Shown one piece after another: positions 1 through 56,163 of a stretch of DNA of 56,163 nt. The stretch comes from Candidatus Methylomirabilis lanthanidiphila (GTDB lineage Bacteria; Methylomirabilota; Methylomirabilia; Methylomirabilales; Methylomirabilaceae). A program made the position numbers and the translations under genes. The DNA is taken from positions 1 to 56,163 of the forward strand of contig CABIKM010000025.1 in the NCBI GenBank assembly GCA_902196205.1, written 5' to 3'. The notes beneath the pieces are model-generated. The model was not told where the DNA came from, did no database searches, and was given only the letters and a program-made list of their open reading frames with translations. Numbering within the stretch: the first letter of the stretch is position 1; every line of letters begins with the position of its first letter.

Positions 1-45
1 CGAAACTGCGTACACCCCGATGCCGATCACCGACACCTTACGCAT
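1..45 (-). CDS. Partial thiolase-like protein, N-terminus only
   Basis: An ATG at 45-43 on the minus strand is preceded by AAGGA at a 6-base spacing and opens the frame MRKVSVIGIGVYAVS, which runs off the left edge. This N-terminal pattern is common in thiolase/acetyl-CoA acetyltransferase-like proteins, and a thiolase is also encoded at 30.7 kb. Fifteen residues cannot prove the family. That a gene starts here is better supported than its function. Confidence 0.4.
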   Translation of the reverse strand, partial: MRKVSVIGIGVYAVS

Positions 46-90
46 TGCGATTCCTTACGCTCGACCCCTCACCTTCATCAGCTTCACCAA

Positions 91-130
91 AAATCCCCCA
101 ACCCCTTTGATAAAGGGGGGTTGGGGGGAT
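91..130. repeat. Dispersed C-run/G-run palindromic repeat, copy 1
   Basis: AAATCCCCCA is followed by a CCCC/TTT arm, a short loop, then AAAGGGGGG and TTGGGGGGAT, forming a near-perfect inverted repeat of about 40 bases. Similar copies lie at 3082, 32101, 32640 and 56130. Being just 3' of secA it could act as a transcript-end hairpin, though no T-tract is evident. Confidence 0.8.
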
Positions 131-169
131 GTCAGGGCTGATGGCTGACGACTGTAAGCTGACCTTTTC

Positions 170-2995
170 TCAGGCGCCGCAGCACTTCTTATATTTCTGT
201 CCACTGCCGCAGGGGCAGGGGTCATTCCGTCCGATCTTCTTCCCCACAACTTTAATGGGGGCGGCTGCGGTAACCGGGCGCAGGGACCGTTCCGCCGGCT
301 TCGGCTGCGGTTCAGGTTGAGAACGAAGAGGATGGTCGCTATCCACGCTCTCGCCTGATGGCGGCTGCTGTGCACCAGCAAACGCAAGGGCCTCGGCGGG
401 TGCTACTTGGACCCTGTAGAGATACTCGATGGTCTGTTCTTTAATGCGCTCGACCATCGCCTCAAACATCTGAAAACCTTCGCGCTTATATTCAATAAGT
501 GGGTCTTTCTGACCGTATCCTCGAAGTCCGATCCCCTCTTTCAGATGATCCATAGCCAGGAGGTGGTCCTTCCATTGTCCGTCCACCACCTGCAACATGA
601 CCATTCGCTCCAGGTATCGCATCAATTCGGACCCGTACTTCGCCTCTCGCTCCTCGTAGGTCTGGAGGACTCGCTCCTCCAGGCTATCACGCAGTGACGC
701 GACAGTCAGCGCCGCCACCTCCTCCGGCGACCACGAGATCTCGATGTCGAACTGTCGCTTAACCGCCTCGGTCAAGCCAGCCAGGTCCCACTGCTCCGGA
801 TAGGTCTCCGCGTTGGCGTAAAGCGCAAGCAGTCCGTCGATAACCTCGCCCTGCATCTCGGCCAGGGTATCCCGCAGGCTCTCTCCCTCAAGGATCTTAC
901 GGCGCTCAGCGTAGATGATCTTCCGCTGTGTATTCATGACGTCATCGTACTCAAGGAGGTGCTTGCGGATCTCGAAGTTGTGGGCCTCAACCCGCTTCTG
1001 AGCCGTCTCGACCGCGCGGCTGACCATGCTGTGTTCGATCGGCTCCCCCTCCTCCATCCCCAGCTTCTCCATGATGCCGCTGATACGATCAGACCCGAAC
1101 AGTCGAAGGAGATCGTCCTCAAGCGACATATAGAAGCGGGATGAGCCAGGGTCGCCCTGACGACCGGCGCGCCCACGGAGCTGATTGTCGATGCGGCGGG
1201 CCTCATGGCGCTCGGTTCCGATGATGTGCAACCCCCCAGAGGCCACTACCTGCTGGTGTTCTGCCTCGGTCTGCTTGCGAACGACGGTCAGTGCCGCGGC
1301 GTACTCCTCGGCGTTCACCGCCAGATCCAGCAGGCCGTAGTGCTGCATCTGACGGACCTCTTCGAGCGTGTCGGCAAGCTTCTGGGGATCGACCTTCTCA
1401 TCAACCGTCTCACCGCGCCCGAGCAGTTCCGCCGCCCGGAACTTCGGATTACCGCCCAGGAGGATATCGGTCCCGCGACCGGCCATATTGGTGGCGATAG
1501 TCACCGTTTTGAAGCGGCCGGCCTGAGCCACGATCTCCGCCTCCCGCTCGTGGTGCTTGGCATTCAGGACCTGATGAGGGATCCCCTTTCGCTTCAAAAG
1601 AGCCGACAGCTTTTCGTTCTTCTCGATTGAGGTGGTCCCAACAAGTACAGGCCGCCCGGTATTGTATGACTCGGCAATCTCCTCGACGACCGCATCGTAC
1701 TTTTCTCGTTCGCTTTTATAGATGACATCCGGGTAGTTGGCTCGAACCATCGGCTGGTTGGTCGGGATCACTATGACATCCAGATTATAGATCTGGGCAA
1801 ATTCTGCGGCCTCCGTATCGGCGGTCCCGGTCATACCCGCCAGTTTCTTGTACATACGGAAGTAGTTCTGAAAGGTGATAGTCGCCAGGGTCTGATTCTC
1901 CCGTTCGATCTTCACCCGCTCCTTGGCCTCGACCGCCTGATGAAGTCCGTCGCTCCAACGCCGGCCGGCCATCAGGCGGCCGGTAAACTCATCGACGATC
2001 ACCACCTCGCCGTCCTTGACCACATAGTCTACGTCCCGTTTGTAGAGGACATGGGCCCTCAGCCCCTGCTGGACGTGATGAACGAGGTCCATGTGGGCGG
2101 GATCGTAGAGGTTCGTGATCCCCAGCAGACCCTCCACCTTGGCGACACCGGTCTCAGTCAGGGCAACCGACTTCGCCTTTTCGTCGACGATATAATCCCC
2201 GGACGTCTGAGCCTCGGCCTCATACATCTTACCGCCCACAATCGTGGCGCCCTGCTTCAGTCTCGGGATGATCCGATCGATCTGGTAGTACTTTTCGGTC
2301 GATTCCTCCGCCGGCCCGGAGATGATAAGCGGCGTTCGGGCCTCATCGACCAGGATTGAGTCCACCTCATCCACAATGCTGTAATGCAGTTCCCGCTGCG
2401 CGAAGTCCCCGGCGGAAAACTTCATGTTGTCGCGCAGGTAATCAAAGCCGTATTCGTTATTGGTCCCGTAGGTGACATCGGCGCCATAGGACAGCTTACG
2501 GGCCGCATCATCCATATCGTGCTGGATCAGGCCTACAGAGAGTCCGAGGAACCGGTAGATCCCGCCCATCCACTGGCTGTCGCGCTTGGCCAGGTAATCG
2601 TTGACCGTGACGACGTGGACACCCTTGCCCTCCAGGGCGTTCAAGTAGACCGGAAGGGTGGCGACGAGTGTTTTACCTTCGCCGGTCGCCATCTCAGCGA
2701 TCTTGCCCTCGTGTAGAACGATACCGCCGAGCATCTGAACGTCGAAGTGGCGCATACCAAGCACGCGGCGCCCCGCCTCCCGCACGACTGCGAAGGCCTC
2801 GACAAGCAGTTGGTCAACGGTTGCGCCCTGCGCAATCCGCTCCCTGAACTCGGCCGTCTTGCCGCGAAGATCGTCATCAGAAAGCACCTTGACCTTCGGC
2901 TCCAGCTCACTAATCGCCGTCACCATCGGCTTGATGCGCTTGAGTTCCCGCTCGTTTTTGGTTCCGACAACCTTGGACACCAACTTCATAAACAT
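170..2995 (-). CDS. secA: Preprotein translocase ATPase SecA
   Basis: This is the motor ATPase that drives unfolded preproteins through SecYEG. The 941-residue protein is close to the usual 840-950. Walker A ATGEGKT lies near residues 103-109, and a VDEVDS Walker B/DEAD-like motif precedes ARTPLIISG near 210-225. The C-terminus carries the SecB/lipid-binding zinc motif [13 protein letters not shown], with Cys in place of the final His, a common variant. The ATG at 2995 has AGAGGA seven bases upstream. A dispersed repeat and the terminator of the M23 gene separate it from its upstream neighbour, so it is probably its own transcription unit. Confidence 0.97.
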
Positions 2996-3081
2996 CTGTG
3001 AGTCCTCTCCTTATGAATGATCGGAATTTCAAGCGGATACTACCATAGAAGCAAGACGCCTTCAATCCGAAAGCGGCGCCC

Positions 3082-3130
3082 AAATCCCCCCGGTTCCCCC
3101 CTTTTCAAAAGGGGGGTTGGGGGAGGATTT
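3082..3130. repeat. Dispersed C-run/G-run palindromic repeat, copy 2
   Basis: An inverted repeat of the same family as 91-130, with CAAATCCCCC opening and GGGAGGATTT closing around a CCCCCCTTTT/AAAAGGGGGG stem. It lies between the secA start and the terminator of the M23 peptidase gene. Confidence 0.8.
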
Positions 3131-3163
3131 CAGGACACGGCAGCGGTGCGTTCGAATCGGCAA

Positions 3164-3198
3164 CAAAAAACCCCTAGAGGACCGATCCTCTAGGGGTA
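3164..3198 (-). terminator. Rho-independent terminator of the M23 peptidase gene
   Basis: Read on the minus strand, ACCCCTAGAGGA pairs perfectly with TCCTCTAGGGGT across a TCGG tetraloop and is followed by six T residues. It starts about 35 bases after the M23 stop codon, a textbook intrinsic terminator. Confidence 0.92.
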
Positions 3199-3232
3199 TC
3201 TACTCACAATCCGCAACCAAGCGATATGAGTA

Positions 3233-4198
3233 CTAGTCGGCCGATTCACCGTTCCCTAGAAATTTCACCGCATCCGGGTCGATGACATACTTAGTTGGAT
3301 CAACAGACACTTCGTTCACCTGTATCTCATAGTGAAGGTGAGGCCCGGTCGCGCGGCCCGTTGCCCCCACCAGGCCGATCACATCCCCTCTTCTTACCTT
3401 CTGGCCCCGAGTCACCTTTTCCTGTTGCAGGTGAGCAAAGAAGGTAGAAATCTTGTTGCCATGGTTCACTGACACCACGTTGCCGAACGCGCCAAGCGGA
3501 CCCGTATATGTGACTACCCCGTCGGCAGGCGCGATGATCGGCGTCCCAGCGCTGTTCGAAATATCCACGCCTTCATGCATCTCTTTCCGCCCGGTAAATG
3601 GAGAACGCCGCTGTCCGAACCCGGCTGTGAGCCACCCTTTGATCGGCCAGATGGTCGGGGTGGACGCCAGAAGACTCCGTTTCGCCTCGAGCGCCCCCAA
3701 TAGACCCTGAAAGCTCTTGTTGCGGTCGTTCATCTCTCGACTTAAACGATCAAGCTCGCCGCCAAGATTGTCAACCCCGATCTTTATCGAAGAGCCGACA
3801 GATGGGGTCTGATGAGCAAGCGCTGCCACCACCAGAGCACCCGCACTCACGGTATCGGCTCCGCCCACGCCGATCATCGCGCTCTCCGTACCCTTCACCT
3901 CCAGCCCGGCGGCCGTCCGTAAACGGACGTCGAACTCCCGGAGCTGGGCCATTTGATTCTGGAGCTGCTCAAACTTCTGCAACAGATTGGTTTGCTCGCT
4001 CGATATGGTTCGAAGCTGACGGAGCTCCAGCATGTGACCCGTATGGCTCACCGTCTGATAGATCAGAAACAGAAAGCCGACGAAGATGAGGCCCGCTGCG
4101 ACCGCTAGCGCACTCAGCAGGGGTTTCGCGATATGAAACCTTCGAATCTGAGAACCGGCATCGGGAAGGACAAGGACCGTATAAAACTTCTTTGCCAT
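3233..4198 (-). CDS. M23-family murein peptidase, membrane anchored
   Basis: The 321-residue protein has an N-terminal transmembrane segment near residues 27-50 and a coiled-coil-like region near 55-105. Its C-terminal LytM/M23 domain has zinc ligands in HEGVDIS and HLHYEI, followed by a DPTKY segment. Catalytic residues look intact, so it is probably an active D,D-endopeptidase or an EnvC-like activator at the cell envelope. A promoter at 4278-4307 and a terminator at 3164-3198 make it a single-gene unit. The immediate substrate is not evident from context. Confidence 0.9.
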   Translation of the reverse strand: MAKKFYTVLVLPDAGSQIRRFHIAKPLLSALAVAAGLIFVGFLFLIYQTVSHTGHMLELRQLRTISSEQTNLLQKFEQLQNQMAQLREFDVRLRTAAGLEVKGTESAMIGVGGADTVSAGALVVAALAHQTPSVGSSIKIGVDNLGGELDRLSREMNDRNKSFQGLLGALEAKRSLLASTPTIWPIKGWLTAGFGQRRSPFTGRKEMHEGVDISNSAGTPIIAPADGVVTYTGPLGAFGNVVSVNHGNKISTFFAHLQQEKVTRGQKVRRGDVIGLVGATGRATGPHLHYEIQVNEVSVDPTKYVIDPDAVKFLGNGESAD

Positions 4199-4277
4199 CG
4201 AGCCGTATCCTTTCCAGGATTATTCCGTTCACGAATGACAGTCAACCGATAAGCAAGAAGGAGGGACAAACCGACCT

Positions 4278-4307
4278 TTTATATCAAGAACGACGAGAAA
4301 GTGTCAA
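4278..4307 (-). promoter_or_regulatory. Sigma-70-like promoter of the M23 gene
   Basis: On the minus strand TTGACA (4307-4302), an 18-base spacer and TATAAA (4283-4278) lie about 80 bases upstream of the M23 start. This is a near-consensus match. Confidence 0.7.
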
Positions 4308-4358
4308 GCCTTTTCCGTTTCTCAATGCGGCGACATTGGCGCTGTCCGAGCTCGAGGA

Positions 4359-4700
4359 TTATGATCGAAAGATGAAATAGACTGCGCCGAGCAGACACAA
4401 TGCCGCCCACACGTAATCGAGTTTAAGCGGCTGGTCCATATACAGGACGGCGAACGGCGCAAACACCGATAACGCAATGACCTCCTGCATGATTTTGAGC
4501 TGCGAGACGCTCAGTTGCGTATAGCCAATCCGATTGGCAGGCACCTGGAGCATGTACTCGAAGAGCGCAATGCCCCAGCTTGCTAATGCGGCGACGTACC
4601 ATCTCTGATGATTCAGGTTTTTCAGATGGCCGTACCACGCGAACGTCATAAACACATTTGAAAGCGCCAACAACAATCCCGTACGAAGAATAACCGCCAT
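4359..4700 (-). CDS. DUF486 family small membrane protein
   Basis: A 113-residue, very hydrophobic protein with about four transmembrane segments. The pattern (LSNVFMTFAWYGHL near the N-terminus, ASWGIALFEY and PANRIGY in the middle, VWAALCLLGAVYFIF at the end) matches the DUF486 family, which is distantly related to drug/metabolite transporters and has no established substrate. The start at 4700 is chosen because AGGGGGG lies eight bases upstream; an in-frame codon at 4730 lacks a ribosome site. Confidence 0.85.
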   Translation of the reverse strand: MAVILRTGLLLALSNVFMTFAWYGHLKNLNHQRWYVAALASWGIALFEYMLQVPANRIGYTQLSVSQLKIMQEVIALSVFAPFAVLYMDQPLKLDYVWAALCLLGAVYFIFRS

Positions 4701-4742
4701 ACAAATGTCCCCCCTGAAAGGTAAGATCAAGACGCTTGGGTG

Positions 4743-7580
4743 TTAGTCCCCAGATTCTTCCGCTGCACTGCGCATCAAAATATCCCGAATCTCGCCCGGC
4801 TGACGGGCCACTGCCCACCGCCATCGTCCGAACCCGCCGTGCGCGTTCACGGCCTGCGTCCATTCGTCCAGATAGCGCCGTTTGACCTGGTCCTGCTCCG
4901 TATCCTGCCCTTTGGTCTCCAGAATCAACATCTCGCCGTTGACGAGGCGGACCAAGAAGTCAGGCCGGTACTTCCGCACGACGCCTCGATAGACGTACAA
5001 CACCTCGAAGCCCAGGTGATCATTCTTCACCCAGGCGGAGATATGGTCGCTGTCGTCCAACACAAAGGCATCGGAAGCTTCCCACGTGCTGTCATAGACG
5101 CATACGTTGATATGCGACCTGCGGGTGCGTTCACACGGCTTGCCGGTGTACCAGGCGCGCATCTCCCCCGTTGAGCGGATGGGATGGTCACGATCAAAAA
5201 CTGGCGTGAGCCTCTCGGTGTTCTCCTGCCGCACCGCCTCCCAGATATGCTGCACGATACGCGACATGTTGAGCGTGACGATCAGACGGCGGCGCAGGTC
5301 GTCCTGATAGAACAGGGACGGGTGAAAGGCGATCCGGTCGGAACGAATGAACTGTTCGGCCAGCCGCACCAATTGCGCCAGCAGCACTTCGCGGCTGCCC
5401 CGCCAATCGTGTTGCATTTGATCGAACACGTCCCGCGCCGTCTCGAAAATGATGCGCTGGGTACGGAACTCACGCGCCAGCCGCTCCAACTCGATGCGGT
5501 TAATCTTGGTCACGTCCGGCTTACCTTCCAGGATGGGCGCCAGCTCCGCTACCTGGGCCGTCTGCGCCGCGTCCAGTTCCAGCGGACGGACCCTTGACCA
5601 ATCCAGCGTCAGCGTGGGCTGGAAGATGTGGTCGATTCGCACCACATTCGGCCAGCGGATTTCAAACGCGGCCTTGGCCAACTCGGGCTTGACCTCTGTC
5701 TTGGGCGTGGGCGGCGGGGGCGGGCCGTCCTGTCCGCCTTCGTGCGGCAAAAAGGTGAACGGCACGCCGAAGATGTTGACGTACTCCGGCTCGAACAGGC
5801 CGGTATCGGGGTTAACCTCGTAAGAGGTGCGCCGCAGACCGCGCCCCACCACCTGCTCGCACAACAACTGGCTGGTGAAGGCGCGCAGCCCCATGATGTG
5901 AGTTACTGTTTTAGCATCCCAGCCCTCACTGAGCATCCCCACTGAAATGACCTTTTGTATTTTCTCGCCGGGCTGGCCGGGGCGTCCCACCGTGTCCACC
6001 GTCTTACGCAAAAGCTCCGCTTTTTGCGCAGTGGTCAGTGGTTTGTGGATAGTGGTTAGCAACGGATCACTGATCTCTTCTTCACTATCCACTGTCCCCT
6101 GCTCACTATCCACTGCTTCCCGCGCCTCTGCCTCGTCCAGCACCTTCGAGTCAATGTGCAGGATGCGCTCCGAGTCACACAGTTCGTCAATATGGATGCG
6201 CTTGGAGTCGAAGGCGTGCTTGACCCGGGCCGCCGTTTCAGTGCGGTTGCAGACGGTAATCATCACCGGCGGGGTGCGCAGCCCGGCCTCAGCCCACGCC
6301 TTCCACGCCTCGCGCCAGTCGTAGCCCAACAGGTAGTAGGCGTTCAGCACCAGGTCGGGTAGCGGCTCGTGCAGCTCGGCCCGGTGGTTCAGGTCGTCCT
6401 TCACGTCCGGGTCGTTGTAGATATGGTAGAGGCGCGATTTATAGGTTCTGGCGTCCGGCACGGCGTCGTCGCGCACCACCACGCGCGGCGTCTTAACTAG
6501 CCCAGACTCAATGGCGTCGTTCAGCCCAAAGTCGCTGACGATCCAGCCAAACAGCGCCTCCTCGCTGCTCTTCTTGCCCGACGGCGTGAAGGGTGTGGCG
6601 GAAAAGTCGTAACAGGTGAGGATGCCCCGCGAGCGGTGCAGCCGGTCCAACCCGCCGATCCAGACGGTGGCTTCCTCGGCGCTGTCCTTGAGATCGCGGG
6701 CGCGCAGGTATTTGCCCTCCGCCTCCCAGTTCACGCGCCAGGCGTGGTGGGCCTCGTCATTGATGACCAGCAGGTTTCGGGCGTTCGCCATTTTGCCCAG
6801 CACCTCACGGGTGTAGGCTTCGTCGCTTTTGACGCCTCGCTTGTCCACGCTGCGCCGCTTCTTGACCTGCTCCTCGCTGTCCCAACTGAGGGTGTGCCAG
6901 TTGTGCACCAGCACCTTGCCCTGACGCAGTGTGTCCAGCAGCGCGGGCGGGACGATGCGGAAGACTTCGTAATAGTTTCCCTCCGCTGCCGGTTCCAGCA
7001 CGGCTAGACGGCTCTTCACCGTCAGTCCCGGCGCGAGGACCAGTACGTGTTTGGCAAAACGGGCGTCCTGCGGATACGTAACCTTGTTCAGGATCTGCCA
7101 GGCGATGACCATCGCCATCACGATGGTCTTGCCTGATCCGGTGGCCATCTTGCAGCATTGGCGCGCAAAGGCGCCGCCATCACCCGATATCTCAACTCCC
7201 ATCCGCTCGGCGGCGGGCGCTTCGGTCAGCCAGATGAGCGTCTCTATCGCCTCCAACTGGCAGAAGAACAAGCGCCGCACCTCGAACTCCTCCGGGTCGC
7301 GCCAGTAATCCAACAGCCGTTTGGTGATGCTGGTGACACCCGGATAGCCCGCCTCGCGCCAAGCTTTGACGCGCGGGCGAATCTGGTTGACCAGTGGGAT
7401 TTCCACAAAGATGCCGGGGTCGTCGAACGCCATGGAGTTCTCAGACGCGACAACGTACCCCGCCGGACGACGGCCTTCCACCAGGTCAAACAGCCGCGTC
7501 TCGCGCTCATAGCGCCAGTGGCGCGCGGGCTCTTCGTAGGGCGAGTTGATGATCAGGCGGTCAATGGTCGTGCGAGGCAT
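4743..7580 (-). CDS. Type III restriction-like helicase-nuclease (Res-like), solo
   Basis: A 945-residue protein with superfamily 2 helicase motifs: ATGSGKT near residues 146-152, NDEAHHAW near 274, and a motif VI-like segment QVVGRGLRR. A C-terminal PD-(D/E)XK nuclease site is visible as RPDFLV...ILETKG near 880-900. It resembles the family NCBI labels BPTD_3080 (recalled, not searched). No methyltransferase gene is adjacent, so the restriction partner, if any, is elsewhere. Residues about 488-517 are encoded by an intergenic-type repeat (6031-6118) inserted in frame. DUF2283 and toxin-antitoxin remnants lie upstream, consistent with a small defence or accessory patch. Confidence 0.85.
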   Translation of the reverse strand: MPRTTIDRLIINSPYEEPARHWRYERETRLFDLVEGRRPAGYVVASENSMAFDDPGIFVEIPLVNQIRPRVKAWREAGYPGVTSITKRLLDYWRDPEEFEVRRLFFCQLEAIETLIWLTEAPAAERMGVEISGDGGAFARQCCKMATGSGKTIVMAMVIAWQILNKVTYPQDARFAKHVLVLAPGLTVKSRLAVLEPAAEGNYYEVFRIVPPALLDTLRQGKVLVHNWHTLSWDSEEQVKKRRSVDKRGVKSDEAYTREVLGKMANARNLLVINDEAHHAWRVNWEAEGKYLRARDLKDSAEEATVWIGGLDRLHRSRGILTCYDFSATPFTPSGKKSSEEALFGWIVSDFGLNDAIESGLVKTPRVVVRDDAVPDARTYKSRLYHIYNDPDVKDDLNHRAELHEPLPDLVLNAYYLLGYDWREAWKAWAEAGLRTPPVMITVCNRTETAARVKHAFDSKRIHIDELCDSERILHIDSKVLDEAEAREAVDSEQGTVDSEEEISDPLLTTIHKPLTTAQKAELLRKTVDTVGRPGQPGEKIQKVISVGMLSEGWDAKTVTHIMGLRAFTSQLLCEQVVGRGLRRTSYEVNPDTGLFEPEYVNIFGVPFTFLPHEGGQDGPPPPPTPKTEVKPELAKAAFEIRWPNVVRIDHIFQPTLTLDWSRVRPLELDAAQTAQVAELAPILEGKPDVTKINRIELERLAREFRTQRIIFETARDVFDQMQHDWRGSREVLLAQLVRLAEQFIRSDRIAFHPSLFYQDDLRRRLIVTLNMSRIVQHIWEAVRQENTERLTPVFDRDHPIRSTGEMRAWYTGKPCERTRRSHINVCVYDSTWEASDAFVLDDSDHISAWVKNDHLGFEVLYVYRGVVRKYRPDFLVRLVNGEMLILETKGQDTEQDQVKRRYLDEWTQAVNAHGGFGRWRWAVARQPGEIRDILMRSAAEESGD
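6031..6118. repeat. Intergenic-type AGTGGATAGTG/CACTATCCACT repeat inside a CDS
   Basis: The words GTGGATAGTGG, TCACTATCCACTG and CACTATCCACTG alternate in both orientations, as in the intergenic repeat at 14432-14517. Here the tract lies inside the restriction helicase gene, keeps its reading frame, and encodes an acidic Ser/Asp/Glu-rich insertion between the helicase lobes. Confidence 0.8.
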
Positions 7581-7600
7581 CGCGGTCGCGGTTTCCTGCT

Positions 7601-7813
7601 TCAGGCCGCCTGCGGGACCGATTCGAATAACAGCCGCCGGATGTCGACCTCCGGCGCCCGCTTCGAGAGGTATAGCATCTCGATTCCGACGACGCGATCC
7701 TGCTCGTCGTAATCCACGATGATCCCGGGCGAGACCTCATCGGAACGGCTGGCGGGCGCTTCGCTGAGGGTCAGGTACAGCGCGTCGGCCTGTTGATCCA
7801 CTTTGAGTTTCAT
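7601..7813 (-). CDS. DUF2283 family protein
   Basis: A 70-residue protein with the typical DUF2283 pattern: MKLKVD, DALYLTLSE, GIIVDYDEQDRVVGIEML. These proteins usually pair with DUF4258 proteins in a two-gene toxin-antitoxin-like unit of unproven function. The ATG overlaps the TGA of the upstream DUF4258 remnant (ATGA), showing the pair was once translationally coupled. Its partner has been destroyed by the IS junction. Confidence 0.9.
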   Translation of the reverse strand: MKLKVDQQADALYLTLSEAPASRSDEVSPGIIVDYDEQDRVVGIEMLYLSKRAPEVDIRRLLFESVPQAA

Positions 7814-7902
7814 GGAATAGTCCTCCTTCGATCAAAGAATACCGTTACGATACGCGGCGGCCTGGCCTTTTCATTTACGATCACACGTAGTATACGATTG
7901 CC
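7810..7902 (-). pseudogene. 3' remnant of a DUF4258 gene
   Basis: The minus-strand frame beginning at 7902 reads about 30 residues containing LRVIVNEKARPPRIVTVFFD before a TGA that overlaps the DUF2283 start. This is the typical C-terminus of DUF4258 proteins, the usual partner of DUF2283. The 5' part is missing: the sequence upstream is the IS1182 element and, beyond it, an unrelated nucleotidyltransferase gene. Confidence 0.75.
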
Positions 7903-7905
7903 TAG

Positions 7906-9509
7906 GAGCCTGTCGGAGAAATAGCGTTGCGACTCACGTTACAACATAACGTGCCGTGTCCCGATCGACTGTGGGAGCACACCAGCGTTCATGGCGCGCG
8001 AAGGGTCTCGGGCGCGAAGCGCCCCCGGCTGTGCCCGTCACGCCCGCTGGGGGGTCCACCCCGATCGGAACAGCTTCAACAGGTTGTGTGTGAGGCAGAT
8101 CAACAGCCACTCTGCGGTCACCTTGGCCTGTCCCCGAAACGCAAAGCGCCGGAAGCCCCGTCCGGCCTTGATCTAGCCGAATACGGGTTCGACGATCACC
8201 TTCCGCAGCACGTAGATCGCCTGTCCGGCGGCGGTCTGCCGTGTGTGCCGCATCTGCGCGATGACCGGGGCATCGGGCGGCGGGGGGTCGCTGTCGGACG
8301 GGGACCGTCCTCCATGTGTCGGCCGATCCGGGGACACGTACAGGTCGATGTTCTGTACGGATGGGTCCGTCACCTGTGGGGCGCTGAAGTAGCCCGCATC
8401 TGCCGAGACCTGCGTCGGCGTCCGGTGCAGATTGGCCGCCACGGACTGCAGCATCGGCACCAGTTGCGCTTTATCGTTGGCCTGCTGGGTGACGGCGGCG
8501 GCCACGATGATCTGCGCCTGACTGTCCACAGCCGCCTGGGCGTTGTAGGCCTGGACAACACGCTTCGTCGCCCCATCCTTCATGATCCGCGATTCGGGAT
8601 CGGTGACGTGGCGTTGGGCCTTTGGTCTCGGGGTGGCGGTAGTTGGATCGGGGATCGCGGGTGGCCGACCGGTCGGTTTCCGGCCGGTCTCGCGTGCCCG
8701 CTGCTCCCGCTCGGTCATCGCGGCTCGCGCGGCGGTCGCGGCCTGGACGGCCTGCGCGGTGGCCTCTTGCTCCAGCGCGGTCTTCGCCTCCCGGATCTTG
8801 GCGAGCCGACTCTCGCGGCGGGCCAGTTCGGCGGGCAACGCGTCGCCGCGACGGCCCGTCCCCTGCTGGGCGTCCTCCGCCGCGTCGACGGCGGCGGCCT
8901 GGGCGAGGAGGGCCGCGACCTCCTGTTCCAGTTGCTGTTCGGCCTCGCCCATCCGTCCGTAGCTCATCGCCTTGTGCTTGGAGGCATTGGCCAGGATCTT
9001 GGTCCCGTCCAGCGCCACGTGTCCCAGACGCACCAGTCCGGCTCGCTGGCAGAGCTGGAGTACTTGGCTGAACAGCCCCGCGAGGGCGGCCAAGTGGCGC
9101 TGCCGAAAGGCGGCCAGACTGTCGTGATCAGGATGCTGGTTGGCCGCCAGGATTCGGTAGGGGATCTCCTCGTAGGTCGCGCGCTCGATCTGGCGCGAGG
9201 ACGGCTTGCCCATGCAGTAGGCGTACACCAGCAGCTTGACCATCATCGCCGGGTGGTACGGCGGCTGCCCGCGCCCATCACCCTCGTCGTAAGCGGCGAC
9301 GATCGGGGTCAGATCCAGGGCATCCACTACATCGCTGATGAAGAGCGCCAAATGATCTTCGGGGAGCCAGTCACGCAGAGCCGGGGGCAAGAGGAACAGC
9401 TGGTCGGGGTTGTACGGTTTGAATGTTTTCATGCGGCCAGTATAGCGCGCACGGCCCGCGTGTCCAGCACACATAATGGAGGCCGTGCGAGTTTTTCTCC
9501 GACAGGCTC
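7906..9509 (-). mobile_element. IS1182-family insertion sequence, CTAG-flanked
   Basis: Terminal inverted repeats GAGCCTGTCGGAGAAA (7906 onward) and its complement ending at 9509 bound a 1604-base element. CTAG occurs immediately outside both ends (7902-7905 and 9510-9513); it may be a 4-base target duplication, but it is palindromic and is also consistent with a preferred target. One transposase gene fills the minus strand. The two flanks belong to different truncated genes, so this is not a simple insertion. Confidence 0.9.
8038..9432 (-). pseudogene. IS1182-family transposase with in-frame amber stop
   Basis: The frame starts at ATG 9432 (MKTFKPYNPDQLFLLPP) and shows the N-terminal DDE transposase pattern of IS1182 proteins. 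TAG at 8175-8173 interrupts it directly after VIVEPVFG. The same frame then continues with IKAGRGFRRF and ICLTHNLLKLF to TGA at 8040-8038. In intact relatives the broken position is the Gln of the conserved EPVFGQIK motif, so a single CAG-to-TAG change explains it. Without the stop the protein would be 464 residues, a normal length. It is probably inactive unless the amber codon is suppressed. Confidence 0.85.
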
Positions 9510-9670
9510 CTAGGCCGATCAAATTCGACGACGAGATCAAGGTCGCTTGTCTCGGTAGGCGTATCTTTCGCATAAGAGCCAAACAAGCCGATTCGCTTCA
9601 CGCCGTACTCTGAAGCCATGTAGGGATAGATTTCACGCAGAACCTTTGTGATCTCTTCTTTCGTCAACAT
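9510..9670 (-). pseudogene. Truncated MNT-type nucleotidyltransferase, 5' part
   Basis: The ATG at 9670 has AAGGAG six bases upstream. The first 53 residues contain GLFGSYAKDTPTETSDLD, the GSxAx(n)DxD active-site motif of minimal nucleotidyltransferases (MNT antitoxin-like, often paired with HEPN toxins), followed by LVVEFDRP. The frame then runs into the IS end at CTAG and terminates inside the IS at 9371. The rest of the domain is missing and no HEPN partner is visible. Confidence 0.85.
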
Positions 9671-9716
9671 CGCTGACTCCTTGTTCTTCGCTCCTACGCC
9701 GCCGCAGCGGCTAACA

Positions 9717-9794
9717 GAGCCGCGAGCCGACTCATTGCCAGCGAACGTCCTCGCTTACGCGAGCCTGGTCCACTGAGACTGAACCTCGCGGCTC
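9717..9794. other. Spaced perfect inverted repeat upstream of the MNT remnant
   Basis: GAGCCGCGAG (9717-9726) and CTCGCGGCTC (9785-9794) are perfect complements. A smaller CTCGC/GCGAG hairpin lies between them. The structure fills the gap between the DUF2442 gene and the MNT remnant. Its role is unknown; a transcript-end structure for the DUF4160-DUF2442 pair is possible, though no T-tract follows. Confidence 0.5.
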
Positions 9795-9816
9795 ACGAAT
9801 GGCTGGAAGTCGAGGG

Positions 9817-10089
9817 CTAGAGACCTTCTCCGCGCAGACGCTGGTTCGCGCCCTCGACTTTCTCGTACAGGCTCTCGGGCGAGATGTCAGCCCCGTTAGG
9901 CCAGGTGATGGTCCCCCCGTCGATCCTGGCCTGTTGAAAGAACGTGATGTCTCGGAGCGCTTGGAAAACAGGTCCGCGGTCGAGCAGTGGCTCGAAATCC
10001 ACATCGGCGCCTAGACCATCATCGAATGTGATGTGATAGACGTATTTGTCTTTGTATTCAATTTTCGCCACGTCATTCATGTCCCACAT
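9817..10089 (-). CDS. DUF2442 domain protein
   Basis: A 90-residue protein with the DUF2442 pattern: YHITFDDG near the N-terminus, VDFEPLLDRGPVFQALRD in the centre, ITWPNGADISPESLYEK at the end. It follows a DUF4160 gene by nine bases, and TAAGGTGGG serves as stop and ribosome site. DUF4160-DUF2442 pairs are widespread and behave like toxin-antitoxin modules in comparative surveys, but activity here is unproven. Confidence 0.88.
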   Translation of the reverse strand: MWDMNDVAKIEYKDKYVYHITFDDGLGADVDFEPLLDRGPVFQALRDITFFQQARIDGGTITWPNGADISPESLYEKVEGANQRLRGEGL

Positions 10090-10097
10090 GACCCACC

Positions 10098-10358
10098 TTA
10101 CGCGAGAGGCGCTATTTGTTTGATATCCTTTCCGGCACGAGCAAGCTCCCAGTTCTCGTACAGTTCATCGACGTGCAGCTCAATCCAATCACGCACAAGG
10201 CGTAAAGCTGTTCTGGACTGAAGGTCGCCTTTTGTGATGTTGCCCCTGAAATCCAGGAGCGCTTTTCTCCCCTGGTACTCCGCATGAAGGTGCGGAGGGT
10301 TGTGTTCATCATAATACATCCTGATGACGATACCAAAGAAAGAGGATACGATAGGCAT
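10098..10358 (-). CDS. DUF4160 domain protein
   Basis: An 86-residue protein with the DUF4160 signature: MPIVSSFFGIVIRMYYDEHNP, then PHLHAEYQG, and a C-terminal LRLVRDWIELHVDELYENW. It is the first gene of a pair with DUF2442 and is probably co-transcribed. A toxin-like role is inferred only from the frequent pairing. Confidence 0.88.
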   Translation of the reverse strand: MPIVSSFFGIVIRMYYDEHNPPHLHAEYQGRKALLDFRGNITKGDLQSRTALRLVRDWIELHVDELYENWELARAGKDIKQIAPLA

Positions 10359-10449
10359 CTATCGCTCTCCCTTATTAGTGCGAGCGGAGCAAGCGGCTTC
10401 GCGCATGTCGTCTTTAGCCTTCTTCATGGAGAGGCTGCGGAAAAAGTGC

Positions 10450-10797
10450 CTAGAGATGGACCCCCAGTTTGTGTAGGACCAACATCATCAGGAAATAGCC
10501 GGCTACTGTCACGCCAATGGAAACGGAAAGGCTGACAACGAAGTTAACGCCGCTTCGCAGCAGGATCGGGAGGCTGACAAACAGCAGCAGCGAGGGGAGA
10601 ACCAGCCAGAAGATGCTCCGCGCAAGCCCTGCCACCTTTTCAACATCTCGCGTATCCAGGTACAGCCAGACTATGGCCAACACCGAGACCAGCGGGAGCG
10701 AGGCCAAGACCGCGGCAACCAAGGAATGTCGTCTGGCCACCTCGGAGATGGCGACGACCAGCGCGCAGGTCACAATCAGTTTCGTCAGGTAGTACAC
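10450..10797 (-). CDS. DUF3147 family small integral membrane protein
   Basis: A 115-residue protein with four predicted transmembrane segments (near residues 3-20, 26-47, 58-80 and 88-110). The pattern TKLIVTCALVVAISEVARR and SLPLVSVLAIVWLYLDT matches DUF3147, a family of unknown function. It sits 74 bases after the prfB stop codon and may be a distal member of that operon. Confidence 0.82.
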   Translation of the reverse strand: MYYLTKLIVTCALVVAISEVARRHSLVAAVLASLPLVSVLAIVWLYLDTRDVEKVAGLARSIFWLVLPSLLLFVSLPILLRSGVNFVVSLSVSIGVTVAGYFLMMLVLHKLGVHL

Positions 10798-10871
10798 CGC
10801 GCAACCCCCGATCAGCTTGTAGCCCTGCGACGCCGGAGTCCGGTAGCGCCGTTCATGTCATGAGGCGGTTC

Positions 10872-11988
10872 TCACTTCGCGGCGCCGGGCGAGGTTCGAC
10901 CTTTCATTAAAAACGCATCGATGAACGGCTCGATCTCGCCATCCAGGACCTTGTCGACATTGGAGGTCTCCAATCCCGTCCGATGATCCTTCACGAGCTG
11001 GTACGGGGCAAGGACGTAGGAACGGATCTGGCTGCCCCAGGCGATCTCCTTCTTGTCGCCTTCGAGCTTGGCCATCTCCTTTTCCTGTTCCCGGCGATAG
11101 TGGTCGTACAACCTGGCGCGCAGGACCTTCATGGCCATACCCTTGTTCTTGTGCTGCGACCGCTCATTTTGACAGGACACGACAATACCCGTCGGCAGGT
11201 GCGTGATCCGTACCGCCGAGTCGGTCACGTTGACATGCTGCCCACCGGCGCCGCTGGAGCGGTAGGTGTCGATGCGCAGGTCCTTGTCGTCGATCGCCAC
11301 CTCAATGGTGTCATCGATCTCCGGGTAGACGAACACCGACGCAAAGGAGGTGTGGCGGCGGTGGTTGGCATCAAACGGCGAGATACGCACAAGACGATGG
11401 ACCCCGATCTCCGCCTTCAGTCGCCCGTAGGCATAAGCGCCTGCGACCGTCACTGTCGCGCTCTTGATCCCGGCCTCCTCGGCGGGGAGCAGATCGATGA
11501 TCTCGGTCTTATAGCTACCAGCCTCCGCCCATCGCAGGTACATCCGCAGCAGCATCTGTGCCCAATCCTGCGACTCGGTGCCGCCGGCGCCCGGATTGAT
11601 GGAGAGGATCGCGTTGCCAGAGTCGTATTCCTCCGCCATAAAAGTCGTCAGTTCGAGTGCGGCAATCTGACGCTCCTGGCTCCGAAGCGAACTCCCCAAC
11701 TCTTTCAGAGCGTCTGGGTCTTCTTCCTCTCGCAGCAACCCGAGTAACACCGTCAGCTCTTCGAGTTCCCCTCCGATGGCCTCCAGTTGATCAACAACGT
11801 TTTTGAGCGCGCGCTGCTCCTTCATGATCTCCCGGGCGCGAGAGGCGTCGGCCCAGAATTCCTGTGCATGGAGCATCTCCTCGATCGCGTCCAGACGTGA
11901 CTGTTTGCCCGCAACGTCAAAGATAGTCTCGCAGAATATGCAGCTTATCCTTCAGACCGTCGAGTGTGCGCGCGAACTCCGTAATCAT
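10872..11988 (-). CDS. prfB: Peptide chain release factor 2, programmed +1 frameshift
   Basis: Translation starts at ATG 11988, which overlaps the lnt stop (ATGA), with AAGGAG upstream. After 23 codons the frame meets TGA at 11919-11917 in the context CTTTGAC, the classical RF2 frameshift site. The +1 frame then continues for 348 residues, giving about 371. The stop-codon recognition tripeptide SPF (ISPFDANHRR) and the GGQ loop (GAGGQHVN) are present. RF2 thus senses its own scarcity at UGA, the known autoregulation. The upstream Shine-Dalgarno-like stimulator is weak here. The gene follows lnt in a translationally coupled arrangement. Confidence 0.95.
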
Positions 11989-13571
11989 CGCATTCTCCTT
12001 TGAGAAGTGGCAGCAGGAACCGAAGCGATTCTCACGGCGCTCCGGGCCCGCGTTGCCATAAATACTGTCACAATAAAAACGACACAGATCCATGCGAAGA
12101 GATCACCGTAACGGGTATAAAACGTCTGCGTTCGCTCTACGCGAATCCGGTCTGTCATCACAGCGGGCACAAAGATATCTGAGGCGCGAACGATCCGGCC
12201 GTTCGGATCCACGATAGCGGAAATGCCCGTATTAGCCGCTCGAACCAGATAACGGCGGTTCTCCACCGCTCGAAGGACCGCCATCGCCAAATGCTGCGCT
12301 GGGGCAGCCGACCGGCCAAACCAGGCATCATTTGTGATATTCACCAGGAACTCTGCCCCGTCTTGTACGTACCGTCGAACCTGATCCGGAAAAATCGCCT
12401 CATAGCAGATGGTGGCTCCAAAACGGCCACCCGGAATATTCAACACGGTGTAGGTCCGGCCCCCTTCGAAATCGCCGATTCCGTAGGCCAGCTTGTTGAC
12501 AAAAAACAGGAGCGATTTAAGGGGGATGTACTCTCCAAAAGGCACCATATGCATCTTATCGTACCTGCTGAGGAGTTCCCGCTTGGGCGAGATCAGAAAT
12601 GCGCTGTTGCGATACCGTGTCTCGCTACCGGCGGCTGCGGGCGGCTCGGCATCCGGGCTGCCCACCAGGAGATAACTGCCGGTCTCAGCGGCGATATCCA
12701 AGACACGGCCCAGCAATACCGGCTCATATCGGAGAAAAAATGGAACGGCAGTTTCAGGCCATACGATGAGGGCAGGAGCATCCTTCGCCGCCTCCAGACT
12801 GAGACGACGATACTGCTCGACGGTGGCAGCCTGCATCGACGGATCCCACTTCAGCGCCTGATCGATGTTGCCCTGGACGAGGGCGACTTTCAGCTCCTGC
12901 TCCGAACCACCAGACGCAGAAGGCGCTGTACTGAGCGCTGTCGGAGCAGGCGAAAGGAGTCCAGGCGACAAGATCAGGATCAAGACAACCGCTCCGGTCA
13001 AGCCGATCGACCACAGACGGGTCGGCGCGCCTCCGACCACCTGGACAAGGGCAACATTGATGAGGACTATAATAAACGAGAGGCCGTATACCCCAGCGAC
13101 AGAGGCGATCGGCAGCAGCATACTGTTCCGGTATTGCGTGTATCCCAGGAGGATCCAGGGAAATCCTGTCAGCGCATAGGTCCGCAGGTACTCGAGACCG
13201 ACCCACAGGGCCGATGGGGCGAGCAGCTTGAGAGGCCACGATAGACCCGCTGTCCACACGGTACCCATCGCGAACACGCCAACGTACAGCGACAGGTAGG
13301 CCGCCAGGACGAGAAGCGCGAGCGCGCTCACTACGAACGGTACGCCGCCGTACGCCGTCATCGAATGCGTCACCCAGGAGACACTGATCAGGTAAAAGAG
13401 CAGTCCGGTGAGCGTCCCCAGATAGAACGCCCGAAGGGGAGTCTGGCCGCGAATAGCCCACAGCAATGGGATAAGGGCGACGAACGCCGGCCAACCCAAG
13501 TCCGGCGTCGGAAAGGCAAGGATGAGGAGCCCTCCGGAAAGCGCCGCCAACAACACCGCGATCATACCCAC
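11985..13571 (-). CDS. lnt: Apolipoprotein N-acyltransferase
   Basis: This enzyme adds the third acyl chain to the N-terminal cysteine of lipoproteins at the inner membrane. The 528-residue protein has six or more transmembrane segments in the first 210 residues and a last one near 495-515. The nitrilase-like periplasmic domain carries the Glu (VWPETAVPF), Lys (YDKMHMVPFGEYIP) and Cys (CYEAIFPD) catalytic residues. Its start overlaps cdsA by about 10 bases and its stop overlaps prfB, so the three form a tight operon. Confidence 0.95.
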   Translation of the reverse strand: MGMIAVLLAALSGGLLILAFPTPDLGWPAFVALIPLLWAIRGQTPLRAFYLGTLTGLLFYLISVSWVTHSMTAYGGVPFVVSALALLVLAAYLSLYVGVFAMGTVWTAGLSWPLKLLAPSALWVGLEYLRTYALTGFPWILLGYTQYRNSMLLPIASVAGVYGLSFIIVLINVALVQVVGGAPTRLWSIGLTGAVVLILILSPGLLSPAPTALSTAPSASGGSEQELKVALVQGNIDQALKWDPSMQAATVEQYRRLSLEAAKDAPALIVWPETAVPFFLRYEPVLLGRVLDIAAETGSYLLVGSPDAEPPAAAGSETRYRNSAFLISPKRELLSRYDKMHMVPFGEYIPLKSLLFFVNKLAYGIGDFEGGRTYTVLNIPGGRFGATICYEAIFPDQVRRYVQDGAEFLVNITNDAWFGRSAAPAQHLAMAVLRAVENRRYLVRAANTGISAIVDPNGRIVRASDIFVPAVMTDRIRVERTQTFYTRYGDLFAWICVVFIVTVFMATRARSAVRIASVPAATSQRRMR

Positions 13572-14365
13572 CCCGCGAGGGCAGCCACATAGAGAACCGG
13601 CGCAGTGAAAAGGAGACTATCCACTCGGTCCAGCAAACCACCGTGGCCAGGGATCAGCGCCCCGGTATCCTTGACTCCAAAACTCCGTTTCAGCATCGAT
13701 TCACACAGATCCCCGACCTGGCCCATCGCACCCAGCCCCAATCCCATCACCACGACTTCGACAGCCCCGAGCCCCTCCCAGAACCACAACTTGGCCAGAC
13801 CGGACGCCACAATCGAACACACAAGTCCACCCACGCTTCCTTCCACGGTCTTGCGCGGGCTGATAGACGGACACAATAGTCGCTTCCCCATCGTCGAGCC
13901 CACATAGAACGCCCCGGTGTCTCCCGCCCAGGTGACGAACACCAGATAAAAGATATAGGCGCGCCCCAGTTCCATGGCTCGCAGAAGCGCCGGAAAGCTC
14001 AGCAATACTGCGACATAGATCAGGCCGAACAGTGTGATGGCCCCTCGCAAGGCCGTCTCTTTCTGCTCTGTCCCTTCCACCAGGAGCGTGATCAGCAGAA
14101 GGATCATCACCCCCGCGAATATCGATATCAGCCAGGGCGCCGGCGCCCCGAAAAACTCTACACAACTCAGCGCAACGCCGCACCCCATCCCCAGAGACGT
14201 CAACGGATGCCAGCCGCCGGCCTCGGCCATCCCGTAGAACTCATGCAGTCCAACCAGAATCGCGAGGGCAACGAGCAAGAAAAAGTGAAGAGCGGTTCCG
14301 AACTGAACGAGCAGAAGAAACGCTGGAAGGAGAATGGCGGCGCTGAGGATCCTTTTCAGATGCAT
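13562..14365 (-). CDS. cdsA: Phosphatidate cytidylyltransferase
   Basis: This membrane enzyme makes CDP-diacylglycerol from phosphatidate and CTP for phospholipid synthesis. The 267-residue protein has about eight transmembrane segments and the CdsA signature with WAGDTGAFYVG, GKRLLCP.SPRKTVEGSVGG and GDLCESMLKR, close to the usual length. In most genomes uppS lies between frr and cdsA; here that gap is only about 180 bases and holds a repeat, so uppS has moved or been lost from this locus. Confidence 0.95.
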   Translation of the reverse strand: MHLKRILSAAILLPAFLLLVQFGTALHFFLLVALAILVGLHEFYGMAEAGGWHPLTSLGMGCGVALSCVEFFGAPAPWLISIFAGVMILLLITLLVEGTEQKETALRGAITLFGLIYVAVLLSFPALLRAMELGRAYIFYLVFVTWAGDTGAFYVGSTMGKRLLCPSISPRKTVEGSVGGLVCSIVASGLAKLWFWEGLGAVEVVVMGLGLGAMGQVGDLCESMLKRSFGVKDTGALIPGHGGLLDRVDSLLFTAPVLYVAALAGWV

Positions 14366-14431
14366 ACACCGACCTTGAACGCCCGTGTTCGCGCTCTGGA
14401 TCGTCGCGCCGCCCTGGCGGGCGAACAGATA

Positions 14432-14517
14432 AGTAATGAGTGAATAGTGATTAGTGGATAGTGGCTATAATCAAATGTACAACTACTAATCACTGATCAC
14501 TAGCCACTTATCACTGA
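14432..14517. repeat. AGTGGATAGTG/ATCACTGATCACT palindromic intergenic repeat
   Basis: GTGAATAGTGATTAGTGGAT and related words are mirrored by ACTAATCACTGATCACT and CCACTTATCACTGA around a central AT-rich segment. The tract occupies the frr-cdsA gap. The same vocabulary appears inside the restriction helicase gene at 6031-6118. Confidence 0.75.
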
Positions 14518-14545
14518 AGTAGGGGCCGAGCTCGCTGGCTCGACC

Positions 14546-15864
<1,319 letters not shown>

Positions 15865-15881
15865 CTATTCCGTTACGCCTC

Positions 15882-16490
15882 TCACTCCACCTTCTCGCCT
15901 AGCTGATACCTACAAAAGCGTCGGACGACCACGTTCTCTCCGACCTTGGCAATAACCTCTTTAATCCGATCCTCGACCTTGACGTCAGGCGTCTTGATGA
16001 AAGGCTGCTCCTGAAGGCAGACCTCGCTGAAGAACTTTGTCAGCCGCCCCTGAACGATCTGCTCGATGACCTTTTCAGGCTTGCCGGACGATTTCACCTG
16101 CGCCAGAAGGATCGCTCGCTCCTTTTCAAGGAGCTCGGTCGGCACCTCTTCCCGACGAACATACTGCGGATTCGTCGCTGCCACCTGCATCGCCAGGTCT
16201 TTTGCAAGCGTCCCGAACTCATCCGTCCGGGCAACAAAGTCGGTTTCACAATTCAGCTCCAACAGCACGCCGATCTTCCCGCCACCGTGAATGTATGAGA
16301 CCACCAGGCCGTCGGAGGCCGTTCGCCCCATCTTCTTCGAGGCGGAAGCCAACCCCTTTTCGCGGAGGAGTGTCGTCGCTCGCTCAAGATCCCCTTGCGC
16401 CTCAGCCAGCGCGGTCTTACACTCCATAAACCCTACCCCTGTCTTTTCCCGTAACTCTCTCACTAACGTCGCCGGAATTGTCGCTGACAT
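15882..16490 (-). CDS. tsf: Elongation factor Ts, short form
   Basis: Nucleotide exchange factor for EF-Tu. The N-terminal UBA-like segment is visible (LVRELREKTGVGFMECKTAL), followed by the TDFVAR motif of the core. At 202 residues it is the short form, lacking the second core subdomain present in the longer enterobacterial protein. The ATG at 16490 has AGAGGATAAGG upstream. It follows rpsB by 53 bases. Confidence 0.95.
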   Translation of the reverse strand: MSATIPATLVRELREKTGVGFMECKTALAEAQGDLERATTLLREKGLASASKKMGRTASDGLVVSYIHGGGKIGVLLELNCETDFVARTDEFGTLAKDLAMQVAATNPQYVRREEVPTELLEKERAILLAQVKSSGKPEKVIEQIVQGRLTKFFSEVCLQEQPFIKTPDVKVEDRIKEVIAKVGENVVVRRFCRYQLGEKVE

Positions 16491-16543
16491 CCTTATCCTC
16501 TATCCTCTTTCCTTATTTCATGAAGTCGTCAGGTCTTCGCGTC

Positions 16544-17353
16544 TTAGATCTCTTGAAAGGCCTCCAGCGCCGCTTCAATCGGAGCCGACTCCCCTACTTC
16601 CGCTGAGGGGGTTGACGCGGCCTGAGCGGCTGCCACCTTCTCGGCGGCCATGTCCTCAGCCGCCTTCACTCGCATCGCTCTACCCTCCTGAGTCGCGTCC
16701 GCCACCCTGGACGCCATCAGTCGGATGGCTCGAATGGCGTCGTCATTACCAGGAATCGGGTAATCAACTTCGTCGGGGTCACAGTTGGTATCCACTACGG
16801 CGACGACCGGAATTCCAAGGCGCCTGGCCTCACAGACGGCGATCCGCTCCTTCTTCGTGTCGATCACAAAGATCGCGCCAGGCAGGCGCTCCATCCCCTT
16901 AATCCCGCCCAACGTATATTCAAGTTTATCCCGCTCTCGCTGCAGCTTGGCGACCTCCTTCTTCGTCAGACGCTCCCAGTCGCCTTTCGCCTCCATTTCT
17001 TCAATGTGGCGCAACCGGCTTACGCTCTTCCTGATTGTCTGGAAGTTGGTGAGGGTCCCACCTAGCCAGCGATGGTTCACAAAGAACTGCTCGCAGCGAT
17101 TGGCCTCCTGCTCCATCACGTCAACGGCCTGTTTTTTTGTTCCGACAAAGACAACCGGCAGGCCTTCGGCCGCCACATCTCTCACAAATCCGACCGCTTC
17201 GTGAAATTTCTTCAAGGTCTTTTGCAAATCGATGATATAGATCCCGTTCTGCTCTCCGAAGAGAAACTTTTTCATCTTCGGGTTCCAACGCTTGGTCTGA
17301 TGTCCGAAATGCACTCCCGCTTCCAGTAACTCCTTGATCGTCACCGTTGCCAC
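16544..17353 (-). CDS. rpsB: 30S ribosomal protein S2
   Basis: The 269-residue product has the S2 signatures [19 protein letters not shown] and the central [12 protein letters not shown] and [20 protein letters not shown] segments. I place the start at GTG 17353 because GGAGG lies six bases upstream and the family begins just before TIKELLEAG; an in-frame codon at 17428 would add a non-homologous tail. It is the first gene of the rpsB-tsf-pyrH-frr cluster. The C-terminal Ala/Glu-rich extension is unstructured-looking. Confidence 0.96.
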
Positions 17354-17517
17354 ACCATTCCTCCGTTCGGCTGACCGTTTCGCACGGCCCTTTGGGTTGT
17401 ATCCTCCGCCCTCGTCACCTCCCCGCAAGGCCCTTCCACAGCCGGTTAGGGCACCCTTGCAGGAATCGGGGGGCGTGTGAAGTTACTGCCACGCCTTCTA
17501 TCCGTCAACGCCCAGCA

Positions 17518-17547
17518 TTTATACCACGTTAGAAGAGATCGAAACAA
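17518..17547 (-). promoter_or_regulatory. Candidate promoter upstream of rpsB
   Basis: Minus strand: TTGTTT (17547-17542), an 18-base spacer, TATAAA (17523-17518). A second possible pair, TTGACG with TAACTT at 17-base spacing, lies a little downstream. The rpsB start is about 165 bases away, leaving a long leader. I saw no obvious S2-binding structure in it. Confidence 0.45.
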
Positions 17548-17640
17548 GAGAAAACAAGACGTCGTTCGCAACACTTCATCGGTCCGCGGTACGTCCATAG
17601 CCATGAACGTACGCATCGAGACCGTACCACTCACTGACCT

Positions 17641-17730
17641 GTCATTGCGAGCGACCAACGGGAGCGCGGCAATCTCACCGTCGTTGCTTGAAAAACTGCG
17701 AGATTGCTTCGGCTTCGCCTCGCAATGACG
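17641..17730. repeat. CATTGCGAG...CTCGCAATG palindromic repeat
   Basis: GTCATTGCGAGCG at the left pairs with CGCCTCGCAATGAC at the right, and GGCAATCTC with GAGATTGCTTC inside. This type of dispersed repeat is known from many bacterial genomes. It fills much of the 426-base gap between argJ and rpsB. A second copy at 32056-32168 has another repeat nested within it. Confidence 0.8.
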
Positions 17731-17779
17731 CGGGCGGGAGTCGTTCGGGGCAGCGATACCTCACGCGCGGTGGACAGCA

Positions 17780-18997
17780 TCAGCTCCGGTAGCCCGCATT
17801 GATCCTGACATACGCCTCGCTCAGATCGGTGGTCAGGATAGCCGCCCCTCCTGTGCCTCCGTGCAAATTGACCGTCACCTCAAACTCCGGTCGACGCATT
17901 CGCATTGCTGCCCGTCGCTCTGCCGCTGCCCCCAGACCGAGCCCCTTTCTGACGACAGGAATCCGACCCACACTGATCTCCACACAATCGGGATCAAATC
18001 GGATCCCGGAAGCGCCAATAGCCGACACGATCCGTCCCCAATTACAATCCTCCCCGAAGAAGGCCGTCTTGACAAGCGGGGAGTTGGCGATCGCCTTGGC
18101 CGCAACCTTGGCATCTCGCGCCGTTGGAGCTCCCATCACCTCGATCCGAATAAGCTTGGTCGCCCCCTCCCCATCCATGACGATCATTCTGGCCAAGCGA
18201 GAGAGAACCTGCAGGAGCGCCTTTTCAAATACGTCCAACCTCGGCGTACCGGCCTTCAGGGGCGGCGTTTCACTCATCCCATTGGCAAATACCAAGACGG
18301 TATCGTTCGTGCTCATACACCCGTCCACCGTAATGGCGTTAAAGGACTCCTCGACGGTCCGCCGCAGAATCCGGCGCAACAGTGGGGCGGAGATCTTGGC
18401 GTCAGTGCCGACAAAACACAGCATCGTGGCCAGGTGCGGCGCGATCATCCCTGATCCCTTAGCGATTCCACCGATCACGACAGGTTTTCCGTCCAACTCA
18501 AAGCCGACCGCCGCTTCCTTTGGACAGGTATCGGTGGTCATGATCGCCCTCGCGGCCGCCTCGCCGCCGCCGACCGAGAGGCGCCCGACTCCGTCGGGAA
18601 TCCCCGACAGAACCTTGGCGATTGGAAGGCGTTGACCGATCACCCCGGTGGAGGCCACAAAGACTTCACCTGCAGGACGGTCGAGAAGGCCGGCGAGCCG
18701 GTCGCGCATCTGCACCGCGTCCCGTTCGCCTTGAAACCCGGTGCAGGCGTTGGCATTGCCGCTATTCGCCACAATGGCAGACAACCTGCCGCCCTTCAGT
18801 TGTTGCTCGCAAAGCAGCACCGGAGCAGCCTTGGACCGATTGCTCGTGGTGACCCCGGCAACAGTGGCGGGTCGATCCGACACGATGAGCGCGAGGTCGA
18901 GTGCGGTCTTCTTGATGCCGCTGTGGACCCCGGCAGCCCTGATACCTTTGGCCGCCGTAATCCCTCCAGGGATATCACGAATCGTTGGCTGTTTCAC
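17780..18997 (-). CDS. argJ: Bifunctional ornithine acetyltransferase/N-acetylglutamate synthase
   Basis: ArgJ recycles the acetyl group in arginine synthesis by moving it from N-acetylornithine to glutamate. The 405-residue precursor self-cleaves at a conserved Thr; here the site is HLATMLCF, with the GSGMIAP segment just before it and oxyanion Thr-Gly in FVASTGVIGQ. It sits directly downstream of argC with only a repeat between them, a common argC-argJ operon. Confidence 0.96.
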   Translation of the reverse strand: MKQPTIRDIPGGITAAKGIRAAGVHSGIKKTALDLALIVSDRPATVAGVTTSNRSKAAPVLLCEQQLKGGRLSAIVANSGNANACTGFQGERDAVQMRDRLAGLLDRPAGEVFVASTGVIGQRLPIAKVLSGIPDGVGRLSVGGGEAAARAIMTTDTCPKEAAVGFELDGKPVVIGGIAKGSGMIAPHLATMLCFVGTDAKISAPLLRRILRRTVEESFNAITVDGCMSTNDTVLVFANGMSETPPLKAGTPRLDVFEKALLQVLSRLARMIVMDGEGATKLIRIEVMGAPTARDAKVAAKAIANSPLVKTAFFGEDCNWGRIVSAIGASGIRFDPDCVEISVGRIPVVRKGLGLGAAAERRAAMRMRRPEFEVTVNLHGGTGGAAILTTDLSEAYVRINAGYRS

Positions 18998-19000
18998 TGA

Positions 19001-19075
19001 AATACAGCTATCAGCGATCAGCCGTCAGCAAAAGCTGCTTACTGAAAGCTGAACACTGATCGCTCATTGAAGTCA
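19001..19075. repeat. CAGCTATCAGC-type intergenic repeat
   Basis: ACAGCTATCAGCGATCAGCC, GCTGCTTACTGAAAGCTG and ACTGATCGCTC mirror each other imperfectly. The same words recur at 130-165, 20160-20275, 34630-34700 and 37798-37950. It lies between argJ and argC. Confidence 0.7.
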
Positions 19076-19079
19076 GAGG

Positions 19080-20138
19080 TTAGGGGAAAAGCGGGGGGAG
19101 TTGCAACCCCGTCCGTTCGTCGAGACCCATTATGATATTCATGGCCTGGATCGCCTGTCCCGATGCGCCTTTGACGAGATTGTCGATGGCCGATACAATG
19201 ATGACCCTTCGCGTCCTGGCATCGACGGCGAGGCCGATATCGCAGTAGTTAGAACCGCGCACCTGCTTGGTCTCAGGCAACCGGCCCTCGGGCAGGATCC
19301 TCACAAACGGCTCGTTCTGATACCACTCCTGGTAGAGCGCGCGTAGTTGCGCCGCGTCCTTGGAGGTCACGAGCGTGGCGGTCATGGTGGCCAGGATACC
19401 TCGGACCGTTCCTACCAGGTGCGGCGTAAACGTCACCAGGATCTCTCGACCGATGCAGCGGCTCAGCTCCTGCTCAATCTCCGGCGTATGTCGGTGGCCT
19501 GCGACCTTGTACGCCTTACAATTACCATGGAGTTCGGCAAAATGCAGCGGAAGATCCGGCTTTCGCCCTGCGCCAGAGGCGCCGGAGATCGCATCAATCA
19601 CCAGGGAATCCGGATCAATGATCTCCCGTTTGATCAGGGGGAGCAGACCCAGCAGGACAGCCGTGGGGTAGCAGCCTGGCGCCGCCGCCAGTCGCGCAGC
19701 AGTAAGCTGCTGGCGATAGAGCTCCGGAAGGGCATAGACCGCTTCTTTCAGCAACTCCGGCGCCGCGTGGTCCACGCCATACCACTGGCGATACACAGCC
19801 GGATCGCGGAAACGAAAGTCAGCGCTCAGATCGATGATCTTTCGGTCCAAGGGCAACAACTCGGCTGCTGCAGTCATCGCAGTGTTGTGGGGGACGGCCA
19901 GAAAGATCAGATCGGCGCGCCTCGCGACCTCGCGCGCATCGAACTTGTTGCATGTCAGCGTGAGCAGACCGAAGAGACTCGGAAATACCTCTCCGATCAG
20001 CGCACCTGCATAACTCTCTGAGGTTAGCGCCGTAATCTCTACGGCTGGATGGTTGATGAGGAGACGAAGAAGCTCCACACCGGTATACCCGCTGGCTCCG
20101 ACTACCGCTACCCGGATCTTGCGTTCCGTTTCGCCCAT
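19080..20138 (-). CDS. argC: N-acetyl-gamma-glutamyl-phosphate reductase
   Basis: This NADPH-dependent enzyme carries out the third step of arginine synthesis. The 352-residue frame contains the Rossmann motif VVGASGYTGVELLRLL, the catalytic Cys in APGCYPTA, and a conserved HRHTPEIEQ segment. I prefer the ATG at 20138 (MGETERKIRVAVVGASG); an alternative start at 20162 would fall inside the flanking repeat and lacks a ribosome site. Length is typical for the 345-residue family. Confidence 0.94.
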   Translation of the reverse strand: MGETERKIRVAVVGASGYTGVELLRLLINHPAVEITALTSESYAGALIGEVFPSLFGLLTLTCNKFDAREVARRADLIFLAVPHNTAMTAAAELLPLDRKIIDLSADFRFRDPAVYRQWYGVDHAAPELLKEAVYALPELYRQQLTAARLAAAPGCYPTAVLLGLLPLIKREIIDPDSLVIDAISGASGAGRKPDLPLHFAELHGNCKAYKVAGHRHTPEIEQELSRCIGREILVTFTPHLVGTVRGILATMTATLVTSKDAAQLRALYQEWYQNEPFVRILPEGRLPETKQVRGSNYCDIGLAVDARTRRVIIVSAIDNLVKGASGQAIQAMNIIMGLDERTGLQLPPLFP

Positions 20139-20159
20139 CTGTCGTTTCACCGCAACAAC

Positions 20160-20275
20160 CATCAGCCGTCAGCGCTCAGCACATGCTGCCTGCTGCAAGC
20201 TGACGGCTGTATGCTAAAAAAAACGGCCAGCCATCAGCACACGCTGCCTGCTGAAAGCTGACCGCCGATCGCTTC
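20160..20275. repeat. Tandem pair of CATCAGC/GCTGAAAGCTGAC repeats
   Basis: Two related units lie side by side: CATCAGCCGTCAGCGCTCAG with CTGCAAGCTGACGGCTG, then CAGCCATCAGCACACGCTGC with CTGAAAGCTGACCGCCGATC, joined by a run of eight A residues. It fills the rpsI-argC gap. Confidence 0.75.
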
Positions 20276-20281
20276 TAAGAA

Positions 20282-20677
20282 TTAGCGCTTTGAGAATTGG
20301 AACCGTGCGCGGGCCCCCTTCTGACCGTATTTCCTTCGCTCTTTCACGCGAGGATCCCGTGTCAGGAACCCAGCCTTCCGAAGCGCCGGTCGTACGGCGG
20401 CGTCTACAACGAGGAGGGCGCGGGCGATACCGAGTCGAACAGCGCCGGCCTGCCCGGTCAATCCCCCGCCGGCTACATTCACACGGAGGTCGAACTTTCC
20501 TTCCACCCCCACCGCTTTCAGAGGCTGAACCGCCAAGGCTTGATGGGTCGAACGGCTGAAATACTCCTGCAAAGGCCGCCGGTTGACCATCAGCTTCCCG
20601 TCACCTGGCGACAACCACACCCTCGCTACAGACGACTTTCGCCGCCCAGTCCCGTACAACGCACCTTCCGCTGGCAT
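20282..20677 (-). CDS. rpsI: 30S ribosomal protein S9
   Basis: A 131-residue protein with the S9 pattern [14 protein letters not shown] near the N-terminus, [23 protein letters not shown] in the core and the basic tail [17 protein letters not shown] that reaches into the ribosomal P site. It follows rplM by nine bases in the conserved rplM-rpsI pair. Confidence 0.97.
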
Positions 20678-20686
20678 AGCTGAAAT

Positions 20687-21139
20687 TTATCCCTCCTTAG
20701 CGGTCGTTTTTACAAACGGTATCGGCTGCTGTGATGCATGCGGATGAGTGGGCCCGGCATAGACCTTGAGTTTGCGGAATAGCGCATCGCCCAACTTCGT
20801 TCTCGGCAACATCCCACGAACGGCAGCCTCCAGCACGCGCGTCGGATGACTTCTAAACATCTGTTCAGCGGTCGTGGTCTTCAACCCTCCAGGATAGCCG
20901 GAATGGCGATGGTAGAGCTTATCCTTCAGCTTATTACCCGTTAGGACCACTCGCTCGGCATTCACAATCACCACGAAGTCTCCGGTGTCCAGGTGCGGGC
21001 TGAAGATCGGCTTGTGCTTCCCGCGCAGGAGCACCGCGACCTCTGTGGCGAGCCTCCCAAGCACCTGTCCTGATGCGTCGATCAGGTGCCACCGCCTGTC
21101 GATTTCGTCAATTGCGCGATGAATCGTCTTGCTCATCAC
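20687..21139 (-). CDS. rplM: 50S ribosomal protein L13
   Basis: A 150-residue L13 with [41 protein letters not shown] and [11 protein letters not shown]. The probable start is GTG 21139, with AGGAGGG about eight bases upstream; ATG 21136 is the alternative. It is first in the rplM-rpsI operon, which may read on into argC-argJ. Confidence 0.97.
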
Positions 21140-21181
21140 GTGATCTTCCCTCCTTCGTAACTACTGTCCCAGAACCGTTAG

Positions 21182-21210
21182 AGACTAAAGATAGGAGCAA
21201 CTTTTGTCAA
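21182..21210 (-). promoter_or_regulatory. Promoter of rplM-rpsI
   Basis: On the minus strand TTGACA (21210-21205), a 17-base spacer and TAGTCT (21187-21182) sit about 45 bases upstream of rplM. The -35 matches consensus and the spacing is ideal. Confidence 0.7.
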
Positions 21211-21274
21211 GGGAAAAATCACCCAATTAGTATTACGCTCGTTTTTCATGGAATTTCCCGGTCCGATAGTCTAC

Positions 21275-21280
21275 TATAAT
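21275..21280 (+). promoter_or_regulatory. Possible -10 element for tatA
   Basis: A perfect TATAAT lies about 40 bases before the tatA start on the plus strand. No good -35 hexamer is found 16-18 bases upstream, so this is a weak call. Confidence 0.35.
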
Positions 21281-21321
21281 TCGAAAACCGTGGCATTCAG
21301 AACGCTGGATTGGAGGGGATG

Positions 21322-21573
21322 ATGTTCGGCTTGGGTATGCCGGAACTGCTGATAATTTTACTGATCGCCCTCCTGATATTTGGCGCTGCGAAATTACCCC
21401 AGATCGGCAGCTCCCTTGGCGGGGCGATTCGCGAATTCAAAAAGTCGTTTGAATCGCCCGGAAAGGAAGTGCCGCCGGCGCCCCCCGACGAGCTCGTCTG
21501 CAGCCAGTGTCGCCGCCCCTTGCAGAAGGAGTGGTCGGCTTGCCCCCATTGCGGGACAAAGCGCGAGGCGTAA
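21322..21573 (+). CDS. tatA: TatA/TatE-like translocase subunit with C-terminal zinc ribbon
   Basis: An 83-residue protein. MFGLGMPELLIILLIALLIF is the short N-terminal membrane helix, followed by FGAAKLPQIG and the amphipathic helix GGAIREFKKSF, as in TatA pore subunits for folded protein export. Unusually, the C-terminal tail carries CSQC...CPHC, a zinc-ribbon-like pair of CxxC knuckles 15 residues apart. The start at ATG 21322 is chosen because GGAGG lies five bases upstream and TatA proteins start just before this helix. It is one of very few plus-strand genes here, divergent from rplM. Confidence 0.9.
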   Translation: MFGLGMPELLIILLIALLIFGAAKLPQIGSSLGGAIREFKKSFESPGKEVPPAPPDELVCSQCRRPLQKEWSACPHCGTKREA

Positions 21574-21579
21574 AAGATT

Positions 21580-21655
21580 AGGGTTTACGGTGTGGGGTGT
21601 GGCGTATACCCGGTTTTTTCTAAACCCCAAACCCGAAACCCCAAACCCTAGACGT
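21580..21655. repeat. GGGTTT/AAACCC palindromic intergenic repeat
   Basis: TTAGGGTTTACGGTGTGGGG on the left is mirrored by AACCCCAAACCCGAAACCCC and AAACCCTA on the right. It lies between the convergent tatA and coaX genes and could end transcripts from both, though without a clear T-tract. Confidence 0.65.
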
Positions 21656-21701
21656 TAAGAGCTGCGTTCAATACCTCGGGCCTCACACTACGCACCTCGC
21701 A

Positions 21702-22466
21702 TTAGAGATTGCGGTCGTAGAGGATCCGAAGGCCGGTCAGCGTGAGCAGCGAGTCCACGTGCTTGATGCTTGGTGACTCGGCGAGGATCAGGTGAGCAAG
21801 CCCTCCGGTACCGATGACGACAGGATCACCTCCCATTTCTTCGCGCATCCGCATGACGATCCCTTCAACCAGCCCAAGATAACCGAAGAACAGGCCGGAT
21901 TGCATGCTGGCCACCGTCGTTTTTCCCACCACAGTGTTCGGCTTGGCGATATCGATCCGGGGCAGCTTCGCGGTCCGTTCAAACAGGGCCTCAGCGGCGA
22001 TCCCGATACCGGGCGCAATGACACCCCCCAGATACTCCCCCTTGGCCGAGACCGCATCAAAGGTAGTGGCGGTGCCAAAATCCACCACGATCGCCGGGCC
22101 GCCGTACACCTCGAAGGCCGCCACCGCGTTAACGATCCGGTCGGCGCCCACCTCACGCGGGCTGTCGTATAAGATCGGCATGCCGATCTTAATCCCCTGG
22201 CCGACCACCAGGGGCTCGATCCGGAAGTAGCGATGGGCCATCTCTTCCAATGATGACTGGAGCGGTGGGACAACTGACGCGAGAATGATGGCGGAAATCT
22301 GACTCAACTCCAGCCCGGCGAGCTGTAGCAGATTGCTGATCAACATCCCGTACTCGTCGCCGGTCCCGTCCCGCCGGGTACTGAGTCGCCAATGTACCCG
22401 GAGCTCTTTGCCTTCGAATACCCCGACCGTTGTATTGGTATTACCCACGTCCAATGCGAGCAGCAT
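21702..22466 (-). CDS. coaX: Type III pantothenate kinase
   Basis: First step of coenzyme A synthesis. The 254-residue ASKHA-fold protein shows DVGNTNTTVGVF at the N-terminus (phosphate 1 motif), GADRIVNAVAAFE, and VVDFGTATTFDAVSA. GAAGGGGG precedes the ATG. birA lies immediately upstream (30-base gap), a common birA-coaX arrangement. Confidence 0.96.
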   Translation of the reverse strand: MLLALDVGNTNTTVGVFEGKELRVHWRLSTRRDGTGDEYGMLISNLLQLAGLELSQISAIILASVVPPLQSSLEEMAHRYFRIEPLVVGQGIKIGMPILYDSPREVGADRIVNAVAAFEVYGGPAIVVDFGTATTFDAVSAKGEYLGGVIAPGIGIAAEALFERTAKLPRIDIAKPNTVVGKTTVASMQSGLFFGYLGLVEGIVMRMREEMGGDPVVIGTGGLAHLILAESPSIKHVDSLLTLTGLRILYDRNL

Positions 22467-22496
22467 GTGCCCCCTTCGACCCCGCTCAGGACAGGT

Positions 22497-23309
22497 CTAC
22501 CCCGTCAGCGTGACATCACCGGCAACCAGGTGATGCAATGCGCCCGTCGCGTCGCGGATCACCAGTCGCCCGAGGTCGTCCATCTCGACCGCGAAACCCG
22601 ACACCTCTTCATCCCCGGATCGGGCCGTGACCATCCTGCCCACCGTCAGACAGCGACGCCGGACCTGCTCGAGAATAGGCTGAGGTCCATGGCTCAAGAA
22701 CCGCTCGTACCAGCCGTCGAGGCTCTCACAGAGTGACCGCGCCATCGCGGTTCGATCTATGGGTTGACCGGCCTCGACTCGGAGCGACGTCGCGATCTGG
22801 CGCAGCTCTCCCGCAAAGTCCGTCTCGGTCTGATTCACGTTAATGCCGATCCCAATGATGACATGAAGCAGGCGGGCGCCCTCGGCCGCCATCTCGCCCA
22901 GGATACCGCCCACCTTTCGGCCGTGCAGGATCAGGTCGTTGGGCCACTTGAGCGTCGTCGTGAGTCCCGTCGTCCGCTCAATCGCCTCGGCCCCTGCCAC
23001 CGCGCCCATAAGGGTGAGTATGGGGGCGCTCTGCGGCGGGATCGCCGGCCTCAGGATGACGGAGAGATACAGCCCCAGCCCTGTTGGCGATTCCCATCGA
23101 CGACCCAGCCGACCGCGCCCCCGCCGCTGCCGCTCCGCGATGACGATCGTCCCCTCCGCCTCGCCACGGCTGGCCAGCGCCGCCGCTTCGTCGTTCGTCG
23201 ACTCGACCTCCTGGAACAGGTGGATAGTGGTCCCGATCCGCCGTATGATCAAACCGGACCGGATCTCCGCCTCCCGTAATGGCGCTAAGATTTCCTGAGG
23301 ACCCGTCAT
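22497..23309 (-). CDS. birA: Biotin-[acetyl-CoA-carboxylase] ligase, no HTH domain
   Basis: It activates biotin to biotinyl-AMP and transfers it to carboxylase BCCP domains. The 270-residue protein has RQRRGRGRLGRRWESP (biotin/AMP loop), LKWPNDLILHGRKVGGIL and IGIGINVNQ, plus the C-terminal capping domain. The N-terminal repressor HTH of E. coli BirA is absent, so it is a ligase only. Confidence 0.94.
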   Translation of the reverse strand: MTGPQEILAPLREAEIRSGLIIRRIGTTIHLFQEVESTNDEAAALASRGEAEGTIVIAERQRRGRGRLGRRWESPTGLGLYLSVILRPAIPPQSAPILTLMGAVAGAEAIERTTGLTTTLKWPNDLILHGRKVGGILGEMAAEGARLLHVIIGIGINVNQTETDFAGELRQIATSLRVEAGQPIDRTAMARSLCESLDGWYERFLSHGPQPILEQVRRRCLTVGRMVTARSGDEEVSGFAVEMDDLGRLVIRDATGALHHLVAGDVTLTG

Positions 23310-23352
23310 AGCCGCCTAGAGTTCTGTTCCTGCCATTCGTGGCATATTTTGC

Positions 23353-23445
23353 GACGTCATTCCGGCCAAGCCCGCATCGCGGGCGCGAGCCGGAATCCAG
23401 GAAATCGCGTGGGTTCTGGATTCCTGCTTTCGCAGGAATGACGAT
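23353..23445. repeat. GTCATTCCGG...GGAATGACG dispersed repeat, copy 1
   Basis: CGTCATTCCGGCCAAGCCC and GGAATCCAGG pair with TTCTGGATTCCTGC and TTCGCAGGAATGACG. This is the widespread palindromic repeat type seen again at 34540-34608. It lies in the gap between birA and valS. Confidence 0.75.
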
Positions 23446-23503
23446 GCGCGGAACGTTGCCATCTTCGCCACACTTCTGTCTGAGGACGCTAGAGGTTCAG
23501 TTC

Positions 23504-26329
23504 CTATCGCAGGAGCTGTTCGATCCGTTCAAGATGCTGAAGCAGTTTGGCCCTGGTATCCATGAGCCGGGTCTGCCCCTCGCGTTCCTTGGTTACCACC
23601 TCTGCCGGCGCCTTCGAGACGAAATCGGCATTGCTCAGCTTTTTGTCCACCCGCGCCAGTTCCTGCTCCACCTTATCCAGCTCACGCCGCAGCTTCTGCT
23701 GTCTGGCCGTAAAAAGCGACAGGTCGTCCACCGGCAGGTGGACTTCAACGCTCCCCACCAGGCTCACCGCAGCCCGCGTAGGTCGATCCAGATGTTGGCC
23801 GGAGGCGACGTGCTCTGCGCGCGTGAGCGCGGCGAGATACGGCAGAACCGCGTCGATCGCCCGGTCGTCATGGTCCGAGGAGGTCCGAAGCACGAGCCGG
23901 ATCGACTTCGACGGAGCAATCTCGAGATCCGAGCGCAGGTCGCGGGCCGCCCGCGTCAGCTCCATCAAGAGGCCCATCGAGGCTTCGGCGTCGGCAGCCT
24001 CCCACGACGGGTCGGCTTTAGGCCAGTGCTCCAGCATCAGGCTGGTCCCCCCACGGTTCGGTAGTTGCGTCCAAATCTCCTCGGTAATAAACGGCATGAA
24101 CGGGTGCAGCAGGCGCAATGCGGTCTCCAGCCCAAGAAGCAGCAGAGCAACCCCGGTTTGCTGTTGCTCACGGCTCGACTCCGCCGAGGCCATGCGAGAT
24201 TTCACGATCTCCAGATACCAGTCGCAGTACTCGTGCCAGACGAACTGATAGAGCGCCGACGCCGCCTCATTGAACCGATACCCCTCCAGCGCCCCTGTCA
24301 CGGACCCGATGAGACCATGCAGGCGGCTCAGCAGCCACCGGTCCGCCAGATCGAGCGTAGGGGCGGTTGGCAAACCGCCCTTACCGACAACCACCGGGAC
24401 GGGGCCTTCGAGCAGCGGCAGGTATCGGGCGAGGAACTGATGGGCGTTCCACAGTTTGTTGCAGAAATGGCGATACCCCTCGATCCGCTCTTCCGAGAGC
24501 CGAATGTCGCGCCCCTGGGCTGCGAGCGCGGCCAGGGTGAAGCGGAACGCATCGGCGCCATGTTTGTCGATAATCTCGAGGGGATCGATGACGTTGCCTT
24601 TTGACTTCGACATCTTCTGCCCCTCAGCGTCGCGCACCAGGGCATGGATATAGACCTCTCTGAAGGGGACATCGTTCATAAACTTGAGTCCCATCATCAT
24701 CATCCTGGCCACCCAGAAAAAGATGATGTCGAAGCTGGTGACCAGCGTCGAGGTGGGATAAAAGCGGCGGAGCAACTCAGTCTGCTCCGGCCAGCCCATG
24801 GTCGAGAAAGGCCAGAGGGCCGAGGAGAACCAGGTATCGAGGACATCGGGGTCCCGAACCAACTCCTGCCCGCCACATCGAGGGCAGGCAGCAGGGGGCG
24901 ATAAGGCGACGATCGGCGTGGCATCGCGGAGAATTCTGTGAGCCTCCTCGCCATCCAGCGTGGTCCTGGACGTTGCGGCACCTGCCGCTTCAAGCAGGAG
25001 GTTGTCTACATCGCACTGCCGGCAGTACCAGGCCGGAACCTGGTGTCCCCACCACAATTGCCGCGAGATGCACCAGTCCTTGATGTTCCGCATCCAGGCA
25101 AAGTAGGTGTTCTCCCAATGCTGGGGGACAAACCTGGTCCTGCCCTCTTCCACCGCCCGAATAGCAGGATCGGCCAGCGGCCCTATCCTGACGAACCACT
25201 GAGGCGAGAGGAACGGCTCTACCACCGTTCTGCAGCGGTAGCACTTTCCAACCGCATGTAGGTGGTCTTCGACCTTGATGAGCAAGCCTCGCTCCTGCAA
25301 CCGGCGCACTACGATTTCGCGAGCCTTCTCCGTCCCCAGTTCCCTGATCTCGCCATATAACGCAGGCTCAATCTGAGCGTCGGCTATCGCACTCGCGATC
25401 CTGCCTGCTTCGTCGAAGAGCGCGATTCGAGGCAGGCCGTGCCGCTCGCCGGCCTCAAAGTCGTTGAAGTCGTGCGCAGGGGTGATCTTCACCGCCCCGG
25501 TGCCGAACTCCCGATCCACGAGAATCGGGTCGCCCACCACCGGTATGGTTCGCCCGGTGAGCGGCAGCCTCACCTGACGGCCGATCAAGTAATTGTAGCG
25601 CGGGTCGTCAGGATGAACCGCCACGGCGGTATCGCCCAACATCGTTTCGGGTCGCGTGGTGGCCACGATGAGGGTTGTCGCAGGATCATCCACAAGCGGA
25701 TAGGCAATATGATAGAGGAGACCTTTTGCGTCTTCGTGCTCAACCTCGATATCCGACAGCGCCGTCCGGCAGCGAGGGCACCAGTTGATCAGCCGCTCTC
25801 CGCGATAGATCAACCCCTCGTGGAACAGGCGGACAAACACCTCGCGGACCGCCCGCTGGCGCGGTTCGTCCATGGTGAAACATTCCCGCTCCCAGTCGCA
25901 GGATGCCCCCAGCCGCTTGAGCTGACGGACGATCGTCCCGCCCGACTCCTCCTTCCACTGCCAGACCCGCTCTACAAACCCTTCGCGACCAAGATCCTCC
26001 CGGCGGCGTCCCCCGTCGGCAAGCTGTCGCTCGACCACGTTCTGCGTCGCAATCCCGGCATGGTCGGTGCCGGGGAGCCAGAGGGCGTTATACCCCTGCA
26101 TCCGCCGCCATCGAATCAGGATGTCCTGAAGGGTGTTGTTCATGGCGTGGCCGATGTGCAGGAAACCGGTGATATTCGGCGGAGGGATCACAATGGCATA
26201 CGGCGGCTTCGGCAACGACTCATCGACGCGACTGGCGCCGGCCGCCTCCCAGACCTTTATCCAACGCTCTTCAATCCCGTGCGGATCGTATCCGGCTTTC
26301 TTCACGCGTGATATCTCGGGTTCTGTCAT
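23504..26329 (-). CDS. valS: Valyl-tRNA synthetase
   Basis: Class I synthetase charging tRNA-Val. The 941-residue protein contains the HIGH motif in PPNITGFLHIGHAMNN near residue 55, the CP1 editing domain (TTRPETMLGDTAVAVHP) near 230, the KMSKS motif in GQKMSKSKGN near 570, and the C-terminal coiled coil that begins around ARQQKLRRELDKVEQ. All parts are present at normal length. The start is placed at ATG 26329 with AAGGGG eight bases upstream; a GTG at 26338 is less likely. Confidence 0.97.
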   Translation of the reverse strand: MTEPEISRVKKAGYDPHGIEERWIKVWEAAGASRVDESLPKPPYAIVIPPPNITGFLHIGHAMNNTLQDILIRWRRMQGYNALWLPGTDHAGIATQNVVERQLADGGRRREDLGREGFVERVWQWKEESGGTIVRQLKRLGASCDWERECFTMDEPRQRAVREVFVRLFHEGLIYRGERLINWCPRCRTALSDIEVEHEDAKGLLYHIAYPLVDDPATTLIVATTRPETMLGDTAVAVHPDDPRYNYLIGRQVRLPLTGRTIPVVGDPILVDREFGTGAVKITPAHDFNDFEAGERHGLPRIALFDEAGRIASAIADAQIEPALYGEIRELGTEKAREIVVRRLQERGLLIKVEDHLHAVGKCYRCRTVVEPFLSPQWFVRIGPLADPAIRAVEEGRTRFVPQHWENTYFAWMRNIKDWCISRQLWWGHQVPAWYCRQCDVDNLLLEAAGAATSRTTLDGEEAHRILRDATPIVALSPPAACPRCGGQELVRDPDVLDTWFSSALWPFSTMGWPEQTELLRRFYPTSTLVTSFDIIFFWVARMMMMGLKFMNDVPFREVYIHALVRDAEGQKMSKSKGNVIDPLEIIDKHGADAFRFTLAALAAQGRDIRLSEERIEGYRHFCNKLWNAHQFLARYLPLLEGPVPVVVGKGGLPTAPTLDLADRWLLSRLHGLIGSVTGALEGYRFNEAASALYQFVWHEYCDWYLEIVKSRMASAESSREQQQTGVALLLLGLETALRLLHPFMPFITEEIWTQLPNRGGTSLMLEHWPKADPSWEAADAEASMGLLMELTRAARDLRSDLEIAPSKSIRLVLRTSSDHDDRAIDAVLPYLAALTRAEHVASGQHLDRPTRAAVSLVGSVEVHLPVDDLSLFTARQQKLRRELDKVEQELARVDKKLSNADFVSKAPAEVVTKEREGQTRLMDTRAKLLQHLERIEQLLR

Positions 26330-26521
26330 CAACTCCACCCCTTAACGGGAAGTAGTGTATGGTCGGGACTTCCGCATTCCAACCGTTCGTCCCGAGCCTA
26401 TCGAGGGAAACAGTTACCATACAATCATCGACTCGGATATTAACAAAAAGAGCGTGCAGCAGGCAAACGATCCGCTGGAACGCTACCCGATGGTCGAGGC
26501 GCAACCTCTTCTTCGCGATCG

Positions 26522-27334
26522 TCAGCGAGAGGCGGACTGATCGGTTCGGAGCAACATCCGCTTGCCCTGGTAGCTCACGAAGACTCCGTCGGGCGTAATG
26601 CTCTCGATCACGAGATTGGCGTCGATCCGCTGGCCTTCGACGTACTTTTGGTTGTTGATGAAGACCCGACGCTGTGCGGCGACCTCGGAATAGACGTGAA
26701 CCTGGAGGTGGAGATTCGCAAGGACCTCCTGAGGGCTCGGTGGTTCTTGAGACGCCGGCCGTGTTGCCGGGTCTCGCTCCAGGGGCTTCACGGAAGCCGA
26801 GTCTACTGCAGGAGCTGAAAACTTTTCCGGCGCGGTCTCAGGCGTCGGAGGCGAGGCGGACCTGGGGGCAGCCGCTCCGACGGATATCACATGCGCCGGC
26901 TTTGTCGCGGCCTGCGGGGACACGTCAGGATTGTGTTCCGGTCGCGGCAGGGATACGGGGGGCGCACTCCTCGTTGCAGAGGGTGGGGCGTGCGACGGGA
27001 CTACGGCAACCGCTGCCCTGTCCGACGCATCCGGTGTGACGACGGGCTCGACGGGACGTACCCGCGCGGCTTGCTTCGGCGCCGCCGGTACCGCGGATGT
27101 TACGGGCTCACGAGTCACGCTTACCGGCGCTTTGTCGGGAACGGAGAGCGACGGGCGCAGCAGCCACAGCCAGACGCCCACGTTCGCCACGACCACCGCA
27201 CCGGCGATCAACGGCCAGAGGCGCCGGCGCCGTGAAGGAGGCGCCGGCGTCCGGTGGACGGTTGCCGGCGTGGGAACGGCCGCTGAGCGTCGGTCCCGCT
27301 CGGCCTTTTTCAATGCGTCAAGGATAAAGGACAT
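26522..27334 (-). CDS. gspB: General secretion pathway protein B-like (GspB)
   Basis: The 270-residue protein begins MSFILDALKKAERDRR, the hallmark of GspB/ExeB. A single transmembrane segment lies near residues 39-60, followed by a long Pro/Ala-rich periplasmic stretch. The C-terminal T2SS-B domain has VHVYSEVAAQRRVFINNQKY. GspB works with GspA to place the type II secretin through the peptidoglycan. It follows gspA by seven bases, but no other gsp genes are in the window. Confidence 0.9.
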   Translation of the reverse strand: MSFILDALKKAERDRRSAAVPTPATVHRTPAPPSRRRRLWPLIAGAVVVANVGVWLWLLRPSLSVPDKAPVSVTREPVTSAVPAAPKQAARVRPVEPVVTPDASDRAAVAVVPSHAPPSATRSAPPVSLPRPEHNPDVSPQAATKPAHVISVGAAAPRSASPPTPETAPEKFSAPAVDSASVKPLERDPATRPASQEPPSPQEVLANLHLQVHVYSEVAAQRRVFINNQKYVEGQRIDANLVIESITPDGVFVSYQGKRMLLRTDQSASR

Positions 27335-27341
27335 GTGCGGC

Positions 27342-28937
27342 CTACGAGCCTTCCCGCCGGAGGCGAGGCACCTTCGGATCGCGCTGCGCCGCGCTCAAAT
27401 GGGTCAGTGTCTCCTTTCCGACGACTCCGTCGGCCGTGAGCAACCGACTACGCTGGAAGGCAATCACCCGGGCACGGAGGTCGTTATCGAAGACCTGGCG
27501 ATTCCGTTCTCCTCCGGGAACGCCGTCGAACTCGGCGAACCGCTCTCGCACCCACTCGACGTCCTTGCCGCGCGCGCCCGGCCTGATGGGCACCGAGCCC
27601 AACTCGGGCACCTTCCAGAGGAGAATGAACGGACCATCCCAATAGCGGTCGATCTCGCTCAGCGGGAACACGTGCCGCCGCCCCCCGAAGTCGAGAGTCG
27701 CGTTCTGTTCGTCCAGGGCCACCACCGTGGCGTACCGGCGATCTCCCGCCGGCGTCGACAGCTCGATGATGGCCGGCAGGTTCAATCGCCGGAGCTTGCC
27801 CCATGTGCCCGTCTTGAAGAGACACTGAAGTCCTTCGGAGCGACCGCGCTCGCAACCGAGGTTGTCCATGGAGCCGTCGACGTCAAGGCGCCAGGTCGCA
27901 TAGAGGCCGGCAAACGCCGACTTCCTGTCGGCCCGTAGCGAGGGATCCGAAAGGAGCGCCGATAGCGTACCGGACCTCGATATCGAATTCATCGCACTCG
28001 GGCCCACGGCACGCTGGATCAACTGCGCCCGCTCCTGAGTAAAGAACGCCCAGGAGCCGGTGACGAGCACCGCGACAAGCACCGCCGCGCCCACCCACTG
28101 CCATCGACGCGCGAGCCGAGGCGCAAGCGTCTCGCCGAGCACCTCGCTCGCCGCGCGGCGCACCGTGGCGGCCGTGACACGACGTTGGTCTTGCGTATAG
28201 GCCCCGAGCAGCGCGCGGTCGCAGATGGCATTGATCAGCCGCGGGATGCCGCGCGCCGACACGTGTACTGCGCGCATCGCCGCATCAGTAAAGATCGTTT
28301 GCTTCTGGCCGGCGATCTGGAGTCGATGAACGATATACGCTCGCACGTCGTCCTCGGAGAACGCCAGCAGGTGATAGCGCGCGGTGACCCGCTGGGCCAA
28401 TTGCCGGAGCTCTTCCCTGTTGAGCAGCCGGATCAGCTCCGGCTGGCCGATAAGGATGATCTGCAATAGCTTCCGGGTTGGGGTCTCAAGATTCGTCAGC
28501 AGCCGGATCTGCTCCAGGACATCGGCGGCGAGGTCTTGCGCCTCGTCGACGATGAGCACCGTGCGACGTCCTTGTGCGTGCGCATCGAGCAGATGTCGGT
28601 AGAGCGCGTCAACAAAAGGCTTCCCGCTGGTGGTGCCGGCGGGATACGAGATGCGGAGCTCATCACACACCGCGGCGAGCAGTTCGATGGGCGTAAGTCG
28701 CGGATTGAGGATGAGCGCCACGTCCACGTTGGGCGGCAGTTGCTCCAACAGACACCGACAGAGTGTCGTTTTCCCGGTCCCAACTTCTCCGGTAAGTTGC
28801 ACAAACCCGCCGTCTTCTCCGACCCCGTAAAGAAGGTGTGCCAGGGCGTCACGGTGGCGCTCACTCATGTAGAGATAGCGCGGATCAGGCGTCATGGAAA
28901 ACGGGGTCTCAGTGAAGCCGAAATATGTCGTATACAT
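27342..28937 (-). CDS. gspA: ExeA/GspA-type AAA ATPase with peptidoglycan-binding domain
   Basis: The 531-residue protein has a cytoplasmic AAA domain with Walker A GEVGTGKTT near residue 50 and Walker B VLIVDEAQDL near 130. A transmembrane segment WVGAAVLVAVLVTGSWAFF lies near 283-305. The periplasmic half ends in a PG_binding_1-like domain (RPGARGKDVEWVRERF, then DGVVGKETLTHL). It couples ATP hydrolysis to envelope remodelling for secretin assembly. The start at ATG 28937 matches the family's MYxxYFGF opening. Confidence 0.92.
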   Translation of the reverse strand: MYTTYFGFTETPFSMTPDPRYLYMSERHRDALAHLLYGVGEDGGFVQLTGEVGTGKTTLCRCLLEQLPPNVDVALILNPRLTPIELLAAVCDELRISYPAGTTSGKPFVDALYRHLLDAHAQGRRTVLIVDEAQDLAADVLEQIRLLTNLETPTRKLLQIILIGQPELIRLLNREELRQLAQRVTARYHLLAFSEDDVRAYIVHRLQIAGQKQTIFTDAAMRAVHVSARGIPRLINAICDRALLGAYTQDQRRVTAATVRRAASEVLGETLAPRLARRWQWVGAAVLVAVLVTGSWAFFTQERAQLIQRAVGPSAMNSISRSGTLSALLSDPSLRADRKSAFAGLYATWRLDVDGSMDNLGCERGRSEGLQCLFKTGTWGKLRRLNLPAIIELSTPAGDRRYATVVALDEQNATLDFGGRRHVFPLSEIDRYWDGPFILLWKVPELGSVPIRPGARGKDVEWVRERFAEFDGVPGGERNRQVFDNDLRARVIAFQRSRLLTADGVVGKETLTHLSAAQRDPKVPRLRREGS

Positions 28938-29066
28938 CACGTGACGCGGACGGGGGCTGCGCTCTGCCCTTCCGACACCTTCCGCCGCAAGAATCGGAGA
29001 GAATGTCGCCGGCGTGGGCCGACCTGGAGATTCCTCGGCGCCATCCTCATCCAGGGTTTCACGCCG

Positions 29067-29366
29067 CTACTCGACGACGGTATACCGGCGGATGTCCGGA
29101 TCGGCGACCGCCAGACCAGGCAACTTCACACGGGCGTCTTGCAGGTGTGGCGACTGCAGGTGCGCGTCGAGTGCTGCCTCACTGGTCCACTCTTCTACGA
29201 ACGTAAAATCGGTCGGATCGGTTTTGTTCTGCAGCAATTCGTACGTCACGCACCCCAGCTCCTTGCGCGTCGGTTCCACCAGGCCCTGCAATACGGCCCG
29301 CAATTCTTCCACCTTTCCGGGGCGCGCAACGACCCGCGCCACCACCCGCACCCCTTGATCCGTCAT
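29067..29366 (-). CDS. ABM-superfamily (putative quinol) monooxygenase
   Basis: A 99-residue protein with the dimeric alpha-beta barrel pattern of antibiotic biosynthesis monooxygenase-like/YgiN proteins: VVARVVARPGKVEELRAVL, PTRKELGCVTYELLQN, FVEEWTSEAALDAHLQSPHL. The start at ATG 29366 has AAAGGAG eight bases upstream. Substrate cannot be told from sequence. It is divergent from the Uma2 gene. Confidence 0.88.
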   Translation of the reverse strand: MTDQGVRVVARVVARPGKVEELRAVLQGLVEPTRKELGCVTYELLQNKTDPTDFTFVEEWTSEAALDAHLQSPHLQDARVKLPGLAVADPDIRRYTVVE

Positions 29367-29450
29367 TCCGGTGACTCCTTTCCCGGCCCCGCATTGACGC
29401 CGGCGCTGGATCCTGATAGGCTCACGGTACCACGCAAGGAGGACAAGGCC

Positions 29451-30002
29451 GTGACCGTACAAGTGAAGTTGACCTACGACGATTACCTGTTGTTTCCCGA
29501 TGATGGCAGACGCCACGAACTCATCGATGGAGACCACTACATGACCCCATCGCCATCCAAGAGACACCAACGCATTTCGCTCAATATTGCCTACCGCATT
29601 AGGGCGCATCTTGAGCATCACTCCCTGGGTGAACTCTACACCGCCCCGTTCGACGTGGTACTCTCAACGACGGACGTTGTTCAGCCCGATCTTCTCTTCG
29701 TGTCATCCGCCAAGACTGCCATGATCACCGCGCAGAACGTCCAGGGCGCTCCTGACCTGATCGTGGAAATCCTGTCTGAGACCAGCCGCAAGACCGATGA
29801 GATCATCAAACGGAAGCTCTACGAGCGATTCGGCGTCCAGGAATATTGGATCATCGACCCGGAACTCGATACCATCAAGATCTATCGTATAACGCCCCAA
29901 GGCTACCAGCGGGCCGCCGAACTAAACCGCGAAACAGGCGATATCCTGTCCACCCCGCTTCTACCAGACCTGACGATTCCGCTGAACGACCTCTTCGCGT
30001 AA
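29451..30002 (+). CDS. Uma2 family endonuclease-like protein
   Basis: A 183-residue protein of the Uma2 family, with a PD-(D/E)XK fold: the DGRRHELIDG segment near the N-terminus, VVQPDLLFV, then GAPDLIVEILSE with KRKLYERFGVQEYWIIDPE. These genes expand in cyanobacteria, Chloroflexi and NC10-like genomes and are of unknown biological role. It starts at GTG 29451 with AAGGAGG eight bases upstream and is one of few plus-strand genes. Confidence 0.9.
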   Translation: MTVQVKLTYDDYLLFPDDGRRHELIDGDHYMTPSPSKRHQRISLNIAYRIRAHLEHHSLGELYTAPFDVVLSTTDVVQPDLLFVSSAKTAMITAQNVQGAPDLIVEILSETSRKTDEIIKRKLYERFGVQEYWIIDPELDTIKIYRITPQGYQRAAELNRETGDILSTPLLPDLTIPLNDLFA

Positions 30003-30102
30003 ATCACCCTTACCTCAATTCGCTCAGGCTGTAATATTACAGGACGAAGATCTTCCCGCGCCTGAGCGATCCAATCTTCCTGCCTACGCCCCATGACCAC
30101 TG

Positions 30103-30687
30103 CTACGCCGGGACGAAGTAGACGTCGGTCGGCTTGAACTTGGAGAGGCGGCGGAATTTTGCCCGAACCTTCATCCCGACCAAGTCCAGTGAGGGCTTCA
30201 GCGGATCGACGCCGAGCAGCCGCGACAAAAACAGCGTATCGACACCAGGCCACTCCACCAGGATCAGCACAAAAGGGGTCTCCTTCAGGAACTCCTCGCT
30301 CCCGAAGTAGCAGACGGTGAAGGTGTGAACCGCGCCGACCTGCGACAATTCGAACCAGTCGCACTCGCTGCCGCAATCCATACAGTGCAGCTTAGGGGTG
30401 GCGTATTTATACCCACATTTGGTGCAGACGGTTCCCAGCAGCTTGCCGTTGGCCAAGCCGGCAAAGAACGGGGAGTCCTGCCCGTAGCTGTGGAGGTAAT
30501 CGATCCGATAGGGCTGCTTGATGAGGATGGGGGCCATGTCCTTGAGCTGGCTCAGGTCCTTGAGCTGGCTCAGGTCCTTGGGGAACGGGACATTGAACAG
30601 GATCGTCCCGTCGTCGGTCTCCGGCAACGCGACCGGCTCCTCATTTGTAAGCGTGCGATTGGCTCTCCCACCCTTAGCGCTCGCCAT
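30103..30687 (-). CDS. DUF35 zinc-ribbon/OB-fold acyl-CoA-associated protein
   Basis: The 194-residue protein contains a rubredoxin-like zinc ribbon (CTKCGYKYATPKLHCMDCG, near residues 87-105) and an OB-fold C-terminal part. DUF35 proteins form complexes with thiolases or related acyl-CoA enzymes and are thought to bind acyl-CoA; the thiolase gene lies 37 bases upstream on the same strand. A tandem 18-base duplication encodes DLSQLKDLSQLKD near residues 38-50, which may be recent. Confidence 0.88.
   Translation of the reverse strand: MASAKGGRANRTLTNEEPVALPETDDGTILFNVPFPKDLSQLKDLSQLKDMAPILIKQPYRIDYLHSYGQDSPFFAGLANGKLLGTVCTKCGYKYATPKLHCMDCGSECDWFELSQVGAVHTFTVCYFGSEEFLKETPFVLILVEWPGVDTLFLSRLLGVDPLKPSLDLVGMKVRAKFRRLSKFKPTDVYFVPA
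30541..30576. repeat. Two tandem copies of an 18-base unit inside the DUF35 gene
   Basis: CTTGAGCTGGCTCAGGTC occurs twice without interruption, in frame, giving a duplicated DLSQLK hexapeptide. It is a simple tandem duplication that could vary in copy number. Confidence 0.9.
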
Positions 30688-30723
30688 GGCGCCCTCCCTC
30701 CTGACTGATGCAATAGCCGAAGA

Positions 30724-32034
30724 TCAGACCTTCTCCATAATGCTTACGGTGACGTACGTCCCGGTGCCGGCATGGCTGTGAATGGCGCCACGGCGGGCCC
30801 CCTTGACCTGTAGCCGGTCGTTGCCGAAATGCTTTTTGATGGCTCCCTGAAGCTGCCACAAGGCGAAGACCGCCTGCATCAGGCCGGTGGCCCCGACCGG
30901 GTGGCCGCAGGCGATCAGCCCCCCAGAGGGGTTGACCGGTAGCGTCCCGGGCTTCTTGAGGGCGAGGCCGTAGTCAAGGTTGGGCAAAAATGGGTTCCCC
31001 TCCTCAGTCCATCGACCGCCCTCCCCGTACTTGCAGAGGCCCATATCCTCGTAGGTCTGGATTTCGGAGGAGGTATAGGCATCGTGTAGCTCAATGAAGT
31101 CCAGCTCCTTGATCGGATGGGTAATCCCGGCCATCTCGTAGGCTAGCTTGGAGGCCATCCGGCCAGCCCGGAACGAGTGAATGCCGGGGTACTTCAGACC
31201 CCGATAGTCACTGGCCCGCTCATGCGGGAGCAGCAACACCTTCCGGTGCGGCCGATCGGCCATCCGCATGGCGTCCGTCCCGCGACCAATGCCGACGATC
31301 TTGGCCGGCTTGAGCCGCTTGCCGCCCGCCTTCTCCAGCTTGCTGACCCCCTCCTCGCTGGCCAGGATCGTGGCGGCCGCGCCGTCGGACATCACGCAGA
31401 TGTCCAGGCGCGTCAGCGGCCAGGCCACCATCGGAGCGCGACGCACATCTTCGATCGTGAGGAGCCTTCGCTTCTGGGCATAGGGGTTGTGAAAGGCGTT
31501 GTTGTGATTCTTCACCGAAACGTGGGCCATCTGCTCGACGGTCGTACCGAACTCCTTCATGTGCCGGACCACCATCATCGCGTAGTAACCGCTGTAGAAA
31601 CCGCCCACCGGGTAGTCAAAGCTCACGTCGGAGGCGAGGGCGATGAATTCGTTCCCCTTCCAGGTATTGACGTGGGACATCGTCTCGAAGCCATAGGCCA
31701 CGCAGACGTCCATGAGACCAGAGGCCACCGACTTCCAGGCCTCCTGAAAGCAGAGCCCTCCCGTGGCGCCCCCGCCTTCGACCCGGTGACTCGGCTTGGG
31801 ACAGAGCCCCAGGTAGTCCTGCACCATGATGCCTGACATCAACTGCCGCTGAAAATGGTCGGAGAAGTACGACGCGACCGAGCCATCGACGATCTCGACG
31901 AACCGGGGATGCTCAAGCCCAAGGTCTTTGAGGGCGTAGTCGTACGCCTCCTTCACCATCGGCTGGAAGGTAACGTCCGGCCGAGCCTTCGCAAACTTGC
32001 TTACCCCTCCCGAAACCATATACACCGGCCGCAT
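30724..32034 (-). CDS. Thiolase-family acetyl-CoA acetyltransferase (SCP2-like)
   Basis: A 436-residue thiolase-fold protein. It has the N-terminal VSGGVSKFAK, a central GGGATGGLCFQEAWK active-site region with the nucleophile Cys, IELHDAYTSSEIQTYEDMG, and the C-terminal NPSGGLIACGHPVGATGLMQ with catalytic Cys/His. The overall style matches SCP2-type thiolases that work with DUF35 partners. I place the start at ATG 32034; a longer frame to 32097 would run into a repeat. It probably cleaves a 3-ketoacyl-CoA in the local acyl-CoA pathway. Confidence 0.9.
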   Translation of the reverse strand: MRPVYMVSGGVSKFAKARPDVTFQPMVKEAYDYALKDLGLEHPRFVEIVDGSVASYFSDHFQRQLMSGIMVQDYLGLCPKPSHRVEGGGATGGLCFQEAWKSVASGLMDVCVAYGFETMSHVNTWKGNEFIALASDVSFDYPVGGFYSGYYAMMVVRHMKEFGTTVEQMAHVSVKNHNNAFHNPYAQKRRLLTIEDVRRAPMVAWPLTRLDICVMSDGAAATILASEEGVSKLEKAGGKRLKPAKIVGIGRGTDAMRMADRPHRKVLLLPHERASDYRGLKYPGIHSFRAGRMASKLAYEMAGITHPIKELDFIELHDAYTSSEIQTYEDMGLCKYGEGGRWTEEGNPFLPNLDYGLALKKPGTLPVNPSGGLIACGHPVGATGLMQAVFALWQLQGAIKKHFGNDRLQVKGARRGAIHSHAGTGTYVTVSIMEKV

Positions 32035-32055
32035 GAAGCGCTCTACCCCCTTTCC

Positions 32056-32168
32056 GCCATTGCGAGCACCCGAAGGGTACGCGGCAGATCCCCCCATCCC
32101 AAATCCCCCCAGTCCCCCTTTTATAAAGGGGGGTGCGGGAGGATTTCGGCTGTTTCCCTCGCAATGAC
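32056..32168. repeat. Composite repeat: C-run/G-run element nested in a CATTGCGAG element
   Basis: CCATTGCGAGCACCCG at the left and CCCTCGCAATGACC at the right are arms of the repeat type at 17641. Between them sits a complete AAATCCCCCC...GGAGGATTT palindrome (32101-32146) of the family at 91-130. The nesting suggests one repeat inserted into the other. Confidence 0.75.
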
Positions 32169-32186
32169 CTGCTTGTACATGTGTAC

Positions 32187-32594
32187 TCAGGCTCTTCGCC
32201 TCACGTGATCCTTCACAAAGGCAATAGCTTCGGTCGTGGTCGTGCCTGGCGTGAAGACGGTAGCGAGTCCGGCCGCTTTCAGTTTCGGGATGTCGTCGGT
32301 GGGGATGGTGCCGCCGCCAAAGACGAGGATGTCATCGACACCGCGCTCCCTGAGCAGCTCCATGACCCGTGGGAACAGGTACATATGAGCCCCGGACAGA
32401 CAGGACATGCCGATGGCGTCTACGTCTTCCTGGATGGCCGCGCTCACGATCATCTCCGGGGTCTGCCGGAGCCCGGTGTAGATGACCTCCATCCCGGCGT
32501 CGCGGAAGGCCCTGGCGATGACCTTGGCGCCCCGATCGTGCCCGTCAAGGCCCGGCTTGGCGATCAACACACGGATCTTTCGTTCCGTTGCCAT
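32187..32594 (-). CDS. Methylmalonyl-CoA mutase-type B12-binding subunit
   Basis: A 135-residue cobalamin-binding protein. The DxHxxG motif is visible as [15 protein letters not shown], and the second-strand motif as [10 protein letters not shown] and [11 protein letters not shown]. This is the separate small subunit that carries adenosylcobalamin for two-subunit acyl-CoA mutases. The ATG at 32594 has AGGAG seven bases upstream. The large subunit gene lies 205 bases upstream with a repeat between. Confidence 0.95.
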
Positions 32595-32639
32595 TCGCAC
32601 GCTCCTGTAATTGCTCAGAAAGTCTCCCGTTCTCGTCCA

Positions 32640-32686
32640 GAAATCCCCCCGTTCCCCCCTTTTGAAAGGGGGGTTTGGCGGGATTT
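32640..32686. repeat. Dispersed C-run/G-run palindromic repeat, copy 4
   Basis: GAAATCCCCCC, CCCCCCTTTTG and AAAGGGGGG, with GGCGGGATTTT closing. Same family as 91-130. It is followed by GGGCAGGGTAACCCTGCCC (32756-32775), another small palindrome, in the gap between the two mutase subunit genes. Confidence 0.8.
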
Positions 32687-32798
32687 TGCTGAGCGTCACA
32701 CCTTTCATGCCCATGGGCGCCCCCGGCGCATGGGGTATTGCTTCGACTGCCTCAATCGGGCAGGGTAACCCTGCCCCTACAGTGATACTCCGCAATCG

Positions 32799-34493
32799 CT
32801 AAATGATCGAGGGCTCCCTGTATTCGCCCCAGACATCGCGGAAGACATCCATGATTTCGCCCAGGGTCGCGTAGGCCCGAACCGCGTCAAGAATTCTCGG
32901 CATCAACAGATCCTTGCCCCACGGGTCGTTGCCGGCGGCCGCCTGGCGAAGCGTCTCAAGCGACCGCGCTACCGCCTCTTTGTCGCGCGAGCGGCGAAGC
33001 CGGTCAAGGCTTTCGATCTGCCGCGTCTCGGCCTCACGATCGATGGTGAGGGTGGGGATCGGCGCCTCTTCATCCACCGTAAATCGATTGACGCCAACGA
33101 TGATCTTCTCGCCCCGTTCGATCGCCCGCTGATAGGCGTAGGCGGCATCGGCGATCTCACGCTGGGGGAAGCCCTTCTCGATCGCCCGGATCATCCCGCC
33201 CAACTCGTCGATCCGCCGGAAGTACTCCCAGGCTCCTTCCTCCATCTGATTGGTCAACGTCTCGACATAGTAGGAACCGGCCAACGGATCGACCGTATTG
33301 GTGACGCCGCTCTCGTGCGCGATGATCTGCTGCGTCCGCAGCGCAATAGTGGCCGCCTCTTCCGTCGGCAGCGCCAGCGCCTCGTCCATGGCGTTGGTGT
33401 GCAGCGACTGCGTGCCGCCCAGGACAGCCGCCAGCGCCTGGATCGCGACCCTGATGATGTTATTGCGCGGCTGCTGGGCGGTCAGGGTACAGCCGGCCGT
33501 CTGGGCATGCGTCCGAAGCAACCAGGAACGGGGATCCTTCGCGCCGAACCGCTCCCGCATGATCCGCGCCCACAGCCTTCTCGCCGCCCGAAACTTGGCT
33601 ACCTCCTCGAACAGGTCGTTGTGGCAATCGAAGAAGAAGGAGAGGCGCGGGGCAAACGCATCAACCTCAAGACCCGCCTTGATGCTCTCCTCCACGTAGA
33701 CCATGCCGTCAGCCAGTGTAAAGGCGAGTTCCTGCAATGCGGTGGCCCCCGCCTCCCGGATATGGTACCCGCTGATGCTGACGGTATTCCAACGCGGCAG
33801 GTGCCGCGCGCCGAACAGGATGGTGTCGGTCACCAGTCGGACCGACGGTTCGATCGGATAGATATACTCTTTCTGCGCGATATACTCCTTCAGGATATCG
33901 TTCTGGACCGTGCCGCCGATCCGATCGTACGGAACGCCCTGCTTCTCGCAGACGGCGATATACATCGCCCATAAGACCGCGGCGGGGGAACTGATCGTCA
34001 TGGAGGTCGTGACCTCGCCGAGCGGAATACTCTCGAACAGCGTCTCCATGTCGGCGAGCGAATCGATGGCCACGCCGCACTTACCCACCTCTCCGGCCGA
34101 GAAGGGGTGATCCGAATCGTATCCCATCAGGGTCGGCAGATCGAAGGCGGTGGACAACCCCATCTGGCCCTGTTCGAGCAGATACTTGAACCGCCGGTTG
34201 GTCTCGGCGGCGGTCCCGTACCCGGCAAACATCCGCATGGTCCAGAGCTTGCCGCGGTACATTGTCGGCTGAACGCCGCGGGTATAGGGATAGTCGCCGG
34301 GGAATCCCAGATCCCTCAGGTAGTCGAAGTCGGGCAGGTCGGCCGGGGTGTAGAGGCGCTCGACGGGGGTCATGGATGCGGTCGTGAAGCGCTCAGCCCG
34401 CTCAGGCGCATTCACCAGGGCGGGCTTCAGCGTCTCGGCCTCCCACCGCGCCTTCTCTTCCTCGATCCGCTTCAGATCCTTCTGCTCCGCCAT
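32799..34493 (-). CDS. Methylmalonyl-CoA mutase-family large subunit
   Basis: A 564-residue TIM-barrel subunit without its own B12 domain; that is encoded next door. Segments [66 protein letters not shown] and TAQQPRNNI are typical. The Arg that binds the methylmalonyl carboxylate (PSVR) is present, but the position that is Tyr in characterised methylmalonyl-CoA mutases (GxYxTMY) reads GVQPTMY. The substrate may therefore be another acyl-CoA. Start at ATG 34493. No mutase chaperone or epimerase gene is nearby. Confidence 0.92.
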
Positions 34494-34539
34494 GTCAATC
34501 AATCCGTAGTGTAGTATCCCATAAGTCCCTTTACAGTGA

Positions 34540-34608
34540 TCGTCATTCCGGGCTTGACCCGGAATCCAGTCTTTTTCTGCTGGATTCCCGCTTTCGCGGG
34601 AATGACGC
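34540..34608. repeat. GTCATTCCGG...GGGAATGACG dispersed repeat, copy 2
   Basis: GTCATTCCGGGCTTGACCC and GGAATCCAG pair with CTGGATTCCCGC and TTCGCGGGAATGACG, as at 23353-23445. It is followed at 34630-34700 by CAGC-rich words of the type at 20160. Together they fill the gap between the mutase large subunit gene and the Fe-S membrane protein gene. Confidence 0.78.
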
Positions 34609-34702
34609 CACGGGTATTATTGCAATCAAGCACTAGCGTTCAGCGGCAGCAAAGCCACATCCCACAGGCTGACTGCTGACCGCTGAAAGCTGAATGCTGT
34701 CT

Positions 34703-36676
34703 TTAATCTACACTTTGCGCCATCAGCTCCGCTACGTCAAGCGGTCTGGTCCGCCCGATCGCGTCTTTCACCTTCAGTGCGTCCTCAAACATGATCAGGC
34801 AAAAGGGGCAGGCGCTCGCCAGGACCTGCGGCCCAAGCGCCAATGCCTCTTCGGTCCGCTCCCAGCTTACGCGCTTGCCGATCTTTTCTTCAAACCACAT
34901 CAACCCACCCCCGGCGCCGCAGCAGAAGCCTTGCTCCCGGCACCGGTCCATCTCCTTGACGGCAAGTCCGGGGATCGCGCTGAGAAGTTGCCGGGGCGGG
35001 TCGTACACGCCGTTGTGCCGCCCGAGATAACAGGGGTCATGAAATGACGCCACGCCATCGATCGGCTTCTGCAGGCGCAGGCGCCCTTCCTGCACCAGTT
35101 CGGCCAGCAACTGCGTGTGATGGACGACCTCATAGTTACCGCCCAGCTTGGGGTATTCATTCTTGAGCGTATTGAAGCCGTGCGGGCAGGCGGTGACGAT
35201 CTTCTTGATGCCATACCCGTTCAGGGTGGCAATGTTCTCTCTGGCCAGCGTCTGAAAGAGGTACTCGTTTCCGATCCGTCTGGCCGGATCGCCCGTACAC
35301 CGCTCCTCTTCCCCCAGGATCGCGAAATCGACGCCAGCGCGTTGCAGGAGCGTGGCGAAGGCCGCCGCCACCTGCTGGTTCCGCTCATCAAACGCCGCGG
35401 CGCAGCCGACCCAGTAGAGGATCTCCGGTGTCCCGTTCGCGGCCACCGTCTTCACGTCAAGCCCCCTCGCCCAGTCGGTTCTGGAGGCCGTAGCCCCACG
35501 GAACGGATGGCCCCGCTCTTCCAGGCTCCGCAAGGCCGCCTGCATCGTCTCCGGAAAGTCGGCCTCTTCCATCACCAGATGGCGGCGCATCTCGACGATC
35601 TTCGGGATCGGCTCGATGAAGACCGGGCACTCCTGATGGCAGGCCCCGCAGGTGGTGCATGCCCACAGGACATCGTGAGTAATCACCTCGCCGACCATCT
35701 TCCTGGACTCCTCTCCGTCGGCAACCAGGCGCATGTGATCCCGCAGGTCGATAATCACCCCTTTCGGCGTCAGCGGCTTCCCGGTCGCCCAGGCCGGACA
35801 GGCAGCCTGGCAGCGGCCGCATTCGGTGCACGCCTCGAGGTCGAGGAGATCCTTCCAGGTCAACTGGTTAATCGCCCCAGCGCCAAATCGCTCCGCCCGC
35901 TCCAGGTCGATCGGTCGCAGCACTCCGGAACCTTCGCGATTCTTCATCAGGACATTGGCGGCCGCAGACGTGAAGTGCATCCCCATGCCATAGGGCAGAA
36001 TAGCGATGAATGTGAAGGCCATGGCGGCATGGAACCACCAGAGGATTCCATGGAGGAACATCTGGTGGGCCTGGTCAGTCCCGCGAAACAGGGCGGATGC
36101 CAGCCGGCCGCCAGGAGACCACTGGCCCCATGGATCGGCCGAGGCCGCAATCCGCAGCCCCTCAATCAGAAATCCGGTCACCAGGATGATGAGGAGCAGC
36201 ACCAGCAGAATACCGTAGCTCTTAGCGATGCGGGGCTGCAGGAGCCGATCGGGTTGCAGGCCATAGCGCCTAGCGAGCGCAATCAGCACGCCGCCAATGG
36301 CCGTCAGCCCGAACAGATCGACGGTCAGCGACATGAAGTAGAGGTAAAATGGTCCGCGCAGGGTCGGGATGCCGAGATAGTCCTGAAGGGCCACGAGGCA
36401 GGTCGCGATAAAGAGGACGATAAATCCCCAGGAGATCGAACGGTGCAGCAGCCCTGAGAGGGGGTCTTGAGCGATCCGCTGCTGCCAGACGGCGTACTGG
36501 ACAACGCCTTTGAACCGGTCCCACAGGCTGCCTTCGACGGCAGCCGGCTCTCCCGCGAGGATCATGCGGGTATGTCGGTAGATGCCGTAGAGCCAGACGA
36601 CCAGGAAGGGAAACAACAGCAGGTACAGGAACAGGTGCCCCGGGATGTTCCAGTAGACCTCGCGCATGGGGGTCAT
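34703..36676 (-). CDS. Membrane Fe-S oxidoreductase, ETF:quinone oxidoreductase-like (HdrD/EMO type)
   Basis: The 657-residue protein combines three parts. First, a NarI-like cytochrome b domain with about six transmembrane segments (residues 10-250). Second, two ferredoxin clusters ([24 protein letters not shown], near 293-370). Third, two CCG domains of the HdrD type ([38 protein letters not shown]). Proteins of this build next to etfAB pass electrons from ETF to menaquinone, replacing the flavoprotein ETF dehydrogenase. The etfA and etfB genes lie directly upstream, supporting that role. The start is uncertain between 36676 and 36667. Confidence 0.9.
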
Positions 36677-36791
36677 GTTTTACGTTCCAGGTTACAGAAG
36701 TGCTACGTTCAAGGTTGAACGACACCTCGGATGCGAAACGCTACCCCTACGGCTCGCCAACGTGGGACTCGGAACCCGCCGCGGTGTTGCG

Positions 36792-37781
36792 TCAGCGTCC
36801 GGTTAATTCCTTGCAGTGTCGGATCAGGCTGGTCGCCACGGCCTTCCAATCTTCGACAATGCCGAGCTGGGCCACCTTGAAGATCGGCGCTGTAGGATCG
36901 GTGTTTACCGCCACGATATGCTTCGAGCCTGAAATTCCGGCGACATGCTGGGTGGCGCCGGAAATCCCAAAGGCAAGATACAGATCCGGACTGACGTTCC
37001 TCCCGGTCTGGCCTACCTGCCAGGATGGCGGGACCCATCCGGCATCGGTCGCCGCCCGCGACGCGCCCACAGCGCCCCTGAGGACCTGTGCCAGCTCCTC
37101 AAGCACCTTGAATCCTTCCGGCCCGTGTACCCCACGCCCGCCGCTTACCACGATCTTGGCATCCCCCAGATTGACACCGGTCGTCTCCTCCTGGACCCTC
37201 TCTATGAGACGAGTCTTGAGTTGCGGGGCTTCCAGAGCGACATCGACCCGGATCTCCTCGCCCATCCGGCCCTCTTCTTGCGTAGCCGGCTCCAGCGTCC
37301 GGAGCTTGGCCGTTGCCACGATCGAGTTCGCACGAGGCTCGACAACCGCCACCGCCTTCCCCCCGTAGGCCGAGCGCGTAAACCGCAACCGACGGGATGC
37401 CTGGTCCAGGTCGAAGTCGATGAACTCCCCGACAAAGGCGGCCTGGAGCCGATAGGCCAGGCGCGGGCCCAGCTCGCGCCCCATCACATCGCCGGGCAGC
37501 AACACGACGGTCGGTTGAGCGCGCTCGCAGATCTGATGCAGGACGAGTGCATACGCATCGCCTTGATACCCTTTGAGCAAGGGATGCTCGGCCCGATAGA
37601 CCTGATCGGCGCCATGCGCGAACAGCAACGGGACGTATGGGCCGACCTCTGTGCCCAAGATGGCTGCCGCCACCGGCTGGGCCAGCTTCTCTTTCAGCCG
37701 CCTCGCGCCTGTGAGCAGTTCCAGCGTATCTCGCGTCAGCCTGCCGTCTTTCGTCGTCGCCAATACCAATATGCCGGGCAT
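36792..37781 (-). CDS. etfA: Electron transfer flavoprotein alpha subunit
   Basis: The 329-residue subunit that carries FAD. The C-terminal FAD-binding stretch [20 protein letters not shown], then [20 protein letters not shown], is complete, as is [18 protein letters not shown]. It receives electrons from the acyl-CoA dehydrogenase encoded nearby. It lies between etfB and the membrane Fe-S oxidoreductase gene. Confidence 0.96.
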
Positions 37782-37797
37782 CGATCTCCTCGTAAAA

Positions 37798-37950
37798 TTC
37801 AGCAGTCAGCAGTTAGCGGCTAGCGGTCAGCAAAGTTCGGAATGAACAGTCTGCCAGCCAACTCACCAAAGTAATTGCTCCCCGTCCTTGAACCTTCGTA
37901 TTCTTCCTGTTCTTCCTGAAAGCTGATGGCTGATAGTTGAACGCTGTTCT
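37798..37950. repeat. CAGCAGTCAGCAGTTAGC-type intergenic repeats
   Basis: CAGCAGTCAGCAGTTAGCGG with AGCGGTCAGC at the left and CTGAAAGCTGATGGCTG at the right belong to the word family at 19001 and 20160. They fill the gap between the etfB stop and etfA start. Confidence 0.65.
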
Positions 37951-38750
37951 TAAATCAGCTTCAGCTCGCGTAGCCGGGCCGCCAGTGTCGCAGCCTTTTC
38001 CTCCGGCGTATTTCCCTCGATCATCTCACACCTGGACTCCTTGACCGGGATAGAGACATCGGTGATCGCAACCCTGACGGCACCCGGACCGATTCTCTCC
38101 GGGTCGAGCCCGAGATCCGCCGCCTTCCAGACGGGGATCGTCTTCTTGGCAGCCGCCATAATATCCCTCAGCTTGGCGTAGCGGGCGGTGTTCGTCTCGT
38201 CAGAGCTGATGGCAGCGAGGAGCGGGGGCTTGGCCTCGATCAGCTCGTATCCATCCTCCACCACTCGACGGACGACAACCTGTCCATCCCTTACCTCGAT
38301 CCGGGTCACATATCCGACATACCCGATCTCGAGCTCCTCGGCCAGAAAGGCCGGGACGGCCCGATCGGCCCAATCCCCCGACTCGCAGCCGGTCAGGATC
38401 AGATCGTATGCGCCCGCCTTCCGGATCGTCTTCGCCAGCGCGTGGGCAATCCCTTGCTGATCAGAGCCGACAAGAAGCGGCTCATTGACCAGGATCGCCT
38501 CGTCGGCACCCATCGACAGCGCGCTTTTCAGCGCCGTCATAGCGGTTGTGCCGCCGATGCTGATCGCCGTCACCTTGGCGCCCTGCTTCTCCTTAAGCTG
38601 GATGGCCACCTCGAGGGCATTGGCGTCGTACGGACTGATGACCAGCGGATTGTTCCCCTGAACCTGCCGCTTGGTCCGGGAATCGATCATGAACTGGCTC
38701 ATCGGAGTCTCAGGATCGATAATCTGCTTGATACAGACGATGATGTTCAT
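37950..38750 (-). CDS. etfB: Electron transfer flavoprotein beta subunit
   Basis: The 266-residue subunit that completes the ETF heterodimer and binds the structural AMP. Typical segments are MNIIVCIKQIIDPETP, ISPYDANALEVAIQLKE, DLILTGCESGDWADRAVPAFLAEEL. The start is set at ATG 38750 on family length; a frame to 38771 would add seven residues. No good ribosome site precedes either. Confidence 0.96.
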   Translation of the reverse strand: MNIIVCIKQIIDPETPMSQFMIDSRTKRQVQGNNPLVISPYDANALEVAIQLKEKQGAKVTAISIGGTTAMTALKSALSMGADEAILVNEPLLVGSDQQGIAHALAKTIRKAGAYDLILTGCESGDWADRAVPAFLAEELEIGYVGYVTRIEVRDGQVVVRRVVEDGYELIEAKPPLLAAISSDETNTARYAKLRDIMAAAKKTIPVWKAADLGLDPERIGPGAVRVAITDVSIPVKESRCEMIEGNTPEEKAATLAARLRELKLI

Positions 38751-38760
38751 ATGGCTGGGT

Positions 38761-38885
38761 TCACTGTTCAACGTTCAAGGTTCAACGTGGACCGTTCAAG
38801 GTTCAAGGTTCAACGTGGACCGTTCAAGGTTCAAGGTTCAACGTTCAACGTTCAAAGTTCGAGGTTCGAGGTTCGAGGTTGTGAG
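38761..38885. repeat. Tandem TTCAAGGTTCAACG repeat array
   Basis: About 12 units of variants of GTTCAAGGTTCAACGT and GTTCGAGGTTCGAG lie head to tail, including two copies of CGTGGACCGTTCAAGGTTCA. Shorter pieces with the same words occur at 36676-36720 and 40070-40100, flanking other genes of the same cluster. It separates etfB from the acyl-CoA dehydrogenase gene. Confidence 0.85.
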
Positions 38886-38917
38886 TTCCGATTTAGCGCT
38901 CAGCACATGGAACTCGT

Positions 38918-40057
38918 TTAGTTCAGCAACTGATGGGCGATCACTAACCGTTGAATTTCGGACGTGCCCTCGTAGATCTCGGTGATGCGGGCGTCGCGGA
39001 ACAGCCGCTGGGCTGGAAAATCATAGAGATACCCATAGCCGCCGTGAACCTGGAGCGCCTTCGTGGCGGCCCGGTTGGCGGTCTCCGACGCGAACAGCTT
39101 TGCCATCGCCGATTCCTTGGTATGCCGAAGACCTTTGTCCTTCAGCCACGCCGCCCGATAGGTAAGTAGCCTCGCCGCCTCGATCTGCACCGCCATATCG
39201 GCAATCATCCATTGAATCGCCTGAAACGACGCAATCGGCTTATCGAAGGCAACCCGCTCCTTGGCATACCTGAGCGAGATGTCCAGCGCCGCCTGGGCGA
39301 TCCCTACCGCCTGCGCCGCAATGCCAATCCGACCGGCATCAAGGGTCATCATAGCAATCTTGAACCCTTGCCCTATCTCGCCCAGCAGGTTCTCCGCAGG
39401 CACGCGGCAATTCTCAAAGACGACCTGGCAGCAACTGGTGCCATGGAGCCCCAACTTCTTCTCCACCTTCGAGATAGTGAAGCCCGGCGTCCCCTTCTCC
39501 ACCAGGACGGCGCAGACCCCTTTGGCCCGAAGACCGCGATCGACCGTGGCAAAGACCAGCGCCAGATCAGCCTCCAAGGCGTTCGTGATGAAGTTCTTGG
39601 TCCCGTTCAGTACGAATACGTCGCCTTCCCTGCTGACCATGGTCTGCTGGGCTGACGCATCCGATCCAGCGCCCGGTTCGCTCAGCGCAAAGCAGCCGAG
39701 CAGTTTGCCGCCGGCGAGTGGGGTGAGATACCGCTGCTTTTGGGCCTCTGATCCGAACTTATACAGGGCATCAGCCACCAGCGAGTTGTTGACCGACATG
39801 ACGACGCTGGTCGAGGCGCAGGCTCGAGCGATCTCCTCCATAGCGATAGCGTAGCACACATTGTCCGACCCGGCGCCGCCGTATTCCGTAGGAATCGCCA
39901 CGCCCATCAGCCCAAGCTCCCCCATCTTCTTGACCGTCTCCTGCGGAAAGATCCCTTCTTCGTCCACCCGCTTGGCCAGCGGCGCGACTTCATTGGCAGC
40001 GAATTCGCGCACCATCTCCCGAAACAGTCGCTGCTCTTCGGTGAGCTCGAACCTCAT
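38918..40057 (-). CDS. Acyl-CoA dehydrogenase
   Basis: This flavoprotein oxidises acyl-CoA to enoyl-CoA and reduces ETF. The 379-residue protein contains CFALSEPGAGSDASA (FAD/substrate signature), the second signature QVHGGYGYLYDFPAQRLFRD, and the catalytic Glu in IYEGTSEIQRLVIA, as in short/branched-chain acyl-CoA dehydrogenases. The start at ATG 40057 has GGGGG six bases upstream. The exact chain specificity is not evident. Confidence 0.95.
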   Translation of the reverse strand: MRFELTEEQRLFREMVREFAANEVAPLAKRVDEEGIFPQETVKKMGELGLMGVAIPTEYGGAGSDNVCYAIAMEEIARACASTSVVMSVNNSLVADALYKFGSEAQKQRYLTPLAGGKLLGCFALSEPGAGSDASAQQTMVSREGDVFVLNGTKNFITNALEADLALVFATVDRGLRAKGVCAVLVEKGTPGFTISKVEKKLGLHGTSCCQVVFENCRVPAENLLGEIGQGFKIAMMTLDAGRIGIAAQAVGIAQAALDISLRYAKERVAFDKPIASFQAIQWMIADMAVQIEAARLLTYRAAWLKDKGLRHTKESAMAKLFASETANRAATKALQVHGGYGYLYDFPAQRLFRDARITEIYEGTSEIQRLVIAHQLLN

Positions 40058-40108
40058 CATCGTCCCCCAACCTTGAACTTTGAACGTTGAACCTTGAACG
40101 GGCCTTTC

Positions 40109-40891
40109 CTACTTCCCCTTGAACTTCGGTGGCCGTTTCTCCAGGAAGGCGTTTACGCCCTCAGCCCTGTCCTCGGTCGCAAAGCAGAGCCCGAACAACT
40201 GAGCTTCATGAGCGAGCGCTCGCTCCAGCGCCATATCGTACCCGTCCTCAATCGCCTCCTTGGCCGCCTTGATCGCCAGTGGAGCTTTGGTGGCCAGCTT
40301 GTCGGCCAGCTTTCTCACCTCGACCATCAGTTGATCGGCCGGCACAACCTTGTTCAGCAGACCGAGACCCCAGGCCTCCTGCGCTCCGATCATCTCGCCG
40401 GTCAGCACCAGCTCCTTCGCGCGCTGTTTGCCGATCAGCCGCGCCAGCCGCTGCGTTCCCCCGGCACCCGGGATGATCCCAAGATTGATCTCAGGCTGGC
40501 CGATCCTGGCCGCATCCGACGCATAGATCATGTCACAGGCCATCATCAGCTCACACCCTCCCCCCAGCGCATACCCGTTGACCGCCGCAATCACCGGCTT
40601 TGGCAATCGCTCGATCTCCAGAAAGAGCCGCTGGAGACGCTGGACAAACATCCACGCGTCGATCGGACTCATCGCCTTGAACTCAGTGATATCGGCCCCG
40701 GCAGCGAACGCCTTGTCCCCGGCGCCCGTAATCACCACCACCCGAACGCCCGAGTCGTCCCGGACCTGGCGCACCGCCTGCTCCAACTCCCCAACCATCG
40801 CCAGATTGATCGCGTTCAACGCCTGTGGGCGGTTCAACAGGATAATAGCGAGGCTGCCCTCTATCCGCAGTTCAAGTGTCTGGAAGCCCAT
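40109..40891 (-). CDS. Enoyl-CoA hydratase/isomerase family protein
   Basis: A 260-residue crotonase-fold enzyme with AAGADITEF (oxyanion hole), NGYALGGGCELMMACDMIYAS, and the catalytic Glu residues in PEINLGIIPGAGGTQRL. It probably hydrates the enoyl-CoA made by the dehydrogenase 51 bases downstream. The start at ATG 40891 has GGAGG five bases upstream. It is the last chromosomal-type gene before the cassette region. Confidence 0.95.
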   Translation of the reverse strand: MGFQTLELRIEGSLAIILLNRPQALNAINLAMVGELEQAVRQVRDDSGVRVVVITGAGDKAFAAGADITEFKAMSPIDAWMFVQRLQRLFLEIERLPKPVIAAVNGYALGGGCELMMACDMIYASDAARIGQPEINLGIIPGAGGTQRLARLIGKQRAKELVLTGEMIGAQEAWGLGLLNKVVPADQLMVEVRKLADKLATKAPLAIKAAKEAIEDGYDMALERALAHEAQLFGLCFATEDRAEGVNAFLEKRPPKFKGK

Positions 40892-40928
40892 GGCCACCTC
40901 CGATTCCATTTTATCTTCGACTGCCTCG

Positions 40929-41360
40929 TCACTTCACGATAAGGGTGATTTTCTGCGTCATGCCGGCGCCCGCCAGTGCAATATGTGCCCCGTCGGCGGC
41001 CTGCAAACACAGAGTGTGCGTACCGGGTGACAAGACCAATTCAGCTTCCAACTGTCCTTTGCCGTAGTGCAGGTGAGTGGCATCCGACGGCACCACTGCG
41101 CCGGCTGCTACGCAGTCAGTGTCCACCATGATGTGGAGATGACCCGCCCCGGCCTTCACTACACCGACGGGTTCGACGATAAAGTTCTCTGCGCCCATTG
41201 TGACCTTCACCGGGCTGATGACGGTAGCCCCATCGCTCGGCGAGGTAAAGAACACGCGGGCTTGGTTGGCGCCAAGCGTCGCGCAGGCTGAGAGCCCGGC
41301 CACGAGCAGGAGCAGAGCCAAAGCAAATTCTGATCGAGAAGTGTGCTTTGAAACGTTCAT
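40929..41360 (-). CDS. DUF4399 lipoprotein, paralog 1
   Basis: A 143-residue protein with signal peptide and lipobox (LLVAGLSAC). A DUF4399 domain follows: RVFFTSPSDGATV, then GHLHIMVDTDC, HLHYGKGQLEAEL, PGTHTLCLQAADGAH. Function is unknown. The ATG at 41360 has AGGAGG six bases upstream. A close paralog is at 44793-45227. The leaders of both are similar up to an integron-type core site and then diverge. Unlike most genes of the array it has no hairpin repeat at its 3' side. Confidence 0.88.
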   Translation of the reverse strand: MNVSKHTSRSEFALALLLLVAGLSACATLGANQARVFFTSPSDGATVISPVKVTMGAENFIVEPVGVVKAGAGHLHIMVDTDCVAAGAVVPSDATHLHYGKGQLEAELVLSPGTHTLCLQAADGAHIALAGAGMTQKITLIVK

Positions 41361-41440
41361 GATGTACCTCCTGGATGGCCAGGTTAGCCACTCCATGTAT
41401 TGGTGGATGGCTAATTGAGGTAGTGAGACTCTTGTCGACG

Positions 41441-41502
41441 GCCTAACCAGAGCATCGGAGGGCGCGTCATCTCAGCGTACCCCTGCATGCTCTCGTTAGG
41501 GG
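41441..41502 (-). other. attC-like recombination site
   Basis: Minus strand, 62 bases. The ends are CCCTAAC (41501-41495, R''-like) and GTTAGGC (41447-41441, perfect GTTRRRY R'). AGAGCAT pairs with ATGCTCT next to them, with unpaired G residues, as expected for an imperfect attC hairpin. It lies between the stop of the gene at 41534 and the leader of DUF4399 paralog 1, the position of an integron attC. Confidence 0.6.
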
Positions 41503-41533
41503 CACCCATCGGGTACGACCGCATCTATGAAGG

Positions 41534-42448
41534 TCATCGGCGCCTCGTGAGGAGGTTAGCGATGACGCCTCCAGCAACACCCAGCACAAGAGTCACCACT
41601 ACGCTGGTCAGAAGGTAGTGTCTGATGCTGAGAATGGTTGCATACCGCTCGATCTCTGTACCCAAGAGGAACACCGCATCGGGAAAAAGGTAGCCCGCGA
41701 CAGTGTAGACAGCGCCACCAGTGAACGCCATCGTCATCGAAGATGCGATCAGGAGAAACCTCTCCTTCTCCCACGGCAGCGATTTGTCATTGATTCGAAA
41801 AATATAGTCGCTCAGCGTGACAGGCGTATACTTCTCATCATTAGCAGACTGACCAGCATCATATCGACGTCTCCAGCGGAACGCGAAGGGAAGGAACACC
41901 GCGAGAAAGCCAGCCACGGCACCGATTACTGTCAGGACTATTTTGTACCAATGCGCGTAACCCCTCAAGGTATTCAATCGCTCAATTATGTCGACTTCCG
42001 TCGCAAGAACCCAATCGCGGTCAGCCCCGGATATGGAATACGAGGCTCCTTCAGAAGTTAAGGTGATATCAATACGAGGCTTGCTTCTAGTGGTGACACC
42101 CTCGTCAGCAGCACCTTCCAGCTTAGCTCGCGCGGCGATCGTGAGAGACAGGATTGGCCGGGCACTCGTGTTTTCATCATTTAATACGATCCGAAGCTCA
42201 CTCGTTTCGTAGTAAACCTTATTTGGATAGGTCACAACATACTGAACCGAGGGGGTTGCTTTCGCCGCCATGCGTTGTCGTACGATCTCATCGAGTTTAA
42301 TCAAGTCCTTTTCGCCGACGACAAGGGATCCCAATAGCTTAGCCGAGGCCGAGGCGCGTAGAACCGGGTATTCCTCGGCTGGCCACGCCTCAATTGGTTG
42401 GCTGACGATCGCTAGAACTAATAAGAAAGGTAGAACGAGACGTTTCAT
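41534..42448 (-). CDS. Membrane protein of unknown function, cassette gene
   Basis: I do not recognise this 304-residue protein. It has an N-terminal signal peptide (LVLPFLLVLAIVSQPIEAWPA), then an extracytoplasmic beta-rich domain of about 145 residues. A transmembrane segment lies near 170-190 (VLTVIGAVAGFLAVFLPFAF), with two more near 235-255 and 275-298. The last ends in a basic TRRR tail. The stop is 32 bases before an attC-like site and the start is 12 bases from a GCCTAAC core-like heptamer, so the gene looks like one unit of the array. Confidence 0.75.
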   Translation of the reverse strand: MKRLVLPFLLVLAIVSQPIEAWPAEEYPVLRASASAKLLGSLVVGEKDLIKLDEIVRQRMAAKATPSVQYVVTYPNKVYYETSELRIVLNDENTSARPILSLTIAARAKLEGAADEGVTTRSKPRIDITLTSEGASYSISGADRDWVLATEVDIIERLNTLRGYAHWYKIVLTVIGAVAGFLAVFLPFAFRWRRRYDAGQSANDEKYTPVTLSDYIFRINDKSLPWEKERFLLIASSMTMAFTGGAVYTVAGYLFPDAVFLLGTEIERYATILSIRHYLLTSVVVTLVLGVAGGVIANLLTRRR

Positions 42449-42459
42449 TATTCAGCGTT

Positions 42460-42466
42460 GCCTAAC
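42460..42466 (-). other. Integron R'-like core heptamer
   Basis: GTTAGGC on the minus strand matches GTTRRRY exactly and lies 12 bases before the start of the 41534-42448 gene. A possible R'' partner, GGCTAAC, overlaps the stop codon of the toxin gene at 42901, with ACTCAAG/CTTGAGT arms. If so, repeat A is contained between the two halves. Confidence 0.4.
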
Positions 42467-42510
42467 TTGAGTATGCTGGTTAACCCATCTTCATCGACTG
42501 TTTTCGTAGT

Positions 42511-42835
42511 CATGGCGGATTCTATTGTGTTGTTCAGTAGTTAGCAAGCGATATCTTGACTGCCGGGATGGGACACACACTGGTCGTACTCGCACCCTCG
42601 CACTTCAGCGGCGCCGGGAGGGTCCCCTGGAAATAGGACAGCCCTTTGGGGTGTCCTGTCCCCCAAAGGGCTGTGACAGATTCCTCCCGCCAGACGCAGG
42701 TCCGGTTGGCTTATCGATTCTCACCGGCCGCCATGACCACTACGCCTCGTGACCCGGAACAGGTGGCCCTGTTAGCCGTCAGGTACGTCGCCTCCGCGAT
42801 CACCTGGCGCGAGGACTCGCACCTCGCTCACTCTG
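42511..42835 (-). repeat. Array hairpin repeat, copy A
   Basis: The opening GCGGATTCTATTGTGTTGTT leads through GTTAGCAAGCGATATCTTGA to the core hairpin at 42639-42673 (CAGCCCTTTGGGG with CCCCAAAGGGCTG). A CAGACGCAGGTCCGG stem and GGTTGGCTTATCG follow. The right 100 bases, with GGAACAGGTGGCCCTGT, are shared with copy B only. It lies 3' of the toxin gene 42901-43164. Confidence 0.9.
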
Positions 42836-42900
42836 CGTCATGCCCACACCGGATAGCCTGAGCGGCGCGCGATTTCTGCGCGTGAGACTCAAGACTGTGG

Positions 42901-43164
42901 TTAGCCCTGTTGCTCGATGAGTCGCCCATATTCATCGTGGGGACCGATCCAGACCCAGATGCAATCCGCCCCATCCTCGACTGACAGCGCCCGATGATGA
43001 GGCCCAGCTCTCACAGACCAAAGTTTGCCGACCTTTTTGAAGTGCAGCGAAGGGTGCGCGGGGTTTCCTTGCAGAAGATTGAAGTTTCGTCGAGCCACTC
43101 TCTGAACAGTGTGTGGAAGGTGCGTGAAACACACCCAAAAACGAGCTGTTGTGCGATGTTTCAC
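42901..43164 (-). CDS. ParE/RelE-like toxin of a type II module
   Basis: An 87-residue protein of the ParE-like fold: FWVCFTHLPHTVQRVARRNF, NPAHPSLHFKKVG, KLWSVRAGPHHRAL, DGADCIWVWIGPHDEY. These proteins usually act as toxins paired with a small upstream antitoxin. It starts at GTG 43164, which overlaps the TGA of the antitoxin gene, so the two are translationally coupled. Confidence 0.82.
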   Translation of the reverse strand: MKHRTTARFWVCFTHLPHTVQRVARRNFNLLQGNPAHPSLHFKKVGKLWSVRAGPHHRALSVEDGADCIWVWIGPHDEYGRLIEQQG

Positions 43165-43361
43165 AGGTCCTTGAGAGTTCCCTTGTCTTTCGCGTCAAGT
43201 GCCTCACGTACCAGGAAATCTAGTTTCCCGGCCTCAGAGTCAGCTTTGATTTCTTCGTCCCACCTCTCCCAATCCTTCTCTGACAGCCACCTGACAAGTT
43301 CGGTAAGCTCCTCCTTAGGAAGCCGCTCGATTTCGGTCTTGATTTCGTCCACTTTTGACAT
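43161..43361 (-). CDS. Antitoxin-like protein paired with the ParE-like toxin
   Basis: A 66-residue, highly charged helical protein (MSKVDEIKTEIERLPKEELT, then LVRWLSEKDWERWDEE). Similar short acidic proteins precede ParE-like toxins of this type. The start at ATG 43361 has GGAGG a few bases upstream. No DNA-binding fold is obvious. Confidence 0.72.
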   Translation of the reverse strand: MSKVDEIKTEIERLPKEELTELVRWLSEKDWERWDEEIKADSEAGKLDFLVREALDAKDKGTLKDL

Positions 43362-43545
43362 GTTCTTACCTCCTGCCAGAACTTCGGAATACCAATTCAC
43401 CGAAGCTGAAATCCCGGAACACACCAGCTCTCAGTCAAACTCAGTATGCCACACCTACGCCTTGAACGCTACCCTCGCTGCGCGGTAGAGGGCTATCTAT
43501 CGAGTCTACTGGTCAGCCGATCTCCATTACCTATTTTTGCAGCTC

Positions 43546-43856
43546 TGGCGGATTCCTTTGTGTTGTTCAGTAGTGAGCAGAGATATCTTCACTGCCGAGA
43601 TGGGACAAGCACTGGCCGCGCTCATAGTCCCTTGCTTCAGAAGCTCCGAGAGGGTCCCCTGGAAACAGGACAGCCCTTTGGGGCTTCCCGTCCCCAAAGG
43701 GCTGTGCCAGATTCCGCCCGCCGGACGCGGGTCTGGTTGGCTTATCAGTTCGCACCAGCCGCCATAACCACTCCTCCTCGTCACTCGGAACAGGTGGCCC
43801 TGTCTGCCGCCAGGCAAGTCGGCTCCGCGATGACCCGGCGCGAGAGATCTCACCTC
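43546..43856 (-). repeat. Array hairpin repeat, copy B
   Basis: It runs from GGCGGATTCCTTTGTGTTGT through TTCAGTAGTGAGCAGAGATA to the core hairpin 43671-43704 and continues into the right extension shared with copy A (ACTCGGAACAGGTGGCCCTG, CTCCGCGATGACC). It lies 3' of the mazF-like gene. Confidence 0.9.
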
Positions 43857-43886
43857 CTGAAACGCTAAGTGAAGTCATGAACTGTT

Positions 43887-44213
43887 CTACGGTGCCAGTC
43901 CTAACTGAACTTTGATCGCCTGCTCAACGCCTTTTACGGCAGCGCTGGACAAGCGACCCGCGCGGCTTAGCAGCCGCATCTTACTTACGGTCGTCAGTTG
44001 ATCTGCCATGGCTTTATTCCTCTTCCCCTCGATCATGACGTATGCTTCGCTCGGGTAAAGGTGATCCACCGAGGTGGTTAAGGGTACAACCTGGACGCGG
44101 TTCAGGTGCTTATTTGAAGCGTCGTTGCTGACGATCACTGCCGGTCGCCGCTTTTGAATCTCGCCGCCGATTGACGGGTCGAAATTCACCCACCACACCT
44201 CACCTCGCTTCAT
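43887..44213 (-). CDS. mazF: MazF/PemK-family mRNA interferase toxin
   Basis: A 108-residue protein with the MazF pattern: KRGEVWWVNFDPSIGGEIQK, RRPAVIVSNDASN, VVPLTTSVDHLYPSE, ADQLTTVSKMRL. Known members cleave RNA at specific short sequences. The start at ATG 44213 overlaps the antitoxin gene; a TTG at 44219 is also possible. Confidence 0.92.
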   Translation of the reverse strand: MKRGEVWWVNFDPSIGGEIQKRRPAVIVSNDASNKHLNRVQVVPLTTSVDHLYPSEAYVMIEGKRNKAMADQLTTVSKMRLLSRAGRLSSAAVKGVEQAIKVQLGLAP

Positions 44214-44430
44214 CGGCAACGTCTCCGACCGTAGCTTCAGCCCACTCCAATGCCTCGGCTTCCCGCGCTTCTTCTTGCGCCATCTGACGATAGGCCGTTT
44301 CCAAGTCCTTACCGATCACATGAGGGCGCACCAGTGACTCCACAAACCGGCTGATGCGCCGTCGCCCAGCGACCCTGTGGAGGCCGGCATAGACCCGCTC
44401 GTCGATCGTCACGGTCAGTTTTTTCTGCAT
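44200..44430 (-). CDS. MazE-like ribbon-helix-helix antitoxin
   Basis: A 76-residue protein with a ribbon-helix-helix start (KKLTVTIDERVYAGLHRVAG, RRRISRFVESLVRPHV) and an acidic C-terminal toxin-binding tail (QEEAREAEALEWAEA). The ATG at 44430 has GGAGG five bases upstream. Its gene precedes and overlaps mazF. A promoter with a TATACGTATA palindrome lies just upstream, suggesting autoregulation. Confidence 0.88.
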   Translation of the reverse strand: MQKKLTVTIDERVYAGLHRVAGRRRISRFVESLVRPHVIGKDLETAYRQMAQEEAREAEALEWAEATVGDVADEAR

Positions 44431-44458
44431 GCTTTCCTCCCATCTCAATACGTGTTTG

Positions 44459-44494
44459 TATACGTATAGTAACTTAAAGCGCCATACGAGGCAA
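44459..44494 (-). promoter_or_regulatory. Promoter and palindromic operator of the mazEF-like cassette
   Basis: Minus strand: TTGCCT (44494-44489), a 17-base spacer and TACTAT (44471-44466). The palindrome TATACGTATA (44459-44468) overlaps the -10, as expected for an antitoxin-binding site. It sits between repeat C and the antitoxin start. Confidence 0.55.
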
Positions 44495-44502
44495 GCGCGG
44501 AT

Positions 44503-44790
44503 TCCAACGGGTTGTTCAGTAGTTAGCAAGAGATATCTTTACTGCCGAGACGGGACACACACGGGCCGCGCGCACACTCTCTTACTTCCGAAGCTCCGAG
44601 AGGGTCCCCTGGAAACAGGACAGCCCTTTGGGGCTTGTCGTATCCCAAAGGGCTGTAACAGCTTCTTCCCGCTGGACGCGGGTTCGGTTGGCTTCTCGGT
44701 TCTCACCGGCCGCGAGGGGTTATATGGGCCACACTTACCACCGACCGCCGTGCCCTGGCAGACCGAGTGCGGCCGCCTGTTCGCCCGCCT
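44503..44790 (-). repeat. Array hairpin repeat, copy C
   Basis: GCGCGGATTCCAACGGGTTG, then GTTCAGTAGTTAGCAAGAGA, with the core hairpin at 44621-44655 (loop GCTTGTCGTAT). The right extension (GGCCACACTTACCACCGACC, TGTTCGCCCGCC) is shared with copy D but not with A or B. It ends at the stop of DUF4399 paralog 2. Confidence 0.9.
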
Positions 44791-44792
44791 GT

Positions 44793-45227
44793 TCACTTCA
44801 CGGTAAGAGTGATTTTCTGCGTCATACCAGCGCCAGCCAGCGCAATATGTGCTCCGTCGGCAGCCTGTAAACACAGGGTGTGCGTGCCAGGTGACAAGGC
44901 CAATTCAGCCTCCAACTGTCCCTTGCCATAGTGCCGGTGAGCGTCATCAAACGGCACCACTTGGCCGGCTGGTACGCAATCAGTGTCCACCATGATGTGA
45001 AGATGACCCGCCCTGGCCTTGACTGTACCGGCGGGTTCGACGATAAAGTTTTCTGTGCCCATTGTGACCTTCACTGGGCTGGCGACGGTGGCCCCATCGC
45101 TTGGCGAGGTAAAGAACACGCGGGCTTGGCTAGTGGCACCGATCGTCGCGCAGGCCGAGAGCCCGGCCACGAGCAGGAGCAGAGCCAAGGTAAATTCTGA
45201 TCGAGAAGTGTGTTTTGAACCGTTCAT
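44793..45227 (-). CDS. DUF4399 lipoprotein, paralog 2
   Basis: A 144-residue near-twin of the protein at 40929-41360, with the same signal peptide and lipobox (LLVAGLSAC) and DUF4399 segments (GHLHIMVDTDC, HRHYGKGQLEAEL, PGTHTLCLQAADGAH). The ATG at 45227 has AGGAGG six bases upstream. Here the gene has an array repeat (copy C) directly at its 3' side. Two copies in one array may reflect cassette duplication. Confidence 0.88.
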   Translation of the reverse strand: MNGSKHTSRSEFTLALLLLVAGLSACATIGATSQARVFFTSPSDGATVASPVKVTMGTENFIVEPAGTVKARAGHLHIMVDTDCVPAGQVVPFDDAHRHYGKGQLEAELALSPGTHTLCLQAADGAHIALAGAGMTQKITLTVK

Positions 45228-45307
45228 GATGCACCTCCTGGATGGCTAGATGAACCACACTATTCGCTGGCCGATGACTCATTGAGGGAGTGCAACTCTT
45301 GTCGGCG

Positions 45308-45403
45308 GCCAAACGGTTAAGCTCACCGACGGCAATGAAGCGCTGCAGAATTGCCGTCCGGTGCAGCGCCTTGTCAGTCATAAGTTTTATCGCTTAATGG
45401 CCC
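45308..45403 (-). other. attC-like folded element upstream of DUF4399 paralog 2
   Basis: The plus strand opens with GCCAAAC (minus GTTTGGC, one base off GTTRRRY) and folds as nested arms. These are GCCA with TGGC, TTAAGC with GCTTAA, and CACCGACGGCAAT with ATTGCCGTCCGGTG around a GAAGCGCTGCAGA loop. Similarity to the leader of paralog 1 stops exactly at this heptamer. The structure resembles a long attC, but the distal core is not canonical. Confidence 0.4.
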
Positions 45404-45439
45404 GTATGCGTTCGGCTCGTTTCTCTAGTTCCGATGCCT

Positions 45440-45712
45440 GCGTATCTCGGAACGGCCGAGATGGGATGGACACTGGTCGTGCTCACAATCGTTTGCTTCA
45501 GCAGCGCCTGGAGGGTCCCCTGGAAACAGGACAGCCCTTTGGGGCTTCCCGTCCCCCAAAGGGCTGCGACAGCTTCCTCCCGCCGGACGCGGGTCCGGTT
45601 GGCTTATCGGTGCTCACTGACCACCAGGAGCCGGATATCGGCCACACTTACCATCGAACGCTGACCCCTTGGCGGGCCCGAGTGCAGTCGCTTGTTCGCC
45701 CGCCAGGTTGAC
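45440..45712 (-). repeat. Array hairpin repeat, copy D
   Basis: The left part is shortened and diverged. The core hairpin is at 45532-45566 (CAGCCCTTTGGGG, loop CTTCCCGTC), then CCGGACGCGGGTCCGG and GTTGGCTTATCGG. The right extension (GGCCACACTTACCATCGAAC) matches copy C. It abuts the stop of the gene at 45716. Confidence 0.88.
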
Positions 45713-45715
45713 GAT

Positions 45716-45961
45716 TTACGCCTTGGCCGCCGCCTTCTTCTGCGCGCCTGGGATTTTCCTCAACCGGATCACCAACCGAAGAGCCTCGTTGACGGCTTCG
45801 TCGGTCGGAAACGACTCCGCAACGTCAGGAGCCAGCAGAACGAGGTTCGTTCCTTCCTGATACCGGTCTGCGTACTTCCCTCGGACACCGCCCTTGAGCT
45901 GCGAAAGATCGTATTCCTCACGCAGGTCGTCATCTATTGGTTTGGCCGATGGTTTCTTCAT
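45716..45961 (-). CDS. Small protein downstream of brnTA, antitoxin-like
   Basis: An 81-residue protein with DLREEYDLSQLKGGVRGKYA, then GTNLVLLAPDVAESFPTDEA and a basic Ala/Lys tail. Proteins with the YDxSxLKGGVRGKY pattern are common near toxin-antitoxin loci and resemble antitoxins, but their function is not established. The ATG at 45961 overlaps the brnA stop (ATGA), making this the third gene of a coupled brnT-brnA operon. Confidence 0.75.
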   Translation of the reverse strand: MKKPSAKPIDDDLREEYDLSQLKGGVRGKYADRYQEGTNLVLLAPDVAESFPTDEAVNEALRLVIRLRKIPGAQKKAAAKA

Positions 45962-46176
45962 GCTGCAGGTATCCACTTCATGGCCAAGCGACGCTTTGAC
46001 GCCGCACAATCGCGAAGATACATATTAATCAGCGTCTGATATGGGAGGCTTACCTCTTCGGCGAGTGCTCTAAAATATTCGATGGTGGCATCATCTACCC
46101 GGATGGTGAGCTGTCTCTTCACCCGCTTGGCGTACGGATTCCGTGTGGCCTTTGAGAAGTCATAGCTCTTTCTCAT
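45958..46176 (-). CDS. brnA: BrnA-like antitoxin
   Basis: A 72-residue ribbon-helix-helix protein: MRKSYDFSKATRNPYAKRVK, then QLTIRVDDATIEYFRALAEE and YQTLINMYLRDCA. This is the BrnA type that neutralises BrnT. It overlaps brnT by four bases. Confidence 0.88.
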   Translation of the reverse strand: MRKSYDFSKATRNPYAKRVKRQLTIRVDDATIEYFRALAEEVSLPYQTLINMYLRDCAASKRRLAMKWIPAA

Positions 46177-46469
46177 ATTCTTCTCCTTCGCATGTATTGT
46201 GATGTCTCTGATTTAGTGGCCTTCCAGACAGAGATGATGCGGACCGTATCCGATTCTTCGCGATAACAGTGACATACAACGAGCAGTCGAGCAATCGCGC
46301 TAAGGCCTAAAAGCAGAAAACGATCTTCATCTTCCGAGTGATCGGGATCATGCATGAACAAGGCATTATCGTCGGCGAATACTGTCTGGCCTTCTTCGAA
46401 TGAGACGCCATGCTTCCTCTGGTTGATCACGTTCTTTCTTTCGTCCCAGACAAAGCGAATGGCACCCAT
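46173..46469 (-). CDS. brnT: BrnT-family ribonuclease toxin
   Basis: A 98-residue protein with the BrnT pattern: IRFVWDERKNVINQRKHGVS, FEEGQTVFADDNALFMHDPD, then SEDEDRFLLLG and RIISVWKATKSE. BrnT is a RelE-fold RNase. The start lies close to the predicted transcription start, so the mRNA may be leaderless. First gene of a three-gene operon. Confidence 0.93.
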   Translation of the reverse strand: MGAIRFVWDERKNVINQRKHGVSFEEGQTVFADDNALFMHDPDHSEDEDRFLLLGLSAIARLLVVCHCYREESDTVRIISVWKATKSETSQYMRRRRI

Positions 46470-46475
46470 ATTTAC

Positions 46476-46504
46476 AACATACCTACAATGCCACTACACG
46501 TCAA
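46476..46504 (-). promoter_or_regulatory. Promoter of the brnTA operon
   Basis: Minus strand: TTGACG (46504-46499), a 17-base spacer and TATGTT (46481-46476), ending about seven bases before the brnT ATG. Hairpin repeat copy E begins right behind the -35. Confidence 0.5.
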
Positions 46505-46630
46505 GTCTCTGTTGCCGGCTTCAAAAGCTTCCGGAAGGTCCCCTGGAAACAGGTCAGCCCTTTGGGGCTTCCTGTCCCCCAAAGGGCTGTGACAGATTCC
46601 TCCCGCCAGACGCGGGTCCGGTTGGCTTAT
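46505..46630 (-). repeat. Array hairpin repeat, copy E (shortened left end)
   Basis: It starts near GTCTCTGTTGCCGGCTTC, keeps the GGTCCCCTGGAAACAGG segment and the core hairpin at 46555-46589, then CAGACGCGGGTCCGG and GTTGGCTTAT. The long left end with GTTCAGTAGTTAGCAAG is missing. It lies 3' of the ribbon-helix-helix antitoxin gene. Confidence 0.88.
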
Positions 46631-46668
46631 GTAGGGATCCGCGTAAACCCTTTGTCCGGTGGCTCCCT

Positions 46669-46905
46669 TCAAATCTTGTCGCGGTTCTCGGGCTCAACGT
46701 CCGGAACCTTAGACAGGGCACGATCGAATTTCGCTCGGCTGGCGCGCTTCGCCCTCTGGGACAAATAGTCTTCCGTCTCAAGGGCCGAGATTTTTTCGGC
46801 CAGAGCAGAGGCTGCAAATTGGTTGATGGATATCCGGTCCTTCTTGGCAAGTTTTCGGATTCTTTCGTGGAGAGAGTCGGGTAGCCTCAGGCTGATTGTA
46901 CTCAT
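46669..46905 (-). CDS. Ribbon-helix-helix antitoxin of a PIN module
   Basis: A 78-residue protein starting STISLRLPDSLHERIRKLAK, a ribbon-helix-helix DNA-binding motif, with SINQFAASALAEKIS and a charged tail. ATG 46905 shares one base with the stop of the PIN gene and has GGAG seven bases upstream. The toxin gene comes first, the reverse of the usual vapBC order. Confidence 0.85.
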   Translation of the reverse strand: MSTISLRLPDSLHERIRKLAKKDRISINQFAASALAEKISALETEDYLSQRAKRASRAKFDRALSKVPDVEPENRDKI

Positions 46906-47330
46906 CACAAATCTCCTATCCTGCGCAGGAACTCTTTCGGGGTGAGAACTCCGATATCGAATTCCTCAGCTCCTGTGAAATCTCTCTGGTTGTATGTCAC
47001 GATAAAGTCGCAACCAGCAGCGGCCGCCAATTCGAGAACCATGTCGTCCTTTGGATCACGAAGCAACGGTCGCCACAGGTAATAAATCTTCCTATGCCTG
47101 GCCACGGCACAGACGAAATCCAGGATGTCATCAATGTCTCTGGCCGAAGGCCCCCCTCGGCGGACCGTCCTTTTTGCAGCTTTCTCGTATTCAATAACCA
47201 AGGGAACTGAAACGCTGATCTCAAACCGGCTGTCTCCCAAGAGCCGCAGCAGTCTGAATGAGGCCCCTCTCTTCGATCGTAATGCCGAGACAAGGACGTT
47301 TGTATCGATGACAATCTGCAAGCTCTTCAT
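46905..47330 (-). CDS. PIN-domain toxin, COG1569 type
   Basis: A 141-residue PIN nuclease. Acidic active-site residues are visible in VIDTNVLVSAL, in IEYEKA, and in RDPKDDMVLELAAAAGCDFIVTYN. Such proteins act as tRNA or mRNA endonucleases in toxin-antitoxin modules. A perfect 20-base palindrome lies directly before the start codon, leaving no room for a Shine-Dalgarno site. Confidence 0.9.
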   Translation of the reverse strand: MKSLQIVIDTNVLVSALRSKRGASFRLLRLLGDSRFEISVSVPLVIEYEKAAKRTVRRGGPSARDIDDILDFVCAVARHRKIYYLWRPLLRDPKDDMVLELAAAAGCDFIVTYNQRDFTGAEEFDIGVLTPKEFLRRIGDL

Positions 47331-47331
47331 T

Positions 47332-47351
47332 ATGGTATTATATATAATACC
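47332..47351 (-). promoter_or_regulatory. Perfect 20-base operator palindrome of the PIN module
   Basis: ATGGTATTATATAATACCAT is fully self-complementary and contains TATAAT. TTGACT lies upstream at about 15 bases. The palindrome starts two bases before the PIN ATG. It probably binds the ribbon-helix-helix antitoxin and covers the -10 region, with a leaderless transcript. Confidence 0.65.
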
Positions 47352-47379
47352 ATTAGCTCAGTCAAGTAAGGACGTTCAC

Positions 47380-47515
47380 CGTCGTGCTGACACTCTCGTG
47401 CTTCAGCAGCTCCGGAAGGTCCCCTGGAAACAGGACAGCCCTCTGGGGCTTCCCGTACCCCAAAGGGCTGTGACAGCTTCCTTGCACTGGACGCGGGTCC
47501 GGTTGCCTGGGCGGA
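47380..47515 (-). repeat. Array hairpin repeat, copy F (shortened)
   Basis: It starts near GTCGTGCTGACACTCTCGTG, has GGTCCCCTGGAAACAGG, the core hairpin at 47436-47470 (left arm CAGCCCTCTGGGG) and CTGGACGCGGGTCCGGTTG. It lies 3' of the HigA gene and 5' of the PIN operator. Confidence 0.87.
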
Positions 47516-47582
47516 GCTGCGACACACCGCAGGCCCACCGCTGAGCGCTCTAACAGGCGATGGCGTCGGCACGAGCGACGAA

Positions 47583-47876
47583 TTACGCCGCGGTAAGCCG
47601 AACCTTACTCACCTTTCCGAGCTTGACCCGCTGCCTGGCCTGCCAAAGATCATAGTTGTACTGCATGGCCAGCCAACTCTCCGGGGAGCGGCCGAGCGCC
47701 TTCGAAAGGCGCAGCGCCATTTCCGGGCTGATGCCGCTGGTACCCTTCAGGATACGATTCAGCGTGGAGGCGGACACACCGAGCTTGGCGGCAAGCCCGC
47801 GACCACTCAGGTGGTTCGGTTCAAGATACACCTCGGCGATGAATTCTCCGGGATGGGGAGGATTGTGCATACCCAT
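47583..47876 (-). CDS. higA: HigA-family antitoxin
   Basis: A 97-residue XRE-type protein: MHNPPHPGEFIAEVYLEP, then a helix-turn-helix in GRGLAAKLGVSASTLNRILK and ISPEMALRLSKALGRSPESW. This is the classic HigA pattern. It follows higB with an overlap of start and stop codons. Confidence 0.94.
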   Translation of the reverse strand: MGMHNPPHPGEFIAEVYLEPNHLSGRGLAAKLGVSASTLNRILKGTSGISPEMALRLSKALGRSPESWLAMQYNYDLWQARQRVKLGKVSKVRLTAA

Positions 47877-48154
47877 CAGTGATAGTCCTCATAGTCCAGG
47901 ACGTAGGCGTGTCCGTCTCTGAACTCGAATGTTACACGCCAGTTTGCATTGACCCACACCGACCAGCGGCCCCGTTCAGCGCCTTTCAACGGGTGAAGAC
48001 GAAACCCCGGAACGTTCATGTCCTCAACGGACTGAGACGTATCCAATGCGATTAGGAGCATCCGAAGCCGCTGCGCGTGGGGGGGTTGAATTCCCGCCGC
48101 GTTTCCCGACTCAAAGAACTTCCTGAGTCCCTTGTGTCGGAATGACTGAATCAT
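47876..48154 (-). CDS. higB: HigB-family toxin
   Basis: A 92-residue RelE-superfamily protein: MIQSFRHKGLRKFFESGNA, RMLLIALDTSQSVEDMNVPG, FRLHPLKGAERGRWSVWVN, and a terminal VLDYEDYH. HigB toxins cleave mRNA on the ribosome. The gene is first in the higBA pair and has its own promoter. Confidence 0.94.
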   Translation of the reverse strand: MIQSFRHKGLRKFFESGNAAGIQPPHAQRLRMLLIALDTSQSVEDMNVPGFRLHPLKGAERGRWSVWVNANWRVTFEFRDGHAYVLDYEDYH

Positions 48155-48160
48155 ACGTTA

Positions 48161-48189
48161 ATAATAGCGCGTTGCGCATCACGCGACAA
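48161..48189 (-). promoter_or_regulatory. Promoter of higBA
   Basis: Minus strand: TTGTCG (48189-48184), a 17-base spacer and TATTAT (48166-48161). The -35 begins one base after a GTTAAGC core-like heptamer at 48197-48191. Confidence 0.55.
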
Positions 48190-48190
48190 G

Positions 48191-48197
48191 GCTTAAC
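48191..48197 (-). other. Integron R'-like core heptamer upstream of higBA
   Basis: GTTAAGC on the minus strand is an exact GTTRRRY match placed between repeat G and the higB promoter, the position expected for the 3' end of a cassette recombination site. The far partner is not obvious, so a chance match is possible. Confidence 0.35.
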
Positions 48198-48219
48198 TAT
48201 GACCTATACCGATCGCACC

Positions 48220-48470
48220 GTCTTCATCAACTATTGTCAGCCGTAGCGGATTCTTTGGAGTTGTTCAGTGGTTAGCAAGAGATGTCTTGGCTGCCCGGAT
48301 GGGACACACACTGGTCATGCTCACCTGCTCGTGCTTCAGACGCTCCGGGAGGGTCGCCTGGAAACAGGACAGCCCTTTGGGGCTTCCCGTCCCTCAAAGG
48401 GCTGCGACAGATTCCTCCCGCCGAACGCGGGGCCGGTTGGCTTATCGATGCTCACCGGCCGCTATGCCCC
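48220..48470 (-). repeat. Array hairpin repeat, copy G
   Basis: A long copy: TCTTCATCAACTATTGTCAG and GCGGATTCTTTGGAGTTGTT match the far left of copy A, then GTTAGCAAGAGATGTCTTGG, the core hairpin at 48370-48404 and CGAACGCGGGGCCGG. The MFS transporter gene ends within its right edge. Confidence 0.9.
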
Positions 48471-49697
48471 CGGAGCGCTTGCTCTCTCTTCGGGCGGCTT
48501 GAGCGATTGGAACTGGCGATACAACACTAGGTCGTAGATGATTTTTAAACTACCTGCGATCACGAAAGGTGCGCCGATAAGTACGGGATTCGCCAGCAAC
48601 AAACCGCTGAGTACCGGTGATAGCGATGCACCGACCGACCGGGCTATCGTTGTGACCCCGGATGCGGCAGAACGTTCGTCAGGAGACACGACCGCCATGG
48701 TATACGACTGACGGGTGGGCACATCCATCTGTGAAATACTGAAACGTAGAAGAAGCACACCGATCGCTAACGGCAAATTGGGCATGAACGGCACGAGACA
48801 CAGCAACACATTCGAGGGAATATGTGTGAACACCATTGTCCTAATCAGGCCGATCCGTGCCGCGATGCGGGCAGCCAATAACGCCGAGATACCTGCCAGG
48901 ACGTTCGCACCAAAGAAGATGCTGCCGAGTATACCGACGTCAATTCCAAATCTGACGTGAAACCAGTACGCTATAAGGCTCTGAATCACAAACCCACCCG
49001 CGAACGCATCCAACGCAAACAGGCCGCTCAGCTTCATCACCACGCCTTTAGAACGATGCAGCCCAAACATGCGATGGGCAGGCACACGGCCGGCTCTCGT
49101 TTCAACCGATGACGACAGGCACAGAAACGTTGAGGCAAGCAGTACCCCGCTCATAGCGTAGCCAATCAATACGACACGGTACGACTCGAGCGGTGAAAAA
49201 CCGGACCCCTGCAGGGTGTGAGCCAGCCAGCCACCGCCCAACGCGCCTGACGCCGTCGCAAATGAACCGACAAGGTTATACCACGCAAACACGTGGGTAC
49301 GTCGTTCGTTTGGCAGGAGCTGGGAGAGAGCGGCCTGTTCAATGGACAAAAACGGACCGATTTCGTTTCCACTTGGGCTGATGACACCAATAATCGCGGC
49401 GACGATCAAGAGGATGGGGTTGCGAGTGAGGACGAAAGCCGCACCTGCCACAACCATCAATGTCGCGCCCAGCACCAGCATTCGTCGTCTGCCGAACCTG
49501 TCGGCTGACGTGGTAATCCAGAGCGAAATCCCCACGTCGCCAACCAGCGTCAGGCTCAGCAGTAAGCCTATGGCTTGTTCGCTCAGGCCGAGTTGCGCCA
49601 GATACAATGTCAACACAACAGACAAGAAGCCGTATGCGAACAAGCGCATGATGCGCGCGACAAATAACAGCGCAATGTCAATCTGTGAACGCGTCAT
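48462..49697 (-). CDS. MFS transporter, cassette gene
   Basis: A 411-residue protein with 12 predicted transmembrane segments. The loop-2 motif reads TTSADRFGRRRML, typical of major facilitator efflux proteins, and a long central loop separates the halves. It resembles drug-efflux-type MFS members, but the substrate is unknown. The stop codon lies inside the right edge of repeat G. Confidence 0.88.
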   Translation of the reverse strand: MTRSQIDIALLFVARIMRLFAYGFLSVVLTLYLAQLGLSEQAIGLLLSLTLVGDVGISLWITTSADRFGRRRMLVLGATLMVVAGAAFVLTRNPILLIVAAIIGVISPSGNEIGPFLSIEQAALSQLLPNERRTHVFAWYNLVGSFATASGALGGGWLAHTLQGSGFSPLESYRVVLIGYAMSGVLLASTFLCLSSSVETRAGRVPAHRMFGLHRSKGVVMKLSGLFALDAFAGGFVIQSLIAYWFHVRFGIDVGILGSIFFGANVLAGISALLAARIAARIGLIRTMVFTHIPSNVLLCLVPFMPNLPLAIGVLLLRFSISQMDVPTRQSYTMAVVSPDERSAASGVTTIARSVGASLSPVLSGLLLANPVLIGAPFVIAGSLKIIYDLVLYRQFQSLKPPEERASAPGA

Positions 49698-49764
49698 TGG
49701 GTTTGCCTCGTCAAATCATTGCCTGGCAATAAGGACAGAGGGCGTCATATACAATCCTCGTCGC

Positions 49765-49875
49765 GCTCACATTCTCGTGCTTCATGGGTTCCGGCAGGGG
49801 CCACCGGAAACAGGACAGCCCTTTGGGGCTCACCATACCCCCAAAGGGCTGTACAGATTTCTCTCGATCGCGACT
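49765..49875 (-). repeat. Array hairpin repeat, copy H (short)
   Basis: GCGCTCACATTCTCGTGCTT, then CCGGAAACAGGA and the core hairpin at 49816-49851 (loop CTCACCATACC). The CCGGAC stem on the right is lost. It lies between the MFS gene start and the ankyrin gene stop. Confidence 0.8.
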
Positions 49876-49885
49876 TCGTTGGAGG

Positions 49886-50398
49886 CTATTCCTTGGCCCC
49901 GGCATTCTTGAGAAGTTGCACGATCTCGTTTTCGTCCCTGTTAAATGCTATCATCATGGCCGTTACACCGTTGTTCGTTTTAGCGTTCACGTCCGCGCCA
50001 TGTGCGAGCAGCAGTTCTACGACCTCGCGGTGGCCTTCCTGAGACGCCCACAGCAAGGCCGTTGCGCCGTTACTCTGTCTGGCGTTCACATCCGTGCCCT
50101 CCGCAATCAGCAGCTCGACGACCTCCCGATGACCTGCCAGCGCCGCTCTCATCATGGCCGTCCAGCCCTCGTCGGATTTGATGTGTATCCAGGCGCCATG
50201 CTTGATCAGTACCTTCACCACCTCGAGGCGGCCTCTGAGAGACGCTCTCATCAAGGCCGTCCAGCCATATTCATCCCTGGCATTCACATTCGCGCCCTTC
50301 GCGATCAGCGCCTCCACCGCCTCGGGACCGCCTTCCTGAGCCAGTTTCATTAAGGCTGTTCTGCCATGCCTATCTGCGGCATTCACATCATCGCTCAT
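49886..50398 (-). CDS. Ankyrin repeat protein
   Basis: A 170-residue protein made of five consecutive ankyrin repeats, visible as GRTALMKLAQEGG, GWTALMRASLRGR, GWTAMMRAALAGHREVVELL, GATALLWASQEGHREVVELL and GVTAMMIAFNRDENEIVQLL. There is no signal peptide. It is probably a protein-binding adaptor with unknown partner. The ATG at 50398 has GGAGGG seven bases upstream. Confidence 0.92.
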   Translation of the reverse strand: MSDDVNAADRHGRTALMKLAQEGGPEAVEALIAKGANVNARDEYGWTALMRASLRGRLEVVKVLIKHGAWIHIKSDEGWTAMMRAALAGHREVVELLIAEGTDVNARQSNGATALLWASQEGHREVVELLLAHGADVNAKTNNGVTAMMIAFNRDENEIVQLLKNAGAKE

Positions 50399-50413
50399 AG
50401 TTGCTCCCTCCTT

Positions 50414-50471
50414 CGCGGATTTTATTGTGTGCTTCAGCAGTTGGCAAGCGATATCTGAACTGCCGAGACGG
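50414..50471 (-). repeat. Array repeat, partial copy I (left end only)
   Basis: CGCGGATTTTATTGTGTGCT, TTCAGCAGTTGGCAAGCGAT and ATCTGAACTGCCGAGACGG match the left end of copies A, B, C and G. The central hairpin is missing. After it comes a short CTAGCGC...GTGCTAG inverted repeat (50482-50514) before a plus-strand gene. Confidence 0.7.
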
Positions 50472-50607
50472 ACGAACACCTAGCGCTTGACGCCTCAGAG
50501 GGCCTGTGCTAGAAGAAACGCACCACACACACGGGGCGGGACGGGTCGACCGGCAGGTGCGGGTCTTTCTACGGGGTCACGCAAGCCACAGTAACTACGG
50601 AGTCGCT

Positions 50608-51186
50608 ATGGATCGTGATGCATTCATCAAAGAGCTCGAAGGGCTGCGCGGCTGTGAGTTTAGGTACCTCCACGAAAGCCAGAGGATTGAGAATCTGGTG
50701 CAGTCGTACCTGGACTCCCCAAAGCTTCATAGCCTTGATGGCAATAAGCAGCTTCTCTATCACCTGCTGAACTCTGAATACGCTCCTCTTCAGCGGGTCG
50801 CTCGGACCGGCCTGCAGCCTGGCGGATTTTTGGTAAGCAGGTTCCCGCGGGTCGGACATTGGATCGTGTACGCCGGGTTCATCACAATTTGGGCAGTCAG
50901 TATCGGGTATGCGCTTTCCCCGTACAGATCATCTCAGGCGTGGGCCCTGCTTATTCCGCTGTTAGGCTTTACGATCTACCACCTGCGCGGCTGGTTACGA
51001 CTGAGAGCGCTCACGGCTGAAGTGCGGGAGCTTTTCGATCGCGAGATCTTGCCCGGTCATTTCGACCCGGCGAGCATGTTCGAGCGTCTTCGCGCGCTGG
51101 CGCAAAAGGGATTAAAGGTTCATCCGAACGTCTTTGCGCTGCTTCAGCTACAGCAACATCTACAAAGCCCGCCGGCCGGCCTCTGA
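50608..51186 (+). CDS. Protein of unknown function with two membrane segments
   Basis: Not recognised. The 192-residue frame starts at ATG 50608 with CGGAG five bases upstream. It has a charged N-terminal half of about 85 residues (including CEFRYLHESQRIENLVQSYL). Two transmembrane segments lie near 88-107 (WIVYAGFITIWAVSIGYAL) and 113-130 (AWALLIPLLGFTIYHLR). A soluble C-terminal helix-rich part of 60 residues follows. It is the only gene of the array region on the plus strand. Confidence 0.7.
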   Translation: MDRDAFIKELEGLRGCEFRYLHESQRIENLVQSYLDSPKLHSLDGNKQLLYHLLNSEYAPLQRVARTGLQPGGFLVSRFPRVGHWIVYAGFITIWAVSIGYALSPYRSSQAWALLIPLLGFTIYHLRGWLRLRALTAEVRELFDREILPGHFDPASMFERLRALAQKGLKVHPNVFALLQLQQHLQSPPAGL

Positions 51187-51196
51187 TTTCAAACGA

Positions 51197-51643
51197 TTAT
51201 GGCAACGTCAATCGAGTAATCACATCGCCATGCTGAGGGAATTGCTCAATAAGCGATTGGCGATGACCAAGCTCGAAGAGTTCAAAATGAAATGCCGGCG
51301 CGCACACCACTGATCCAAATGCGTAGGGCACTCCCTCGTCGATTTCAGCAGCTTGCCAACAGTTTTTCGGGACGGCGATCACCGGGTATTCGCCCGCCAA
51401 AATGTCACGTCCCAACGTGAGCGACTTGAGGCTGCCTGTCGTATCAATGATATGAAGCGTGATCCTCCCGTAATGAATGTACCAGAGCTCTTCATTGTTG
51501 AGGACACGATGGAATGCTGAACACGTCCCCGGAAGCATCAACCAGTGGCCGGAGGTCCGATATTCATCGCGATGGGTCTCGACAAATTTTAACCCCTCCG
51601 GGTGGTCGTACCAATCGTAACGTGTGATGAGTGTATCGAGCAT
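51197..51643 (-). CDS. Cupin-5 (DUF985-like) family protein
   Basis: A 148-residue protein with a cupin fold pattern: DWYDHPEGLKFVETHRDEYR, LPGTCSAFHRVLNNEELWYI, HYGRITLHIID, FGSVVCAPAFHFELFELG. DUF985 members have no established general function. The start is taken at ATG 51643; the frame is open further upstream but without homology. Confidence 0.8.
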   Translation of the reverse strand: MLDTLITRYDWYDHPEGLKFVETHRDEYRTSGHWLMLPGTCSAFHRVLNNEELWYIHYGRITLHIIDTTGSLKSLTLGRDILAGEYPVIAVPKNCWQAAEIDEGVPYAFGSVVCAPAFHFELFELGHRQSLIEQFPQHGDVITRLTLP

Positions 51644-51674
51644 GGTTCCGAAGAATGGTTGAACTATGATATCG

Positions 51675-51989
51675 TCACGTGAAGCCGACCAGCAGCCCAC
51701 TCGTAATTGTCACACATGATTTCGCAGCGCCAATTCCGTCGGGTGTGGGTTCAGATACACCTGGCCCTTGAGTCAGACGAATGTAGCCGTGTCGTTGCAC
51801 GAGCTGAATCGACTCCCGCGGCGTGCCCATACCGATCTCAACCTCCGGGCACACGGGCACCCATTCGACCAACCTGCCAAGCGTATCGGTCAGGAACCGA
51901 TCGCGCTTATGCCCGCCGTCGTAACGGACCTTGTCGCCCGACAGACACGTCGAGATGCCGATGCGGATCGGCCCGGCAGTAATTTGCAT
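51675..51989 (-). pseudogene. 5' fragment of a DUF523 family gene
   Basis: From ATG 51989 the frame reads IRIGISTCLSGDKVRYDGGH, then RDRFLTDTLGRLVEWVPVCP and EIGMGTPRES, the DUF523 N-terminal half. After about 70 residues the sequence stops resembling the family and ends at 51675. The missing C-terminal part suggests a deletion at the junction with the cupin gene. The start touches repeat copy J. Confidence 0.75.
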
Positions 51990-52110
51990 CGATATGCTGG
52001 AGATTTCCCTGGAGACAGGACGACCCTTTGAGGTCACCGTACCCCAAAGGGCCGCAACAGCTTACTTCTGCTGAACTCTGCTCGGCGTCGTTTGTCGCCC
52101 CTCACCAGCC
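51988..52110 (-). repeat. Array hairpin repeat, copy J (diverged)
   Basis: CTGGAGATTTCCCTGGAGAC, then the core hairpin at 52021-52054 with altered arms (CGACCCTTTGAGG and CCCCAAAGGGCCG) and CAGCTTACTTCTGCTG, ending TCACCAGCCGCTATGAC. It is the most diverged and last copy, just 3' of the small membrane protein gene. Confidence 0.75.
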
Positions 52111-52111
52111 G

Positions 52112-52365
52112 CTATGACTTCTTATCTCTGTCGAGATCTGCCAGCTCGGGATGCCAGATCCATTTCCCGTGAATCCGCTCTAACCGTCGCGCCATCATAT
52201 AGCCAGTCCATAGCAGCCCCCAGAAGACCCCTACACACCCCAAAAAGAAAAGCCAGTGACCGACCAGAAAAGCTGGAATCATTCCCAGTACGAGGCTCAC
52301 ACCGGACAGGATCGCGGCAAGAAATCGAAGTTTCGCTCCACGCTCAATTTTTTTTCATCACTCAT
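52112..52365 (-). pseudogene. Small two-TM membrane protein with a poly-A frameshift
   Basis: The intact C-terminal frame (52112-52300) encodes LVLGMIPAFLVGHWLFFLGC and VFWGLLWTGYMMARRLERIH, two membrane segments. Upstream, ATG 52365 begins MSDEKK in another frame. The two join if a run of eight A residues (52355-52348, minus strand) had nine, giving a coherent 84-residue protein. GGAGG lies about 11 bases before that ATG. It is therefore either a recently broken gene, a slippage-expressed one or a sequence error. Family unknown. Confidence 0.65.
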
Positions 52366-52498
52366 GGGTATAGCCACCTCCAAATCACACACCACCTTGA
52401 CCACGATGACCAGGGTGGTTACTGCAACGCAGCCGTCGCGATGTGGTCGCCGGGAGCGTCTTCAGAAACCGATGGGCTTCGTCACCACCGAACACCAT

Positions 52499-52574
52499 TG
52501 GTGGCCCCAACGGGCTTCGAACCCGTGTTTCAGCCTTGAGAGGGCCGCGTCCTAGGCCACTAGACGATGGGGCC
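52499..52574 (-). tRNA. tRNA-Glu (CTC)
   Basis: The 76-base sequence, CCA included, starts GGCCCCATCGTCTAGTGG, has anticodon CTC in CCCTCTCAAGG, the T-arm CGGGTTCGAAGCCCG and the acceptor arm GGCCCCA/TGGGGCC. All arms pair. It lies at the right edge of the cassette region with its 3' end facing it. Confidence 0.96.
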
Positions 52575-52672
52575 AGCAGGTGAAATGATTGGACAATCCT
52601 CTCTACTATAGCGAAACACAGAATCGCTGCGCAACCAAAATCAGCGGGCCTCGCGAGAATACCGGAAGCGCG

Positions 52673-54748
52673 TCACCGGCTGTCGGGAGACGGGAGAACC
52701 AGGTTCTCACTTGTCTCCCGCGAAGAGCCGTTGGTCGTCGGCAGCGCGACGGTTGACGGCAGCAGCTCTTCCTGCCCTCGAATAAGATACTCCCCGAAGG
52801 CATCAGGATCGATCGATGAGGTCGGCCGGCCCGTCTTGCGATTGACCACTACCTGAACAACCCCTTCCGGCTGGAGGAACGGTTCGGCAGGACTATCACC
52901 GAGGCTCTGCTTCATGAAATCAACCCAGATGGGCGCAGCCACCTTCCCAGCCGTCTCGTGCGAACCGATTGGACGGCGTTGATCGTAACCCAACCAGATC
53001 CCCGCCACAACACTCGGGGTGTACCCGAGAAACCAGAGATCTTCAGCAGCCTGTGTGGTCCCGGTCTTCGCCGCGGCTGGACGCCCGATGCGACGGGCAG
53101 CCTTCCCTGTCCCACGTTCGACCACGCCCTCAAGGACCGAGGTCAGGATAAATGCCACCTCTTCGCCCATAACCTGTTGCGGCTCGGGAAACTGCTCTTC
53201 AAGTACGACCTCGCCGGGACCGACCACGCGCCGGATGGCAAAGGGCGGCGACAGGCTCCCTCGATTAGCAAATACCTGATAGGCCGACGTCATCTCCAGC
53301 AGGCTGACCTCTGAGACCCCAAGAGCGAGGGCGTACTCTCGCCGAAGTTCTGAGGTGATCCCGAGCCGATGAGCAAGGTCGATAACCGGATCGACCCCGA
53401 TTGCGGCGATCAGACGAACCGTGGGAACGTTGATCGAGTCCTCGAGCGCCTGACGGAGCGTCACCGAACCGCGATGCTTACGATCAAGATTCTCCGGGGC
53501 CCAGGTCTCGCGCCGGCTCCCCGCGCCGATCTCGAAGCTGATCGGGGCATCGTCAATAACGCTCGCCGGCGTCAATCCCCGCTCAAATGCTGCCGCATAG
53601 ACGAGCGGTTTGAAGGCCGAGCCGGGCTGCCGTCGCGCCTGCACCACCCGGTTGAACTGACTCCGCGAGTAGTCCGAACCGCCTACCCACGCTTTGATCT
53701 CACCGCTCCTGACATCGAGGGCCACCAGCGCCCCCTCCACTGTCGCCGCCGCACCGCCCTTCGCCTGTTCCTTATGCCGTTGCGCGATTGTCCCGATACC
53801 TCGGCTGATCGCCTTCACTGCCGCGCGCTGCATACCGGCATTCAAGGTCGTATAAATCTTCAGTCCACCCTGCCGCACCACGATCGGACCCAGACGCTCA
53901 TCAAGTTGTGCTCGGACATAATCGATAAACCATGGCGCCATACCCTTCGATCGAAACATCGGATTGACCGATACGGGCGCGAGGTTCGCCCGGCGGGCCT
54001 GAGCCTGCTTGACCGCACCCGTCGCCACCATCCGGTCCAACACATACTGCCGACGCGCCTTCGCGCGCTTGATGTCGATCAGCGGCGAGTATCTGCCAGG
54101 CGCGCGGGGGAGTCCCGCGAGCAGCGCCGCTTCAGGCAGGGTGAGCCCCGTGACGCTCTTGCTGAAATAGATTCGCGCGGCCGCTTCGACCCCATACGCC
54201 CCGTGGCCGAAGTAGATGGCATTCAGATACATCTCCAGGATTTGATCCTTGCTATAGCGTTGCTCAAGTTCGCTGGCAAGTTGCAACTCCTTGACCTTCC
54301 GCCCGATGGTCCGCTCGTGGCTCAAAAACAGGGTCTTGGCAAGTTGCTGCGTGATGGTGCTGCCCCCCTCCTTCACGGAAGCGGCCATGAGATTTCTCAC
54401 GGCTGCCCTGGCGATCCCTTGCAGGTCAACCGCCCCATGCTCATAAAAGCGGGCGTCCTCGGCGGCGATGACAGCCTGTCGCAACTTCATAGGAATCCGG
54501 GAGAGCGGAACAAAGATCCGGTATTCCGGAACAATGGCGCCGAATACCCTTTCTTCATCGTCATAGAGGAGGCTAGGCTCGCCAGGCTGAAAGATCGCCA
54601 GTTGTGACAGGTTGGGCAGATCCTCCTCGCGCGCCAGCGACGCTCCCCATGCAGTCGTGCCGAGCATCGCGCTTATCAGAAGCGCAACAACCATCGCCCG
54701 CCACGTTGCTCTCAGGTAACTCATCTGCATTGTAACCATTGATGCCAT
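52673..54748 (-). CDS. Class A penicillin-binding protein (PBP1A-like)
   Basis: A bifunctional peptidoglycan synthase. After an N-terminal membrane anchor, the GT51 glycosyltransferase domain shows the catalytic Glu in AAEDARFYEHGAVD, then GGSTITQQLAKTLFLS, KVKELQLASELEQRYSKDQI and AIYFGHGAYGVEAAARIYF. The transpeptidase domain has SAFK (PGSAFKPLVY), SINV and KTGTT. All catalytic motifs are present in about 690 residues. The start is uncertain: ATGs at 54748, 54739, 54730 and 54724 or a GTG at 54817 are in frame and none has a clear ribosome site. Confidence 0.94.
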   Translation of the reverse strand: MASMVTMQMSYLRATWRAMVVALLISAMLGTTAWGASLAREEDLPNLSQLAIFQPGEPSLLYDDEERVFGAIVPEYRIFVPLSRIPMKLRQAVIAAEDARFYEHGAVDLQGIARAAVRNLMAASVKEGGSTITQQLAKTLFLSHERTIGRKVKELQLASELEQRYSKDQILEMYLNAIYFGHGAYGVEAAARIYFSKSVTGLTLPEAALLAGLPRAPGRYSPLIDIKRAKARRQYVLDRMVATGAVKQAQARRANLAPVSVNPMFRSKGMAPWFIDYVRAQLDERLGPIVVRQGGLKIYTTLNAGMQRAAVKAISRGIGTIAQRHKEQAKGGAAATVEGALVALDVRSGEIKAWVGGSDYSRSQFNRVVQARRQPGSAFKPLVYAAAFERGLTPASVIDDAPISFEIGAGSRRETWAPENLDRKHRGSVTLRQALEDSINVPTVRLIAAIGVDPVIDLAHRLGITSELRREYALALGVSEVSLLEMTSAYQVFANRGSLSPPFAIRRVVGPGEVVLEEQFPEPQQVMGEEVAFILTSVLEGVVERGTGKAARRIGRPAAAKTGTTQAAEDLWFLGYTPSVVAGIWLGYDQRRPIGSHETAGKVAAPIWVDFMKQSLGDSPAEPFLQPEGVVQVVVNRKTGRPTSSIDPDAFGEYLIRGQEELLPSTVALPTTNGSSRETSENLVLPSPDSR

Positions 54749-54901
54749 TCGAGGATCAACACTATCACGCGTTGGTTTGGTGAAGGGAAGTCCAGACCTC
54801 AACACATATTTAACCACCAGGGGGCACTCGTTCCGCGGCTACACTCACTATACCACGGAATATCAACCGATTGATGCATTCCATGAGGCGGCATTTTATC
54901 C

Positions 54902-54930
54902 TTGACGCAGATTCGCCGCTGCGATAAAGA
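54902..54930 (+). promoter_or_regulatory. Possible promoter for the sigma factor operon
   Basis: TTGACG (54902-54907), a 17-base spacer, TAAAGA (54925-54930), about 140 bases before the sigma factor gene. The region between the divergent PBP and sigma genes (54749-55073) holds nothing else that I recognise. Confidence 0.3.
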
Positions 54931-55073
54931 CTTGGTCTACGGGATCGAGCCTATTCACTGATATGACGTCCGAGGTCATCCCCCGCCTGGCCGAGCCGCC
55001 CATTGATGAATGAGACGCCACCGCCGTCGGCCATGCCTGCAGCAGCCCTCATGAGAGGGTGAGGCATCGCGAG

Positions 55074-55721
55074 ATGAGTCCACGAGGATCAAGCGCAGTC
55101 GTACCTTCCATCGCGAAACCCGGATCATCCTCTACGGAGGAGCGTGCGCTTGTCGAGCGGTTAGGGTCCGGCGACTACGAGGCCTTCGAGGCGATCTTCC
55201 GCCGGTATGTCAACAAGGTCTATCGGCAGGTCTTCAGGCTGATCGGAAATGACGCGGAGGCCGAAGAGATCGTGCAGGAAGTATTCCTGGCAGTCTATCA
55301 GAAGGGCACATCATTTCGAGGCGATTCAGCGTTTTCGACCTGGCTCTACAGCCTCGCCATGAACGCCTGCCTCACCAGGCTTCGCAGGCGGAAGCGAAGC
55401 CGGGAAATCAGCCTGGACGCCTTCTTGCCACACTACAGGGGGGATGGCCATCATCAGGTCAGGCCGGTCTTCAACTGGGCTGATGAGGTCGAGTTTCGTC
55501 TCGAAAAGGACGAACTACGGGAGCTTCTACAGAACGCCATCAATCAGCTTCCGCCTGCAGAGAAGGCGGTCATCGTCTTGAGTGACGTGGAGGGTATCCC
55601 CGATCGCGAAATCGGCGAGGCATTGGGGCTGAGCATTCCGGCGGTGAAGGCGCGGCTCCATCGCGCCCGCCTCTTCCTGCGGGGGAAGCTGGCGGACGCG
55701 CTCGGCTACTCACCCGCGTAA
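55074..55721 (+). CDS. ECF-type RNA polymerase sigma factor
   Basis: The 215-residue protein has region 2 (FEAIFRRYVNKVYRQVFRLI, then DAEEIVQEVFLAVYQ-like and FSTWLYSLAMNACLTRLRRR) near residues 35-110. Region 4 (INQLPPAEKAVIVLSDVEGI, then DREIGEALGLSIPAVKARLH) lies near 155-205. It lacks regions 1 and 3, as ECF factors do. The start is ATG 55074, with a GTG at 55059 possible. The anti-sigma gene follows 18 bases later. Confidence 0.93.
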   Translation: MSPRGSSAVVPSIAKPGSSSTEERALVERLGSGDYEAFEAIFRRYVNKVYRQVFRLIGNDAEAEEIVQEVFLAVYQKGTSFRGDSAFSTWLYSLAMNACLTRLRRRKRSREISLDAFLPHYRGDGHHQVRPVFNWADEVEFRLEKDELRELLQNAINQLPPAEKAVIVLSDVEGIPDREIGEALGLSIPAVKARLHRARLFLRGKLADALGYSPA

Positions 55722-55739
55722 TGGGCGTAACCTAGTCAG

Positions 55740-56045
55740 ATGACGACACAGCGTGCGGCATCCCGCCAGCGACCAAGGAGCGTTGGCCTGACCTGCCAAC
55801 GGGTGACCAACCTCATTCTGAACTTCGTGAGGGGGGAGCTCCATCCCAGGACCGCCGTGGCATTGAAGGCGCATTTACGAGAGTGCCCTGACTGCATCGC
55901 CTTTCTCGCCACGTACGCAAAAACCATCCAGGCCACCAACTCCTTGCGGTATGAGACCATCCCGCCGGCGATGCGAAACCGTGTCCGGCATTTCCTCCGA
56001 ACGAAGATCGCGGAGGCTGCTCACGCCGCCTCTGACCCCGCGTAA
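55740..56045 (+). CDS. Zinc-finger anti-sigma factor
   Basis: A 101-residue protein with the zf-HC2/ZAS pattern: Cys in LTCQRVTNLILNFVRGEL, then HLRECPDC, forming a C...HxxxCxxC zinc site. It has no membrane segment, so it is probably a soluble redox- or metal-responsive anti-sigma factor for the ECF gene just upstream. Confidence 0.85.
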   Translation: MTTQRAASRQRPRSVGLTCQRVTNLILNFVRGELHPRTAVALKAHLRECPDCIAFLATYAKTIQATNSLRYETIPPAMRNRVRHFLRTKIAEAAHAASDPA

Positions 56046-56129
56046 CCCGTCTCGTTCTCCGATATTCCCACCAACACCTCATGCGCCGGTGACGCGCCCA
56101 TGACCATGAAGGCTGTAACGCCCTGCACT

Positions 56130-56163
56130 AAATCCCCCCCCAACCCCCCTTTTCAAAAGGGGG
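56130..56163. repeat. Dispersed C-run/G-run palindromic repeat, copy 5, cut by window end
   Basis: AAATCCCCCCCC, CCCCCCTTTTC and AAAAGGGGG match the family at 91-130. The right arm is truncated by the window boundary. Confidence 0.75.

Follow-up and report, generated by a model that had tools for sequence, protein, structure and literature searches.

Organization of the locus

The window, i.e. the whole analysed stretch of 56,163 nucleotides from contig C25 of Candidatus Methylomirabilis lanthanidiphila (G000), contains an attC-like hairpin which is flanked on the left by a DUF4399 gene and an enoyl-CoA hydratase gene and on the right by a gene for a protein of 304 amino acids, followed by ca. 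10 kb of small units (Table 1). The region 42508-52118 comprises about nine units, mostly toxin-antitoxin modules of the ParE-like, MazF-like, BrnT, PIN and HigBA types; its unit content varies among G001, G003, G005 and G009, with the flanking genes kept. The relatives sharing genes of the window are recorded as Candidatus Methylomirabilota (NC10). At 38808-38870, short tandem repeats of the GTTCAAC/GGTTCAAG type are found beside an acyl-CoA dehydrogenase gene (stretch 38808-38956).

Inspection of the 304-aa protein by eye suggested a signal peptide and several hydrophobic segments. The protein has no match in Pfam or NCBIfam and no relatives in the genome contig scan, its gene occurs in none of the 94 other genomes of the phylum, and viral contigs scanned with the 304-aa and DUF4399 proteins gave no match for either. 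The G+C content of the proposed cassette is 53% compared to 59% for the window, and no homologue of the cassette was found elsewhere.

Table 1. Coordinates and properties of the features discussed in the text.
Feature	Position	Strand	Remarks
attC-like site, probably a degenerate attC	41441..41501	-	cassette 3' end; boxes R'' CCCTAAC, L'' CATGCAGG, L' CCGATG, R' GTTAGGC; based on sequence, fold, covariance and common boundary
proposed single integron cassette, 1,019 bp	41447..42465	-	between two G/TTAGGC cores (slash, junction); homology breaks
304-aa orphan gene of the cassette	41534..42448	-	no known family
GTTAGGC core, cassette 5' boundary	42460..42466	-	start codon 11 nt further
terminator-plus-promoter repeat block, one of about nine	42508..42738	-	repeats between toxin-antitoxin units; not attC
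DUF4399 gene copy 1	40929..41396	-	PF14347; unit begins at R' core 41447
DUF4399 gene copy 2	44793..45227	-	protein 88% identical to copy 1
clear attC	45308..45379	-	R1 31.4 bits, E 1e-4 in 193 kb; R2 34.5 bits
3' remnant of a truncated gene	45387..45452	-	reading frame ending in ..RDTQASELEKRAERIRAIKR and a stop codon; cassette closed by attC 45308-45379
own integron (L010, contig C37)	integrase 5079-6158		four attCs between 322 and 4032

The attC-like hairpin

The minus strand from 41501 to 41441 is composed of CCCTAAC GAGAG CATGCAGGGG...CCCTCCGATG CTCTG GTTAGGC (complete sequence: CCCTAACGAGAGCATGCAGGGGTACGCTGAGATGACGCGCCCTCCGATGCTCTGGTTAGGC). Reading and folding on both strands bore out the inverted repeat with CCCTAAC and GTTAGGC ends described in the first-pass annotation, and its orientation proved correct for a minus-strand gene; the repeat itself, however, measures 61 nt, the 62 bases originally given including one additional C. 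The R and L arms are paired in the folds of both strands, with -16.6 kcal/mol (z -2.8) for the plus and -14.8 kcal/mol (z -1.9) for the minus strand. Read along the gene, the 5-nt spacers and the box sizes fit an attC. The extra G announced for the inner arm is present on the gene strand between AGCAT and CAG (CAT-G-CAG) and provides the R''-L'' arm with an extrahelical base; on the bottom strand this base is a C, and a G is usual for the extrahelical base on attC bottom strands. The extra L'' base resides on the 5' arm along the gene, as in an attC of the genome's own integron for which the gene direction is known. The proposed agreement with RYYYAAC and GTTRRRY cores holds in full at one end: GTTAGGC (41447-41441) conforms to the R' core at a cassette junction and homology breaks there, whereas CCCTAAC, which pairs with GTTAGGC at 6 of 7 positions, starts with C and not with R. 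Furthermore, the central spacer, expected to be unpaired, is paired at four of five positions, and at least four paired positions were observed in only 2 of 74 control attCs. Full spacer pairing in VCR2/1 lowers recombination 27-fold but does not abolish it (PMC2727003), from which reduced rather than absent recombination would be expected of the site.

Two covariance models, R1 and R2, were made in this analysis with short calibration and differ from the published IntegronFinder model. R1 was derived from 22 attCs: plasmid integrons supplied nine (seven of class 1 and two cyanobacterial), and phylum contigs with an integrase the other 13; the phylum sites were chosen by stem score, which biases the model towards good stems, and the attCs of the genome under study were excluded. 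Covariation in this set is strong (89% of cells paired; 49 double-change cells vs 18 in shuffles). The genus model R2 was built from 60 R1 matches. The hairpin obtained 13.7 bits with R1 (E 1.5 in 193 kb); R2 gave it 17.2 bits on the plus strand (E 0.053) and 12.3 bits on the minus strand (E 0.86), both in 56 kb and with no filters. R2 favours the plus strand, opposite to the gene, and all scores lie below the covariance threshold at the level of chance matches. The four attCs adjacent to the integron integrase of this genome obtained 44, 40, 36 and 32 bits with R1, and the only clear attC within the window is that at 45308-45379, which the first-pass annotation of the hairpin does not list. 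An Rfam search yielded one tRNA only and no attC match, and a DNA search of the own genome revealed no second copy of the site. In view of the low covariance score and the mostly paired spacer, the original qualification of the attC as "convincing" is not supported.

These properties raise the question whether the hairpin is a chance or terminator-like inverted repeat between ordinary genes whose GTTAGGC ends are coincidental. Low covariance scores and a spacer paired as in a plain hairpin agree with such a reading. With a simple stem score of 17-18 the hairpin is the best of the window, but a score of at least 17 is reached about once per 15 random windows of 56 kb and the hairpin taken alone is therefore only mildly unusual. 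However, when the GTT core is fixed, its stem score is attained by only 2 of the 1330 window cores and by 6 of 2223 cores from elsewhere (p ca. 0.002-0.003, i.e. a probability of ca. 0.2-0.3% for a fixed core, with null distributions drawn from the window and selected loci). Moreover, the minus strand of the entire 56 kb contains just two copies of GTTAGGC, at 41441 and 42460, one at either end of the same gene, and a T run as in a terminator is absent behind the hairpin. Finally, homology of the DUF4399 unit sets in at the very base where the hairpin terminates, and in two other copies clear attCs mark this boundary (see below). A chance repeat thus appears unlikely.

Homology boundaries in relatives

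The DUF4399 unit is present in two copies in the window (starting at 41447 and 45314) and in one copy in the relative G003 (L145/L149). Counted from the GTT core onwards, the first 20 nt of the three units show 75-90% identity, as against 15-30% in the 20 nt preceding the core. Each of them is preceded by a different attC or attC-like site, namely the hairpin 41441-41501, the 34.5-bit site, whose R' core GTTTGGC begins DUF4399 copy 2, and a 28.3-bit site in G003, all ending at the same GTT. At the other end of the 304-aa gene, the homology of the adjacent promoter block stops at 42467-42469, beside the GTTAGGC core 42466-42460. The 304-aa unit has a core at either end and, in the comparison with relatives, is there or missing as one block. 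G001 lacks 41411-42457 and contains instead a truncated DUF262-like unit (named by eye) after a GTTCGGC core. In G003, a YceI-family cassette delimited by two cores occupies the equivalent place, its gene being located between ...CACTCAATAG/TTCGGC and its attC of 28.3 bits. In G010, an attC of 24.8 bits lies ca. 3.6 kb upstream of the same enoyl-CoA hydratase gene. Upstream of DUF4399 in G005, GTTTGAG is present and no attC match was obtained; a strictly empty site of the form ...ACTCAAG/TTAGGCCGTCGACAAG was not found in the relatives. The cassette boundary that the first-pass annotation had expected in relatives is thus observed, with homology breaking at the core and other cassettes at the equivalent place. 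One of the two further heptamers it listed, 42466-42460, turned out to be the 5' boundary of this same cassette.

Based on these comparisons, we consider it rather probable that 41441-41501 is the weak or degenerate attC of a single integron cassette (41447-42465) carrying the 304-aa orphan gene. The position at the DUF4399 homology boundary is better evidence for this assignment than the attC score. The simplest account would be a single cassette placed by an integron integrase at a core that separates the promoter block from DUF4399, its attC having been poor from the start or having decayed. The unit is classified here as a cassette of integron type; the site is treated as attC-derived, not as a regular attC, because an unpaired central spacer and a covariance score above the threshold, both defining features of attC, were not found.

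The same boundaries might also arise if it was the DUF4399 unit that travelled as a cassette and came to lie behind different attCs, the 304-aa unit being the older resident. Two copies in the window and one in G003, each directly behind an attC or attC-like site, would be compatible with this scenario. However, the DUF4399 units contain no 3' attC, and G000, G001 and G005 all have copy 1 next to the enoyl-CoA hydratase gene. In other phyla, no attC was found in the vicinity of DUF4399 relatives, for which reason DUF4399 as a cassette in those phyla was rejected. We regard mobility of the DUF4399 unit as highly improbable.

Toxin-antitoxin units and promoter blocks

The repeats between the toxin-antitoxin units are up to 231 nt long and contain a strong hairpin, ACAGCCCTTTGGGG/CCCCAAAGGGCTGT, followed by TTGCTA-N17-TAGAAT. 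The hairpin looks like a terminator and TTGCTA-N17-TAGAAT like a sigma-70 promoter. No attC-like repeats were detected at the toxin-antitoxin units, and the covariance score of the repeat blocks never exceeded 13.3 bits. An interpretation of the 231-nt repeats as long attCs was rejected, as they have no covariance support and resemble a terminator plus promoter. Likewise, a reading of the repeat block as an attI homologous to an integrase locus was not supported: a BLAST search with the block against the loci analysed yielded nothing in L010, the integron locus of C37, and the single block located close to a recombinase fragment (L007) has CATAGCTCTG at its end and lacks GTT. The second of the further heptamers, GTTAAGC at 48197-48191, lies at the homologous end of a promoter block and is probably due to chance, as it is missing from the orthologous units of G003 and G009.

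In principle, the entire 41-50 kb region could be one integrase-less integron array in which the toxin-antitoxin units are cassettes with heavily decayed attCs. Small genes on the same strand, toxin-antitoxin modules, the clear attC 45308-45379 and the hairpin 41441-41501 within the region as well as the numerous attCs in the genus are in line with such an array. On the other hand, the repeat blocks reach at most 13.3 bits and resemble a terminator hairpin plus a sigma-70-like promoter, and GTTRRRY at 48197 is not kept in G003 and G009, which renders an array of this extent very unlikely. The toxin-antitoxin units appear to be something other than integron cassettes and are devoid of attC; the placement of the hairpin at "the start of the array" is not supported if an integron array is meant.

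Integrases in the genome and a proposed mechanism

An intact integron integrase gene is present on contig C37 of the same genome (TIGR02249, 469.5 bits; cut-off 265). In the C37 integron (322-6158) the integrase gene and the cassettes point the same way. The window's contig C25 gave no match for an integron integrase, and neither an integrase gene nor an attI was found beside the attC-like site. Within the genus, an integron integrase above the cut-off is encoded in 2 of 15 genomes, the second gene having an internal stop codon, and 14 of the 15 contain 6-29 attC matches each at E <= 1, a few of which may be chance matches, the sites listed having E values of ca. 0.01 or less. Another stretch of the genome (L160, G000:C22:121000-133500) harbours a C-terminal recombinase fragment near 123194, a promoter block and three attCs on one strand (39-48 bits) and is possibly an integron remnant. 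An integron paper on the phylum was not found in the literature searched.

Beyond the directly observed site, the two cores, the homology breakpoints, the differing cassettes and attCs in relatives and the intact integrase gene, we infer an integrase as the agent, a secondary (attG-like or attI-like) target and any remaining recombination of the hairpin. We propose that the folded attC of a circular cassette was joined to a G/TT core with the promoter block on one side and the DUF4399 unit on the other. The enzyme would be an integron integrase, perhaps the intact one of C37 or a past one. The resulting order would be promoter block, G/TTAGGC, gene, attC-like hairpin, G/TTAGGC and DUF4399. In integrons, Pc drives the captured cassette genes; by analogy, the block promoter could drive the captured gene. 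It is conceivable, albeit rather doubtful, that this chromosomal landing site at the end of the promoter block before DUF4399 has repeatedly captured different cassettes in the genus far from an integrase, the block serving as a promoter plus attI-like target. The proposed cassette would represent a lone integron cassette in a chromosome of the NC10 phylum and a natural example of one place outside integrons being occupied by different cassettes, as predicted by the attG idea. It would also imply that comparing boundaries among relatives can reveal an attC even if covariance scoring alone would leave it unreported.

Comparison with known systems

The 304-aa unit resembles class 1 integron cassettes (aadA2, dfrA12, aac(6')-Ib) in having one gene between two GTTRRRY cores, a short leader and a hairpin just after the stop codon; its leader of 11 nt and the 32 nt from the stop codon to the attC-like site are as compact as in known integron cassettes. 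Like class 1 attCs, the site 41441-41501 possesses 7-nt R boxes, 5-nt spacers and one extra L'' base. In contrast to class 1, the covariance score is weak, the central spacer mostly paired, R'' starts with C, and integrase and attI are absent alongside. The L boxes of 41441-41501 and of one attC from the own C37 integron (L010:1993-2052) have GCATGCAG ... GATGC in common; unlike the former, the C37 attCs reach 32-44 bits and have an intact integrase gene next to them.

The location of an attC far from an integrase gene is reminiscent of CALINs and single attCs (IntegronFinder, PMC9024848); according to the same paper, true positives may include solitary attCs. Unlike in CALINs, the cassettes described here are single and occupy a recurring chromosomal position beside DUF4399. 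Insertion of cassettes at attG or secondary sites (Loot et al. 2024, as cited in PMC12901181) and off-target integrase sites (PMC10127599) provide a further parallel: the 304-aa cassette likewise displays an integrase-type G/TT junction outside an integron platform. In comparison with the attG cases, the present candidate site is distinguished by its location downstream of a conserved promoter block and by the different cassettes found there in related species.
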